From: Gracilariopsis chorda
Lineage: Eukaryota; Rhodophyta; Florideophyceae; Gracilariales; Gracilariaceae
Length of the DNA: 64,000 bases
NCBI GenBank assembly: GCA_003194525.1
Contig: NBIV01000115.1
Span: forward strand, 62,001-126,000
Reading direction: 5' to 3'
A model generated the notes under the pieces. The model was not told where the DNA came from, made no database searches, and saw only the letters and a list, made by a program, of their open reading frames with translations. The translations under genes and the position numbers were made by a program. Positions 1-64,000 of this stretch are shown here, one piece after another (position 1 is the stretch's first letter; each line of letters starts with the position of its first letter).

Positions 1-205
1 TCTCATCTGTCTGACCCCGTGCGTTCGCCAACTGTTCACTTTTGCTTTCCATATTGGTTACATTATATTCGGGTAACGGATATTCATTGGACTCCGTATT
101 GAGTTTTGCCGTACTATCTCAATGAGCAACGCCTACCTCCTTTTCTGGTCTCTTTCGGCTCTCCGCACGACTTGCCGGTTTCTACCTTTTCTTTGGTTCT
201 TTCTG

Positions 206-973
206 TGGTGCAATGCCCGGAAGCGGGAGTGCACCGAAAGACGTTCGGGATGTTTCCTCGTTAGAGGTGAGCCCAGTTGGGTAGATACCTCCCACGAGTG
301 GCACGAATATGTCGGGTTGTAAGTCCGAGGTCACCCGTCGCGACTGTTGCAGAGAGGGTGAGGCAAGAATCGGGTATCCGCAAGAGCGATGTATGGGGCT
401 GGTCATTATCTAGGGGGGTGAGGCTTCCGCGTTAGTGGCACGCGCGAATACCAGCCGTGAGAAGCGAGAAGCCACCCTGCAGAGGGAAAAATAAGGGAGA
501 GCTGAGTCACGAATGTCGTGACGAAGACTAACGGCCTTGCCAATAAATAAACCTTATACAAGGCGAACACCAAAACAGGTGGAATATCAATTCGAATACT
601 TGGGTCCTTAGATAGGCAAGGGGTTTAGATTTCCCATATGTGACGGTGCTTCCCTCCAAGGAGAAGTAGAGAACACGCGAAGGCGGTGAGTTCTAGAGCC
701 GATTCCCCAGGTTGGGGTCCCTTTTTCCGGGAGGTTTACTGGTGCGAAGGCAGTGCACCGGCGCACTAAGTACTAACCTTCCCACTGTAATTACCATATA
801 AATGAATAAATAGATAGCAAAATCGTATCCATTACAGTGGCACATCCGTCCAAAACGTGCAGAGTCCATTGCAATGGTGCATCCGGCTAAGCCGTGAGAC
901 AGTATTGTAGATCAGCCGAGCAATTGGAAAACTAATAAGTGCTCAAGATCCACCTCAGAGGGCGTCCATTACA
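206..973 (-). repeat. Diverged LTR of Ty3 family A
   Basis: This segment aligns along its whole length, with many substitutions and small gaps, to the LTRs at 4445-5259 and 13378-14194. It shares the start TGGTGCAATGCCC, the block around CCGAAAGACGTTCGG, and the central block with CCCCAGGTTGGGG and TAAGTACTA. The orientation matches the LTRs of the minus-strand element, so it belonged to a minus-strand copy. No equally diverged partner LTR was found, so it is a solo LTR or a remnant. The right end is approximate. Several of its small hairpins keep pairing through paired substitutions (see findings). Confidence 0.75.
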
Positions 974-3900
974 CTTTCCCCTTTTTGCCTTTTTCTTTCT
1001 GGATTGTAATTTACCGGAACATCGCTCACAAGAACCCATGCATTAGATTGACTAGCTGGTAACCCCATTTTCTGTAGCACCTCCATTGGTATATCTGGAA
1101 GCAATCTGGGTTTCACACCCAAACATCGTGTGGTATGGAGGGCCCAGTCGCTGTGCCCACCTCGCCAGAGAGAAAGGCCACGAACACCTTGAGAGGATTT
1201 CGCTGGTAAACATATTGCTCCACAAGTTGTCTCGAGACCTAGAATCGGTTTATCTACAACTGGTTTGATACTTTATGCAATTTTGTGTTGTTCAGGTCTG
1301 GGAAAAATCTTTCAAGATCTTCGTGTTGGCTCAGCTCTTTGGAAACAGCTGATTCAAGTTAATTGAAGTTCCGAACATTCTGTTGACTGCCATGCAGTAT
1401 GCCGCCACCGGCTTCAAAAATTTGGACTAGTTCTACCAATGCTAAGGGTCTACCGTGCACGGTGCACTGCGTACGCAGACATTCATTCTGGGACGTTTGA
1501 ACTACAATGAAGCTGGTCGGGATGCCCGAAGAACGCCTTCGGGTGCGTCTGCCCCACAGGCTATAACCCCAGGTGGTACCACCTCCAGTGGTCGAAACTC
1601 CGTCTGCGTCTTAGCGTAGTATGGATGAAACTGTGTTTTCTCGACTGGAGTCGCCACATCTCTAAGGTGGCTCATGTTTCTCTCCCCAAAAACGTAAACA
1701 ACCTTCATCAATAAGTCGAAGAAGCCCAAGTTTGGGATGTCTCGAGAGATATCTGACTCTTACGTCAAGACGTGGATTCTGGTTTCGAGTGTCTGGATGT
1801 CCCAGGGACCTTTGTCCAGGACTAGAAGAAGGTTGTCAATGACGTTCAGGTGGTCTTGAAACGTGTGCCCGTTCGTCTAGATACGTTGAAAGCTTCTACC
1901 GGCATGGATACAGAAGCGCCCACGAAAGCAGAAAACGAGGTCGTCTCTATTGGCCCAATTCAGTGCTTGAATAAACAAAGAGCTCGAAAACTGAAAAAAG
2001 ATGTTCAATACCATGGTTTGGGGTTCTTAAGACTCTGATTATGATCGCCGCTCATCGGAGTTCTCATCGGACTACTCAGATTCGGACAATGAAGGCAGAA
2101 TTTAGTTGTAACGGATGCTAAGGCGACTTACGCTACTCAGGGAGTGGTTTTCTCTCGCGGAAACGGTAGACGTCACCTGGGACTCAAAGAATTGAAACCT
2201 ACAAATCCCATTTACTGGAAATTGTCATCGTATCGGTATCATAGATTGGATGATTCCTCATTTGCTTGGTCTGCACGAGGTACCGGCGAGTTTAAGAATT
2301 GCATCAAACGCATGAATACTAATCTTCAATGGAGATATTTCTCAGGAAAATATCCAATTCTGGTGGTTAATTTCGGAGCCAACATGATCTGCATGAGTGA
2401 AGCCCAAGCTTATCTCACGTTACCGTATTTCCTAAGCAGTATGGCTGAGAATTAGTTTAATTCCGTTCGAGGAACCTCGAAAGCCTCGGAAGGAGAAGTA
2501 ATCTGCTGGCCGGAGGGGTCTCACTCCATTTTGAGGTCATAAGCTACGGGAAACGCCATCCACATGGTGATACTTTCGATACGCGATCGAAACGAAAGTC
2601 TGGTGAAACATAAAGGGTCTATCCAACCCGCTTGAATAAAGCGTTTCACCGATGTGGTAGTTTCTATTCTACACTAGAGCGGTGTTAGATGTTCTTTGAC
2701 GGGCTACACCCCTCATTACCTGCGCTAGTCACGCGGAAAAGTGAGAATAAACGGAAGATTTCATACTTTGAACTGGTTCAGGATGCCCAAGCTGAGGAAG
2801 GAAGTCACCATGCACGGAATCAACCGAAACAATAGTGGACGAGAGCTCTGGTATTAGAGGAGTCGTTAAAATCGATGTGTTCGCTACAGTGCAAGTCCGC
2901 GACCACAGATATGCAGAACGTCTATTACGGTGACAATAGCTCTGCCTCATTTGGGACTACGGACTTGCCGTTAACTTTGGCGCCGATTTCGGAGGAAGCA
3001 CCCACTTTCTGCGCAGTTGCAGCACGAATGCAGGCCACTCCTCGCAATTTGAGTCTAGCCGAGCCGTTCTTGGAGTAAAACGATTTGAACATTCCCATGA
3101 GGTAGGAACCGGTGGTACATTTGCAAAGAACCACTCCAGGTACCGGTTCTATGTCTTTGATACCAGCAGTAATGAACACATTTCACATGTACTTACCTGA
3201 TCGAAAAGTATGAATGAAAACATTTGATGTTGAGCGGTTGCGCTCGTTGAGGACAAGCGTGGCAACAAACGTATACCCAGAATAAAATCTAAACTACTGA
3301 ACTTCGTCGTTCTGTGCAAAATTCAATTGCATATTTTCCTTTGAACATAGAAAAAATCCTCGATCTCCTTGCGTGCGGCCGGTCGTTGGTTCCATATGAT
3401 ACTCAGTACTATTTGACCCAAAAAAGGGTTACTGCAGAAGTAAACGACAAGCACAATCGTGTTGTGAAAAAATGGTCTCAGGGACGGGGATCAAGCTACT
3501 TTTCACATTTGGGCTATCAGTAGCCTTAGTGTACAGTAGACGTATGAGTGTCCGCCGGTCTAACGACCCCACTTGGGGATACCTCTGCAAAGAGTGTTAT
3601 AGCTGCACACGTGGAAAGTGGAGCCTCTGTCTAGCGAAACGCTCCGTGGCCACAGGTCAAGTAGGTATACATGGGTACAATACCCGGGTGTGTCGGAGTT
3701 GTTAGAACCTTTACTGAATACTTTCAGTAACGGTACTTAAGAATCGGGGGCTGCCGCTCTTCTAAGAAGTAAATCCATCCAGGAACTTTGCTGTAAGTAT
3801 ACTTCTGCTGGTGCACGGCTACAACTCCAATCTCAGAGAGTGCCGTAGTCGATCCCGGTATACGTAACCCCCTTGCACCTCGAGAACTGATTTCCCGTAG

Positions 3901-4444
3901 TCTGCGGTACATTATGTTTTTTTTTTTGTTTCTGTTTACATACCCGTCTTACGGTTACCTCTACTCCGCCCTGCCTTCAGGTGGGCTCCAAATAATTCGG
4001 GATTATTTGTCGTTATCGCCAACCAGTGTTCTGAAGTGCAGCTCGCAATTGTCCGCGTATTTATCGTCCCTGAATATTGCCATTGGCTCAAAATACCCAA
4101 ATACTCCGATTTTAGGATATTTGCCTCCTCTTTCTGTAAAGCGGGACGTGATCGCCCGGATTTACGCCCTGCGCATGTCCGTCATCTCGGAGCGTTCTAC
4201 TGCTGAGTTGCGCCACCCAAGGGACTAAGGTTGAAAAACTTGAGTTTCCTTTCAGCGGGTGGTCTTAATCCTTTCAACTCCAAACAGTATGGCACTACAA
4301 ATCGTACTGCAGAGTTGCAAAACTGCAAATCAGACACCTATAATGTGTAGAGAAAAAAAACCATTTACAATCAAAGCAATAATGAGTAAAATGCTGGCAT
4401 TTAGACATGCTTGAAGAAAAAGAACAAAGCTAGGATGACTAATG
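974..4444. other. Decayed Ty3 remnants, no intact gene
   Basis: There is no long open frame apart from the gag fragment at 2144-2800. A serine/aspartate-rich stretch just upstream on + (about 2035-2100) resembles the serine-rich linker upstream of the capsid in family A gag. Short open frames at 3314-3523 (+), 3472-3705 (+), 3914-4228 (+) and 3724-3912 (-) match nothing I recognise. A poly-T run sits near 3915. The region reads as several overlapping retroelement fragments. Confidence 0.5.
2144..2800 (+). pseudogene. Ty3 gag (capsid) fragment
   Basis: The plus-strand frame opens at 2144 and contains the motif LKELKPTNP followed by SYRYHRLDDSS and EAQAYLTLPYFL. These match LRELKPTNP, SYRYYRLEDSS and EGQAYLALPYFL in the minus-strand family A gag at 12423-11665. 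The frame stops at 2455, but similarity continues in broken frames to about 2800, with LNKAFHRCG and a FELVQDA segment. It is a relative of family A in opposite orientation, disrupted by stops and frameshifts, and not functional. Confidence 0.75.
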
Positions 4445-5259
4445 TGGTGCAATGCCCCAAAAGGGGAAAAACACCGAAAGGCGTTCGGGATCTTCCTCTC
4501 ACGAGGTGAACCCAGTTGGGTAGAGCCCTCCCAGAGGTGTCACGGCGAAGCCGGTTTGTAAGACCAGGGACACCTGTCGCGACTCGCGCAGGGAGGTGAA
4601 GGCGAAGAATCGGTATCCGCGTGAGCGGGGTGTGATCCTCAGTAGAGGTATGTTTCCACGTAAGTGGGGGTGTGTGAGCGGATGCGCACACGAGGGCCGC
4701 GGATAGCGGGAGGTGCTACGCTATAAAGGGGAAAACGGAAGGGCGAAGAGGAGGAAGAGAGGACGATGTGAGTCGCGAGAGCGACGAACAGATACGGCGA
4801 TGCCGGTAACAATATCCCTATACAGGGCGAAACACCAATATGATTGGAACAATTGTACTCCCAAGGATGGGCTTCTTTAGATGTGCAAGGGGGTTAGATG
4901 TCCCGTGGTTTACGGCGTTTCCCTCCAAGGAGGAGTAGAGTACGCGCGCAAGCGGCAACAACTAGAGCCAATTCCCCAGGTTGGGGTCCCTTGGGGAAGG
5001 TTTACTGGTGCGACGGCAGTGCCCGTCGCACTAAGTACTAGCTTCCCAGAAATGGGTGTGAAAATAATAAATAGTATTAACTAAAATACTCCACATTTCG
5101 TGGCAACATCCACTACTGTGGCCAACCGCCAATTGACCCAAAACCGTGTCCCACGTGTCCATATCCACCATAGTGGGGCGTAGTTCATATACACACTACA
5201 CAACCGATAATATCGGGAAAGCGTTCAAGTACCAAGAATCCCTCCCTGAGGGCGTTGCA
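4445..5259 (-). repeat. 3' LTR of family A element
   Basis: An 815 bp terminal repeat, read here on the + strand from TGGTGCAATG to GGGCGTTGCA. It is about 95 percent identical by eye to 13378-14194. It has a pyrimidine-poor A/T-rich patch near 5060-5085 (AATAATAAATAGTATTAAC), a longer hairpin around GTGCGACGGC...GTCGCAC near 5009-5032, and a regular series of short stems from 4455 onward. Confidence 0.92.
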
Positions 5260-5263
5260 CTAC

Positions 5264-5277
5264 ATATCCCCCCCTAA
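5264..5277 (-). promoter_or_regulatory. Polypurine tract of family A element
   Basis: On the minus strand the run CTTAGGGGGGGAT ends a few bases before the 3' LTR start (TGCAACGCCC at 5259). A purine run at this place primes plus-strand DNA synthesis in LTR retrotransposons. Its position supports the LTR boundary. Confidence 0.65.
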
Positions 5278-5519
5278 GACGGGAAAACGACCGCGGACGC
5301 GGAGGGTTCCCAGACGAAAATGGGTGATAAAAGCGCGTACGCCGTCTCCGGTTCTTCTTTCCTGGCATAGCCGGCTATTGTAGTATAGTGTTGTGGGGAG
5401 GTAGCTGCTCCCTTGAATAAACTTTCCCGTTTTGAACGGTGATTCTCGTTTGAGTTCCCCGTCGTCGACGGACCTTGCCTTGTTATCCTTTCCTATCGCC
5501 CTCCGTTCGCGCGGCAACG

Positions 5520-5927
5520 TTACCCAACTTGGGCATTTACCAGCGTGGCTGGAGCTGCAGTTCCCGTTTGACGGTGGTATCGCACGACCTGCGACCGTGG
5601 GAAGTGTTCGATTGACTCCCACGTATCCCCACTGGGGTCATACCCGTACCAGCGGACGCGGTATTGTAGAATACCATCCTGGTCCCAGGTTTGTCTGACA
5701 AGTCGGTCTACTACGAGCTCTCGTTCGTAGACCTGCCGGCCGTGCCGGGTGGTGGTTGTACTCCCTTGCGGGGGCTGCCCACTGTGCGGTATAATGTCCC
5801 TTAGCAGGGTGTTCGGCGATAACTCCGGCGTTGCCGTGCGCTGTGATAGCGGCTGCTGCTCATGCGGGAAGATATCCCTCAAGAGGGTGTGTGGTGCCAC
5901 GGTTTTCACCGGCAAGTCATTCCCCAT
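5520..5927 (-). CDS. Chromodomain module, 3' end of pol
   Basis: A 135-codon frame whose second half is a chromodomain: YERELVVDRLV, then QYRVRWYGYDP, then DTWESIEHF, the aromatic and acidic positions typical of chromodomains that bind methylated histone tails. In chromoviruses this domain sits at the C-terminus of integrase and targets heterochromatin. Here it is in the -1 frame relative to the long pol frame, which ends at 5906 and overlaps it by about 20 bases. It could be reached by frameshifting, or the frame may have been lost by an indel. About 260 bases of noncoding tail and the PPT follow before the 3' LTR. Confidence 0.8.
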   Translation of the reverse strand: MGNDLPVKTVAPHTLLRDIFPHEQQPLSQRTATPELSPNTLLRDIIPHSGQPPQGSTTTTRHGRQVYERELVVDRLVRQTWDQDGILQYRVRWYGYDPSGDTWESIEHFPRSQVVRYHRQTGTAAPATLVNAQVG

Positions 5928-8900
5928 TGGGGCAGGATCATTTCCGCTTTCGCGGTATTGCGGGCAAACCGCCAGTCGGCGGGGACTTGGGCTCCGCCTT
6001 CGCGGTTGAGCTCACGAACCGCGAGTTTGCGGGAAGATGACCGCTCCTGCGGAATCGGCATTTCCACAATCCCTTGGGGGGTCCCGTGCGACACGGTGAT
6101 TGGGTGGCAAACCGCCTCCCTGCCAGGCGCACGAGCGCTCTGCACCATACGTTCCGGCGACGCCGTGGTGTCCCCGGTTACTGACCGGTTGCCTGGGGCT
6201 AACTCCGGTACACCGGTATTTTGGTCAAAATTCCCCTTTGGGGGGTGCCGGGCAGGTGCCGATGAAACCCTTTTCAGGGGCTTGGCCGCTAAGTGCGGTG
6301 CACCGTCTCCATGAGGAGGAGCAGCGTCCGGTACGACCGGTTTCGAGCGTGCGATGGCGCGCGTTTTTCTTGAGTTCCTCGGTTCTTTGCCGCAGCGTTG
6401 CGGGGGTTGGCGCAAATTATTCCCCGTAGCGGGGGCTTCGATTCCGTCAACGACGGGAGGCGTTTCTGGGGCTTGCGAGCCAGGGCTTAAAGCTTCGACT
6501 GCGGCTTGGCTGCCTTTTTCCCCAAGAGGGGTGTGGTTATTTCCCTGTGAGGCCGGCGTATCTGGGCGCCCCTTCTCCGCAAGGCGCGGGTCTGATCGAC
6601 CTGATTGAACCGCTTCCGCGGGGACTTCCGCCAACGGCGGCTTCGAGGCATCGGGCGATTGCCTTTCCGCTGCTGCGGTCTTGGAGTGAGGCTTCTCGTT
6701 TTCCCGTGACAAACGGTGTATTTGCCGCTTTTGCGGGGCCTGTGCGTCTGGTTCCTGTTGCACAGAACTGCCCGGGAACGAGGGATTAGTGTCGCGTGAC
6801 ATACTCCGTGCTCCACGGTCATTGTTCCGTATGTTACGGTGTGTTTCCCGTTGCGACGGCGATATCGTTCCTCGAAAACGAGTGTTCTCCTCCCCCTCCT
6901 TAGACGGAGCGGCGGGATAAGGGATAATATTCCCCGCCTGGCGGGTATAGATGCGCCCCAGTGGGGCGGACGTGGTAAGGGCGGGCGCTGAGGGGCCCGA
7001 ATTACCCGGCTGAGCCGGTGAGTCCGACAGAGTCGGTAGGTCTGAGAGTCCCCGGCTGGGGTTTGGTAGTACCGTAGGTCTAGTACTCCCGGATGGTTCC
7101 GGTGTTCCAGAGTCCGTAGAAACGGGGTTGCCTGGATCCAGGACTACCTCTGACGAGGGAGGAGGGGCAAGGACAACACGATCACGGGAAATCCGTTCGT
7201 GCGTGTCCCCCACCTCTACCACGACAGTGTCGGTGCTAACAGAGATGACCTTGAAGGGTCCATCCGCCACAGGCGAGAGTTTGTGACACTTCTCCCGTTC
7301 CGGGTTGTAGTACTCCTTCCTGATGAAGACGTAGTTATTTGCCCGAATCGGGGGGGTCTTTCCTCGCAAGCGAGCGTCAAAATCCCGCTTGTAAGCGGCT
7401 TGGGCCCGTGCCATAGACTTCCGCGCAGCGGGGACCAGCTTGGAAAGCCATTGCTTCCATTGCTGCCGGTAGATACCCACAGATGGGAAATTGTCCAAGG
7501 TAGCTTGGGGTTCCAGCGCCACAGGCGGGGGTGTTCTCGATAGAACCAACTCCAATGGCGAAACTCCGGTAGTCCGGTGTACCTGCGTATTGTACGCGTA
7601 GGTTACCGCATCAGCGTAGAGATCCCAATTCGTTGGGTGGTCAGTTACGTAGGAACGTAACGCCGCGAGTAACGTCTGGTTAAACCGTTCAACTTGCCCA
7701 TTACACTGGGGGTGGTAGGTAGTCGTGAACAAGTTCTTGACATCCAGGATGCGACAAACATCCTGGAAGAACTTGCTCGCGAACTGCTTCCCGTTGTCAG
7801 AGAGCACCTCCACAGGGGGACCGTAGACAAAAATCCAGTGCGTCACCAGAGCCTGGGCCACCGTGAGAGCGGTTATCCTCCGAAGAGGGACAGTCCGTAC
7901 CAGCTTAGAAAAGCGGTCGGTGATGACAAGTAGAAACTTTTTTCCACGTTTTGTGGTGAGTAGTGGTCCGAGAAGATCAATTGCGATAAACTCGAGTGGC
8001 GCCCTTGCGGGGAATAGTTTCATCTTCTTCGCATTTTTGCGGAGTTTGACGCGATTCTTCGCGCATTCGCTACAAAACCGCACAGTTGCGTAGCAATCCA
8101 CCGCCATTGCGGGCCAATAGAAATCCCTTCGCAGGGTTAGGTAGAGTTTCCTCCCACCTGGGTGACCTCCAAAGGGGGCGTAGTGTGACAGATGTAACAC
8201 CCGCGATTGCAGGGAATGAGGTACCACAATCTGTGGGCGGGCTTCGACCTTCCTTACGAGGTAGCCTTTGTCGTTTACCCCGAAAGGGAGATCTTCACCA
8301 CCGTTGATACGGGCACGAATCCTCGTCCAGAATGGGTCGCCGAATTGTTCTCGGATCATTTCTTCCGGTGATACCGGTACAAAGTTTCCCGGTAACGGGT
8401 TCTCAGATTCATCTCGCGATGCGAGTAGTTCGTCAAAGTCAGCGTCCTCGTCCCAGTTTTCTGGCCCAGCCTCGACGGCACATTCCGGATTATCCGCTTC
8501 TATGGCCATGAAACATGGGACTTCATCATCCTCCGTTGGGAGTGCTTCCCCACTTGTGGGTAACCGCGACAAGGCGTCGGCTTGGGTGTTCTGCGCGCCC
8601 TTTTTATAAATGACTTGAAAGTCATATTCCGCGAGGCGGAGTATCCAGCGCATGAGGCGTCCCGACGGGTCGGAGATATTCATCAACCACCTCAATGAGG
8701 AATGATCCGTGTACACGGTGAAGTGAATTCCCATAAGGTAGGGGCGCAGAGTGGTCATCGCCCATACGAAGGCGAGGCACTCTTTCTCCGATACGGAGTA
8801 GTTCCGCTCATGAACATTGAGCGAGCGTGACCAATAACCAATTGGATGTCGTTCCCCCTCGGGGGTGGTTTGAAAAAGAGCACACCCGACTTGGTAGTCG

Positions 8901-9760
8901 CTCGAGTCCGTATCTACGGAGTATGGCAACCCAAGTTTTGGGAGATGTAGGATTGGTGCTGATGTGATAGCCTCCTTCAAGGAGTTAAAAGCTTCCGATT
9001 GCTCGGGCGTAAATGTTCCCAGTTTTGGGGGGTTCCCCTTTCGCAACAACGCGTTTAGGGGCTCCGCAGTATCCGAAAAGTTCGGGATAAACCGTCGATA
9101 GACGTTGACTAGCCCCAAAAAGGAGCGCAGTTCCGTTTGAGTACGGGGTTCTTTCGCCTCAACGAGGGATTTGACTCGAGCTTTCTCGATCGCTAACCGT
9201 CCAGGACGGATAATGTGACCCAGATACTTCACAGTATCTGTGAAAAACTCGCATTTCCTCAACTTGAGGGTAATTCCCGCATCGCGGAGTACGCTCAGCA
9301 CGTCTCGGACGTGAGTGAGATGGTCGTCCCACGAGTTGGAGAAGATGATAATATCATCAAGGTAGACCAGACAACTCCGCCACTTAAAGCGGTTAAGTAG
9401 AATATCTACTGCACGCTGAAAGGTGGCGGGGGCGTTGGTTAACCCAAACGGCATCCGCTTGAAGTGGTACGTCCCTGCATGGCAGGTGAATGCGGTTTTG
9501 TCGCCATCCTCCTGTCTGACAGGTGCTTGCCAATATCCCCAATTGGCATCAAGGGCCGTGAACACGGTGGCGTGTCCAAGTGAGTCAATGCACTCGTCCA
9601 TACGAGGGATGGGGTACGTGTCCCTAACAGTCACGGCATTGAGCCGGCGGTAGTCGACACAGAACCTCCAGGTTCCGTCGGCCTTTAAAGCCAGTACAAC
9701 TGGGGATGCCCAGGGTGATTGAGCGGGCTCAATCACACCTGCGCGGAGCATCTTGTCCAC
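5906..9760 (-). CDS. Ty3 pol: reverse transcriptase, RNase H, integrase
   Basis: A long open frame of 1284 codons. The visible start VDKMLRAGVI is inside the RT fingers, so the true frame begins upstream. RT shows FCVDYRRLNA near residues 33-42 and the catalytic YLDD at 133-136. RNase H follows, with TDSSDYQVGCAL near 284 and YTDHSSLRWLM near 350. Integrase has the zinc-binding H526, H533, C563, C566 and the DDE triad at about D595, D655 and E691 (HPQCNGQVERFN). After about residue 850 the protein becomes a proline/serine/arginine-rich tail of roughly 400 residues with no recognised domain; in DNA this tail is dense with short hairpins. All catalytic residues appear present. Confidence 0.93.
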   Translation of the reverse strand: MDKMLRAGVIEPAQSPWASPVVLALKADGTWRFCVDYRRLNAVTVRDTYPIPRMDECIDSLGHATVFTALDANWGYWQAPVRQEDGDKTAFTCHAGTYHFKRMPFGLTNAPATFQRAVDILLNRFKWRSCLVYLDDIIIFSNSWDDHLTHVRDVLSVLRDAGITLKLRKCEFFTDTVKYLGHIIRPGRLAIEKARVKSLVEAKEPRTQTELRSFLGLVNVYRRFIPNFSDTAEPLNALLRKGNPPKLGTFTPEQSEAFNSLKEAITSAPILHLPKLGLPYSVDTDSSDYQVGCALFQTTPEGERHPIGYWSRSLNVHERNYSVSEKECLAFVWAMTTLRPYLMGIHFTVYTDHSSLRWLMNISDPSGRLMRWILRLAEYDFQVIYKKGAQNTQADALSRLPTSGEALPTEDDEVPCFMAIEADNPECAVEAGPENWDEDADFDELLASRDESENPLPGNFVPVSPEEMIREQFGDPFWTRIRARINGGEDLPFGVNDKGYLVRKVEARPQIVVPHSLQSRVLHLSHYAPFGGHPGGRKLYLTLRRDFYWPAMAVDCYATVRFCSECAKNRVKLRKNAKKMKLFPARAPLEFIAIDLLGPLLTTKRGKKFLLVITDRFSKLVRTVPLRRITALTVAQALVTHWIFVYGPPVEVLSDNGKQFASKFFQDVCRILDVKNLFTTTYHPQCNGQVERFNQTLLAALRSYVTDHPTNWDLYADAVTYAYNTQVHRTTGVSPLELVLSRTPPPVALEPQATLDNFPSVGIYRQQWKQWLSKLVPAARKSMARAQAAYKRDFDARLRGKTPPIRANNYVFIRKEYYNPEREKCHKLSPVADGPFKVISVSTDTVVVEVGDTHERISRDRVVLAPPPSSEVVLDPGNPVSTDSGTPEPSGSTRPTVLPNPSRGLSDLPTLSDSPAQPGNSGPSAPALTTSAPLGRIYTRQAGNIIPYPAAPSKEGEENTRFRGTISPSQRETHRNIRNNDRGARSMSRDTNPSFPGSSVQQEPDAQAPQKRQIHRLSRENEKPHSKTAAAERQSPDASKPPLAEVPAEAVQSGRSDPRLAEKGRPDTPASQGNNHTPLGEKGSQAAVEALSPGSQAPETPPVVDGIEAPATGNNLRQPPQRCGKEPRNSRKTRAIARSKPVVPDAAPPHGDGAPHLAAKPLKRVSSAPARHPPKGNFDQNTGVPELAPGNRSVTGDTTASPERMVQSARAPGREAVCHPITVSHGTPQGIVEMPIPQERSSSRKLAVRELNREGGAQVPADWRFARNTAKAEMILPQWGMTCR

Positions 9761-11079
9761 TTGGGACTGCTCCTCTTCCCGAGCTTTCGGAACTGCCCTG
9801 TAAGGGGTTGTGCAACCGGTCGCGCACCGGGGATTAAATCGATCCGGTGTTCCGTTGCATTAATCTCGCCAAGCGAGCCATCCCACATTGTGGTCAATTC
9901 CCGTAACATAGTATGGAGTTTTTCGCGGTGCGACTCTGGCACGTGGCTGAAGTCCAGCGCTTCAAGTGCTTTTTCCGGATCAATCCGGTCGTTGCTCGAT
10001 GGAGCATTGTCCTGTGGAACAGGTGTGGTTCGCAATTCCGAGTTACTCGGTATGTTCGACGCTGAAGTAGCGGTTTCCTCCCCCTCCTTAGACTTGACGT
10101 CTTCGGACGGCGGGGCGAACTCCTCAGAAGAGGTGGTAACTCCGAGTACATCGGCGGCTGTCATCTTTGTTAGCAGCATTCCCATAGGATGGGGGGTTAC
10201 ACTCCCAATTACTTGGTGTTTCACCAGATACTGGGGGTGTTTGCCAAGGTTGGCAACCAATATCCGGAAAGGAACATCCGGGGAAATGGAGACAATTCCA
10301 TTAGCCAGCGCCAGCTGGGATTTCTCGTACAACGAGGCGAGGGGTTGTATAACCCGAAGACCGTGTTGACGGGAATTTACCTGCACCCAGACTTGGGACT
10401 CAGCCGGTATAGAAACCGAGGCAGCGACGCGGAGCTTGGTGGACTCGCGGGACGCGGGCGGTGGTTCCTGCGCAGCAGGGAGCGGAACTTGTTTCCGAGA
10501 GGACCGCTTTAGCGGGCGGCGAACAATCGGAACCGACAATCCGTCGTCAAGTTCTACACGCCTGAGGCGGGGCCTGATTGCGTCGACAAATCTGTCGCAG
10601 TAATCACATCCCAGTATCACTGGTGCTGCCAATGAACGGCAAACGATGAAGTCCAACTTCACCACAGAGGTACCAAGTCTCACGACGAGGTCCACTGTGC
10701 CCACCGTTTGTAACGGATTGTTGTTCGCATCCGAAATGTCGGGGGCCGTGTCAGAGCGGATATGCGACCGCACAAGCGGGGGTAACAATGATTCCACAAC
10801 AAAGTTGGGGCCTGCACCTGTATCCAGGACGGTGAGAAACCTCACCATAAACTGGGGGTCAAGGCCAAGGTCGGCATAGACCTTATAATTGCGCTTGGCC
10901 AAGACCAAGACTCTACCGGGAATCCGGGGATTTTTACTCCGTAATAACGGGCGACGCAACACACCGAGGTGCGCAGAGTCCGCGTCAGCGGTGTCTTGCC
11001 TCGAGAGGACTTTCACCGGGGAGCGAGGCGAGGACGCCTCGGGCGCCAACAGCCTCGTTCTTGAGGACGCCTCTCCCAA
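9733..11079 (-). CDS. Retropepsin-like aspartic protease and RT N-terminus
   Basis: A 448-codon frame with the active-site motif FLTVLDTGAGPNFV (DTG at about 86-88) and the later ILGCDYCDRFVD, equivalent to the conserved ILG(C/M)D motif of retroviral-type proteases. The C-terminal part (LRELTTMWDGSLGEINATEHRIDL, then GARPVAQP) is the leader into RT. At about 9803-9808 the RT frame continues one base back (-1), within a CCCC run, and becomes the pol frame. Either one base was lost here or ribosomes shift. It is in the same frame as the zinc-knuckle and capsid frames upstream. Confidence 0.85.
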   Translation of the reverse strand: MGEASSRTRLLAPEASSPRSPVKVLSRQDTADADSAHLGVLRRPLLRSKNPRIPGRVLVLAKRNYKVYADLGLDPQFMVRFLTVLDTGAGPNFVVESLLPPLVRSHIRSDTAPDISDANNNPLQTVGTVDLVVRLGTSVVKLDFIVCRSLAAPVILGCDYCDRFVDAIRPRLRRVELDDGLSVPIVRRPLKRSSRKQVPLPAAQEPPPASRESTKLRVAASVSIPAESQVWVQVNSRQHGLRVIQPLASLYEKSQLALANGIVSISPDVPFRILVANLGKHPQYLVKHQVIGSVTPHPMGMLLTKMTAADVLGVTTSSEEFAPPSEDVKSKEGEETATSASNIPSNSELRTTPVPQDNAPSSNDRIDPEKALEALDFSHVPESHREKLHTMLRELTTMWDGSLGEINATEHRIDLIPGARPVAQPLTGQFRKLGKRSSPKWTRCSAQV

Positions 11080-11277
11080 AGGGGAGACTCCCTCAGTTAG
11101 TTTTCCGCCTTCGGCGGTGGGTTGGTTTCCTCGACAACGAGTGCTTCATCCCGTTGACGGGGGTTTCTATCCGCATAAGCGGGGTTGCAACGGATGGTTG
11201 CGTGATCTCCCGAATCGGGGTGTATGAAAGCTTGCCGCGCACGCGGGGTCTGTGGTAGGGCATGGGAAAAGTCCGTT

Positions 11278-11604
11278 TTAGCACGGAGGTAGGAAGCCGT
11301 CGGGACGGAACGTTTTCTCCTCTGGAGTGAGGGCCTCATAATTTGCCACCACCTTGGCCATATCCTTCAGTGAACAAATACACTGAGGGGAGGTATGGCC
11401 ATGGGCATAGCACAGGTGGCAAATGAGAGCCAGCACCGCGACACGCGGATTATTATTCCGAGTATCGGAGAAGCGAACCACAAGGGCGGGTGTCAGTCCA
11501 TCCAGGCCGTTGATAACGGGATTGACCGTTTGAAAACGGGAGTCGTTGGGGTTGAACCCGACTGTTACCACCGTATAGAACGGGATCTTCTGTTCCCGTA
11601 TCAT
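11278..11604 (-). CDS. Gag nucleocapsid segment with zinc knuckle
   Basis: This frame contains CHLCYAHGHTSPQC, a retroviral-type CX2CX4HX4C zinc knuckle, followed by a KDMAKVVANYEALTPEE helix. It is the nucleocapsid part of gag, which binds element RNA during packaging. It is in frame with the capsid segment (11665-12423) and the protease, but stop codons separate them. Between about 11838 and 11453 the coding sense runs in the -1 frame, so two compensating indels have hit gag. Confidence 0.75.
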   Translation of the reverse strand: MIREQKIPFYTVVTVGFNPNDSRFQTVNPVINGLDGLTPALVVRFSDTRNNNPRVAVLALICHLCYAHGHTSPQCICSLKDMAKVVANYEALTPEEKTFRPDGFLPPC

Positions 11605-11664
11605 GGGTCATCTCCGTCGTTGATGGCAAATCACTGGTGGGTATCGACACACCATCCCCCTGCG

Positions 11665-12423
11665 CTAAATGCACGGTATCAAATCCCTGTCCAGGGTTCC
11701 CATCCGCGGTGAGCGGGAGAGAGGAAGCTTCGCTTTCCAGCAACAACGCCTTGGCGGATTTAGACCGATTGTTCGGAGTTCTTGCACGAAGTGCATCCCC
11801 TTCCGCTCGGGCGTGTTGGACCAGCTCGAGGTAAGTGATCCTCGCTTGTCCTCCCGATAACGGGTAACTAAACTCCGGATTGCCGGGTCAAGACCATCAA
11901 TGAACATGGTACTGCGCTCCCCAGCGGGGTATACGTTACCACATCTGTGGAAAGCCTTGTTAAGGCGCACCGAGTAATCGGTCTCGGTCTCTCCAGCACG
12001 CTGGCGTGTATCTCGCAAAGCGAGGATAGCCTGCTGAATAGCGGTGTTGGTGGCGTAGGAGCGCAGAAGATACTGCACAGCCTCCGGCCAGAAAGTAACT
12101 CCTCCCTCGGAGGCGCGAGAAGATCCTCTGACAGAGGTGTATTGGTCCTCCGCCACTCCCCGTAAGAAATAAGGTAAAGCCAAATAGGCTTGTCCCTCAT
12201 TCATACCGAGGATATCGGCCTCCGCTACAAAGCGGGATAGGAAATCCAGTACTATGACTGGGTCCTCTCCAGTAAAATACAGGTTGCGGAGCGAGAGCTG
12301 CATTCGCTTAATGCATTCTCGCACCTTTCCCGTACCACGGGGCGTACGTCCAAGTGACGAGTCTTCGAGCCGGTAGTACCGGTATGATAAAAGCGTCCGG
12401 TAATCCGGGTTTGTCGGTTTCAA
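11665..12423 (-). pseudogene. Gag capsid segment, frameshifted
   Basis: Gag capsid with LRELKPTNPDYRTLLSYRYYRLEDSS at the start; coding sense extends a little upstream of 12423 (GRKHPGLREL), matching the plus-strand fragment at 2144. It continues through EGQAYLALPYFLRGVAEDQY and ETDYSVRLNKAFHRCGNVYPAGER. Near 11838 the true frame moves to -1 (TYLELVQHARAEGDALRAR), matching FELVQDAQAEEGS in the plus-strand relative. The last ~55 residues of the open frame are therefore out of phase. No domain name can be given beyond LTR-retrotransposon gag. Confidence 0.75.
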
Positions 12424-12730
12424 TTCCCGAAGACCGGGGTGTTTTCTTCCCTTCTGGCGGTTCGGACCACACCTTCAGTGGCCGATGACCGCTTCGAGCG
12501 GGAGGAGTAGCCTCGCTTCTCGTCCTCCGAGTCGGAGTCCGAGGAGCTCGAGCTAGCCGAATGGTTTCGGGATGAGTCCGACGATGTCGAAGAATCGGAG
12601 TCCGAATATTTTCGGTGGTGTTTCCGTCGATGACGGCGTTTCTTCTTCCCAGCAAGCTGGTCGTTGTACGATGCCTCGTTTACCGGATCACCGGGGATGG
12701 TTTGTCCATGAGGACGAACTGCTCCAGCGT

Positions 12731-13270
12731 CTACAGGCGGGCACCAATCCGATCAAATCGGGCTTCAACTCCTTCGATGAAGGCGGCGGGTTGTCCCAAA
12801 CTCTCCAACACGGAGTTGACGTCAGACCGTAAAATACGGAGTTCCTCGGCGACCTCCTTTACGGTGGTTGCCGAGACCACCTCTTGGAGGGATTTTAGTT
12901 CCCCTACAAGGGTGTCATGGGCGGTCCACAGAGCGCGGACCTGGGATTCCAGGGAAGTCCCCTGGAGGGTGTTATCGCCCGTTCCACGGGGGCTTGAAGC
13001 CGCGACAGCGGTAGCAGGGCGGGGTGCCTGGGGCACTGCGGCAACAGCCGGAGTCGATGCTGCATTCCCTTGCGGGGGTGATAACGAGGGCAAAAGGAGG
13101 TTCCGGGGTTCCCGGTCGGGGGTATCATTCCGCGATGAAGCGGCGCCAGTACGGCTGGAACTTTTCCGTATAGGGATAGGGGGTACGAACCGAACTTCGG
13201 AAGTGTCCGCGTTGTCGCGGGAGCGACTACGCGTAACCACTGGCTCCGTATCGGAGGCATTTCTCGACAT
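12731..13270 (-). CDS. Gag N-terminal segment
   Basis: A 179-codon frame starting 108 bases after the 5' LTR, the expected place for the gag start. Residues 1-100 are arginine/serine/proline/alanine-rich and likely disordered. Residues 105-175 (LESQVRALWTAHDTLVGELKSLQEVV and onward) have a heptad-like pattern consistent with a coiled coil. A stop separates it from the serine-rich linker and capsid segment, which lie in other frames. Confidence 0.65.
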   Translation of the reverse strand: MSRNASDTEPVVTRSRSRDNADTSEVRFVPPIPIRKSSSRTGAASSRNDTPDREPRNLLLPSLSPPQGNAASTPAVAAVPQAPRPATAVAASSPRGTGDNTLQGTSLESQVRALWTAHDTLVGELKSLQEVVSATTVKEVAEELRILRSDVNSVLESLGQPAAFIEGVEARFDRIGARL

Positions 13271-13350
13271 GAGAAAATACCGTTACGACGGGAAACGATC
13301 ACGGAACTTCCGGTAAATAAAAACAAACCTCGTAAGAGGGAAAACAAAAA

Positions 13351-13372
13351 TCGATTCTAGGTCGGGAGACCA
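13351..13372 (-). promoter_or_regulatory. Primer binding site of family A element
   Basis: On the + strand this 22 bp stretch reads as the 3' end of a tRNA: T-loop residues, a 5-nt T-stem strand (CTAGG), a 7-nt acceptor strand (TCGGGAG), discriminator A, then CCA. On the minus strand it starts TGGTCTCCCGACC, five bases after the LTR end, as expected for a minus-strand primer site. The tRNA species cannot be named from this stretch. The neighbouring LTR at 15758-16224 is preceded by nearly the same site. Confidence 0.8.
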
Positions 13373-13377
13373 CTTTA

Positions 13378-14194
13378 TGGTGCAATGCCCCAAAGGGGAA
13401 AAACACCGAAAGACGTTCGGGATCTTCCTCTCACGAGGTGAACCCAGTTGGGTAGAGCCCTCCCAGAGGTGTCACGGCGAAGTCGGTTTGTAAGACCAGG
13501 AACACCTGTTGCGACTCGCGCAGGGAGGTGAAGGCGAAGAATCGGTATCCGCATGAGCGGGGTGTGATCCTCAGTAGAGGTATGTTTCCACGTAAGTGGG
13601 GGTGTGTGAGCGGATGCGCACACGAGGGCCGCGGATAGCGGGAGGTGCTACCCTAAAAAGGGAAAAAGGAAGGGCGAAGAGGAGAAAAAGAGGGCGAAGT
13701 GAGTCGCGAGAGCGACGGGGACGAACGGCGATGCCGGTAACAATATCCCTATACAGGGCGAAACACCAATGCAATTGGAACAATTATACTCCCAGTGATG
13801 GGTCCCTTTAGATGTGCAAGGGGGTTAGATGTCCCGTGGTTTACGGCGTTTCCCTCCAAGGAGGAGTAGAGCACGCGCGCAAGCGGTAACAACTAGAGCC
13901 AATTCCCCAGGTTGGGTTCCCTTGTTGGGGATGGTTTACTGGTGCGACGGCAGTGCGCCGTCGCACTAAGTACTAGCTTCCCAGAAATGGGTGTGAAAAT
14001 AATAAATAATATTAACTAAAATACTCCACATTTCGTGGCAACATCCACTACTGTGGCCAACCGCCAATTGACCCAAAACCGTGTCCCACGTGTCCATATC
14101 CACCATAGTGGGGCGTAGTTCATATACACACTACACAACCGATAATATCGGGAAAGCGTTCAAGTACCAAGAATCCCTCCCTGAGGGCGTTGCA
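13378..14194 (-). repeat. 5' LTR of family A element
   Basis: An 817 bp terminal repeat matching 4445-5259. For the minus-strand element this is the upstream LTR that would carry the promoter. The PBS lies immediately downstream on the minus strand (13372-13351). The sequence outside the LTR (CTTCAAG after 14194) does not repeat the sequence before 4445, so no target-site duplication can be shown. Confidence 0.92.
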
Positions 14195-15757
14195 CTTCAA
14201 GAAAACACATTTCTACACCTATCGGCTTTTCTCCAAAAGTTGTTGGCGGGTCCCTCTCGGTCATGTTAGAGCTTAGCCTGTAAAAAATCACGTCCTGATG
14301 TGCGTCCATGATGACGTCATCCGTCGCATAGGTTTCCAGTTGGTAGTGCAGAACCTCAGGGTGGGACCTAAGGAGCTCCCGGTTCGTTACGTCGACGGGG
14401 TCGTCAGTCCCAGAGATCTTCAAACCACATGGTCGTGCGCGTGCCCATGGACGAAAAACTGAAAGAGACACCCAGCGCCACCCTCATGTACGCCGTTCCA
14501 GTTGCAGGCCGTACGGAACAGACTAAGAAACCTAAGGATACAAATGCGTTCGGATCCCGAAAAGTTTTAATTAAGGTTAGCTGGATCCCTTTGGCTGGCC
14601 TCGTAGCCTTTTTGGCCACAGAGGAGGAGTACCATTTGAAACGATCATCCAAGTGGTACTTGCGGTAATCCAATGCTCTCTTAAATAGTTCATCGGTTGT
14701 TACAAAAGGTTGGAGGCGTCGAACAGCCTCCTCGTCCGTCTCGGAGCCACTGGAACTCGATGAACCCGAATCGGAATCGCTACCGCTGGAGTCCCTACGG
14801 CTTTTTATCTGCTCTTTGACTTCTTCTTTCGGCTCCTTCTCTTCTTCCTTCGGTCTGATATTCGCGCTACCATTGGCAGCTCTTCATCTTCTGTCGCAAA
14901 CCCAATGGCGGCATGGGGATTCTGGACTACTCGGTACCTCACGGGTTGCACATCCATAAGGCCTTCTTGTCGAGCGATGTCCGTAATGTCCCCTGGGCAT
15001 GAGGCCGATTGGTCTACCTGTGGTTGAGTCCGACGAGGGGCTGACAATACAGCTACTCTCAGGAGTTCGGAACAGGGTTTTCATACGGATACTAATGGAT
15101 TAATTTGAGTTCCGCCCAAGGTGGTCAGCGGGCCTACTCGGGGTGTCACCTCACGTTGGATAACAATAGCAAAGAAGTCGACGGAAGCGTCGGACTCCAG
15201 TATCTTAGGGAGAACTCGTTCTGCCAACTTGTTGGCGTGCTTGGCAAGGGCGATGGAGACTCCGAGATCCACAAGGGCTTCGAGTCGGGCATCGAGCATG
15301 TTGCGAACCTTTGGCCATAGAAGATCTGCAATTACAACTGTAGTATCAGTTCCAATGGTTTCCTGCGGGCCAATCTGTGGTGTGTTAAGCTACGGTACTC
15401 GTCCAGTCGCCCATGGAGTCGTTTAGCCGATGAGACGTCGCGAGAAATCCGTTCATGATTTTCACTTGTGAGAGGAGGATAAACTGTGGCTGCGAGTGGG
15501 TGCTCCATCGAGCACTGGCGCTTTCGCCGGAGGTTCCGGCGGCAAAAGCTGGCGGCGGAAAACTTCCACTGGTTTGACCAACTTATGTGCGGGATTCTTC
15601 TTGGGTGGGTTGATTGTCATCCATAATGGCGGTGCTTTCAGTTCCAGTTCGTCAGTTGTCCAGTTCCAATGGTAGAATTTCTTCGGTTCGTCCTTCAAAG
15701 GGTGCCCTAGATCACTTCCGTGCGGAAATCTATGGTTCTAGGTCGGGAGACGAGAAA
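14195..15757 (-). pseudogene. Truncated Ty3 gag related to family A
   Basis: Minus-strand fragments follow the 5' LTR at 15758-16224. The frame 14673-14404 begins DYRKYHLDDRFKWYSSSVAKKATRPAKG, which parallels SYRYYRLEDSSLG.TPRGTG of family A gag. A lysine/arginine-rich stretch lies at 15047-14805 and another open stretch at 14471-14160. The element ends abruptly at the right LTR of the family A element, so the rest was displaced or deleted. Dense hairpins are not apparent here. Confidence 0.6.
15733..15753 (-). promoter_or_regulatory. Primer binding site next to the 467 bp LTR
   Basis: It matches the family A primer site at 13351-13372 over GGTTCTAGGTCGGGAGA, ending CGA instead of CCA, four bases from the LTR edge. 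The shared tRNA primer ties the two elements to one lineage. Confidence 0.65.
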
Positions 15758-16224
15758 TGTAGTATAGTGAGCACGGGGCACTTACCACGGGGCGAACTCC
15801 AAAGAAACGGGGCCAACGGCGAGGCCAGTGGGACAAAAGCACACTCGGCGGGCGCAATCTATCTTGCCTACAGCAGACGGCGAGCGACGTCGCCACAGCG
15901 TAGAACACTTAATGAAATATAGTAAAACTAACCAAGAGGTTGGCAAGTTGACTCAAGAGGCTCTCTGATTATACCTCAGGAGGAAGGCACATCTCGAGCA
16001 GCCTAAGTACCGGCTGCAAGGCGCCTCTATCTCAAGTGCAGTGCACTGTAATGCCGTGCAACACAAGTACTAACTATACTACCTATGATACAAAAACTAA
16101 TAGTTAGACAAGTAAGCAACCGCTGGAGCCCTGCGAACAGCCACGTATACTACGGCGCCACCGGTCGCGTACTGTATCTAGCCCATGGGGGCTTGATCCT
16201 TTACCTTCTGTTCATTATACTACA
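15758..16224 (-). repeat. LTR of a second family A-type element
   Basis: A 467 bp segment bounded by TGTAGTATAGTGA and TCATTATACTACA, a clear terminal inverted repeat of LTR type (TG...CA). Immediately to its left (15733-15753) is a copy of the tRNA-like primer site TTCTAGGTCGGGAGACGA, with CCA changed to CGA. That makes it the 5' LTR of a minus-strand element whose gag fragments lie at 14195-15757. To its right, family B pol sequence is cut off at 16225, so this LTR element probably inserted into family B. Confidence 0.7.
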
Positions 16225-16229
16225 CTGTA

Positions 16230-17395
16230 GAGGATAGAGCCTGCCTTACTTCTTCTGAGAAAGCACTGCTTTTAGAGAAACACTGCAGGCATCAGTTTGA
16301 ACTACGAAGGGTACATCAAAGTATGGAAATCCCAGGAAGGGAGGTCTCACTAACTTTGCCTTAAGACTCAGAAAAGCGTCATCCATTTCAGATGTCTAGA
16401 GCCACTTTTTCTTTGGTAGCGTGGCTTCCTGCAAGGCAGCGGATGCCTCAGCAAACCTAGGTATGAATCATCGATAGTAACTGACCAGTCCTAGGAAACT
16501 TCTTAGTGCAGTCGCAGATGTTGGAAGTGGGGTTTCTCGTATAGCTTTATTTTTCTCTAGGTCCGTTGCCACTTCCATCTTATCGATGATGTGCCATAAG
16601 AGCTTCACCCGAGGCTGTGCAAAACTACACTTAGCGAACTTCACTTTCAGTCCATGCGAGGCAATCCTGCCAATTACTTTTCCGCAGTGCATTAGATGAT
16701 CACCTGTATTGTAGGAGTGAATGACAGCGTCAAACAAGTAGACGTGGACGGATGATAAGTCCTACAGTACGGCGTCCATCATTCTCTGAAATGTAGCAGA
16801 TGCGTTCATTAATCCAAATGGCATAACTTCAAACTTGAATGTACCGAATCTGCATATAAAATTCGTCATCTCTTAGAATTCTTTGGCCCTTTTCACTTGC
16901 CAATCAATATCCTGAAAACAAATCTAGAGTTGTGAATAGCGAGGATCCACGAAGGTAATCAAACACTTCTTCTATGTGTGGTAATGTCCATCGATCGGAA
17001 TTCCTCTTGGCATTCAATGTACCATAGTCCACGCAAAAATTCGGGCTTTCGTCTTTCTTTGTTACGATTACAATAGGAAAAGACCAGGCAGAGTTTGCTG
17101 GTGTGAAGATTCCTGCACGAAGCATTTTATCAATGTGTTTTCTTACCACATCATTATCTCGCGGTGGGAGACGTCTTGCCCGAAACGTTAAAGGTTCTGG
17201 ATCCTTCTGTTCGAATGAGTGCCCGAATGGGACATCAGCAGGTCTAAAGTCTTCCAAAGACCAAGCAGTGGCCTTTGAGTCTATCAGTGTTGCGGAGAGC
17301 TGCATTTGTTCGCTTTTCGAGATATGCTTGACCTTTGTCGCAAGTAGTCTTGGTTCTAGGTCTTTCTCTTCTTCTGCCAGGTTCAGCACATACAA
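16230..17395 (-). pseudogene. Family B reverse transcriptase
   Basis: The frame 17395-16904 carries the RT entry (VRKHIDKMLRAGIFTPANSAWSFPIVIVTKKD), FCVDYGTLNA and LFTTLDLFSGY. After a frame break come MPFGLMNASATFQRMMDAV and 16737-16468 with RSFLGLVSYYR. The catalytic motif, normally YLDD, reads YLFD: the first aspartate is replaced by phenylalanine at 16732-16734. Stops interrupt the palm region. It is the typical Ty3/gypsy RT but inactive. Confidence 0.85.
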
Positions 17396-17475
17396 CTCTT
17401 CTTCCTCAATATCACTATCTTCATCTTAGTGTAAGAACTGGGGGATGGACTCTTCCCCTTCACCCTCACCATTCA

Positions 17476-17982
17476 TCATGGGGTGAGATTGATCTCCTTC
17501 GCAAGAGCAAAAACAAGCTCCTTATCCTCGTCTCCTTCCAAGCTGGAAGACTCTGGATATATCTCTGAGCCTGAGGTGAAGTACTCACTGTCGGTCTCGG
17601 ATCCTTCCATATAGGGAATACGTTCATCGTACTCTAGATCTAATACGTATTTGTTTTCTTCTGTAGTCACGGTCACAGTATGATTTGCCATGTCAATGCA
17701 AGCTTGAATGTTCGCCAAGGTTAGGGAACCAATACTCACTTCCACCGGTGGGTCATCCACAACTAGAAAGTTAAGCAGAGTTCTAGACTCCTTGTACAGC
17801 ACAGGAACGTCTTTGACGACATCTCGCACTACATTAAAGCTTCCGTTGGCGACTTTAATCTTGCACATCGTCGCTTCTGGTGCGAGAGTATAATCTTCCA
17901 TTATAGAAGTGGAGAAATGGTTTGGAACGGCTCCTGAGTCTAGAAGTGCGTTGAATTTGGTTTCGAACAACTTCAGTCTCAC
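17476..17982 (-). pseudogene. Family B aspartic protease
   Basis: A 168-codon open frame with the retropepsin-like active site FNALLDSGAVPNHFS near residue 11, then VVRDVVKDVPVLY, LNFLVVDDPPVEVSIGSLTLANIQ and an acidic serine-rich tail (about 130-160). The catalytic DSG is intact in this copy. It is a fragment of gag-pol, separated from RT by about 80 bases with a stop. Confidence 0.8.
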
Positions 17983-18229
17983 AAATTTTAGTCTTCGAGT
18001 AGTTCTGGGCCTATGGGCGACAGCAACTTTCTAGCATTCTTAACAAACATTTTCTGAATCTATCTTTTCCCCTCTTCGGAATCTCCGCAGAGCAGTTGAC
18101 CAGACGTGAGTCTACATGAAGCATTCGCCAGCTCGATAAGCTTTTAATGTCTTACAAAGTCCGAAAATCCATCTTTTCGGGTATTCTGGGCCTTCTTCCC
18201 GGCTGGTTTGCAAGAGTTTGGCTTAGTCC

Positions 18230-19325
18230 TCTTTCAACGTGATAAAGCTTTCGTAAGGTCGATGATAGGACCTACCAGAGGTTTCAGCAACTTATCAACC
18301 GCCATTATTTCCGTATTTGGCTGCTTTGGCACTGTAATGCTCTCAGAATTTCTCTTTGTAACATTAACAGAATCTTCTTCTGCAATGCCGTCTATCACTA
18401 TCCCAATTATGTAATCTTTATCTTTTCCAGGATCTTTTCGTTTATCTACTTCTGCTTTCAAGGGTTTGTCTTCTGCATAGATGGCATGATTTGGTATCTA
18501 TGGCCTTGATCAACAAGTACCTTCCGATTGCCTTTTATTTTCCGCATCGTGGGCATATAATATTCCGGTGCGGATTCTTTTGACAGCGATATTCCTCATG
18601 ACCTGGCTTGTGGCAAAACGAAAAGGCACGAACGTTGTTCTCTTCGTTCGAAGCTGGTTTCTACGTAACCAAAAGCCTCAAACCGACTATATGAGAAAAG
18701 GTAAGTTCTTCTACCTTACTTTTTTGTTAATCCACGGTAATTTCATGGTGACGCAGAATCCTAATAGCATAATTTTCCTTATCTTCTTCTCTCCCATTTC
18801 CAATATTGGCTTGACTGAAAGTTTCTTGGCAACAAAAATAGTCTAGAATCGTACGCTTGAGAGAATTGTATTCAATTGGGACTTTTAGCAATACATACTG
18901 AGCCAAGCCCATATTCTCCATGACTGCCTTTGTTAGCAGTCCAAACTTTTCTTCGTCCTTCAAGTTCATTTTTTTGAATTAATGTCCATGTGAGTTAAGA
19001 ACAATGTCATATCGAAGGGTAAAAACTTGCAATTTGTGGCTCCAAGGGTATAATCCTTCTGACTGATAACGTACAAGAGCTCTTGAATCAGTAGTTGCTC
19101 GACGGCAGCGTAATTGTGTATGTTCTGGATTAATTGCGCTATCTGTGCATAAATATCTTAGTAGAAGTCAAAAGTTTTTCTTATCAAACATGGCAAAAGC
19201 TATGTTGCTTTTTATTAATCATTAGCATCTTTGACTATAAAATTATCAAAAAAGAAGAAGAACTTGACAAAATTGGAGTCAGGATCACTACAGAACACAA
19301 TTGCTGAAAACAACGACATAGTTCT
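18230..19325 (-). pseudogene. Family B gag
   Basis: Broken frames contain an N-terminus near 19322 (MSLFSAIVF, then FVKFFFFFDNFIVKDAND). A middle part at 18969-18727 reads NLKDEEKFGLLTKAVMENMGLAQYVLL, and a later segment at 18461-18234 reads KDYIIGIVIDGIAEEDSVNVTKRN. Each has a counterpart in the plus-strand copy at 26528-27700. It is assigned to gag by its place upstream of the protease. Confidence 0.7.
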
Positions 19326-19978
19326 GAAACGGCTCTCCTTGAGAGTACCATGGAAGTAACTTAAAACAACTTGCTTCCTCTCCTTCCAGTGTGAAGGGGG
19401 CCCGGCTCTGTTATTGATATCAGTCCCCCAACGAGATTGCCGGGAGGGGCAATCAAAACGGTTCGTAAACACTTGCGTGCCATGCACGCCAGTAAAATCC
19501 CACACGTGGGAGCCGTGCAACACTAACCCTTTACCCTTTTTACTTCTGGTACGAAGGTAAGATGCTGTATTTGGGTTTGTTGCTCTCATCTTCGCAGTGC
19601 ACGTTGGCATCGAAGATGACGAAGCGGAAGACGATGGCACTGTGTTCAACGTGCCCACGTGCCCAGTTGTGAGTTTGTGGTGACGTGTACAGAGGCATGA
19701 GCAGATCAAAACCACGGCCGTGCCGGCTGCGGGGATGTGAAGGAGGCGACCGTAGTCTACCAAGGGTACTGTAGACACTGCAGGCGGAAGCGAACGGGTG
19801 CCGATGGGAAGGGGGCACAACGGTATCTGCCGTGCAGCTGCGCGTTTGGAGCCGACGGCGTGCGGACGTACCACGCCCCGCCGCTTGCATTCCACTCAGG
19901 CAAAGCTTTCCAGCTGCCCCGTGCCGCCTCCAGCTCCACCCTCCGTTGGCCGCCGCGTTTCGATTCATCCCCGCACCC

Positions 19979-20848
19979 ATGTGGCGCCGCGCCGCTATGG
20001 CCCAAGTGCCGCTCACTCAGCCCTCCTCCATCGTCCACTCCGCCGACGACTCCAAGCTGCACCCCTGGCACCCGCCCCACTCCACCCCGGACAGACACAA
20101 GTCCCAGCTCAGCTACGCCAGCACCAACGATGAGGGCCACACCACCAGCACTCATCAAGAGCTCCCGGATAACTCTATCGCCGTCAATGGCGCCCTCTCC
20201 GAAGCTCCCGTACACCTGTCGCACGATGCCGACTACTCTCCCTTTCATCCCTCCCATTCCCACGAAGAGCAACCGTACAATCACAACGAAGCCTCCGCAG
20301 AGCACAACCCCAGCCTGTCAAAACAGCAATATCGTCAACAACTGAAGCCCGTTCCGCAACGCCATTCAGAAATGAACAATCAAACCCTTCTCCCGAAAAA
20401 GCGCAGGTCAAGTCGCAGAAAACCTTATCGATGCGGCTATTGCCATTCACTCGGGCACAATCAAAAAACGTGTCCCGACCGACCTCCCCATCTCGGCCGA
20501 GCGACAAACTCCAAATCATTAACATCTGCGCAAATCCAACCCATAAAGGTTTCCGATGAAATCGCCACATTATTTCTCGAGTCTGCTGCTGCCACCTGCA
20601 CAGACGACGCCCAAACCGCCCAACACATAACTTCCGACACCGTGCTGGAGCTTGTTAACAAACGAATCACCGATGCAAGTTACGCCGTTGCAAGTGCTAC
20701 TACAGATACTAATTATCATGATGCTATCACTCAACTTCAGGCCGCTGTGCTTCTTTATGAGAAAGTCGCATTTCTTGTGCGACGAGGCATATTCCCGGCT
20801 CAAATCATCAGTCGAGACACTGAAGAACCGTCTCAAGTTCAATTCTAA
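19979..20848 (+). CDS. Zinc-knuckle (CCHC) protein, hypothetical
   Basis: A GC-rich frame of about 289 residues starting at MWRRAAMAQV; the open frame extends up to 19832, and 19997 is another possible start. Residues 1-130 are rich in His, Ser, Pro and Asn and look disordered. A basic stretch KKRRSSRRKPYR leads directly into a single CX2CX4HX4C knuckle, CGYCHSLGHNQKTC (20432-20473), which usually binds single-stranded nucleic acid or zinc. The C-terminal ~110 residues (SDEIATLFLESAAAT to VLLYEKVAFLVRRGIF) appear helical. The composition and codon use are unlike the flanking retroelements, so it is taken as a host gene. A second exon after 20848 cannot be excluded. No family is recognised. 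Confidence 0.6.
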   Translation: MWRRAAMAQVPLTQPSSIVHSADDSKLHPWHPPHSTPDRHKSQLSYASTNDEGHTTSTHQELPDNSIAVNGALSEAPVHLSHDADYSPFHPSHSHEEQPYNHNEASAEHNPSLSKQQYRQQLKPVPQRHSEMNNQTLLPKKRRSSRRKPYRCGYCHSLGHNQKTCPDRPPHLGRATNSKSLTSAQIQPIKVSDEIATLFLESAAATCTDDAQTAQHITSDTVLELVNKRITDASYAVASATTDTNYHDAITQLQAAVLLYEKVAFLVRRGIFPAQIISRDTEEPSQVQF

Positions 20849-21936
20849 CCGAACCAACCCTGTCTATTACCACACCCTTTTAGTTCAACGAGCGCCATAT
20901 GATGCCCCTTGCTGCCGTCTTGCATTGCTTCTATCGATGATTGCTCAAAGCAAGCGTTTCTTTTCTCGACCATGTTGTATGTTGTATCAATATCCGCCAT
21001 GGGCCGCGTTTTCTCACAATGCATTCATTTGCAGAATGCCTGGAATCGCATGTGAATAAATATCTTCACAAATCGACAAGAATCACTACCCTTGATATTG
21101 GCTCTCAAAACATATCCAGGTAAGCTGGTACATTCTCCAGTAATGCCATCGACCTAGAGGCGCACCGTCAGTGCACATAATGTGGGAATGCATGTTTTGT
21201 TTATCATCTACTGAGCCTTCCGACAGAAGCGTTGCATGTTTTGCAGTGGAGTGGTTCACTCCTGACTACTTACTCAGTGAGGCTCAACGGGCTAGCCTAC
21301 TCTTCAGTCGAAAACGTATCCAGCGCGTAGAATGCACGCAAGACAGATCATGAGCGCTTTTCACGCACGCACCCGCGTTTTCTTGCCGGTTGAATCACAA
21401 TCAAACGCGCTTGTCCCGCACTTGTCCCGCGCTTGTCCTTTCATCTTCCATTTTAGTTCTCTCCCATCGGCAGAATACACATTCTCGTTTGAGCCTAAAC
21501 AACAAATAGATGACGTGGGGGGTAAAATGTCCTTGAATGGCCTCTAAAGCTCGTTTTAGGATGAGCTAGGAGACAACAGGGCATGGTATGAAGCTGAAGG
21601 CTGCTTCCCTAACCGGTAAAATTAAAACACTTGAATCAGTTTTGTGATATTCCACCAGCCTCGTTTATTTCTTTTCGCTAGCAGACACGACCATGTGATC
21701 GTGTCGCATGTCCCCCTTCAAGTCAGTAAAATTTGTTTCGTTCGTTCGTAACCCTGAGAGAGAGTAAAACGTTAGCCTTTCCATTACATACGCTTCCTCC
21801 CGTAGACGTAAAACAGGTGTTGACATTTACCGTCGCTTCCCTCGCTCAACGCAGTACTGCTTCACTATCATCTGCTTAGCGCGCTTTCGGACAAAGAATG
21901 AACCGTTTTCCAGTTCCCCCATATATGCGTGGGCCA
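20849..21936. other. Intergenic, no gene recognised
   Basis: Only short open stretches are seen. A/T-rich and CT-rich sequence just upstream of 21937, including a run of pyrimidines near 21786-21845, is a plausible promoter or 5' UTR for the rhomboid gene. No repeat boundary was identified. Confidence 0.4.
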
Positions 21937-22680
21937 ATGAATCGCTACGTGCGCTCTCGGCGTCCTCATGGCTCAATCTATGCTGCTGCTCTGTTCTTTC
22001 AACTGGTAGACCGAATCTCAAAACTGGAACGCAAACCGCCTGTGACTCTGAGCCTGATCGTTATCAATATTGCTCTTTTCTTCTTGCCACGTCTTAAGAG
22101 GATGCTTCCACCTCATGTGCATCCCCTTATCTCGGCTGTAAAGTCTCGCACCGCCACTCGGTTGACATGCTTAAACCCTCGGGCGGTCATACGAGGTGAG
22201 CGATATCGGCTTCTCACAAGCTGCATGATTCATGCTTCTGATCTCCATGTCATCCTGAACTCTTCAAGCTTGCTCTATAAGGGTGTAGCTCTTGAATCTT
22301 CAATGGGACCATTTGTTTTTCTGTCGCTCGTTGTCTATCTAGCCTTGACCTCACATGCGTTGTACGTCTTGTTGGCTTTCATGGCGAACAAGGTGGGTAT
22401 TTCCAGTCTTATGGACAGGTGTGTAGTGGGTTTCTCGTCAGTGCTATTTGGTCTGAAGGTAATCCTGAATACTAATCCACGGTATGGTCGCCGCGCGGAT
22501 CAAATCTTCGGATTCCGATTGCCAGGTGGTACCGCTCCCTGGGCAGAACTATTTCTTGCGAGTTTTCTTATGCCGAGGGTCAGCTTTCTGGGCCATCTTT
22601 GTGGCATTTTGGCGGGGTTAATATATGTGTTTCTGTCTGCTCGCATTGCTTTCGTAGCTCGTCGAATCCTAGCGTCGTAA
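21937..22680 (+). CDS. Rhomboid-family intramembrane protease, copy 1
   Basis: A six-to-seven-helix membrane protein of 247 residues. An upstream ATG at 21898 is in frame, but 21937 is chosen because from there the distance to the conserved KPPVTL motif (38 residues) equals that in the paralogue at 23985. Hallmarks, numbered from the 21898 ATG: the HXXXXHXXXN motif in helix 2 (H112, H117, N121), the catalytic serine in VVGFSSVLFGLKV (S180, GFS) and the catalytic histidine in FLGHLCGILAGLIY (H233). This is the eukaryotic RBL/RHBDD1-like type that cleaves membrane proteins inside the bilayer, often at the ER. The residue after the catalytic serine is Ser, not the usual Gly. The gene is a single exon. 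Confidence 0.85.
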   Translation: MNRYVRSRRPHGSIYAAALFFQLVDRISKLERKPPVTLSLIVINIALFFLPRLKRMLPPHVHPLISAVKSRTATRLTCLNPRAVIRGERYRLLTSCMIHASDLHVILNSSSLLYKGVALESSMGPFVFLSLVVYLALTSHALYVLLAFMANKVGISSLMDRCVVGFSSVLFGLKVILNTNPRYGRRADQIFGFRLPGGTAPWAELFLASFLMPRVSFLGHLCGILAGLIYVFLSARIAFVARRILAS

Positions 22681-23984
22681 CGCTCGAAAATCTTGATGGT
22701 TCCCGCGACCTTTCTGGAACCATGCCTATCGTCCGTCTACACTGGCGTCAACAAGAGTCTGAAACTTCAGCCGATTGGCGTTGGACACTTTCATCCGCTA
22801 CTCGATTCCGGTATCATCGCTGCGAGATCTGGACGAGCAGCGTTAATACCACAACCCCATTTATTGTGTGGTGATCTTTCGCTTCCATCTTCAGTACTAG
22901 GTCATACCGAATTGGCAATCTGGTCCCTTCTCGAAATTAATCTATCCTATCCAGAGTTCTGATACTGACATATCATAATCGAGAAATGATTATAGTACAA
23001 AAGAGCAACTACCAGAAATCACCGCAAGTCGTTTTGGGAATGATTGTCATTGTGGAACAATTTCCATCGCTCCTGCTAGTACAGAGCGTAGGCCCCCGCT
23101 TTGCATGTAATCTAGTGTGATGCAGGGTAGATACATGATGATCAGTCGCTGACATATTCGGAATGGCTGCTTCCACTCTTAGAGAACCTTTTCTTCAATT
23201 CCTCCGCGTCATGGAATATGTAGAGCAAGGGCTAATAATACTCCTTGGCGGTACCAAAGGGAATGCATCTGTAATGAACGGAACCCCATAACCCCTTTGC
23301 AGGAAAGCGTTATGGACTCAAAAAGTGTTAAAGACATGAGATTTTGCTATTTACGAGTGCATGGTTTTTGAGTACAGCTTGGCTGTCCGAAGATTGCAAG
23401 CGACGGGTCGTGCGTCACGCCGTCTTCTTACAATGGTTTACAACTTGGACCATCCAAAGTCGCCTAATGCCTGAGAACTTCCTAAGCTGGGTTGCTCGGA
23501 GATATCATGGATTCGCAGAACGGTATCAGTTGTATCTGCGTTCCAAGATTCAAATGCTCATGATTGGAAGCATACTTGACACACCCAATACCTGTGCGCA
23601 ATCGATATACAATGCGGCGAGGTGTACAAGTCTCACAGATATTGAAGAAGAAACCAGAGCTGTTGATGACAAAGAGTCTTTCGTAAAAGATCTTGCTGTC
23701 CTGCATGACCAGCAGCACGAACAAATCCAAGTTCATTGCCAACCCTTTATCCCTTACCCTTGTAGACACACTCGGAACTGAAATATTGCCGATTGCTACA
23801 TTTTTAGGAAGGGGTTTGTCTACACGTAAAATTGTACAGGTCAAGAGCGAACGTCTGCTTTCAACGACTCGAGAAGCAAAAGTCTTAACAGCTGAGGAGG
23901 TTCTTGTTTTTGGAGAACTGATGAAAACCCGTCACCGCTGACGAGCCCGAGTGCATCACAAATACCTGTTCTGCTTCGTGACCT
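22681..23984. other. Spacer between rhomboid paralogues
   Basis: About 1.3 kb with one longer plus-strand open frame at 23344-23781 (145 codons, KRRVVRHAVFLQWFTTW near its start) that I do not recognise. A frame at 23693-23941 in another phase follows it. These could be remnants of a third gene copy or chance frames. No repeat or RNA gene was seen. Confidence 0.35.
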
Positions 23985-24749
23985 GTGATGAATCGCCGCC
24001 CGACTTTTCGGCCTCGGGCTGAAGATGCCTTCGCGATGAGTCTCTTTTACAACATCCTGGGTCAGATAGCAAACCTGGATCGAAAACCTCCAGTTACCTT
24101 GTTCTTCGTTTTCGTTAACGCAGCAGTATTTTTTCTTCCATACCTCCATCTCTTCATTCTGATACCGAAAGAGTTTGAGCATATTTATGATGAAGCAGTA
24201 AGGTGGACTGATATCCACAAGGCTTGCTTGATTCCTGCACTGATCGTTTTCCACGGAGATGTCTATCGCATCTTTTTGTCTACCCTTGTCCACGGCGGCA
24301 GTTTGCACCTAGTGTATAATCTTTCCAGCTTCTTGTACAAGGGAGTGGTTCTGGAGACCGAGTTGGGGTCGATTCATCTTTTTGTCATCATTGTGTACCT
24401 GATGTTCTCATCGTCAGCATTATACGTCCTGATTGCCGTAATTGCTAACAATTGGGACTTCGACCGATCAATCATGAACAACTGTTGTGTAGGTTTCTCC
24501 GGTGTGATCTTTGGACTCAAGGTTCTAGTAAATTCAGATGATGTATATGCACGGCACACCGAGAATATATTCGGCTTCTCAATGCCGAAGCGTACTGTGT
24601 GGGTTGAGCTGATCCTAGCATCACTCGCAGGTCCTCAGGTCAGTTTCCTTGGCCATCTCTGTGGTATACTTGCTGGGCTAATTTACCTATACTTCGCCAG
24701 AAAGGCAGGTTTGGCTACCCAAAGACGGCGAGGAAGGCGGTATGACTGA
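23985..24749 (+). CDS. Rhomboid-family intramembrane protease, copy 2
   Basis: 254 residues, clearly paralogous to the gene 1.3 kb upstream. Motifs: helix-2 HGGSLHLVYN (H102, H107, N111), catalytic serine in CVGFSGVIFGLKVL (S171, canonical GFSG) and catalytic histidine in FLGHLCGILAGLIYLYF (H223). Membrane segments are visible at about 38-56, 104-120, 128-152, 165-182, 205-216 and 218-236. A basic tail (RRRGRRYD) would face the cytosol. All catalytic positions are present, so activity is expected. It is a single exon, and the tandem arrangement points to local duplication. Confidence 0.88.
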   Translation: MMNRRPTFRPRAEDAFAMSLFYNILGQIANLDRKPPVTLFFVFVNAAVFFLPYLHLFILIPKEFEHIYDEAVRWTDIHKACLIPALIVFHGDVYRIFLSTLVHGGSLHLVYNLSSFLYKGVVLETELGSIHLFVIIVYLMFSSSALYVLIAVIANNWDFDRSIMNNCCVGFSGVIFGLKVLVNSDDVYARHTENIFGFSMPKRTVWVELILASLAGPQVSFLGHLCGILAGLIYLYFARKAGLATQRRRGRRYD

Positions 24750-26366
24750 GTGTTCTGTATCGTAACCGAAGCGTATCGAGCCTCGATGGTTGATGGAAGT
24801 CTTGGTACAAAGCGTTGGACCTCTTTTCTATCATTCTTAGGACGCTCACGGAATCCGGATTGTAACTGAAGTACTGTAACATGTACTTAACAAACAAGAG
24901 CTAAACTTCCTACTCCAGAGTATTAGTCGTGTTCACCTCTTAAGAGACCAAGGCGCCGTTCCCTCGATCCTCTCAAATACCTTGTCGTAGTTAGTATGCG
25001 TTATGATTTCCATATAGCCGCAAACAAGACGGAAAACTTGAATCTAAGTTGCTGCAGCTCATCCGTGGTTGCATGAGGAACACCGTATGAACCGCCAGTC
25101 ATCCTGCGTGGGGCACACAACGCATCACTTCCTCCACTTCCATTTGCTTAGATTCCTGTTGATCATGATGAGCAAAAGGCGAGACATCCAGGATGAAATG
25201 GAGAAGCAGTCTGGTCTCCCCGCAGCGGTTGATGCTAGTCTACTAAGTCACTGAGTATTAGCTAGTGAACGCAACATGGTTTCTGTCTTCGTGTATATGT
25301 AAGTGCACCAAACCCCGGCTAGTGTTAGGAGACAGAGAGGCTAATCTTTCTCATGCTGCGGCCGCCATGATGTCTGTGGCTGGTGTACGAGGGTTTTACC
25401 TTCGATGACATGACACGTTTCTTGTTGAGTATTGCAAGAGATTTCTTGCAATGACCAAATGCCCTTTGTCGTCTGCTGAGGATTTCTCAGGCGGTAATAA
25501 ACAAGGGTGGTGAGGAGCGAGCAAAGACAAGACAACACTCGCGAGATAACAATAACCAAGTTAGCGTAAGAGTTGTCACTCCTACGATCTTCAGCGTTCC
25601 AGTATAAGTGATGATAAGTCGCAACTTCCTGCACCTACACGTCGCCATAGCTGTTCATAATATCGCGACCCCGATCTCCGTCTCTCTCTCGGCAACAGTT
25701 TAACACTGTCGTCTTGTGTTACGTTGCTTTTCACAATAATATTTTTCTTCTTCCTTTAATATCCCATTATCAACGATCGCGTAGGATGCGTGGAAGATAT
25801 ATATGTTTTGGAGAGAAACCTGGGCTGGACATCGACACGAGCTCTGGGTTCCCCGCTATTCGCCCCTGCAAATGCCGCCTAGATGCAGTTTCCTAACTCG
25901 CGGCTGGTGCTAAGGGCGGGTGGCGTGGGTCTTGAATGCATATCCAAGTGAGACCAGGCGGAGCATGGGCTTGCTTGGCAGCGTCTGACTGGCAGTTATT
26001 GCGGAATCATAATGTACGAAGTATAGACTTTCCACCAATCAGTGCACAGAGTTCAATCCCAACTGTAAGCAGAGGTCCACCTTCAATGTACAGTGCTGCC
26101 CTAGGCATTCAGTGGAACTTATAGTTCTGTCCACACATTCCACTGAACCTTAAGGATACTCGTATCTGTTGTAGCATTCGAATGAGCAGTAGCGAGGGGC
26201 GGCAAGGTCAGCGAGAAAAAGTCGTTCAGTTCCCCCCGTACCTCTCCTGTGTTCCACAAAAAGTACACGTCGCTAGATTTATTTGAGTGACCTCAACGTG
26301 GAGATCGCGTGATATATAGTCGCTTGTCATAAATATGCAACTTAGATGTAGAGGCTGTCCACGTGA
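24750..26366. other. Intergenic, no confident gene
   Basis: The longest frame is 25634-25341 on -, 97 codons with one hydrophobic segment (ANLVIVISRVLSCLCSLLTTL) that could span a membrane but matches nothing I recognise. Other frames are under 65 codons. The right end passes into family B sequence near 26367. Confidence 0.35.
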
Positions 26367-26527
26367 ACATACCTGACTGGCATGCATGGCACGCCAGTCT
26401 CTATGAAGACGTCTGATTTGCCCTACGACAATTTCGCCGAAGGGCCAGAGTCAATAAACCATCCAAAGGAAGTGGCATACCAATTTGTTGCTTTCATGGT
26501 ACTTTCGAAGAGAAAATTCTTAAAACA

Positions 26528-27330
26528 ATGTCTTCGTTCCCACCAATTGTGTTTAATGGTGAAACTAACTCAGTTGTAGTCAAGTTCTTCTTCTTCTTTG
26601 AAAATCTTGTTGCAAAAGGTGCCAATGACTCTAGAACATCAACGCAGCTCTTGCCGCGTTTGAAGCGAAAAGTGTTTGACTTCTATTACAAAAAACTAAG
26701 CATAAAAGGGACAGGAAATCGAGTAATCATATAATTCTGACGCTGTGAAGCAATTCATTATAGGAGAGTTTTCTGAAGTGATCAGTTAGAACATGTACAT
26801 ACGAAAAGCCACGAATTGTAGGTTCCGTCTATTAAAAAAGGCTAGTTCACTGACAGATATAGATATTGCTTTCACAAAGGCTAACTTCGATGATGAAGCT
26901 AAGTTTGGACTGCTAAGAAACGCAGTCATGGAACATATGGACCTGGCTCAATACATGTTGTTGAGAGGTGCAAGTGACTACGAGTCACTCAAGCGTACCA
27001 TTCGGGACTACGTTCGTTGCTGAGAAACGTTCAGTGAAGCCTATATTGGGAAGGGGAAGGGAGAGGGTAAGCGACGACATGCTACGAGAATTCTCCGTCG
27101 TGCCGAACAAACCGTGGAGTCACTGGAAAAAAAGGTGAAAGACCTCACATCTCAGATAGCGGAACTTACACTTTTGGTTAAGAAGAAACAAACTTCGAAC
27201 GAGGAGAGCAATATTCGTTTCTGTTCATTCTGTCACAATCCGGGACATAGCGCAACCGCTGTGACAAAATCGTCACCGGAATAATAGATGCCCACGATGT
27301 GGGAAGATAGGGCACTCAGAAGCTACGTAT
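26528..27330 (+). pseudogene. Family B gag fragment
   Basis: The N-terminus MSSFPPIVF... and FVKFFFFFENLVAKGAND parallels the minus copy. The middle domain at 26793-27023 ends in SLKRTIRDYVRC*. A lysine-rich helical stretch and a degenerate CCHC knuckle (CSFCHNPGHSAT) follow near 27218-27260. Frames are broken several times. Confidence 0.7.
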
Positions 27331-27801
27331 TAGTCAAAGCCGTACATGTTAGAAACCGCCATCGCGGCTAACGACACACATATGAAAGTAAAAGGAGACA
27401 AACCAAAAGACTCTGAAAAGGATAAATAGTACATGGTGGGGATAGTGACTGAAGAAGTTGAAGAAGAAGACACTGTCAACGCTATGAAGAGAGACGCTGA
27501 AGGCAGGGAACTGCCAACGCAACCAGAGACGGGTAGGATGGTCGTGAAGGAGTTGCTGAACCCTCAATCCGGCCCTGTCATTGACCTCACGAAAAGTCTA
27601 CCAAGCCGAAAGAGGGCTAAGCCCAAACTTCGGAAACTGGCCCAAAAGAAGTCCCAGAGAGCCCAAAAAGATGGAATTACAGACTTCGTGGGGAGGTGAA
27701 ATGTACTTATCCAGCTGTCAAATGCTTCATGTGGTCTCACGTTTGGCCAGCTGCTTTGTGAAGATGCGGAAGGGGCAAAAAGACAGATTCAAAAACTGTT
27801 T

Positions 27802-28112
27802 TTGAGGAAAGCTAGAAGTCAGAATGTTGCTGTCGCGCATAAGCCTGGAAGTATCAGAAGATTAAAAGTTGTGAAGTTGAAGCTATTCGGAACTAATTTC
27901 AACGCACTGCTAGACCCAGGAGCAGTGCCAAACCTTCTCTCCAGTTCTCTGATGGGAGAACTTATGCTCTCACCGGAAGCAACCACAAGGAAGATTAAAG
28001 TCGCCGATGGAAGCTCGAGCGTAGTACGAGGCGTCGTCAAAGACGTTCCTGTATTTTTCAGTGAATCAAAGACCTTGCTAAACGTTCTGGTTGTGGATGA
28101 CCCACCGGTGGT
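27802..28112 (+). pseudogene. Family B protease fragment with lost catalytic serine
   Basis: Homologous to 17982-17476: LKLFGTNFNALLDPGAVPNLLSSS, SPEATTRKIKVADGSS and LLNVLVVDDPP. The active-site triad DSG of the other copy is DPG here (proline codon at 27916-27918), which should abolish protease activity. The open frame runs on past 28112 into unrelated MULE sequence. Confidence 0.8.
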
Positions 28113-28307
28113 AATTTGCTCGCTGTCTGGACAGTCTATGCTCTACAAATTTTCGAATGCACTCGCCGTCTGGGCATTTGCGTCACAGTGCAGTTTTTGG
28201 TTCAGCATTGCTACCTTCTGCCACGCTGGGGGATCGAAAAAGGGTGAGTTATCGATTGTGTCGTCGGGCTGGCGTCTGAATTTTGCACTCTTTGCATTTG
28301 CGGCATC
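28113..28307 (+). repeat. Left terminal inverted repeat of MULE
   Basis: About 195 bp matching the reverse complement of 36385-36575, with blocks of 13-20 identical bases separated by substitutions and small gaps. It begins where family B similarity stops. Confidence 0.75.
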
Positions 28308-28880
28308 GTTTGTAGTTTTTCTATTGCGTCTCCGATGAGGAGTAGATTCGAAATTCTCACGGTTTTTGCTCGGTTTCTCTCCCAAGATTGAATGCGCTCA
28401 GTTTGCTGAGCCACTCTGCTTCTCTACGTTTGCATTTTCGTCGCTAACGCGGGGTTTTTTCGCATCTATGTCGTTCGAGTGATTGCCATGGTATCTGTAA
28501 ATCGTTTCTATTTTGGTGCTCTAAGTCGCAGGTTTGTTAAATTTTGTTGGCTTCTAACGCGAATAAGATTGGAGTTGGGTGGCATCCGTATCTTTATCCT
28601 TTAGTTTAAGGTTTGCCATTCTGCTTTACTATATTTTCGCTACTTTAGTGGGATACATCCGTAGCTGTTTGAATTTATCAAAACAGGACAGGAAGGTGGA
28701 TCGCTTCTCAGCACTTTGGAATATGTTAGAAAGTAGCCTCATACCTATTAATATGAGAAAGAAGGGAACGACAGTGTCACTTGCTTCAGATAGTGGGAAG
28801 AGGACAATATCATTTGAAGGAGGGAATGCGGATGGGAAGATGCCGACCTCAATAATGCCAGGTTTAGTGTACCTACAGTC

Positions 28881-30089
28881 GTGGAATCACTAGAACCAAT
28901 TGAAGAGCAGGAAGTCCTTGTAGAGCGCCCAGCGATTTCTAATAAGATTTACCACTCTAATGAAGAAACCGCAACAACTGGCACTGATAATTTGGAAAAA
29001 AGAGGCGGCACAGCAGAGAGTTCAGATGAATCAGAGAGGGAAGACGGCGCAGCAGAGCGTGAAGATTTTGTAGATACTGGTGACACCCAAATGATTTTCT
29101 GCGAGGCTGTTCAGTCGTTTGTATCTACAGTTCAGGGGAACACGAGGGGTCTACGCATGCTAAAAGATATTCGGTTTATCGGCGACTGCTTTGCTTATGA
29201 TATTTTTGTCAGAGACTCTGACCACGATAAGCCAATTCTTCGGGATAACATCGACAGTCATCACAACAGTGTATGCAAAAATGGCATTGATGATCGCGTT
29301 GTTGAGAGGGTGAGGATTCTGGAGAAGGCATATCTGAAATGCGTGGAGAACAAAAAGGACACAAAGTGTCCTTCTCTTCGCGTCAAATGGACAAGAATTG
29401 GTGCTTTGCGACGAAGTTGATGTGACAGAAATGTTAAAGTTTATCTGTGCGAAATGAAAAAAGGTTGTCATGATCACAGTCCAAACTTGAAGAAGAGAAT
29501 AACTCATTTGTCACCAAAGCTTCTAGAAGAAGGTTTTGAATTGAAAGCAGAGCTGCACATCAAGCTCAGAGATATTGTAGGTTTATTGGAAAAGAAATAT
29601 GATATCCCCATCAACACGAAAGCCTTGTGTAATAGGCTTGCCTACAAATCCAATGTTAAGGCACCGAAGCAACACGAATGTATGCTGCTCTTTACCAAGC
29701 TCATGCGACTTGGTGATGCGAACAGTGACAATAGGGTCTGCTTCAACGTGGATTCAGAGGAAAGAATGGATTCTGCGTCTTGGGCATACGCGGAATGGCT
29801 CAAAGATTATGCTAGATAAGGTGTCGTTCCAGGCATAAGCATTGACCGCGAAGCTATCTCAAACAGATTTGGTTTCCCTCTCCTAACGATTAGTGGGAGA
29901 TCAAAGGATGGACACGTCATGAGGTTTTTCATGGGTTTTGTTTCGTGTGAGACAGAGGAGCGTTTCACTCGGATAATACAAGATCAGGCCAGAAATCTGG
30001 ATTCCTCCCTCAATGATAGCTATGGATCAGAGCGTTGCGTGTACAAACGCCGCAAAGGAAGTGTTTCCACTTTCTTAAATAGCTCTTGA
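28881..30089 (+). pseudogene. MULE transposase, degraded
   Basis: Three consecutive open stretches. 28881-29420 is an acidic N-terminus followed by a GLRMLKDIRFIGDCFAYDIF domain. 29454-29819 contains CHDHSPNLKKRITHLSPKLLEEGF and a helical DNA-binding-like part. From 29820 the frame continues in phase after one stop with SIDREAISNRFGFPLLTISG and FFMGFVSCETEERFTRIIQDQ, ending near 30089. The last part matches the core of MULE/FAR1-type transposases (first catalytic D at about 29844-29846, then PLL..G and F.FVS.ET). Stops and a frame change make it non-functional. The C-terminal catalytic part was not recognised. Confidence 0.65.
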
Positions 30090-31277
30090 TTATTGGCACT
30101 TAGACCACATTCGGGCTCAGAATAATGCTTCCTAGTAAACGAAAATTGGTCGAACGCAATGGAATAAAGACTTTTCTGATGACCTCTTTCAATTTCGAAG
30201 GTCTGGGTCTGAGCATAGTTCCTATTGACAGGTCAGCACCTTGACCGGAAATACTTTTACAACTTTCAGCATATTCCGCCATCTTGGTAAAAGTTCTTGT
30301 ACCATAAGAATTGGGAAATGGTCATTTCTTTCTATCGCAATCCATCCGGACCCCAACTGTTCCTCTTCCAAAAATCTGGGTACACAGAGAGCTCTAGCTC
30401 AGTTTACCGTCAACAAATTCTAGGTAGAGTAGTTCCTCTCTGGAAAATAGCAGCAGAGATATATGCAATACCCCAGAGTCCAAACCAGAAGCGAAGCGAT
30501 GCGCGAACAAAAGCTCTGAATCCTCAAAGCTTTACTCTACGGAAGATATAAACCTGCCAGATGCCAGCATCTATGCACGTACTGCATAATCTAATTCGTG
30601 AGTACACGCCTTTCTGTTTGTTGAGGTTTGTTGAGACAACCGTGGAGCCATAGACAAGCCTCGCCGTACATGACGTCCCGACAAAAGCAGTGGTCGGATC
30701 AGAGTGGCCTGATATGAGGATAAGAGGTGAAAAACGTCTTCAACAAGCAGTAGTGTTCATTATAACTTGACGCAGTATTAATCTGAACCGAGTTGTCTCG
30801 GATGGAGAGGATGGTAACCAGGGACACTCTTTTGTTTAACTGGCAAAGCTCACTATCCCGTGAACGTGCTCAAAGACTATTATCGCCATTTGTTCGTGCT
30901 TGCAGAACTTCATACAAGGATTTTCTTCTCGCCATATCGTTCGATACGCAGTAATATTTCCAGAGCGTGTCACTCGATCTCCCATTTTGAACTATACTAT
31001 CGGCCATCGCATGCCTTTTGAACTATTCTTTGAACCCTACTGGAAGCATAACCCGGAAGCATTATCACCAGACTATCTCACACACAATTTCAAAGAACAA
31101 TTACCAGAACCCACACAGATAAACTCATCCGTAATCTCAGTACATGTAATCAACGCTCTTCACAAATCCTCGTTCTTGATTCAACAGAAATTGAGAAAAA
31201 ATCGATGCCGAGTTCAAAACATACCTTTCATGGGCGGACTGGAAAGTAATGTACGACAAAATGCATCATTTTGCTTC
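30090..31277 (+). other. MULE interior, degraded
   Basis: Short plus-strand frames at 30297-30551 (KNWEMVISFYRNPSG) and 30900-31337 may be remnants of the transposase C-terminus. The sense sequence before the copia insertion (FKTYLSWADWKVMYDKMHHFASS) continues after it at 35933. No domain is recognised. Confidence 0.4.
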
Positions 31278-31282
31278 TTCAT

Positions 31283-31405
31283 TGTTGTCACACGTTGCCA
31301 GCAGCCGAAGCCGACGCCGGCAGGGATCCATACATAGATACCTCGCCACCTCCTCCTCCTTCGTAAACTCTCGAGCCATCGGACTCCTTGCTCTCTGTCA
31401 CGACA
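31283..31405 (+). repeat. 5' LTR of copia element (shortened)
   Basis: 123 bp from TGTTGTCACACG to TCTGTCACGACA, immediately preceded by the TSD TTCAT. It lacks 72 bp present in the 3' LTR; the missing part lies exactly between two copies of GTTGTCACA. Confidence 0.85.
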
Positions 31406-31416
31406 GGTTATGGGCC
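31406..31416 (+). promoter_or_regulatory. Primer binding site (initiator tRNA-Met, internal)
   Basis: GGTTATGGGCC follows the 5' LTR without a gap. It is complementary to GGCCCATAACC, the anticodon-stem/loop of the highly conserved eukaryotic initiator tRNA-Met, not to a tRNA 3' CCA end. This is the half-tRNA priming arrangement known from Drosophila copia. The TRIM at 51254 has the same site. Confidence 0.75.
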
Positions 31417-31584
31417 TTACACACTGACATAGCATACCCGATCCGCTGTTTTCCCCCTTTGACGATCTTCCACGATCGTCCAGTTTCCACAACGCCTACT
31501 CAGTTTTTCTCCGCACAAGAGCGAAATAAACAGCGTACCGCTCGTGAATCTCGGGCTGCTCGACGCAACAACCATAATTCAGTC

Positions 31585-33609
31585 ATGGCCGACAATCTCG
31601 AGCCCACCGCTACGGCCGGTCCTTCTGCTCCCTCAAGCCAGCAATACGTTGCGTTGCAACAATTATTGGCTCAACTGCAATCCAACGCTGTGGCTTCGTG
31701 GGACTCTAGCAATGAGACGCTTACTAGTCTCACGAAGAAAAATTTTACAAAGTGGCATGCTTCTCTTACCGACATCCTAGCTACGCATAGTTTCTCACAC
31801 ATACTGACTGAGAGTTTTGTTGCAAGCACAGATGAAAATCGAAAGGCATTCGCCTCATGTAGAGCATTGATCACGAACAGCATATCTGAAGAAGTCAATG
31901 AACGCATTCCAAATTCTATCTTTCTCCTGTCCCCGTCGCAAATCGTCTCTCATCTAAAAACCATGCTAGAAGACTCAGCCATGGACATAGATCAACTGCT
32001 GACTGACGCGTCGTTGATCCGCTTTGATGAAAAGACAGGTCTTGTGCCGTACATTGAGAAGCACAGACGTCAGCAAGCCCTGCTAATTGAGGCTGGAGCA
32101 TCCGAGTTTTCCACAGATATTCGTACGGTCAAAATTATACTCAGAGGACTGACTGCCTCTACAAACGTATATTCTACCATCGCAGCCACTTTACTAGCCA
32201 CAACCACGCCATCATCTATTTCTGAGGTGCACAAGGCGCTGAAAGCTTTTGAATCCGCTATAACCATTCATGGCGCACATCACACCCCAATTCAGGATGC
32301 CAAACCCGTTTCTAGCTCACAAGACACGGTGGTCTTGGACAGCCTTATCTCTACCATGGCAGAAATGTCATCCACACTCCGACGAATTGAAAGCAAAATT
32401 GCTGCCCAAAATAGGGCAACATCAAAGAACACACGCAATTATGGCTCTGGCTCCAACAAACTCCAGCACAAGCAAGCTGCAGCCAAGCAAGCTACTGGAA
32501 AAGAAGACGATACTGATTCTCAGGCGCAACTCTTGCAAGCCTTAGCACTTCTTCAGGAGGCGCAGCGCACAGACAATAATGATGAAAGTAAGTTCCTACT
32601 GGACTCTGGGGCGCACCCAACCCACACTTCTTTGGAGCTAACAAGTACCACCGCCCTCAATCCCCCTATTCGCACAATCACCGCCGATGCATCGTCCATA
32701 CCCATCACAACGTCGGGAACTCTGACGATCGAAACTGATCAAAAGCGCACAATCCAGCTACCGGCGCTAATATCGAAAAGAATCCGCGGCACATTGGTTT
32801 CTGTCCATACCCTTGCGCACAAGTACGGCCTTGTCGCGTTCACGCCACATGTAGCGTATGTCATCGACACGTCTCATCCGAGAATAATTGCCTCTGCCAA
32901 ATGGACAGACAGCGGTTACTATCTAAAGAATCCCAAACATTGTCCTTCTCTCGCTTGTGCCACCCGCGCCCACCATCGACCAATTCCCAACACGACTTCG
33001 CGTAAATGGACAATCCTGCGCTCCACAATCCGCCACACAAAAAAAAGGTCCAAAGCTGGGGCCGCCCCTAGCGCCTCTCTCAACCGCCCTAAGACAACAC
33101 CTACGCAATCTCATCCGACTAAAGTGAGATCTGTTAATGACATTTCGCAAGCTTTTCATGAATGGCACCTCAAGTACAACCATATCCGCCCACGAACTCT
33201 ACAAAAAATGGCCACCTTAAACCTTCTCGACCTTCCTCCTATTCTCCGTCGTACACCACCGCCCATCACGTGCACGGGGTGTATACACGGAAAACTGACT
33301 CCGCAACCCCACAAACCTGCCCAACATGTACCCCAGATCGGCCGATCTCTGTCGTCGGACGTCGCAGGTCCTATCAATCCGACATCCGTCCACGGAAACC
33401 GTTATTTCGTCCTGTTCCTCGAGACGAGAACACGCTTCATCTTAGTCTTTTGCGCAGCCAACCGCACCCAACTGTACCACTTCACCGAACGGGTCTTAAA
33501 CCTTATGCGCACAAAGTTTGGTACTTCCCCACTCCTGATAACTACTGACAACGCCGGCGAGTATCGTTCTAATATTTTTCAGAGTATCTTAGACGCCCAT
33601 GGCACATAA
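31585..33609 (+). CDS. Copia gag-protease-integrase (N-terminal part of polyprotein)
   Basis: The start MADNLEPTATAGPS at 31585 is the first in-frame Met after the leader. Gag spans about residues 1-330 (WHASLTDILATHSF, then LTASTNVYSTIAATLL). No CCHC knuckle is visible. Protease has KFLLDSGAHPTH near 32590. Integrase shows the zinc-binding region (HEWHLKYNH and CTGCIHGK), the first catalytic Asp in SSDVAGPI (33358-33360) and the second in TTDNAGEY (33547-33549). The stop TAA at 33607 falls just before the third motif; the same frame resumes with PYTPQENSLVERVIG, carrying the catalytic Glu (33655-33657). Confidence 0.88.
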   Translation: MADNLEPTATAGPSAPSSQQYVALQQLLAQLQSNAVASWDSSNETLTSLTKKNFTKWHASLTDILATHSFSHILTESFVASTDENRKAFASCRALITNSISEEVNERIPNSIFLLSPSQIVSHLKTMLEDSAMDIDQLLTDASLIRFDEKTGLVPYIEKHRRQQALLIEAGASEFSTDIRTVKIILRGLTASTNVYSTIAATLLATTTPSSISEVHKALKAFESAITIHGAHHTPIQDAKPVSSSQDTVVLDSLISTMAEMSSTLRRIESKIAAQNRATSKNTRNYGSGSNKLQHKQAAAKQATGKEDDTDSQAQLLQALALLQEAQRTDNNDESKFLLDSGAHPTHTSLELTSTTALNPPIRTITADASSIPITTSGTLTIETDQKRTIQLPALISKRIRGTLVSVHTLAHKYGLVAFTPHVAYVIDTSHPRIIASAKWTDSGYYLKNPKHCPSLACATRAHHRPIPNTTSRKWTILRSTIRHTKKRSKAGAAPSASLNRPKTTPTQSHPTKVRSVNDISQAFHEWHLKYNHIRPRTLQKMATLNLLDLPPILRRTPPPITCTGCIHGKLTPQPHKPAQHVPQIGRSLSSDVAGPINPTSVHGNRYFVLFLETRTRFILVFCAANRTQLYHFTERVLNLMRTKFGTSPLLITTDNAGEYRSNIFQSILDAHGT

Positions 33610-35001
33610 CTCAAAACCTCAACGCCCTACACCCCTCAAGAAAACTCCCTTGTCGAACGCGTAATTGGTACCCTCTCACGCATTGTTCGAGCAACACTCA
33701 CCCACGCCGGCCTGCCTAACAACTATTGGGAAGATGCCTTGTATGACGCCGTCTTCAAATACAACCGCACTCTCCATCATACCACTAAGCAAATCCCTTA
33801 CACCATGTGGCATCAGTCTTCTCCAAAGGTGTACAACATGTTCGCCTTCGGACAACTTGGGAGCATTCCCATCTTGGCCGACAAGTCCACCCAACGAAAA
33901 CTCGATGCGCGGGGCACCCTCGCACGATATTTGTTTGGAATTGACCACGCCCACGTAATGGTCGAAACCTTGAATGAAAAACAACACAAGCGCGTTCGCT
34001 CTGTCGACTTCCACCCTTACGAGCCTTCTACCGACCCCGTACGAACTACGAATATGGCCTTCAAAGCAAGTTACCAACGACCGGTGCCTACACAAATCAC
34101 AAGCTCCACACACCCCCCCCTGTCGCGCAAACAGGCGCAACAATTTCCCGACGCCAAAGATTGGGAAGCAGCACATAAAGCTGAAATCGATAAGCTTGAT
34201 AGATTGGGAGTGATTGATTGGACCCCACCGAACAAACTTCCAAAACGCCTCATACCACTTACTATGAAATACACCTACAAACGCAACATTAATTCTCAGA
34301 TCGTTGACCACAAAGCACGGCTGGCAGTCAGAGGGGACCTCATGAAACCTCACCAACATTTCGATCCAGACCACACGTCGGCACATCTTGCCCAAAAAGA
34401 GACGGTCCGCCTCGTACTCGCCGTTGCAGCAGCCAAACAGCTACACATCGAACATTTTGATGTCACCACAGCGTACCCACACGAGTTGTACAAATACGAC
34501 AAACCCGTATATGTCAAACAATATCCACTTTTCGACGGCTCTCTCAAGCACCCCACTCCTGGTGGACGCCTTGTTCGAAATCTCTACGGAAACCCATCCG
34601 GCTTTTTTTACTACCTCGAGGGTGCCGTAAATTGCCTTCAGAAACTTGGATATACCCAATCCAACGATGACCCATGCCTCTTTGTCCAACATCACAGCTT
34701 ACACCACTTCACCATAATATGCCTAAACAGCGACGATTACCTAGTCGCTTCGACGCATCAAACCAGCATTGATTCCCTTTTTGTCAGTCTTACTGAGAAA
34801 TATAACATTCGACGCATCGGAAAACCGTCAACCTATCTCGGTTGGACAAGATGTTGTACACTAAGAGCGGTATCCACATCAGCCAACCGAATTACATCAA
34901 ACAAGCACTATCACTGGCCCAGTTGTCAGACTGCAACCCTCGAGCCTCCCCCCATACCTCGAAAGCTCAATTTCACGGACCAACCGACGACGATGACCTA
35001 A
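33610..35001 (+). pseudogene. Copia integrase C-terminus and reverse transcriptase
   Basis: Same frame as the upstream part after the TAA stop. Contains integrase Glu (QENSLVER), NNYWEDALYDAVFKYNRTLHH, the GKEF-like linker, then RT: DWEAAHKAEIDKLDRLGVIDW, KARLAVRGDLMKP, EHFDVTTAYPHELYKYDKPVYVKQ. The catalytic motif, usually YVDD, is NSDD (34726-34737): the two aspartates remain, but Tyr-Val are replaced. At about 34840 the true frame shifts -1. The last ~50 codons to 35001 are out of phase. Confidence 0.85.
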
Positions 35002-35888
35002 TGCCCTCCCACTTCGAACTGTACCGCCAAATTGTTGTCATTCTACGATGGATAACGGACTGCACTCGGCCAGATATTGGGTTTGCAGTCTCCCGTCTTG
35101 GCCAAGCTTCCCATGCTACGACGAAACGTCACTGGAATCTCCTCAAAGAGTTATTGCGCTACTTGAAAGGTACATGTGAGTACGGCATTTTGTACCCCCT
35201 CAACTCCAATTTGTATCACATGAAGCTTTCTTTCAAGATCTTCGCGGACGCAGACTTCGCGACCGATGCTAAGAACCGAAAATCCATTACCGGTTACATT
35301 CTAACTCTACGTGGTGGCCCGATTGCATGGACGTCTTCCCAACAGAGCTGTGTAGCCTTATCGACTGCCGAAGCGGACTACATTGCGGCAACTTCTGGGG
35401 TTCAAAATACCTGCTTTATCCGCAGAGTGTTGCAGTTTTTAAAACTGCATGATGACAAACCTTCCCCGCTTCTTGTAGACAACCAGTCCGTTTTGTCTAT
35501 CGGCCAGAATACTGGTGACTCTAAGCGGCGCAAGTTCATCGACTTAAGACACCACTATTTGCGCCAACACTTGCGACGAGGCAACATCACTCTGCAATAT
35601 GTCCCTTCTCGCCAAAACTTGGCAGACATACTCACAAAAGCCACAGGACGGGTAATATTCCTCCGAATGCGGACTGCGCTGAACGTGACCCACCCTGACG
35701 CGTGCGCTATCACTCCTCATCATCAGGAGGCGTGTTGTCACAAGCGTCCCGCTTCCGACGATCGAGATGCTGCGCAGCTCGCACCACGCGAACCCTCCCG
35801 ACGCAGTTGTCACACGTTGCCAGCAGCCAAAGCCGACGCCGGCAGGGCTCCATACATAGATACCTCGCCACCTCCTCCTCCTTCGTAA
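34842..35888 (+). CDS. Copia RT C-terminus and RNase H
   Basis: Continues the polyprotein in the -1 frame: LDKMLYTKSGIHISQPNYIKQAL, YRQIVVILRWITDCTRPDIGFAVSRL, HWNLLKELLRYLKGT. RNase H follows with FADADFATDAKNRKSITGYI, SSQQSCVALSTAEADYIAA, LLVDNQSVLSIG and the end motif NLADILTKA. These are standard copia RNase H motifs with the catalytic acidic residues in place. The frame runs into the 3' LTR before stopping. Confidence 0.88.
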   Translation: MDKMLYTKSGIHISQPNYIKQALSLAQLSDCNPRASPHTSKAQFHGPTDDDDLMPSHFELYRQIVVILRWITDCTRPDIGFAVSRLGQASHATTKRHWNLLKELLRYLKGTCEYGILYPLNSNLYHMKLSFKIFADADFATDAKNRKSITGYILTLRGGPIAWTSSQQSCVALSTAEADYIAATSGVQNTCFIRRVLQFLKLHDDKPSPLLVDNQSVLSIGQNTGDSKRRKFIDLRHHYLRQHLRRGNITLQYVPSRQNLADILTKATGRVIFLRMRTALNVTHPDACAITPHHQEACCHKRPASDDRDAAQLAPREPSRRSCHTLPAAKADAGRAPYIDTSPPPPPS

Positions 35889-35927
35889 ACTCTCGAGCCA
35901 TCGGACTCCTTGCTCTCTGTCACGACA
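35733..35927 (+). repeat. 3' LTR of copia element
   Basis: 195 bp, beginning TGTTGTCACAAGCG right after a purine run AGGAGGCG (candidate PPT, about 35725-35732), and ending TCACGACA before the TSD TTCAT. The last 120 bp are nearly identical to 31286-31405 (two or three substitutions). Confidence 0.8.
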
Positions 35928-35932
35928 TTCAT

Positions 35933-36384
35933 GAGGTCCAATAGCCGCGAAAAGCTTGAAAGAACTGATGAAGAATGCCGTTGAAGCTCTCTACGAAGGT
36001 CATATGCTGGTCTCTCTTTCATCTTGAAGCCTTATTCCACTACGTAACAACGTCACATCCATGCTCAAAGGACAGGATAGACACCACAATGGCCCCCTAG
36101 AAACAGATAGGAACCGTAAAATTGGGCTTATGAAACACGAAAAAAGGAAACGGTATTGTATGTAAACAATTGGAACTAACAAACGAAAGCATGCTCAATC
36201 CGTGCCTCGACAAGAAAACCTCCTTCGCCTTCAAACATTTCCACCTATTTCAACATTTATTACACAAGCCAGCAGCTCTATGGCTAATACATCTACTCTG
36301 AGGTCTCTCATAGATCAAGTCATCGACAAGCTTAGATCTATGGATAAATAAACCAAACGTCTCTTTGCTTCTTCACTCTCTTCT
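35933..36384 (+). other. MULE interior right of the copia insertion
   Basis: Continuation of the MULE body after removal of the copia element and one TSD copy. The plus sense reads GPIAAKSLKELMKNAVEALYEGH after a stop. No recognised domain. Confidence 0.4.
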
Positions 36385-36575
36385 ATGCCGCAAATGCACA
36401 GAGCGCAAAATCGAGACGCGAACAGAACGACACAATCGATAGCTCACCCCTTCTCGACCCCACAGCGGGGCCGAACGTGGCGAAAAGGAACCAAAAACTG
36501 CACTTTGACGCAAATGCCCGAAAGGAAAGCGCGTTGAAAAATATTGTAGAGCATAGAGCGGGTAGTTAGCAGAAA
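36385..36575 (-). repeat. Right terminal inverted repeat of MULE
   Basis: The reverse complement matches 28113-28307. The outer end is near 36575 (GTTAGCAGA). A tract CCCACAGCGGGG at 36460-36471 is internal to the repeat. Confidence 0.75.
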
Positions 36576-39500
36576 AAATGCGCGAAAGATCGGGCAGAAA
36601 GTTGAGGGGGGAGAGAAGGAGTGGGATGCAGATGATGTGCGAACGGGTGCATTAAGCAGTTTCGAGGTGAGACCAAATCTGGCCGTGTGCTGTAGGCAGT
36701 CCGCCTGCGGCACACTGCCAGACTCGAGTGCTGCGCAGAATCACTGACAACATGGAAAAGCGCGTGCAATTAGGATTTCACAGTGCCAAGCTGTACTTAG
36801 TGGTGCCTGGTTGTCTACGTTGTGCGCTCACCGCCGTGATGGCGTGAGCTCGTACGGTTGATTGATTGCCTGAAAACCGGCCATGTGGGGCTGGCTCTGG
36901 AGGCAATCCCCTGGGGAGCGCCACTGGCTCAACAAAAGTGAACTCCTGACCCCCACTGGAAAAACTCTTACTTTCTTTACTACATCTACATTCAGCCCTA
37001 CCCTCGGGCGTGGGATTTCCACGTGGGGCACCGGCCCTCAGCCGACTGCAGAGCGCGGGCGCATCTACACTTCTACAATTTCGTACTTTGTTTATTAAAG
37101 TAGCCTAGGTTTAGGACAGCTGTCGTAGCGGCTGGCTGTAATAATGTGTCGAGCCCACGCTCCAGCTTCTAAGTAAAGTCTGCCAGACTCTTTGTTGCTT
37201 CAGAACTACAGCTCTGGTATTGCAACAAAAGTCCCTACGGACTTACTCCCCTGTCGACGCCGACATTACAACCTATAGCCTGCGCTAATATATTCAAGGT
37301 TCTCCTCATGTCCCACACTCGGCTGGTATTACACGTTCAGTCCTCCTCACTCTCGTCCTTTGGCCGCTTGTAGTGCTCGTTGCGCTGTTCCTTAGCCCGT
37401 TGGGCTACTGAAAACCCTGTCGTCTGAGTAGGAAGCCGACTCATAGTATAGACCCGGATACTTTAGTGCGGACGCAAACCCCGGTTCGAAAGCTTCGCTC
37501 AATTAGAGTGCCAGACGGCGCAGCCGTAGCAGACGTACACGTGTGGGCTCTGGCAGAATCTCAGGGATACCCTGCTCTCTTGTTTCCACCCGTAGGGTGT
37601 TCGGTCGAAGCGTTGTACAGGAAACAAGCGTAGGCCCTCTTACAGGCGCTGGTCTAATCTTTGGGGTGTGCCCACGTTTTCCGGCGGTTCGCGACGTTCC
37701 CGGTCTACTGAGAGGTCTTGGTTCTAGTCCAACACGTTGGTTGTACGTGTATTACACGACTGTCTTTTTGGAAGCTGTGGGTATCGCTCCGTAGTCGTAC
37801 TTCCGTTGGAAGCATAGAACCGAGCTCGATATTCCAACTATTCTGGCCCTGCTAGACTCTTCCTGGCAGGCTCTGCCTGCTCTTAGCTCAGCTGATAGCG
37901 TATGGTCTCCACAGTAGCACATTGCGCTAGACTGTGATATCTGGAACATATGGACGTGTAAAAAGCATGCGAGCAATCCTTCACTGCTGGCGTGATTCAC
38001 ACGTGTCGTGGTGTGCCGTGGCTGGCAGTGCTGCCCGGTGACAAAAACGTATAGAAAACAAGCGTGTTGCACTACATTAGTAGTATTCTTAGTTTATTAT
38101 GGCCCAGTAGTACGTAAGGGAGGACGGCACTACCGTTTTACCTTGAAATGAAGGTAAGCTGTAATCCAGCTCTACGATTATCGCTTGCACAAAGCAAACA
38201 ACTGCTCCCAGAGTCTCCCCGTCTTCAGATCCGTTATAGTAACTGGCACAGTGTCGTTCAGCACCTCTGATCTGTATTACCGTGTGGATTTGCCCAGTGT
38301 CACCGGTCACTACCGGTTAGGGTATTCTTATTATCTTGGGGTCAGATTGTTGTTTGACTCAGTATCATGGTTTACCGCGCTCGCTGAATTAGCATCACTT
38401 TCACTGTCGGTTTCTTCCGACTTTCCGAACGACCCTCCAGATTGTTACCTTTTCTCTTGGTCCTTTTTCACTTCTCTTTTTCTGTTCTGGATTTAAATGG
38501 CTCAGGAACACTGCTTATACAGGTTTTCAAACCGCACTCAACTCCTGGTTCACCGATTCCTGGTGTCAACTCCGTATATATACCCAGCAGTCACCTCGTT
38601 GCTCCAACGAAATAACATGCCTTGCAGAGGGTTCTACTGCTGAGACTAGCACACAAAAGGGCAAGGGCGCGAAGAACTTGGGAGGATTTTCCGTCGTGAG
38701 AAATTGCTCCACAACGGTTAAGTCTTCGCATCCACTGATAATGAGGCGATCTACATAGTAATATTCATGGCATATGGTGCACCAACAGTACAATTGTGTG
38801 GGGAAACGCAATGCTTAGTGTAAAGTGCTGATCGGTTAGACGTAGCTCACTGGGCAGTGGAGAGGTTTCGTGGAAGGCCCAGGCAGAATATGGGCACGAT
38901 GATCCGAACGACCGAGATCAGTAGACGCCGGTGGAAGGCAGTGAGACTGGACGGGCATCTGCGTCATTCGTGCTCAGAGAACACCCGTAGAGCGTTGGTG
39001 GTCCTGTACAGCTATTTGTTTACCGTGCGGGTTAGTACAACAGGCTATGAAACAGTCTTTACCGCCAACTAGAACAAGATACTAGTCCTTTTGGTTGGAC
39101 GAGCTCTGGTTTTGCTCTTCTTAGAGGTAGGTACACGAGCTCCGACAAATATTCCCACTTTCCACGTGGTGCGCCTCAGCTGCTGTGCACCCCGTGAGAT
39201 ACATGCCAGTAGCTGGACTAGGCGAGCGCGCGCTATCTCTAAAAGAAATTAATTAACAACCCATCAAGCCGTGCCGTCATGTCTGCCATCTCTTCCATTA
39301 GGACACGTGTGCTCTGCTCCCGAATCCCGGTCCTGCTGTCTGTCAGGTTGATTCTCGCCACCTGTATACCTTCTTTATCCGCCAAGCCCACGTCATCTTT
39401 CCCAGCGTTGGCGGCCTTAAGCCTGTACGTTACGTCCCTACGGTCTTTTTACCACATCGTGGGCACCTAAGTGTTGTAAACAGGCACCAGTGGCTTAATG

Positions 39501-41190
39501 TAGTTGTTTTAATCTAGGTGATGCTCTGCAGCATCGCTTTATATACAATGAGCCAGTCTCTGGTTGTATCTTTCGACCAAACCATGGGTGTGCAGATGTT
39601 AGGATGTCGTTCTGACATGCTTGATTGTCAAGGTAGCATAAGACTGTGAAAATAATTTACAAATGAACAGAGTACCGTTCAATGCAACATTATGCAGACC
39701 TAAACCATAGTGATAGGTCTCAAGAGCCAAAAAAAGGAAAACATGTATCTCCTGTAGAGCAATGCTCTTCGCGGTACTTGCGGATATATGTGTTCATAAA
39801 TCCCTCGTGAGCAGTCGTGGACTGGCCCTGGTATATGAGAAGCAATTCCCCAATGCTGTGGTTTTGGAAAAATTTGTACTGTGGTGATTAGACATTGTTG
39901 ACCGAAATACGGATATCACACATTTGTGGGTGCATTCAAACCTTTCTGAGGAAAATGCGCACCTACTTATGTATTTCCACGTTTATCTATATATCTATAT
40001 AGACTTCATAGTATACGGTTGACGGACTGCGGCTTACTACGTTAAGTGAGTTGGAGCCGTCCCGGTCAATAAACTTCGCACAAGCGAGTGTTTGGCTCTC
40101 ACTCAGGAACCCCTGGCGCACGATATCCTCCTTCGGAGAGTTCTCGATTTGTGTGGGACTATCCATCCCCCTCTTAGCGCTTTCAACCACATTTATAGAC
40201 TTGTGTATGTCTCTTCCTGTATGTTTCGTTTATTGGTATTTTTCCTTTACAACAGGTGATATTTATCGTGCTTACCGGTGACCCGTCATTCACACCTCAC
40301 CAAAGTGATTTTCCTCCATATCACCGCCACTCTGCGTGTCTCTATCGTCTCTAGGCCACTCACACGCCTGTGCGCCAGTCGTGAAGGGAGTTCCAGAGTT
40401 ACAATCGGCTTGTGTACTCACTGCAGGTGGTTCTGATGCTGCGGCACCCTTTCCAGAGGAGAAGACCTCGAAGACCCTCGTGTGCTTTTTCCCGTCTCGG
40501 GGTACTGCACCACATCTCCAGCTATGCTAGTTTGCAATGATATTTTTTTGTAGTCCTTACACACATATAAATAATAGAAATGATTATTTGATAGTCCTTT
40601 GGTACAGCCAGTGGTGAGCACAACGTCCGTGAAATAGCACTTTTAGAGTCGGCCTAACAGATGGGTTCCAATAGGTCGTGGTCTTCAGAATATAGGGGTG
40701 GAGATCAGGGGAATCCTGAAAGGAGATCCACAACCACCAAGCGGGAGCGTGTTCACTGGGCGGAAGATGATCTTGCAGGCGCTGCTATGTATGCGCTGAG
40801 TATCGGCGGCTTAGAAACCACACCTAGAGGATGACGTAATAGTATACTTGAAGGTGAGTATCACGAGGTTGAACCAGACGAACTACAACAAGCCTCGAGG
40901 GTGCTTCGTTTATTTCCCCGGAGTTGGACCTTCCAGCAGCGCATTATACACAATGCCGCGAGCTGACCTCGACGGAAACTATCGACTTTATCGTATAAAA
41001 ACCTAAGTTAGGTTATCTTATCTAGTTGAATTACAATCCGCTGCAACAATTCCTCGGGAGTCGTGTGCCCACATGGCATCAGTTAGAAAATACTAGTGCT
41101 TCACTAAGATTCTTCCGTAACAGCCCATCCTTAGGAGCATGCACAGTACCCACTGTACTACAAGCCCCGAGAAAACTTAGATAGTGCCTA
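36576..41190. other. Unassigned, repeat-like region
   Basis: 4.6 kb without a gene I can name. Coding-like fragments: 37444-37337 on - (35 codons, MSRLPTQTTGFSVAQRAKEQ...), about 39465-39240 on - (about 70 codons without a start, AGKDDVGLADKEGIQVARIN then VLMEEMADMTARLDG, coiled-coil-like and gag-like), and 40661-40834 on + (57 codons, ending VHWAEDDLAGAAMYALSIGG). These suggest an old retroelement whose termini I could not define. The rest shows no structure I can support. Confidence 0.35.
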
Positions 41191-41439
41191 AAAAAGATAC
41201 GGCATAATAAAATCTAACTGTATGTCTTGAAGCTATAGAAACATTCGACAAACGTGTCGAATAAAATAGAACGTTTAAAATGGGTTTTAAAGGTATTCAA
41301 AATGAGACAGAGTTCAAATAACGTTCGAAAATTACAGTTCAGATGTTGAGCTGTAAGGAGATCTCAAGTCAGTGCAAACCACTAAAACATGGCTACAAGG
41401 TAGCTATCTTGTGCCACGACGCCAGCAAAAACGAGGCGA

Positions 41440-42290
41440 TACTCTTGCGCGCCGCCGCCGCCGCCACGGCCATCGCAGCATGTACAGGTAACCCCCGCCA
41501 CGCCTGCACGCGCTGGCCGCAATCCGCACCTTCGCACTTGCGCGCCGGCGGCGGGTTGTAACGCCTCCCTGCCACCGGTGCTGCCATTGTAACGATTGCT
41601 AGCGCTTATCGCACGCATGCAGACGTTGCCAACGGTTGCCCCACCTGTGCCCGCCACCGGGGTTATACTTCCGCACCCCACCGCACCCCACCGCACGCCA
41701 GTGCATCTTTGCATGCCACAAACGCAGCGTTTGTTCTCACTACCGCCGTTGAGCCTGTGCCTACAGTCGGGGCGCCATTGTCTGCAGCGCTTGCGCTCGC
41801 CGCTTCTGCGTCTGCCTTTGCCACCAAGGCGCCTGTTGCCGTCGCCGCCGTATCTGATTCTGCCCCTGCCGCGTTTGCACACGCCGCCATTTCATCTGAT
41901 TCTGCAGCCCACGCGCCTGCGGACGCCACTGCGTTTGCTTATGTCTTCGTTGCGCCTGCGACAGCCACAGCCTTGTCTGTTCCTCCGCCGCGGCGCCTAC
42001 GCGCGCCGCCGCCGCGTCTGCAACAGCCGACGATAGGTTGCCAGTCCTCCACGCTACCATTTATGCTCTTGTTCTGCATGCACGCGTTCACTTCCCCCTT
42101 TGGACTCCCCGCGAGAGGTTCGAGGCTCCTGCACGCACTGCGCAGGCACGAAACCTCACCAAGTTACATGTTGCCGCCACCGTGTCTGCCCTTCCGCCAC
42201 TGCCGAGCCTGTTCGTGCCGCCTCCGCCGCGTTAGCACCTGTTTGCGCCTCAGAAATGCCCCCTTGACCGGCGTCCGTCGTTTTTGAACT
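41440..42290. repeat. GC-rich decayed triplet-repeat block inside hAT element
   Basis: About 850 bp with a period-3 bias (GCC GCC GCC near 41453, then GCN/YGC codons). Open frames on both strands translate to alanine/proline/arginine-rich sequence, as expected from a decaying GCC/GCY repeat and not from a conserved protein. Strong contrast with the A/T-rich termini of the same transposon. Confidence 0.5.
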
Positions 42291-42521
42291 AGGTATCGTT
42301 TGCTGGCATGTCAAGTTACAAGCCCCGTCTTCTTACGCGTCCTGCGTGCGCCCCGCATCATGTGGCCGTGGGTTTGTCGCAGCGAGCCGCAGAGCAGAAC
42401 ATCTTATAGATGCTGCGACCATGCGTACACCGAGCAGAAATACACGTCACCCATTGAACATGTTCTCAGTTACGGGACTTGCGTTAGAGTAGGATATTAC
42501 TTTGCAGCATTTACGGAGAAC

Positions 42522-43730
42522 CTATTCAGAACTATCGAAGACGACGCTATTGGGCATCACATCCAGTGTTACAATCTGTGACAAAGAGATTTCCGTGAGG
42601 ACTTGCTCGTTATCCCATCCATCATCTTCGACTGCAACAGTTTCAGGTTCGTCACTAATTGCCTCCCCTTGTTCCCAATTAAGTTCAAGTACTGACAACA
42701 TGAGTTTGTCAAATGCTTCCATTCGCTTATGGGTCAAAGTACGGCGGAGCACTAATGAGTTTTGAGCTACTGCAACTTGGCGTTCCAACAAGAGGTCCGA
42801 CTTTCGACAACGCTTTGCTGAGAGCACTCGCTTCCCAATTATGTGATTGCGTTCTACCGCAGCAGTTGACGCCAGGGCACGATAGGCTTTCTCCGAAGCC
42901 GCAGCCAAGTGCGGAAGCCTCTCCCGAATTTGAACCCAAATGTAGCGTGGTTGGAACTGTTTCAAACGAGTCAGAAGAGCACAGGGATTCACGCTAAGAT
43001 CAGAGTACTCGCCCAGGAGGGACTGGAAATGACATTCATCCCTCGCCAATGTTTCTAAAGCAGAATTACATTGCTCAGTAACTGCTCTTTTGTTGAGCTC
43101 TAACGATGATGTGCCAAAGTGGAGGGATATATGGGTTCGAGAATCATTGTAGTTTGGATCACAATGAAATGCTAACGGTTGAACAGGGTTGTACACGAGA
43201 TCCCAACGGCGATAGAGTGAAGATTCCAGCATCTGTTTCTGCGCAGCGTTGAGGAAAGAAGATGCACGCATTGTCAATAGCATAGCCACAAAGGACGCAT
43301 AAGCACCAGCCATGGTTGCGGAATTGCTCTCTAAGAGATCAATAAACGTCGCAATTGGATGGGAAACATCGTGCACTTCCCTTACACGAGTCCAGAAGGC
43401 TGGGCTGGATATCAAGGATGTCAGAGCAGGAGGCAGTTCAAATTCAGGATCAATGCCACATGCTGTTCGTTCATTCACAAGAACGAAAGGAATGTAGGTC
43501 AACACTGGCTGTACCTTAAGTATACGAGCCAACATGATATTGATAGATGTCCACCTTGTTGGAGAGAATAGAAGCATGGAGTTAGTACGATGTAGTTTTT
43601 CCAAGCAGATGGAGTCGAAAACCTTTCTTACAAGCCCAACACTGTTAAAAGTCTTCGAAACATACAAAGCTTCTTTGAAAGTTTTAGAAATGACCCCTAA
43701 CTTTACGATGTCCGTACTAAAGTTGTGCAA
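42522..43730 (-). CDS. hAT transposase C-terminal part with dimerisation domain
   Basis: 402 codons with no internal stop. Just upstream, in the same frame, is YRCALHCLHNFSTDIVKL, the C..H.L(N/H) motif of hAT transposases, preceded by a TGA. The frame contains PTRWTSINIMLARIL, a long insertion domain, and the C-terminal RALASTAAVERNHIIGKRVLSAKRCRKSDLLLERQVAVAQN, which fits the hAT dimerisation region. The acidic end (ETVAVEDDGWDNEQ) is family-typical. In this element the first codon is not ATG, so the protein needs the upstream parts. Confidence 0.82.
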   Translation of the reverse strand: MHNFSTDIVKLGVISKTFKEALYVSKTFNSVGLVRKVFDSICLEKLHRTNSMLLFSPTRWTSINIMLARILKVQPVLTYIPFVLVNERTACGIDPEFELPPALTSLISSPAFWTRVREVHDVSHPIATFIDLLESNSATMAGAYASFVAMLLTMRASSFLNAAQKQMLESSLYRRWDLVYNPVQPLAFHCDPNYNDSRTHISLHFGTSSLELNKRAVTEQCNSALETLARDECHFQSLLGEYSDLSVNPCALLTRLKQFQPRYIWVQIRERLPHLAAASEKAYRALASTAAVERNHIIGKRVLSAKRCRKSDLLLERQVAVAQNSLVLRRTLTHKRMEAFDKLMLSVLELNWEQGEAISDEPETVAVEDDGWDNEQVLTEISLSQIVTLDVMPNSVVFDSSE

Positions 43731-43832
43731 ACAATGCAGAGCACACCTGTATGCTCACTGGACGATCTTGTGCTCCACTACAGTTTTTCTCAATAACCTC
43801 ATCGCATTGCAACAGTCAGATATGAATGAAAA

Positions 43833-44063
43833 TCAAGACGGTGAGCCTACCAATTTGTCCATTCTTAAAACACAATTCTTTACCCTTTCTGTGAAAACGA
43901 TGGCAGATTGACGTTTCAAATCACTTTTCATGTATTCGATGAATATTGGCTGCGGGAAATGAAGTATAATATTGCTGGTTGATTTTGAAAGCCTGTTTGT
44001 AGCGCCATCAATCCCAAGAACACCACCACCAGAGTTTCGAATGCGATCAATAAATAGATCCAT
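43833..44063 (-). pseudogene. hAT transposase middle part
   Basis: The frame has VYKEKMDLFIDRIRNSG upstream and VLGIDGATNRLSKSTSNI, corresponding to the D(G/S).T......N segment near the first catalytic aspartate of hAT transposases. It stops at MDKLVGSPS. No splice pair that joins it in frame to both neighbours was found, so the gene is probably broken. Confidence 0.6.
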
Positions 44064-44093
44064 TTTTTCCTTGTATACTTTTTCTAGCAGTTC

Positions 44094-44546
44094 TCAACTT
44101 ATTCTTACGGGAGAATGAAGTTTCCAATGTGGAGCTAGTGACTGAAAAAATTTAAAACAAGATTGGTGGTCAAATGTTCGAAACGGTGTGCCAGTTTCAT
44201 GAAGACCTTTCGCAAAAAGCAGATCTACTTGTGCCTTTCTTGTTGAAGAGAGCACATTTTGTACTATAAATTGCAATGATAAATTTGAAGACTGACAACT
44301 TCGACCACGATTGGCAGTACTTAAAGAATTGTGCAGGGTAACGTCGTCGTGATCTATAAGTGCACCAATGGATTTTTTGATATCCGAGCAATTTATTATG
44401 TGATTGTCCATGTCAGTGGAATATGCCGAAACGCTCTTGTGACAGTGCTTACATTTTGCTCGTGCTGTTTTCATTCCATTTGGGGCAGGGACTTTGTCAA
44501 AAAAACCCCCAGCGATTTCCTTTGGGACGTCCCATGATATGATCAA
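44094..44546 (-). CDS. hAT transposase N-terminal part with BED zinc finger
   Basis: 150 codons: ARAKCKHCHKSVSAYSTDMDNHIINC is a BED-type zinc finger (CX2C...HX4C), the DNA-binding domain of hAT transposases. It is followed by the GTPFRTFDHQSCFKFFQSLAP region, typical of the start of the hAT catalytic core. The frame ends at 44094; the next transposase frame begins at 44063. An intron or frameshift separates them. Confidence 0.8.
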   Translation of the reverse strand: MIISWDVPKEIAGGFFDKVPAPNGMKTARAKCKHCHKSVSAYSTDMDNHIINCSDIKKSIGALIDHDDVTLHNSLSTANRGRSCQSSNLSLQFIVQNVLSSTRKAQVDLLFAKGLHETGTPFRTFDHQSCFKFFQSLAPHWKLHSPVRIS

Positions 44547-44830
44547 CAGTATGTTAGAGTACCCAATATTGGGATGGGAAATCTTTCCTTACAACGTCTT
44601 ATTGAGACTATAACAAAGAAAATGCGGACTACTGTGCCACGCACGGAGGTGCTTTTGCTCTGATCGCTTTGATTTTCCAATTCAAATCAAGTTTGTGTAT
44701 TGAACGTTTTGAAAACGAGTAAGAATCGTTTTAAACATTTTTAAATGGTTTGAAACGTTGGAAAAAAGTACCAAACGTTTTAAATGTTTCTATACTTGAA
44801 GTAAGATTTTGTGCTTAGTTTGACTGCATG

Positions 44831-45090
44831 CTTAAGTGAAGTGGATCATTGCTCAAAAAAGGAATTTTTTAAAGTTGTTTTGACATAAGCATCCATTATC
44901 GACTTGGAAAAGTCATTCTAAGAGCAGAGTTAGAAAAAAAGACTAGTTTTAATGTAATTGGTTTAAAATTGCTTTGAATAGCGCTAACCCAATAAATACT
45001 ACTATTACAGTTTAATATATCACATAGAGTTGTAAGTAACCTTCTGTTGCTTGAAATTGTTTAAAACACTTCTCTGTTTATCGTGATTTC
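44831..45090. other. Short A/T-rich spacer
   Basis: A/T-rich sequence between the hAT end and the first 273 bp repeat. No gene seen. Confidence 0.4.
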
Positions 45091-45363
45091 TGTCAGCCCA
45101 AAGCGGATGGACAACCAACTAGTGTAGGTTAGAGAATACCCTTTGAGGACTTGAGGGAGCACTCCCCAATTCGAAATAGCACACAAGCAGTTGTGTACAC
45201 TCTACTGCTGTTCCTCTTGGTTAGGTTCTCGTTCTCTCGAAGGTGTAGAGTATGAACACTACAAATAGCACTAAGTAGTACACTAAGACCAGCTAGTGGA
45301 CTGCGCAGCATATTTCGCGCAGTAGCGAGCGGCGCGAATCTCCTAAATGGCCAATAGAGTACA
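45091..45363 (-). repeat. 273 bp direct repeat, putative LTR (left)
   Basis: Runs from TGTCAGCCCAAAG to GAGTACA (TG...CA). Aligns over its full length with 50833-51105, including GAGAATA, CACACAAGCA and CTAAGACCAG and a CTGCGCAG...TGCGCAGT block, with roughly 20 percent differences by eye. Confidence 0.7.
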
Positions 45364-45884
45364 ACCGAATGGACTTAATATCAACATTTCCCGGTTCGCG
45401 ACGCAGGTGGTCTAACAAACATGACCGGCCGTGGTAGATTTCAAAACATAGCGAGCTAGGTAGGGTCATTCCAAGAGGTGCAAAACAAGTCTTACAAGGT
45501 ACCATTAGGTCCAGTAGCGGGATTCAAGCCCGGAACTAGCAAGCTGCACATGGCGCATTTGACCTGTCAGGTATAAATACCAGAGTTCACCCCCAAAGCA
45601 TCGGTGAATACCGACCTTTTTTAACCGACGTGGGGGTGGACGGGCTTACCTGTCGCCCCTTAAGGGTGCGGCTATGCTCTCCCAACAGTACACGTAATTG
45701 ACCGGCCGAAAGGTAAGAAAGGCTTTCCGGACGATGTGCTGTACGGCTCCGTATTCGTTTGTGCTCCCCATACCTAAAGGTCTTTACAGCTTTTGCCAAG
45801 TTGGTCAATCATTGCTTTTTATTCTCTTGCGGTAACATCCTCTTCCAAAGTAGCTCTCAGTCTTAATAGTATTAGAAGACAGAC

Positions 45885-47333
45885 TTAATTATTGGTACCT
45901 TTGCGGGTCCGTACAATCCACTGTTCACACAACACGTTCCACATGCACGATATAGAAATGTTCCGTAGTTCGATGGACGTAAAAATTTTGGTGAGACGAT
46001 CTGCGATGTTTTTATCTGAACGGACGGGGCCTATATCAGGTATTTCTCCTGTGGGGTAAGCTTTGCGAGCGCTGGAAATTTCCACCATAAGGCGCTTCTC
46101 CGGAGTGCGGGAACCTTTCGATATAATATCGAAGAGGGATTTCGAGTCAGTAAACAACCTAACAGGTAACCTTTCTCTTTTGGTTAGAAAACCAATTTCG
46201 GTAGCCATAGTGAATGATGCGTCAAAGCAATCGGAGAACCTAATAAGTTCTGCGGTACGTACCGATCAGGTAACTCCGATGGGCTTGTAGGATTTCAATA
46301 TCAATGGGCTTAGAAGGTTGTTCCAATCCGAACGAAACACAACGTAGCCTAAGTGAGAGGTACAATCCTTTTTGGTAGCAAACGGAGCATCCAAAACTCG
46401 AATGATGCACCGGGTAGCCAAGTCCAATTTCGGAAATGATAGAAACATTTGGTACTCCTTGCATAGTTTTACAACCTTGTTAATAGATCGTACTAAAGGT
46501 TTGCGTTCTTCCTCAATTCTTTCGGGAGTCACTTGCCCAACTGGGATACCTCGCAGATAATGCAGTCGGAGTGCGTGATCCATGCAAGTCGCATACGCAG
46601 TAAATAATAATCATTGTACCTTCCATCGGAGGGCATTGGACGTACCGTCTCGATATATTCCCGCTGATCAACAGTCAACGTATCATCTGGTGTACGATCA
46701 ATTCTGAAACCCGTATGCAAACATGGAATGTTTCCTTCCCTGGAAAATTCGTACTTCAATGCGATAGCACGTCAAATGTTCTTGAAGTTCTGATCACAGG
46801 TACGGATACTATCGTCGACGTAGGATCGATTAACCTGAGAGGTGTCCGTTATCCAAACTATAGTAAAGTGCTGGTTCGGACCTTAATGGTTTCATCTTCA
46901 AATCTTCCTTGTGGTGCTTGTCGAACGTTGCAAACCATAAGTCTCCTGACTCTCATAGACCATAAAGCGGTTTGATAAGTTATAGGCACTCATCTTCCTT
47001 AGGGGTAAACTCGGGGCTTGCATCTACAATGTGGATTTCATGGCCATTGGGTTCGAATAATGGCAAGTATGCCTGCCGGACATCACTAGTCCAAATCTCA
47101 AAGTCATTGAGGGAGGCAAGTGAAAGTAACATCCGTACCGATGATGGTTGCAGGGTTTGCGAAGTATGAACCATGAGGCGTTTGGGTTTTTCCTTTTGTC
47201 CACCTACGACGTAGCGGGATGGAAAGATCTCGGAGGCTTCATCTATGTCTTTGATAGTAAGGACAAATCTTCCTGAAAGGACGTTAGCACCTTCTGGTAT
47301 CTCAGATTTCTTGACAACCTTAAAAAGTTCCAC
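45885..47333 (-). pseudogene. Copia-2 reverse transcriptase and RNase H
   Basis: Starts with LFKVVKKSEIPEGANVLSGRFVLTIKD and RMLLSLASLNDFEIWTSDVRQAYL (47333-46980), the RT fingers and first catalytic Asp. After a frame break, SYVDDSIRTC holds the active site. 46759-46529 has FSREGNIPCLHTGF and DQREYIETVRPMPSD; 46583-46266 has KLDLATRCIIRVLDAPFATKKD. RNase H at 46208-45885 includes LFTDSKSLFDIISKG and the end motif NIADRLTK. At least three frame breaks. Confidence 0.8.
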
Positions 47334-47816
47334 CAGCCATTAGGTCTCGAACGTCTTTCTTTCAAGCTGCAATCATGCGGTTGGAATGTGCACTTGGGTG
47401 GGTAGGGTCAATGATCTCTGTCAGAAAACTAGCGTCGTCAGGTGACCTGTATAGTTCCATTGCATCCATAAGGTTAAACATAAAAGAATCAGACTGCTCG
47501 TGATCGAAGAAATAGTGCTTAACTTGCGAAAATTTTTACGATCTCCACTTCTCCTGCGGCGATTCTTTCACGTAGACCAGTTTTGCCTGACGGTAAACAG
47601 CAACGACGAAGTTTGGTCCTTTCCATTCACCTATACGGTTGGAGATCAATTTCTCTCTCCAAACTAAAACCTTAACACCAGGCTTGAATGAAGCGTCGGC
47701 GAAATTTGGAACCTTTTGGCGTAGTGCACGCTTAAAACGTAACTAAGCCATTTGGTGTTACATTTCCTAACAGGCGGTGTTAGCGAGTTTTGCACGTTCC
47801 GCATGGGTAGCCTTAA

Positions 47817-48272
47817 CTAGGTTTGGTTCGTCAAACATCGGAAACGATGTGTGTTCACCAAAATAAGTATGGAGGGCAGTATAACGTCTGGTACAAGAGT
47901 TCTATTCATTGCATAAACGGAGATTGCAAGAAAAAAGGCAAGTTGAGAATTTGGGTTGACAAGTCGAAGTTTCCTAAAAGTATTCCGTAGAGGTGCGTGG
48001 TACCTTTCTTCAATGCCCATACTGTTGTGAGATTCTATACCGATGCGGCTTATGTCAACGGACGACATTTCGGCCATGCCAAGGAAAGTATCCCCGAATG
48101 CGGTTTCTTGATCAATCGTAATACGGTTCGGTAGTCCATTGTAGATTGTAACCCAACATTTGGGAAATGTGTCCCATATTGTTTTGGTGGAGACATCGCG
48201 TAGTATCCTTGCTGCGCTAAAATGGGTTTTGCCATCCACCAAATGGAGAACAGGTTTGCCATCGAGGTACAT
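47817..48272 (-). pseudogene. Copia-2 integrase core
   Basis: 151 codons with the first catalytic Asp in LHLVDGKTHFSAARIL, the second in RITIDQETAFGDTF and the Glu in NSMGIEERYHAPLRNTFRKL. Spacing fits the DDE fold of retroviral integrases. The HHCC region upstream is in other frames (CDPCQRNQHR near 48365-48340). Confidence 0.8.
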
Positions 48273-48640
48273 GATATCTATGATAACTTCTTCGTTGAAG
48301 CGAACGTTCTCTGGGCCAAAGGTGACCTTAAAAGCTGACGGTGCTGGTTGATTCCGCTGACAAGGGTCACATAATTTCGAAATTTCTTCGAGGTGGCTTC
48401 TGGTTTCCTACGTTGTGTCTTCTGGACGGGCTTTTCTAAAAAGCTTGAACAGTTTGCCTGCCAAAGGAAGCAAGAATTGGCAATGGAGTCGGGTTGGTTG
48501 CCGGGTTGTAAAAAGCGTGAGAATAGGTATGTTGTACTTGGCGTATAAATGACCATCAAAGCGAATGATAGGGATACTCTAATCGTCTAAGACGTATTCG
48601 TCACCATTCTCACCAGTACTCCGTACAACCGCTCGTTTGA

Positions 48641-49510
48641 TCAACATATTGGTAACAGTGTAGGGTGTGAGCGAATACTGATCGAGTATATCCGTACCAA
48701 GTAGAGCGGGATATCTGCTGATATCACATGCAAGTAGATCTTGATGGTAGGCACTCTTGATGTGGTATCCAGGGGTATCATTACTTTCTCGAGAGATTCG
48801 TAGGTAGTTTCTGCGAACCTAAACTTCCGGTTGGATGGAATTAAGTTTAAGTTGTGGCCAATTTGGTTGTAAACAAGTCTTGCTTCCTTAATACCAACAA
48901 AAGAGCCTGGAGCTCCAATGTCAACACAGAAACCTGGACGGTGGCCCTTCTGCCGTTTTTTCTCCAGCAAAAATGTGTAGATCGATGAGCAATTTACTTG
49001 GACCTTACCAGAACGGTCGTACGGTTTTCGTTTACGGCATGGAATAGGTTTCCTATGGGTTAGCGATCTGAGTGTCGGGTACTCAAAGCCTTGCGTCTGC
49101 TTTAAGCAACCCAGTGGAAAATCCTGCTCATCCTTGAAGTGGAATTTCTCAACCTGAGGCGGTGATGTGAATGTGGTTGCGATTCGCGAGAGATCTTGTG
49201 CTTCATCGGTGAAATGGGTAGGAGTGGATTCATCCTGAGCTGTGTCCTCATGCATATCTGAGTCCAATGTTGCTGTTAGCGTTTGGAACGCTTCGAGCTC
49301 TTCGTAGTTTTTGTTCACCATTTGGTCTTCCTGTATGGGTTCGAAATCGCAATCATCATCACGGAGCGAGTTTACAACTTCCGAAAGTATATGTACAGCG
49401 GATGTACCCTTCTGGAGAGAGATCATCACACCATTTCGGACATCTTTGAACCTTTTATTAGAACCAGAATGGAATTGGGCGAAATGGTCATCTGTCCCAA
49501 AATGGTGCAA
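48641..49510 (-). pseudogene. Copia-2 gag C-terminus and protease
   Basis: 289 codons. Residues 1-180 are acidic and polar. A protease active-site-like FCVDIGAPGSFVG lies near residue 200, with Ile where DSG/DTG proteases have Ser or Thr. It is followed by NLNLIPSNRKFRFAETTYES and IYLHVISADIPLYL, the flap and second-half motifs of retropepsins; in-frame decay follows. Confidence 0.7.
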
Positions 49511-49710
49511 AGGCTGCGTCGAACATCTTTAACAATTGGGTTTGTCCTCCTGTTCCTCGGTAAGAAACGACCTTTGCGGCTACGGGGCGGTACTCCCTAC
49601 TGTTTTTAGTATGTTTTAGCTTCTGAGGTTTCCTTTAGCTCTTCCGATAATTAGATCTGTTCTCGGAATGTGGTCAAAAATCGATTGAAGGGAAACCTAG
49701 TGGTTGTCAT

Positions 49711-50465
49711 TTAACTAATAGATGTAGAAGCCCAGGGTTTGGCCAGAACTGCCTTGCGAAGAAAGCTCTTCTTATGCTCGTCAGAACGAAATTCGGGAGG
49801 AGCCATTAGGGTAAGGATGTTGATCTTTTTAACCAACGTGGTAAGTCCAATGTCGGTAGATGCGATGTCATCGTCCTTCATGACCTTGTCGATGGTGACG
49901 CCTTCTATCTCTGCCTGTGCGGCAAGCTGCCCAGCATCATTGTCATACTCCTGAAGCAGAACCTTGATTTGGTCTTCGAAACGCATACCATTGTCGGTGT
50001 TCTCCAAGTAGTAGTCCTTAGCAGGTCCACTAAAGAGCGAAACGAAAAACTTCTTCTTCTGTTCGGAGGAAAGTTCCTATTGCGTAACAAAAACTTTGTA
50101 ATCCCTTAAGGTATGAAGAATTGATTGGTTCTTATCCTCAGTAAGCTTCGATTCTTTGAAGTAATTGTTCACAGATGCGGTCTTCTTCGATGTGTCCAAA
50201 GTTGGGTAGCTTGTGGTTCCAGTATCGGAAACATTCGATGAAGGAGTTTCGTTTACCAGTTGGTTGGTAATTGGTGCAATAACCAGCTTTTGTGGCTGAG
50301 ACAAAGGAATATTTTTGTGCAGCAAAGATTCCTGATTCGGGGTAGTGGAGGGAGTAACAGCAAAGGATGGCAGTGGCAGTAAAATAGATTGAGTATTAGG
50401 TGGACCAAGATAATACGGCTGAACGCTACGAGATTTAAGGAAAGCATTAGCTTAATCTGGCACAC
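49711..50465 (-). pseudogene. Copia-2 gag N-terminal part
   Basis: Two frames: 50325-50077 (TASVNNYFKESKLTEDKNQSILHTLRDYKVFVTQ) and 50007-49711 (FEDQIKVLLQEYDNDAGQLAAQAE and TTLVKKINILTLMAPPEFRSDEHKKSFLRKAV). One stop at about 50077 separates parts that read through in phase (SSEQKKKFFVSLFSGPAKDYY). It is assigned to gag by position. Confidence 0.65.
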
Positions 50466-50832
50466 ATGTCATGTGACAATAGGTAGATGATAATCGGCTT
50501 TTTACCTCAGGGGTGAGCGGATATGCGTCAAAGAACTCTTCCATGTGTTGTAGAAAAACTGCACCATATCCAAAATTATGGAAATTACTCCGAATGAACA
50601 CATTTTGAAACGCTGATAGAAGCACTCTTAAATCCTTTTAACTCGATTTGTGCCTGTTTCATCCATCATTTAAAATCGTTTCCAACATGTATGCGGCGAT
50701 ATACTTGAAAATGTTCGAAGTTTCATCACGTAGACGAAAGCGATCAACTTATTTGGTAAATCGGCTGTGTTTCTGTTGTTGCTCGTCATTTGAACTACGC
50801 GCTATGGTAATAATGTTGATTATTGTAATTTA

Positions 50833-51105
50833 TTTCAGCCCAAAGTGGGTGGAGAAACAACTGTTGCAGGTCAGAGAATAACCTTTGAGGACGTTAGGGA
50901 GCAATTATCAATTTTCAATAGCACACAAGCAATTGTGTAAAATTTATTGCTTTTCCTTTTGGTTATGTTCTCGTTTCTTCTAAGGTGTAGGGCAGGAACA
51001 CTAAAACTAGCACTACGTAGTAAACTAAGACCAGTAAGCGGACTGCGCAGAAAATTTTGCGCAGTGTCGAGCAGCGCGAATCTCCTAATTGCTCAATAGA
51101 ATACA
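50833..51105 (-). repeat. 273 bp direct repeat, putative LTR (right)
   Basis: Partner of 45091-45363. The left edge reads TTTCAGCC, where the other copy has TGTCAGCC, so the terminal TG is mutated. The right edge is AATACA. No target-site duplication was found around the pair. Confidence 0.7.
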
Positions 51106-51253
51106 AGCTAAAGGAGGTAGTGCCAATATTGTTTGTTCTATATTCCGTTTTGTTTTCGAGCGAGATATATTACACTTGGAATAGCTTAGTACTGTTACTA
51201 GAGTGAGTTATATTACACCCAGTTTACAAAGTAGTATAATTCATCATAGATAT

Positions 51254-51563
51254 TGTGGTGGCTGATATACGTGTACCAGCTGCGACTATCATCAGTTCAC
51301 ACTGGACATGTGGCCTAGTCGTTTTGACTATGACAGGTTATGGGCCCAGATATTCCTGGGGTACAGGGTTCGATTCCCTCCAGTCCAGCTGCCACTGCAC
51401 TTGCACACGATGCTTACTATTCCCATCATTCTTCACACTCCACCCTCGTAGTCCAGGAGCACTACCGCGGGTGAGGAGCACTGTGGTGGCTGATATACGT
51501 GTACCAGCTGCGACTATCATCAGTTCACACCGGACATGTGGCCTAGTCGTTTTGACTATGACA
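51254..51563 (+). mobile_element. Miniature LTR retrotransposon (TRIM)
   Basis: 310 bp in total: two 82 bp direct repeats (51254-51335 and 51482-51563) differing at one base (CACTGG versus CACCGG), each TGTGGTGG...TATGACA. There is a 146 bp noncoding interior, and exact 5 bp target duplications GATAT lie on both sides (51249-51253, 51564-51568). GGTTATGGGCCCAG follows the left repeat directly as primer site, and a purine-rich GGGTGAGGAG precedes the right repeat. This is the structure of terminal-repeat retrotransposons in miniature. The near identity of the repeats implies a recent insertion by a partner element's enzymes. Confidence 0.85.
51336..51349 (+). promoter_or_regulatory. TRIM primer binding site (initiator tRNA-Met, internal)
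   Basis: GGTTATGGGCCCAG directly after the left LTR is complementary over 14 nt to the anticodon stem-loop region of eukaryotic initiator tRNA-Met (CTGGGCCCATAACC). The same site, 11 nt long, is used by the copia element at 31406. This suggests that a copia-type element mobilises the TRIM. Confidence 0.75.
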
Positions 51564-52791
51564 GATATAACTGAAATCATTTTGAAAGCTCTAGGATACA
51601 CCTGAAACTTGTCGCAAATCGCTTTTTGTCTCTTGTTAGCAACTTATGAGCTTGCAGGATGTGCATTAACAGCAGCTCCAATGAGCAGAAGTTGAGAGAA
51701 AAAAAGAACCACCTTATCGCGAGTTTTGTGCGGTCAAAGTTCAAAAGAGAACATATTATAGGTATGATGGGCAAGAGAAGCTTTTTTGGCTTGGATTTGA
51801 CTGTCTACAGATTGGTAGTGTGGTTAAGTCAATCTTGTGGTTGCAGATGATTGGCTACACGGTCAGAATTAGTGCAAAAGAACCGATAGTTTCAAAGAAA
51901 TTTTGCAACGTTGTGACGTGTCCGGAAAATGTAGAGTGGTATGATCTGAGTTTTTTCGGCTAGGTTTCCCTGTTTTGTGCTCGGTAATCTGTACTTTTTC
52001 GTCGATATGACACAACGCATAGACATGTGGACTGCCACGTTTGTTTGAAATGGATGCAGATTCTCTGTGCATGAATTGAGCCCGTTGGAACGTAAGAGAA
52101 CCCGAGCACATTTTCTGATGAACAGAGGAAGTTTTAATTTCTCTTTTAGTTTTTGATTCCAGTTTTGCTCTTCGCGGTTCTATTGGCAAAGACTCTCCCG
52201 TAGCGACCAATCATCTTCTTTTATGTTTTTTCGAGACTCGAGATTCGTAGGTTTAGAAGTTTCACAAATCCTGATTTGGAATACCGTTACCGTAAGATAG
52301 CAAGCTCGAGCGCCCATGCGGTTTGTATCGCATCTTTGGGTACCGCTGGTACCGTTGGTACCGACAGTCGATGAGGCCAAGACATTCAGGCAAAGATGTG
52401 GCGAGCTGATTTGGGAGAACATGTCAGAATGCCTGTTTTTGGATTGATTTCAAGCAAGTAGCACGGTGAAATATATAAACTTGTAGCTAACGCGATATGT
52501 CCACCTAGTAGTGTAGTGGACTATCAATCCTTTCGTAGTGGCATGCTACATTTCAAGGTGATACACGACGTCAACTTTTGTTAACTGTTTGCACCGCAGT
52601 CGAGGAGTTGTACGCCCTTCACCTTCATCAGTCTTGCATCCTACCACATCTATTTGCAGTCAAGGGTACAAGGATAGCCCATCCCTGGCAGATTGCTATC
52701 GCTTACCACAATCTGCTCATCAGAAGACCGTTATTTATTACTGTGTTTCAGCCACCAATTTCGTTCGACATAGCGGCCTTCACCTCTCCGC
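51564..52791. other. Intergenic, no gene recognised
   Basis: Only frames below about 115 codons without recognisable domains. Sequence near 52595-52790 is open in more than one frame and may be 5' UTR of the downstream gene. Confidence 0.4.
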
Positions 52792-54675
52792 ATGTCCAAT
52801 CGAAGGAACTCCTTCTCGAAGTCCTTCGAAGGGTTAATTCTTAGAGAGAAAAAATCGAGGCCCCGAAAATCTGTTGTCGAAAGAAGCTCTGCACAGCTCC
52901 ACGGTAGACTGGTCCGCGCATCTGATCACGGTTTGCGACCTAAAACACGCCCCCACTCGCGAAAAAGTACCGACCGAAACAAGAATCAAAGCAAAGGTCG
53001 TCCGTCGGGCAAGCAAGTTTGGCCACTCTCTTCTGATGAAGCTTCCTCTGCAGACTGGAACGAAGTTACACAAATCGAATCTCCCTTGCCGTCGCGGAAT
53101 CGAAGGCGTTCCCTTCGAAGCGCGAGACGAAGCGTTCCGCCTTCTCATGGAGAAGAGACAACTCAAACTACCGAAGACTGGACTCGAAGCCTCGTCGAGC
53201 TTCGCAAACATCGAATTCGATCGAACCCCACGCTTTTGAACTCAGCAACTCGAAAGTGGCTCAATGAGCAACATCAGGCTCTGGAGAGTGCGAGCCTGCC
53301 TGTTTTGAAGAAGTGCATGTTAGCAGTTGCCAGTGCTTCTTACGTTTTTCGCCATTGTCGTGATGATTTTCGCAAATCAGAGTATCGCGGAAGGTACTGG
53401 TCCTGGTGCGAAACCTTCCTAAGACTTATTGACTACTCTATTAGCCATGGAACTGATAGCCTAACCCAGATGGACGCCCAGGTACCAGCCTCCTTGAAGT
53501 CTTTTGTCCTGAATGCTCATACTCAAAAAGAAAACGGTACTCTATCGTCTCAAAAGGAGCAGATGCTGATTGCCGTAGGAATTCCGTTAAGGGAAGGTGT
53601 CCTAAGCGAAGGTAAAAGGCATAAAAGCCTACTTTCAATTAGTACAGATGACCAGTCTTCGTCGGCCGACGACGACAGGGATAATATGGGTGGCAGTGCG
53701 CTGGTAGCACGAAAAACAAGAAGGAAACTGATATCAAGGCGGTCAACTAGAAAACGGAGGCGATCTCCAGCGGCTCAGTCGTCTTTTCGTCCTGTGCGTA
53801 CCAGAGGAAGACAATCGAAGCCCCATAGTTCGGCATTTGATAGCGGATACTCTGGTGTCGTCGATTCAGAAAATGGGCGTCCCTCACTTCTCGACTGGGC
53901 AAGGCATATTGTGGAGCTCAGGGCCTACTTCGAAGAGGGTAAAGGGTATGAGATCCCTCCAGACAGACCATACCTTAGTATCTGGATGAATGCAGAAATG
54001 GCAAGAAGCGTTGCCGGTACGCTTCCAGCTATATGTTGCTGCATCTTGAGGGTGACGGAAGTGACAGATTCCGTCGACGATACTGTTTACATCAGCGAAG
54101 AATGCGAGAAGTGGTGCAAAAGTTACGTTGAGTACCTGGATTTTGCGCTGGAGAACGGAGAGTTTGGGCATGATATACACAAGGCGTCGAGTTCAGTTAC
54201 AGACTTCATGTATGACTGTCGCCAGAACCTGATTGAGTACACTCTTTCTGAAGAACGCTCTGCATTACTGAGAGCCGTCGATCACAAATGGCTCGAGTCA
54301 AAACTGTTGGATTTGAGTATTAAACGAAATCAGGCTAAGCTGGGGGCAGCGCAACGTAAGCAACGCGAGACTGAGGATCCTATTGAAAGAGTTGAAGAGA
54401 CAGTACTCGACTCTTGGACTCGTTATGACACCAAACAAGTGGATCAACGGAAGCTCGAAACGCAGAGTAAACGGAAACGTCCCAAGATAGGGAAGGAGTG
54501 TCAAGCGATGCTATCAGAAATGATAAAAGGGTTTGTTGGCGAGACGATAGAAGGAAGAAAGCGCACTGCTACAGAGAAGAAGGCAGAAGAATGGGTGTCC
54601 AGAACTGGGGCTAACGCATTGAATACCTACGCGCAGAAGTGGTTTCGCGATTTAACCTCAGACCTCAATGAATGA
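52792..54675 (+). CDS. Protein with helicase-associated-like repeats, hypothetical
   Basis: 627 residues, single exon. Residues 1-125 are highly basic and Ser/Arg-rich. Residues 129-264 and 367-500 are two copies of a unit beginning DW(T/A)R.(L/I)VELR. Each unit contains two W-led helical halves: a W..Q/E.....L segment and one ending in a (L/V)..F......(K/L)...TLS..(K/R)...L..(A/V) pattern. This pattern (W...L..L, then L..W...Q, then LS..R...L..iG) resembles the helicase-associated (HA) domain, but no helicase motor is present. The linker 300-345 is basic (RKTRRKLISRRSTRKRRR), a likely nuclear signal. The C-terminal 100 residues are charged and helical. A nuclear, DNA-binding role is an inference. 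Start 52792 is the first Met of the frame. Confidence 0.7.
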   Translation: MSNRRNSFSKSFEGLILREKKSRPRKSVVERSSAQLHGRLVRASDHGLRPKTRPHSRKSTDRNKNQSKGRPSGKQVWPLSSDEASSADWNEVTQIESPLPSRNRRRSLRSARRSVPPSHGEETTQTTEDWTRSLVELRKHRIRSNPTLLNSATRKWLNEQHQALESASLPVLKKCMLAVASASYVFRHCRDDFRKSEYRGRYWSWCETFLRLIDYSISHGTDSLTQMDAQVPASLKSFVLNAHTQKENGTLSSQKEQMLIAVGIPLREGVLSEGKRHKSLLSISTDDQSSSADDDRDNMGGSALVARKTRRKLISRRSTRKRRRSPAAQSSFRPVRTRGRQSKPHSSAFDSGYSGVVDSENGRPSLLDWARHIVELRAYFEEGKGYEIPPDRPYLSIWMNAEMARSVAGTLPAICCCILRVTEVTDSVDDTVYISEECEKWCKSYVEYLDFALENGEFGHDIHKASSSVTDFMYDCRQNLIEYTLSEERSALLRAVDHKWLESKLLDLSIKRNQAKLGAAQRKQRETEDPIERVEETVLDSWTRYDTKQVDQRKLETQSKRKRPKIGKECQAMLSEMIKGFVGETIEGRKRTATEKKAEEWVSRTGANALNTYAQKWFRDLTSDLNE

Positions 54676-56418
54676 AGCTTAGGCTTAAACCCTTTTGTAC
54701 TCAACCGTTGTACCATTCGCGGTATGGCGACACAGATGCAGACGCAGACGCAGTCACAGACAGTCACAGACAGACACACACACCAAAATTGGCTTTACCA
54801 CAATCGGCGGAACGTCAAACATGCTGATCAGAAGTGATAAGGGTCTTCTTTGCCATACCTGCGAAGAACCACGACCCGCAGCTGCGATGAAGCGGGCAAA
54901 AGAATGGGCGTGGAGACCTCGTGCTCAATGTGTTCTCGACTCGGCGTCAGAGCTAAATTGCAGATGAATATGCTTAAGCGTCCAGTCTCACAGTCAGCTT
55001 GTGTATCGGTCAAATTCAAGCATGTTCGACACCCTCAGATGTTTCAGTGCATCTGCGTTCAAGGATAGCTAAGAATCTATGAATATGATGTGGGGCAATG
55101 TGATGGAGATCATGCTGAAGACAAGACGTCTTCCTTTCTCCTCCTGCCCGTGCCAATAATAGGCAGGCAACCTTTTCATGTGTTCACGGGCCCTCGTTTC
55201 AGCTACTACGCGATACGTCCAAGCATTCTAGTGTCTTTTAGGTCCTTCAGCGTTTGGTCACGTAAAGCGATAAAGAAATCAAGGGCCAGCTCAGGAACAC
55301 AATCGTAATCCTGCTGATGTTTCCGTAACTTTCCCTTGTGTGCTAGTAGACATATGCTTGCAGGGCCCGTGCTCAGCTGCTCGTTTACCTTCCTGCTGCT
55401 TTGTGTATTTATAGATTACCGTTTTCTTGTTTGCCTTGCAGGAATCCTCCACTCATGATTGTCCCCTTGAGATAGTTAGTTCCGACTGTCATATTCACGA
55501 GTCGGGGTCCTGAATCTTCTGTCACGGACAAAGCAAAGAGAAGTCATCCACTGTATTAGGATTTCGTTCGTTTTTCGAGTATCTTTGTAAACTTGTATCC
55601 ACTTTAGGCAGAGGACAGTTTCGAACATATGGGCATAGCTGTATGTCCCTAATCCACTCAATGAAATGAACGTCCAAAGTTGCTTTAAAGGGACAGCATC
55701 GAAGCTATACTCGGTCAATCGCATAGAATAAACCAGAACTACCGTACTGCGGTGGAGCTGATGCAGAGGATTCCTCTACCCAGGACTAGCTTGTAGGCAG
55801 TTACTACTGGCAACACCGTGTTAGATGAACATTTCTTTTTACTTAATTGAAGAAAAGCTTTGCAAGCGTATGCTGCAGGGTCCCCTTTTGTAAAGCGAGT
55901 ATCAACCTAAATGGCAAACCCAGTTCAGGTCCACACACTTCTAGGAATAGAAACAAAAATAACAAGACTGGCAGAGTTTCCACACGAAAAGAACAGGAAA
56001 GCACCCAGCTCCTCTCATCTGCACGTGATAACAGATGATCCATTCTGTACAGTAACAAACGAAGATGAACAAAAAACCCAAAAGAACGAACTTCATCCAA
56101 AAAACAGCCACTTCATCTCATACATAGTATGTATTACATACAGGACAGACATATGTACGGAGATGCATCTCATAGACCACAAAACATGACAGTGCTACAA
56201 GAGCCGATCCTCAACTTTTCAGAACCGAAAAACAAGCAACGAAGTAGGTCGCTGAACAAAAGAAAAAAAAACAGAGACGGATATGAAGAACGAGAAAGCC
56301 AGAGCAACGGGTATCAACGACAACAATAACAAAAAGGGGGAGGGGAAGGGGAAGGAGAACACAACCAAGAAAACAAAACGCAAGTAGGACCCAGGCGTGC
56401 ATATTCGTTTGTCCAAGC
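54676..56418. other. Intergenic between convergent genes
   Basis: No supported gene. A CAGACA/CACA low-complexity tract lies at about 54733-54785. Purine-rich sequence at 56333-56362 (GGGGGAGGGGAAGGGGAAGG) lies just beyond the TBC gene's stop, in its 3' flank. Frames are short and have no motifs. Confidence 0.4.
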
Positions 56419-59400
56419 TTAATCAATGGTTGCCGATCCGCTGAAACACGGTAAGCAACACAATGCAGACTTTCGTTGTTGAGGAGCTTGCTTTGATTTT
56501 TGTGGCGAAGACTGCGTACTACCAGTCGCAACAGGAGTATTAGTAGTAGCAGGACGAGCGGCTACAGCTTGAGCGGTAGCAGCGGCAACGGCAGCTTGAC
56601 TCGCTTCAAGTTCTGACTTGGGAATATCGGGCATGAAACGGAATTCGCGCATCATAGCGACAAAAGGTTCGGGATCCTTGGCGTCAAGAACGCCAGCATC
56701 AGCTTCTGCAAAGCCTCGTTGTAAAAACGGCATCATCGTTTCAAAGTCCATCTCCATGAGACGACTCTCGCACTCTTTGAGTACGGCCAGGCATGCCTTG
56801 AGAATAATCTTAGGCGAACCTCCAAGAAACATGAGATCCCAGATGCGCAGCAAGTGACGGTGCGGGAAGTTATGCGACAAGGCGGTGATGAGCCACTTGT
56901 CGGCATAAAGCTCAAGCGAAACGTTTTCGCGCTCAAGGCGGGCATGAAGTTGAGGCATGTAGTGCGCAACGAGGGGCCTCAGTTCGGAAATCCACTGAAG
57001 CATCAACGGAAAGCCCGGCGCGAACACTTTCTTGTACTGAAAGCGACTCATGAATTGTGCAAACATGAGAAAGGCCTCTTCCTCATCCACAGCATTCATG
57101 AGGAAGACAGCAGCGATGGAGGACATGCCTTGACAATAGCCAACGGAAGGTACATATCGTGCATAGGCACGCAAAATGGATCGGAGAGACTGGACACCGA
57201 CCTGTGCACCTCCCGACCAGAAGAGGGCATGGGACGGCATTGTTCGCGTGACATCGGCTTGAATGGTGTGCTCAATGTCATCAGGCAACAAGTCGTGCTC
57301 ACCAGCCTTGCAAAGTTTGACGTACAGACCGGGTCTCGCATCACGTAGAGATTTGGTATCGAGCAGAATCGGCCACAGCCTCCTCCTCATCGCCGGCGGA
57401 ACAGGGACGAGGGCAAGCTCCCTGTATGCGACAACTCGACTGGAGCGGCCGCGTTCGCGCTTGAGCATGTGTGGGTTCTCATCCATGACCTGTCGCCATA
57501 CACGCTCCTGTTTGCTTTCCCGAGTGATTTGGCTGTTAGTCTTCTGCAAACGGCCGTTGGCTCCGTCTCGTTCGGCGGCCTCCTTTGTAGCGGAGGAGAA
57601 CATGAGAAGCGGGGAGATGGCATCGGATGAGCCGGAGGATTGGTCGGTTTGTTGGGGGTCAGCAGGGTATTGCTGGCTGGCAGAGGCATTTTGTTGCGTG
57701 CTAAGACGCAGCTTATCGAAGTCCGGGTCCGCAAAATTGGCGCTACGACGCGGACTGGAGGAGGAATTGTGTTCCGCAAGGGCAGCGGATGAGACTTCAT
57801 CCGAAGAGTGCGAAGTGGTAGCTGAGTCGTGATGCATTTCCAAAGCCAGGGTTGGGGAAAAGATTTCATTCGGAATAGCGCCAGTGGGAACTGATACGGC
57901 AGACTCGGAAAGAGCACAAGTAGTAGCAGTAGCAATATTAGCATGATCAGCAGTAGCAGAAGCTTGCTCAAATTCATTTCCATTCGCAGCAACGGATTGC
58001 GGCGAACTAGCGACAGACAGTACTCGAAGCTCAGGGGATGATTTGGGCGGTGATGCGGTGGCAACAGCAGTGGCAGCGGCGACAGCAACAGAGGGCGAAG
58101 CGGTAGACAGGTGCTCCGTAGACATTGCAGAGCTTCTTCTACTTGACATGGCAGTAGCTTTGTGTGGGGAGGACTTAGACACTGGCGCAGACTGATGAAG
58201 CGAATAATGATGATCTACAATGTGCTCCAGACCAGTCAAGTCGTCAACCGAGGTATACGGCTCATGCATCATTTTGTGGGCAATGTTAGACAGCCCGGAA
58301 GCAGTAGGTGGATGTTGTTGGGTACCATTCGTCGGCAGGTCGTCCGTTGTGGCCGAACTAAGTCGTTGGGCTGCGTCTTGGACGAAAAACCCATACTCAT
58401 CTATACTGCGTCCCGTGAGATGACCCGCAGCAACGGTGCTTCTCGCAGCGGCGGTGTAGTCACCGCTGAGGGTTGCATGTCTAGCGGCGATGGTAATCTT
58501 CTCATCGCATCCAAAGCGCTGAAGCACGCGTCGAGCATGACCGCGATGGCTCATTGCGACGAGTGCATCAATGGTGGCCAGTCTGAGGTCGGGCGGGATG
58601 CTCGGGTGAGTATCCTCGAGTACGGCGCACATAGCGGCGACAACACCAGGAGTCTCAACGATCTGCACGGCGTTGCGCGGGCCGGACCAGGCTGCTATTG
58701 CCGCGAGCGCGGCACAGGCGCGTAGACGGAGGTCGAGAGGCTGCGAAGGCGCACCGGAAGCGGCAAGGAGCGGTAGGGCGCCCGCGGGAATTGCATTGGC
58801 GCATGCGGGTGGGTGACACACAAGCAGCTTCGCGACGACGCGAAGCGCGGCGTTGGCGGCCGAGTCAGCGACGAGCGCGGGTGGCTTGGCGGAGGCAGGG
58901 TCGGACGTAGGGCGGTCTGGACCAGGCGGGGCAGCGAGGAAGGAGAGCAACAACGGCAAGGCAGCGTTGTCGACGAGTTGGGAACGAAAGTCAGGCAGCG
59001 AACACAGGGCGTGGAGGGCGAGCAAGACGGCTGCAGAGCGGTCGCGCGGTGGGGGGGAACGGTCTTTTGCAAGTTGTCGGAGCAAAGGACGGTGCAACTG
59101 CAGCGGAAGCAGTGGGGCGAGTCGTTGCGGCGCGGCGCGACGAATGCGTTGCAAGGCGGCAAGGGGGGGGTTGGAGGACGAAACACGGACGTCGCGCAGG
59201 GCGGCGGAGACGGCGGCCGGCCACTCGGCGGCGACGGTGGAGGAGGGCGGCTCCGCCAGGGCGGTGGACGTGCGCAGCGGCGCAGACGGCGCGAGCGCGG
59301 CGGCAGTGGCCATCGGTCGAACGCGCCGCGGGAGGCTGCACCGCCACGCTCGCGGCACCGCGCGCGCGCGCACGTCCTCTTCACTGCTGCTGCGTTTCTC

Positions 59401-59436
59401 TTCGTCGCGCGTTTCTTCGTCCGCTGGCTTACACAA
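56419..59436 (-). CDS. TBC-domain Rab GTPase-activating protein
   Basis: 1005 residues, single exon. The TBC domain covers about 675-900 and has both catalytic fingers: IQADVTRTMP with the arginine finger R731 (IXXDXXR), and SVGYCQGMSSIAA with the glutamine finger Q769. ALSHNFPHRHLLRIWDLMFLGG is the conserved third motif. Such proteins stimulate GTP hydrolysis by Rab proteins and control vesicle traffic. The N-terminal 75-310 is alanine/leucine-rich, with repeated helices (LLLSFLAAP, AALRVVAKLLVCHP, LRACAALAAIAAW, LRLATIDALVAMSH) resembling ARM repeats. 320-640 is serine-rich and disordered. The C-terminus has a cysteine cluster CCLPCF that might be lipidated. A later Met (residue 42, 59313) is an alternative start. 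Transcribed divergently from MoaA. Confidence 0.9.
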   Translation of the reverse strand: MCKPADEETRDEEKRSSSEEDVRARAVPRAWRCSLPRRVRPMATAAALAPSAPLRTSTALAEPPSSTVAAEWPAAVSAALRDVRVSSSNPPLAALQRIRRAAPQRLAPLLPLQLHRPLLRQLAKDRSPPPRDRSAAVLLALHALCSLPDFRSQLVDNAALPLLLSFLAAPPGPDRPTSDPASAKPPALVADSAANAALRVVAKLLVCHPPACANAIPAGALPLLAASGAPSQPLDLRLRACAALAAIAAWSGPRNAVQIVETPGVVAAMCAVLEDTHPSIPPDLRLATIDALVAMSHRGHARRVLQRFGCDEKITIAARHATLSGDYTAAARSTVAAGHLTGRSIDEYGFFVQDAAQRLSSATTDDLPTNGTQQHPPTASGLSNIAHKMMHEPYTSVDDLTGLEHIVDHHYSLHQSAPVSKSSPHKATAMSSRRSSAMSTEHLSTASPSVAVAAATAVATASPPKSSPELRVLSVASSPQSVAANGNEFEQASATADHANIATATTCALSESAVSVPTGAIPNEIFSPTLALEMHHDSATTSHSSDEVSSAALAEHNSSSSPRRSANFADPDFDKLRLSTQQNASASQQYPADPQQTDQSSGSSDAISPLLMFSSATKEAAERDGANGRLQKTNSQITRESKQERVWRQVMDENPHMLKRERGRSSRVVAYRELALVPVPPAMRRRLWPILLDTKSLRDARPGLYVKLCKAGEHDLLPDDIEHTIQADVTRTMPSHALFWSGGAQVGVQSLRSILRAYARYVPSVGYCQGMSSIAAVFLMNAVDEEEAFLMFAQFMSRFQYKKVFAPGFPLMLQWISELRPLVAHYMPQLHARLERENVSLELYADKWLITALSHNFPHRHLLRIWDLMFLGGSPKIILKACLAVLKECESRLMEMDFETMMPFLQRGFAEADAGVLDAKDPEPFVAMMREFRFMPDIPKSELEASQAAVAAATAQAVAARPATTNTPVATGSTQSSPQKSKQAPQQRKSALCCLPCFSGSATID

Positions 59437-59453
59437 GCTTACTGCGTTACGTT

Positions 59454-59518
59454 ACTTTCGCTTCGCCGCGTGACACGGGCACGCAGTGCGTGCCCGTGTC
59501 ACGCGGCGAAGCGAAAGT
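59454..59518. repeat. Perfect 65 bp palindrome in divergent promoter
   Basis: Two 32 bp arms (59454-59485 and 59487-59518) are exact reverse complements around a single G at 59486. The arm begins ACTTTCGCTTCGCC and ends CGGGCACGCA. It lies 17 bp upstream of the TBC start codon and 226 bp upstream of the MoaA start. It can extrude a cruciform in DNA or a very stable hairpin in the TBC 5' UTR. Confidence 0.95.
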
Positions 59519-59647
59519 GCGGCACGCGCGGAACGAAACCGTTGCAGTTCTCGCGCGCTCATCTCCGCCATGACGCCTCCGCCCAATTGCCGCCGATCGC
59601 GCCCTGACGTCGCCCTCGCCGCGCACCAACACGAGCACAGCCACGTG

Positions 59648-59740
59648 CATCACCACCACCACCACCACCACCATCACCATCACCACCATCACCATCACCA
59701 TCACCATCATCACTACCACCACCACCACCACCACTACCAT
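59648..59740 (+). repeat. CAC/CAT trinucleotide microsatellite
   Basis: About 93 bp of nearly pure CAC and CAT units with two TAC interruptions, ending four bases before the MoaA ATG. It would encode poly-His in the frame opened at 59570, but not in the MoaA frame. Confidence 0.9.
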
Positions 59741-59744
59741 TTCC

Positions 59745-60869
59745 ATGACCGCTCCGCTCCTCCGCCGCCTTCTTCCCCGCCGCCTTCTCCACCCCCACCC
59801 CCACCCCCACCGTCCCCTTCCCCATCGCCTTCTATCCCGTCTCCTCAGCTGCCCCCCACAACCGCCCAATCCACCCAATCCCCCGTTGCGCGACTCCTTC
59901 GCTCGTTCTCACACCTATCTTCGTCTTTCTCTAACAGACCGTTGCAACCTACGTTGCGCCTACTGCATGCCGGAGCACCCCGACTTCACTCCCTCCCCCA
60001 ATTTGCTCACCACCCAAGAGGCCATCCGTCTCATCACAATTTTCCAATCCGCCGGCGTAACAAAGCTTCGTCTCACAGGCGGCGAGCCGTTGATGCGCCA
60101 GGATCTGCCCGAGATAGCCCAAGCCGCCGTCGATCTCAATCTCGCAGTATCTCTTACTACAAACGGCGTCCTTCTCTCCCGCCGCCTTCCTGCCCTCCTC
60201 CGCGCCGGCGTATCTGGAATAAATCTCAGTCTCGATTCCCTCTGTCCGCACACCTTCTCCCTACTAACCCGTCGTCCCCCTCAAGTCCACGAGCGCGTCC
60301 TATCCGCATTGCACGATGCCGTCACAGAGCCTTCTCTCTCCGTCAAGCTAAACGTCGTCGTAATGTCTCCTCACAACCATCTCACTCTCCCCGATTTCGT
60401 CCGTCTCACCGAGTCGCACCCGCTCTCCGTTCGTTTCATCGAGTACATGCCCTTTGCTGGAAACAGATGGAAGCACGCCAGTTTTGTCCCCTACTCCGAA
60501 ATGCTTCGTTCCATCACTCATCATTATGGACCGTTGTCCGCTGTTGCCACCCACCCTAACGACACCGCCAAGTACTTTAGAGTTCCCGGTTTCCAGGGCA
60601 CAATCGGTTTCATTTCCAGCATGAGCGCCCCATTTTGCGCAGGTTGCAATCGCATCCGTGTCACCGCCGACGGTGCCCTCAAAACCTGTCTCTTCGGCGA
60701 GCACGAAGTCTCTCTGCGCGATATCATGAGACAAGGCGCTTCAGACGAGCAAGTCCTTGAAACCATCAGAAGGGCCCTGCACGATAAGCACTTTGCTCTG
60801 GGCGGTAAGGGAGATATGTTTGGCATAGCGGCTGGGGACAATCGCAGCATGGTCAGAATCGGAGGTTGA
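59745..60869 (+). CDS. GTP 3',8-cyclase, molybdenum cofactor biosynthesis (MoaA/CNX2)
   Basis: 374 residues, single exon. This radical-SAM enzyme turns GTP into (8S)-3',8-cyclo-7,8-dihydroguanosine 5'-triphosphate, the first step of molybdopterin synthesis. The SAM [4Fe-4S] motif CX3CX2C is C67, C71, C74 (DRCNLRCAYC). LRLTGGEPLMR and TTNGVLL follow. The C-terminal substrate-binding cluster is C298, C301, C315 (FCAGCNRIR, then KTC), and the protein ends in the expected Gly-Gly (MVRIGG). The first ~50 residues are Arg/Leu/Pro/His-rich and lack acidic residues, fitting a mitochondrial presequence, where this step occurs in plants. Start 59745 gives that leader. Confidence 0.95.
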   Translation: MTAPLLRRLLPRRLLHPHPHPHRPLPHRLLSRLLSCPPQPPNPPNPPLRDSFARSHTYLRLSLTDRCNLRCAYCMPEHPDFTPSPNLLTTQEAIRLITIFQSAGVTKLRLTGGEPLMRQDLPEIAQAAVDLNLAVSLTTNGVLLSRRLPALLRAGVSGINLSLDSLCPHTFSLLTRRPPQVHERVLSALHDAVTEPSLSVKLNVVVMSPHNHLTLPDFVRLTESHPLSVRFIEYMPFAGNRWKHASFVPYSEMLRSITHHYGPLSAVATHPNDTAKYFRVPGFQGTIGFISSMSAPFCAGCNRIRVTADGALKTCLFGEHEVSLRDIMRQGASDEQVLETIRRALHDKHFALGGKGDMFGIAAGDNRSMVRIGG

Positions 60870-60978
60870 CACTACCACACCTCAGAACTAATACAAAAAC
60901 GCGGTCTTAACTTCATCATTTACTATATCCGTAGCCTGTGACGCAACAACCTCCTACCGCTTAACCTCCGCCATCCAT

Positions 60979-61257
60979 TTACTCTTCCGTGTCGCTCTTT
61001 CGGCTGCGCGGAGGTAAACCGGCAACACGCTTTCTTCTGGAGGCTTGAGCGGCGGGGAGGTAAGGGCGGGATCCAGAAGTCTTCATTATGGTGGATGTGG
61101 TAGAGATCTCCTGCGAGCCTCCACATTCTTCATCAAAGCATCTACGTGACGTTGCCTTCGCCGGCGTGTTTTGTGTTATCTGGAATCGCTCACCGCTCTC
61201 CCGTGGAAGTTGATCTCCGGCTTCAGTCTTATGATACCACAACCGCATTGCCGCCAA
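60979..61257 (-). CDS. Small hypothetical frame between MoaA and PPO
   Basis: 92 codons: MAAMRLWYHKTEAGDQ at the start, CFDEECGGSQE in the middle and a basic serine-rich end (ASRRKRVAGLPPRSRKSDTEE). Convergent with MoaA, 110 bp beyond its stop. It has no recognised domain. It may be an exon of a longer gene or a chance frame. Confidence 0.25.
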   Translation of the reverse strand: MAAMRLWYHKTEAGDQLPRESGERFQITQNTPAKATSRRCFDEECGGSQEISTTSTIMKTSGSRPYLPAAQASRRKRVAGLPPRSRKSDTEE

Positions 61258-62017
61258 AATGCCGTCCTCAGTGAAGATACGAAGATTCCGCGAAGTGCAT
61301 TGCTAGCAACTGCCTCCTTCCCACATGCCCTTTCACGTTCGGACAATTCACTTGAATACAGCAAATAGTCGTCCTTTCGAGAATATGAAAGATGGAATAG
61401 AATCAAACACACGGCCCAGTGACGCGGAAACAAACCCAGGAAGACCCTGATGTCGGCAATGACAAGAGTGCGAGTGACCCTTTCTTAACCGGCTAGCAGA
61501 AAACAATGGGATGGTAGTTAGTGGCTTAGATTGTTCGGGACAAGATCTGGTCGGCCCCCATTTTCTTAGTAACGACGATCAAATCGCCGCGCTCCCTCAG
61601 GACAAGGTGAGATAGGCTGGACGAACAAATGAAAACAATGAAAAAGAGCGGGGCATGGGATGTAAACAATTGTACTACGAGTTGCAGGATTTCTGATGTT
61701 GCATCAAGCCGACTTCTCTGTGAAGTGCTCGGGCATGGGATGTAAACAATTTGTACTACGAGTTGCAGGATTTCTGAGTTGTTGCATCAAGCCGACTTCT
61801 CTTTGAAGTGCTCGAACTTTAGCGTTAATGTACGAACTCCTCAAACTTATATACATCTCAAAACTCTATTCTCTTGTGCACAAATCTCCGAGAAGCAAGG
61901 AAAAGAGATCGGATTCCGGCTTTCGGCTCCCTGTGTGGGTCATAAGCAGCTCTACCAACGATAACAAAACCTATGCCTTCGGCGCTGTCCCGCTCTCACA
62001 GCGGTTCATAAAATTGT
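61258..62017. other. Intergenic with tandem duplication
   Basis: Contains the 80 bp tandem repeat at 61651-61813 and otherwise no gene that I can support. The right part is the 3' flank of the PPO gene. Confidence 0.45.
61651..61813. repeat. Tandem duplication, two ~80 bp units
   Basis: Unit 1 (61651-61730) and unit 2 (61731-61813) both begin GGGCATGGGATGTAAACAAT and end with ACTTCTCT(G/T)TGAAGTGCTC. They differ by one substitution and three bases of small insertions. This indicates a fairly recent local duplication downstream of PPO. Confidence 0.9.
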
Positions 62018-63751
62018 CTATGACTTATTCAGCAAGGTACCAGTCTGTACAGAAACGTAATCTGCAATTCGCGGAGCATACTCAGCACCCCAAGACACAC
62101 AGTCACCAAAAGCGACTCCGTGCACGAAGTTTCCGCCCAGGAAGATTCCTTCACAATCCTCCATCGCCTTCAGGGCATCATTCAAAACCCCTTCATGCCC
62201 GAGATTATATTGCGGAATAGCCCGCTCCCACCGTCGCACACCAACCACAACCGGTTCCACTTGAGAGCCGTCCTTCAACAAAATACGCTTCACGTCGCCA
62301 TCTACGGCCTTCACCACCTCTTCTTCGCTAAGCTCCTTAATCCCCACGTCGCGTGCGCCACCGATGTACGATAGCAGCAATTCCATGTCTTCCGGTGCTC
62401 TACCGGGGAACAGCACGCTTGACCAGATTGTACCCAACGTCCTGATTCCAAGTTTGCGCGGGATCAGATTGCCAAATCCACGCAGAGGCTCCTTAAATTC
62501 CGATTTGGGATATGCTAAACTCACGCTCCATACAGGTGGGTAGTACACCTTCTCAAGCGCGCTGATCCCGGGCGCCAGATTCTTTAGCGCTCTGACGGTT
62601 GCTCCGGCTGGAGTTGTCATTGCAATTGCTTTTGTTGTTATGTCTCTCGTGCCTTCTGGTGTCTCAAACACAGCCTTGTACATGCCATTCTCAGCGCGTT
62701 CAACGTCTACAAGTCGCCACTGAAGTTTGATCTTGTCACCAAGCTGACGTTGAATTGCGTTGGGCAACATCGCTAAGCCGTCTTTAAAACTTCCCAATGC
62801 GCCCCCCTTCCACGTGGGTAGATCTTCATCTGGCGGGTTCTGCTCGCGCTCACGCTTTTTCTGTCCGATGCGAATGATGCCCCCCTCCAATATTCCTTGT
62901 GTACCGCCTAACTTGGTAAGAGCGAATATCTTCTTAAACGCTGATTGCATAGCTAGTTTCGACGGATCACCCGCGTACACCCCACTCACAAAAGGATCGA
63001 TCATCTTTTCAAACACCTCACTTCCCAAATGACGTGTGATAAACTGTTTCACGGTTTCTTCCCCGCGTGGGGCTGGTAATACAAACCCTAAAGCCCCCAG
63101 GCCAGCGCGAATAGCGCCGGGAAGCGACAACAGTCGGAAAGTGGGAATGTCCTGTGGTCCGAGCGGTAACGCAAACAATTTATCGTCCCAGTATACAAAT
63201 CGCGGTAGCGTAGAATCGGCCAGTACAAGGTCATCCTTAAGCCCGACATCGACAGCCAGGCGCATTATTTGTTCTGAGGGTTGAAAAGTGTTCGGGCCTT
63301 CTTCCCACACATATCCATTTTCTTTGCGTGATATCACATTGCCCCCTACGACGGATCGCGCCTCTGTCGTGAGTGTTTTGAGTTGTGGGTGGTGTTTGTG
63401 TAAGTTGAAGGATAAAGAACTGCCTGATATCCCTGACCCGATGATGAGTACATCGACGGATGTTGTTTCTGTTTTTGCAGCTGGGGGCGGTGAATCGGCA
63501 AGTGTCATGAGAAGGGGACGCGAGCAAATTTTTAAGGCAACATGGCGCTGAAAGCTGCGATTTCTTCGCAGGGGGTGTGGAGTACGGAGTGAGAGCAATG
63601 GGGTAGGCGCGACGAAAGCCTGCTGGGCCATTGCGCTTGAAGTAATGGCTGACGGTTGAAGCGACTGTTGAGAGGGTGAGGAAGTCCGCAGTGCACAGGT
63701 CGAGGAAATCCTATTCAAAAAAGCAACTTGGGAATGGCAGCGCAATGCCAA
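62018..63751 (-). CDS. Protoporphyrinogen IX oxidase, plastid (HemY-type PPO)
   Basis: 577 residues, single exon. This FAD flavoenzyme oxidises protoporphyrinogen IX to protoporphyrin IX, the last shared step of haem and chlorophyll/bilin synthesis. The dinucleotide-binding motif VLIIGSGISGSS is at 101-112 (GXGXXG), and EEGPNTFQPSE at about 150-160 is characteristic of plant-type PPO. PFVSGVYAGDPSKLAMQSAFKKIF and the C-terminal IFLGGNFVHGVAFGDCVSWG (FAD contact) are present. About 95 N-terminal residues are Ser/Arg-rich, like a transit peptide. Met41 at 63631 (MAQQAFVAPT) is an attractive alternative start because red algal transit peptides often carry an early Phe. Length agrees with plastid PPO1. 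Confidence 0.95.
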   Translation of the reverse strand: MALRCHSQVAFLNRISSTCALRTSSPSQQSLQPSAITSSAMAQQAFVAPTPLLSLRTPHPLRRNRSFQRHVALKICSRPLLMTLADSPPPAAKTETTSVDVLIIGSGISGSSLSFNLHKHHPQLKTLTTEARSVVGGNVISRKENGYVWEEGPNTFQPSEQIMRLAVDVGLKDDLVLADSTLPRFVYWDDKLFALPLGPQDIPTFRLLSLPGAIRAGLGALGFVLPAPRGEETVKQFITRHLGSEVFEKMIDPFVSGVYAGDPSKLAMQSAFKKIFALTKLGGTQGILEGGIIRIGQKKREREQNPPDEDLPTWKGGALGSFKDGLAMLPNAIQRQLGDKIKLQWRLVDVERAENGMYKAVFETPEGTRDITTKAIAMTTPAGATVRALKNLAPGISALEKVYYPPVWSVSLAYPKSEFKEPLRGFGNLIPRKLGIRTLGTIWSSVLFPGRAPEDMELLLSYIGGARDVGIKELSEEEVVKAVDGDVKRILLKDGSQVEPVVVGVRRWERAIPQYNLGHEGVLNDALKAMEDCEGIFLGGNFVHGVAFGDCVSWGAEYAPRIADYVSVQTGTLLNKS

Positions 63752-64000
63752 CGTGCCTGTGAACGCTTCATTAATCGCAGCGATAGGTCAACAAGGCTAA
63801 ACTCTAGTTATGTGTGAGCTCACGCAGCTCCCCTGCCAATTTGCATCCGCCAATCAACGAATGCAATCTGTACACTACATAAATACCTCACGCAAGACAG
63901 AACTCTTTGGTCCTCGTTGGGACTGTTATCGATGCCGATGCCGATGCCGATGCCGATGCCGATGCTATGCTGCTTCCCTTTACCTACGCACTAGCGTGCA
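63752..64000 (-). promoter_or_regulatory. Upstream region of PPO with hexanucleotide repeat
   Basis: The 5' flank of the PPO gene. CTACATAAATACC at 63874-63886 is A/T-rich but reads on the strand opposite PPO, so it may serve a gene to the right. A (GATGCC)5-GATGCT microsatellite spans 63931-63966. Confidence 0.4.

What the first reader, a model, noticed from the sequence alone, without database searches (positions are those of the whole stretch)
4445..14194. Short hairpins tile the whole family A Ty3 element, LTRs and coding sequence alike
In the LTR, perfect stems with small loops start at 4455, 4474, 4495, 4511, 4527, 4543, 4565, 4578, 4617, 4637, 4656 and 4697, mostly 16-22 nt apart (for example CCTC-TCAC-GAGG, CCGC-GTGA-GCGG, CCAC-GTAA-GTGG). 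Inside the RT coding region stems lie at 9073-9085, 9133-9146, 9157-9167, 9197-9209 (6 bp), 9221-9240 (8 bp), 9257-9269 (6 bp), 9277-9287 and 9299-9313 (6 bp). The pol tail at 5900-7100 and the gag region at 11100-11250 look the same. Protein-coding DNA has thus been shaped to fold every ~20 nt through codon choice. The copia elements and family B do not show this by eye. It could serve RNA packaging, protection from silencing, nucleosome or transposase-like recognition, or it could come from a palindrome-forming mutation process. I know of no described LTR element with this design.
Basis: seen in the sequence. Interest (0 to 1): 0.88.

Follow-up and report, generated by a model that had tools for sequence, protein, structure and literature searches.

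The report
Mini-hairpins tile a red-algal retrotransposon
A family of jumping genes in what is probably a red seaweed has tiny hairpins of nearly one fixed size packed along its whole length, through its protein genes as well as outside them, and its evolution suggests that the hairpins are kept on purpose, perhaps to pack its RNA.

Summary
The element (4445-14199, sense on the minus strand) holds 2.1-2.7 times the expected hairpins of 4 bp or more (z 7.5-11 per 2 kb); its reading frames hold 2.2-2.4 times more than synonymous, junction-preserving shuffles (z 6-11). The excess is concentrated in perfect stems of 4-5 bp with loops of 3-5 nt; 3-bp stems and one-mismatch stems show essentially none. 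Neighbours prefer about 21 nt spacing; longer-range order is not significant. Three sister families (60-63% nt identity) share the trait with mostly different hairpin positions; 26 of 30 other Ty3 loci lack it. Changes shared by several copies break fewer hairpins than chance in pol and LTR, and a diverged LTR relic shows compensatory changes. Private changes create hairpins at the random rate in pol but above it in LTRs. I read this as selected base pairing. The function is inferred: repeated Gag sites on the genomic RNA, by analogy with dispersed packaging signals. RNA against DNA is not settled: no wobble pairs, both strands alike.

The parts
4445..14199 (-). Family A Ty3 element carrying the hairpin array along its whole length (288 non-overlapping hairpins of the family geometry, 29.5 per kb, against 9.6 per kb in window 16-64 kb)
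13378..14199 (-). 5' LTR in sense direction, hairpin-rich
   Evidence: 95-96% identical to the other LTR
4445..5264 (-). 3' LTR in sense direction, hairpin-rich
13360..13372 (-). Probable primer binding site TGGTCTCCCGACC, five bases inside the LTR; the tRNA was not identified
   Evidence: read from sequence; the TGG start of such sites is recalled
11668..12474 (-). Open stretch on the gag side (269 aa), no Pfam match; gag side of this copy is broken over frames
11380..11421 (-). CCHC zinc knuckle of nucleocapsid type (CX2CX4HX4C)
   Evidence: pattern search; the motif's meaning is recalled
9736..11145 (-). Frame with a protease motif (LDTGA) at about 10830
5906..9760 (-). pol frame: reverse transcriptase, RNase H, integrase; 101 hairpins of strict geometry against 36.5 in codon shuffles (z 10.9)
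4617..4628 (.). Typical LTR mini-hairpin, 4 bp and 4-nt loop: CCGC-GTGA-GCGG
9073..9085 (.). Typical coding mini-hairpin, 5 bp and 3-nt loop: CCGAA-AAG-TTCGG
206..784 (-). Diverged relic of a related LTR (about 68-70% identical), with compensatory changes in some stems

Best explanation
The element carries a selected array of nearly uniform mini-hairpins: 4-5 perfect pairs, 3-5 nt loop, mostly 11-14 nt in all, preferred spacing about 21 nt, overlaid on LTRs and coding sequence in every codon phase. Supported by computation: the array, its narrow geometry, its restriction to one lineage of Ty3 families, retention of pairing in propagating lineages, and turnover of positions between families. 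Inferred: the hairpins form in the element's single-stranded nucleic acid, most likely the genomic RNA, and act as repeated binding sites, recognised by shape more than sequence, for the element's own Gag nucleocapsid, about one per Gag, which condenses and packages the RNA. Such an array needs a constant density of hairpins of the right size and not fixed positions.
For: Geometry: excess at (stem, loop) (4,4) 95 for 23.9, (5,3) 68 for 7.3, (4,3) 76 for 29.9, (4,5) 52 for 21.8, (5,4) 26 for 5.5, (5,2) 28 for 7.5; 3-bp stems with loops 3-5 302 for 297. Perfect 5-bp stems 139 for about 31, one-mismatch stems 278 for about 254. Codon-preserving shuffles. Sister families C, D1, D2 2.66-, 2.49- and 2.74-fold. 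Shared changes destroy 21 hairpins for 35.7 expected in pol (6 of 400) and 10 for 22.9 in LTRs (2 of 400). Between families 131 of 772 hairpin comparisons stay fully paired against 52 of 1308 control comparisons; paired in spite of a change 24 of 665 against 13 of 1269. LTR relic: 8 of 63 against 2 of 145. Preferred spacing 20.5-21 nt in A (1 of 500) and 23.5 nt in C+D (4 of 500); [quoted passage not shown] The element has a CCHC knuckle. Family A flanks are strand-asymmetric: A just 3' of the stem in 96 of 198, T just 5' in 30 of 198.
Against: No excess of G.T over A.C in near-stems: A 83 to 143 (control loops 329 to 410), C+D 59 to 58 (193 to 200), so wobble pairs of a sense RNA are not used. 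Folding excess is equal on both strands (12.2 and 12.6%). C+D flanks show no strand asymmetry (61 against 67 of 188). No shared loop motif was seen. The CC...GG base of family A is absent in C and D. Spacing order beyond nearest neighbours is not significant (104 of 500 in A, 52 of 500 in C+D), and the second half of A has its best period at 24, not 21 nt (47 of 500). Pairs that changed on both sides pair only slightly more often than controls (40% of 459 against 35% of 631). Two of five control loop sets for pol also show fewer shared variants in stems. No binding or RNA data exist here.
Confidence: 0.4

Rival explanations
1. Genome-scale ordered RNA structure of the kind known from positive-strand RNA viruses: many local stems shield the RNA from host sensing, small-RNA targeting or nucleases without a dedicated binding protein; long stems are avoided because they would be cut by Dicer-like enzymes.
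For: Folding excess 12.2 and 12.6% lies in the range reported for such genomes (HCV 7.5-10.7%, SARS-CoV-2 about 15%; PMC7642675 passages); pairing positions turn over while density stays, as described there; few stems beyond 5 bp.
Against: A thermodynamic shield would not need a sharp lower limit of 4 bp, near-zero one-mismatch stems, one total length or a CC...GG base; wobble pairs should occur. Whether the host has RNA interference was not looked at.
Confidence: 0.25
2. The hairpins work in DNA: in single-stranded cDNA during reverse transcription or as short palindromes in the integrated DNA, bound by integrase, nucleocapsid or a host protein.
For: Strict Watson-Crick pairing without G.T, equal signal on both strands, no strand bias in C+D flanks; about 21 nt is two turns of B-DNA (recalled).
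Against: Arbitrary stem sequences cannot be read as double-stranded sites, so single strands are needed; stems of 4 bp are weak cruciforms (recalled); C+D spacing of 23.5 nt is not a whole number of turns; family A flanks are strand-asymmetric.
Confidence: 0.2
3. A mutation process of the element's own replication, such as template switching by its reverse transcriptase, keeps making and repairing perfect stems; the hairpins have no function.
For: Template switching can create and mend perfect stems (PMC8794818, abstract). Private changes in LTRs create more hairpins than random ones (38 for 25.9, 10 of 400). Compensatory pairs alone do not exclude it.
Against: In pol private changes create hairpins at the random rate (52 for 47.9; 120 of 400 simulations as high) while shared changes avoid destroying them. 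The sharp limits of 4-5 bp are not expected of it. Other Ty3 families of the same genome lack the trait (26 of 30 loci), so it would have to be specific to one lineage's enzyme.
Confidence: 0.12
4. Chance, base composition or codon usage gives the hairpins.
For: The element is GC-richer (0.54-0.56) than most of the window.
Against: Excess over dinucleotide shuffles and over synonymous, junction-preserving shuffles; the stretch 58001-60000 with 64% GC has a ratio of 0.75.
Confidence: 0.01

Closest known systems
[quoted passage not shown]
   Same: Folding energy excess over the whole sequence, coding included; many stem-loops; poor conservation of pairing positions
   Different: Here a reverse-transcribing LTR element; near-fixed stem and loop size, no mismatch tolerance, preferred spacing, CC...GG base in one family; equal on both strands
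Multiple dispersed RNA packaging signals in viruses (PMC6281560 and PMC7612645, search listing with abstract start only)
   Same: Many similar stem-loops spread over a genome; proposed binding by the particle protein
   Different: Here far denser (about 29 per kb), over LTRs and coding sequence, no shared loop motif seen; binding untested
Palindrome clusters of maize Sirevirus LTRs (Bousios 2016, known to me here only through passages of PMC10760457)
   Same: LTR retrotransposon with many short palindromes that give predicted structure
   Different: There a repeated motif (CACCGGACNNNGTCCGGTG) in the LTR cis region; here varied stems over the whole element
Hairpins made by template switching (PMC8794818, abstract and outline seen)
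   Same: Perfect short inverted repeats and compensatory double changes
   Different: Here private changes in pol make hairpins at the random rate and shared changes spare them
Yeast Ty3 and its capsid (PMC6525542, passages seen)
   Same: Same superfamily; [quoted passage not shown]
   Different: No hairpin array is mentioned in the passages seen; yeast Ty3 RNA was not tested here

Membership tests
Ty3/gypsy LTR retrotransposon | Two LTRs with TG...CA ends flanking the element | tested here: met
   LTRs 4445-5264 and 13378-14199, 95-96% identical; no target-site duplication seen in the printed flanks
Ty3/gypsy LTR retrotransposon | Order reverse transcriptase, RNase H, integrase | tested here: met
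   Pfam RVT_1 26-184, RNase H 278-379, integrase 513-684 of the pol frame
Ty3/gypsy LTR retrotransposon | Gag with nucleocapsid knuckle and aspartic protease | tested here: met
   CCHC at about 11421 and LDTGA at about 10830 by pattern; no Pfam match for the two frames at E up to 1
Genome-scale ordered RNA structure | Folding energy excess over shuffles throughout | tested here: met
   12.2 and 12.6% against -0.3 to 1.6% in three control stretches
Genome-scale ordered RNA structure | Pairing positions poorly conserved between relatives | tested here: met
   131 of 772 comparisons fully paired, above controls (52 of 1308) but mostly not kept
Genome-scale ordered RNA structure | Genome of a positive-strand RNA virus | tested here: not met
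   Integrated LTR retrotransposon
Dispersed packaging signals | Many stem-loops spread over the genome | tested here: met
   20 of 20 bins enriched
Dispersed packaging signals | Shared recognition motif, usually in the loop | tested here: inconclusive
   No loop motif stood out in loop counts; a CC...GG stem base in A but not in C or D
Dispersed packaging signals | Binding by the particle protein and effect on assembly | not testable with these tools
   Needs biochemistry
Sirevirus-type LTR palindromes | A repeated palindromic motif in the LTR cis region | tested here: not met
   Stems differ in sequence and occur in all parts of the element

The most novel reading that the evidence does not exclude
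A lineage of LTR retrotransposons has evolved a near-regular series of same-sized mini-hairpins along its entire genomic RNA, about one per Gag subunit, written over LTRs and coding sequence alike; only size, pairing and spacing are conserved while sequence and position turn over, so that the nucleic acid serves as a ruler for particle assembly.
Probability: 0.3. Interest if true: 0.92.

Novelty: new variant of a known kind. Interest (0 to 1): 0.85.

Why it matters
If the hairpins are Gag sites, an LTR element encodes its packaging along its whole length and in spite of its codons, and the sister families are a natural experiment on how such a code drifts. If they are a shield, pervasive structure extends from RNA viruses to a retrotransposon. 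In both cases RNA probing and simple binding tests decide. The geometry (perfect 4-5 bp, loops 3-5) also gives a scan that can be run on LTR elements of any genome.

Tried and rejected
Chance and composition: rejected by two kinds of shuffle. Mutation process: not supported in pol; an LTR excess of gains (38 for 25.9, 10 of 400) stays open. Proof of a sense RNA by G.U pairs: negative. Long-range lattice: not significant once nearest neighbours are left out (104 of 500 in A, 52 of 500 in C+D; an earlier scan of CC...GG hairpins 59 of 1000). Column-wise test of shared variants in pol: not clean, two of five control loop sets also below p 0.05. Relatives outside this genome: two scans of viral contigs gave none; no DNA of other red algae was reached. 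L035 and L039 looked enriched, but each abuts a family A LTR; L041, of the same cluster as L039, keeps z 3.3. tRNA and Rfam scans of the window: none. Literature: ten answered searches of an open-licence library; no listed title or abstract start describes such an array in an LTR element; most subscription papers are not held.
Full report
What it is. The stretch 4445-14199 is a Ty3-type LTR retrotransposon (family A) read from the minus strand: LTRs at 13378-14199 and 4445-5264, a probable primer site just inside, a gag side with a CCHC knuckle at about 11421 and a protease motif at about 10830, and pol with reverse transcriptase, RNase H and integrase. The gag side of this copy is broken over frames. 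The host is probably a Gracilaria-type red alga: the product of a gene at 62018-63751 is 86% identical over 84% of its length to one of Gracilaria domingensis, and among the 120 listed relatives of pol the named one with the highest identity is from Agarophyton chilense (71% over 73% of the query; a better E-value belongs to a pseudoscorpion protein at 37%). The genome (91.3 Mb, 1081 contigs) holds at least 36 near-full pol matches (36 of 7073 candidates scored) and at least 41 LTR matches (40 of 1859 candidates scored).

All 20 listed stems are there, one shifted by a base and two a pair shorter than stated. Against dinucleotide shuffles the five 2-kb bins from 4001 to 14000 hold 2.13-2.67 times the expected hairpins (z 7.5-11.0); the other 27 bins range from 0.70 to 1.59. 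Against shuffles that keep the protein, the codon usage and the codon junctions, pol has 154 for 71.2, the protease frame 62 for 25.4 and the gag frame 31 for 13.7, while nine control frames show 0.76-1.62. With strict geometry each of 20 bins along the element is enriched; elsewhere in the window a few 1-kb bins reach z 3.2-3.5 (1001, 14001, 20001, 37001; the second includes the LTR end). By RNA folding of 200-nt pieces the element is 12.2% and 12.6% more stable than shuffles on the two strands, against -0.3 to 1.6% in three control stretches.

The hairpins are nearly uniform. A table of stem length by loop length shows excess in family A at (4,4) 95 for 23.9, (5,3) 68 for 7.3, (4,3) 76 for 29.9, (4,5) 52 for 21.8, (5,4) 26 for 5.5 and (5,2) 28 for 7.5. 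Stems of 3 bp with loops 3-5 are at expectation (302 for 297); 4-bp stems with loops 6-9 are near it (32, 22, 30, 22 for 21.5-23.4); 6-bp stems are few, with a small excess. Perfect 5-bp stems are about four times expectation (139, about 31) while one-mismatch stems are near it (278, about 254). In family A the stem base is CC...GG: 71 of 116 exact 5-bp stems begin CC and 1 begins GG, and pairing just beyond that base is below chance at spans 12-14 (0.11-0.17 for 0.25). CC...GG hairpins in pol fall in all three codon phases (26, 25, 23). The preferred centre-to-centre distance is 20.5-21 nt (1 of 500 random placements as strong); with nearest neighbours left out the order is not significant (104 of 500), and the second half of the element alone has its best period at 24 nt (47 of 500).

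It belongs to a lineage. Of 30 other Ty3 loci, in 10 nucleotide clusters, 26 have z of 1.9 or less with strict geometry; L038 has 3.75-fold, z 14.8; L035 (z 2.9) and L039 (z 4.3) abut a family A LTR; L041 has z 3.3. L038 is 60% identical to A in protein over 488 residues. Pieces of 1.25-1.46 kb give 2.66-fold for L038 (C), 2.49-fold and 2.74-fold for relatives at 74% and 72% (D1, D2), 1.81-fold for one at 86% (L073) and 2.94-fold for A. C and D use 4-bp stems with loops of 4-5 nt and not 3 (16 for 17.7), have no CC...GG base, and prefer about 23.5 nt spacing (4 of 500; 52 of 500 without nearest neighbours). C, D1 and D2 are 60-63% identical to A in nucleotides. So the trait is shared while its details differ.

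Pairing looks selected. With a real copy as frame, changes shared by two or more of 12 pol copies destroy 21 hairpins where 35.7 are expected (6 of 400 simulations as low); in 31 LTRs 10 where 22.9 are expected (2 of 400). Changes private to one copy destroy 132 for 155.6 in pol (12 of 400, so some avoidance there too) and 90 for 85.5 in LTRs; they create hairpins at the random rate in pol (52 for 47.9) and above it in LTRs (38 for 25.9; 10 of 400). A cruder column-wise test agreed for pol (1.01% of stem columns against 2.16%) and LTR (4.95% against 9.16%), but two of five pol control sets also fell below p 0.05; none of four LTR control sets did. Between families 131 of 772 hairpin comparisons stay fully paired against 52 of 1308 for control pairs at loops 9-32; those with a change stay paired in 24 of 665 against 13 of 1269; double changes number 459 for 378 expected, controls 631 for 654; the share that pairs is only slightly higher (40% against 35%) (L073 was left out as it looked decayed, and comparisons share hairpins and sequences, so they are not independent). 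Against the LTR relic at 206-784, changed hairpins stay paired in 8 of 63 comparisons against 2 of 145 in controls, among them GTCGC...GCGAC to GTCAC...GTGAC (with a longer spacer in the relic) and CCCT...AGGG to CCTT...AAGG.

How it may work. Complementarity with free sequence means base pairing in single strands. A fixed size, a lower limit of 4 bp, intolerance of mismatches and a preferred spacing point to something that reads the hairpin's shape; constant density with drifting position points to many equivalent sites. The element's own Gag, with a CCHC knuckle, is the natural reader. In yeast Ty3 about 20 bases of genomic RNA fall to each Gag (PMC6525542, passage seen), close to the spacing here. 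This step is inference. Against it stand the lack of any wobble-pair excess, the equal signal on both strands, the lack of strand-biased flanks in C and D, and the absence of a loop motif, which leave a DNA role open. Family A alone shows strand-biased flanks.

What is known. Pervasive structure in RNA viruses (PMC7642675, passages) matches in folding excess and in poor conservation of position. Dispersed packaging signals (PMC6281560, listing and abstract start) match in layout. Sirevirus LTR palindromes (through passages of PMC10760457) match in element type but are a repeated LTR motif. Template switching (PMC8794818, abstract) can make such stems, but gains in pol are at the random rate. 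I know of none with a near-fixed unit size over a whole LTR element; the statement rests on ten answered searches of an open-licence library and on recall.

Noticed in passing
G000 contigs C573, C883, C998 (about 5.68 kb apart) and C225, C509, C755 (about 6.35 kb apart): Ty3 RNase H matches recur at constant distances on one strand, as if whole elements lay in tandem arrays; real arrays or assembly effects.
   Followed up: no
G000:C257 120760, 121792, 122824 (L057, L066, L069): Three family A LTRs lie 1032 bases apart on one strand, a tandem of LTRs with a short unit between them.
   Followed up: no
LTR copies L043-L072 and the window LTR: Changes private to single LTR copies create more hairpins than random changes (38 for 25.9, 10 of 400 simulations); not explained by selection on propagating copies.
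   Followed up: partly
L039, L041: A more distant Ty3 family (about 38% protein identity to A for L041) with a mild hairpin excess and several stems of 6-8 bp, perhaps another style of the trait.
   Followed up: partly
pol-region copies L001-L012, alignment columns from about 5500 on: Copies fall into two subtypes downstream of pol (L001, L002, L003, L006, L007 against the rest) while pol itself is near uniform, which suggests exchange between subfamilies.
   Followed up: no
window 206-784: Diverged relic of a related LTR, about 68-70% identical to the family A LTR.
   Followed up: yes
window 1001-4000, 20001-21000, 37001-38000: Weak excess of strict-geometry hairpins (z 2.1-3.5) outside the element; no match to families A, C or D was found at 20 or 37 kb.
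   Followed up: partly
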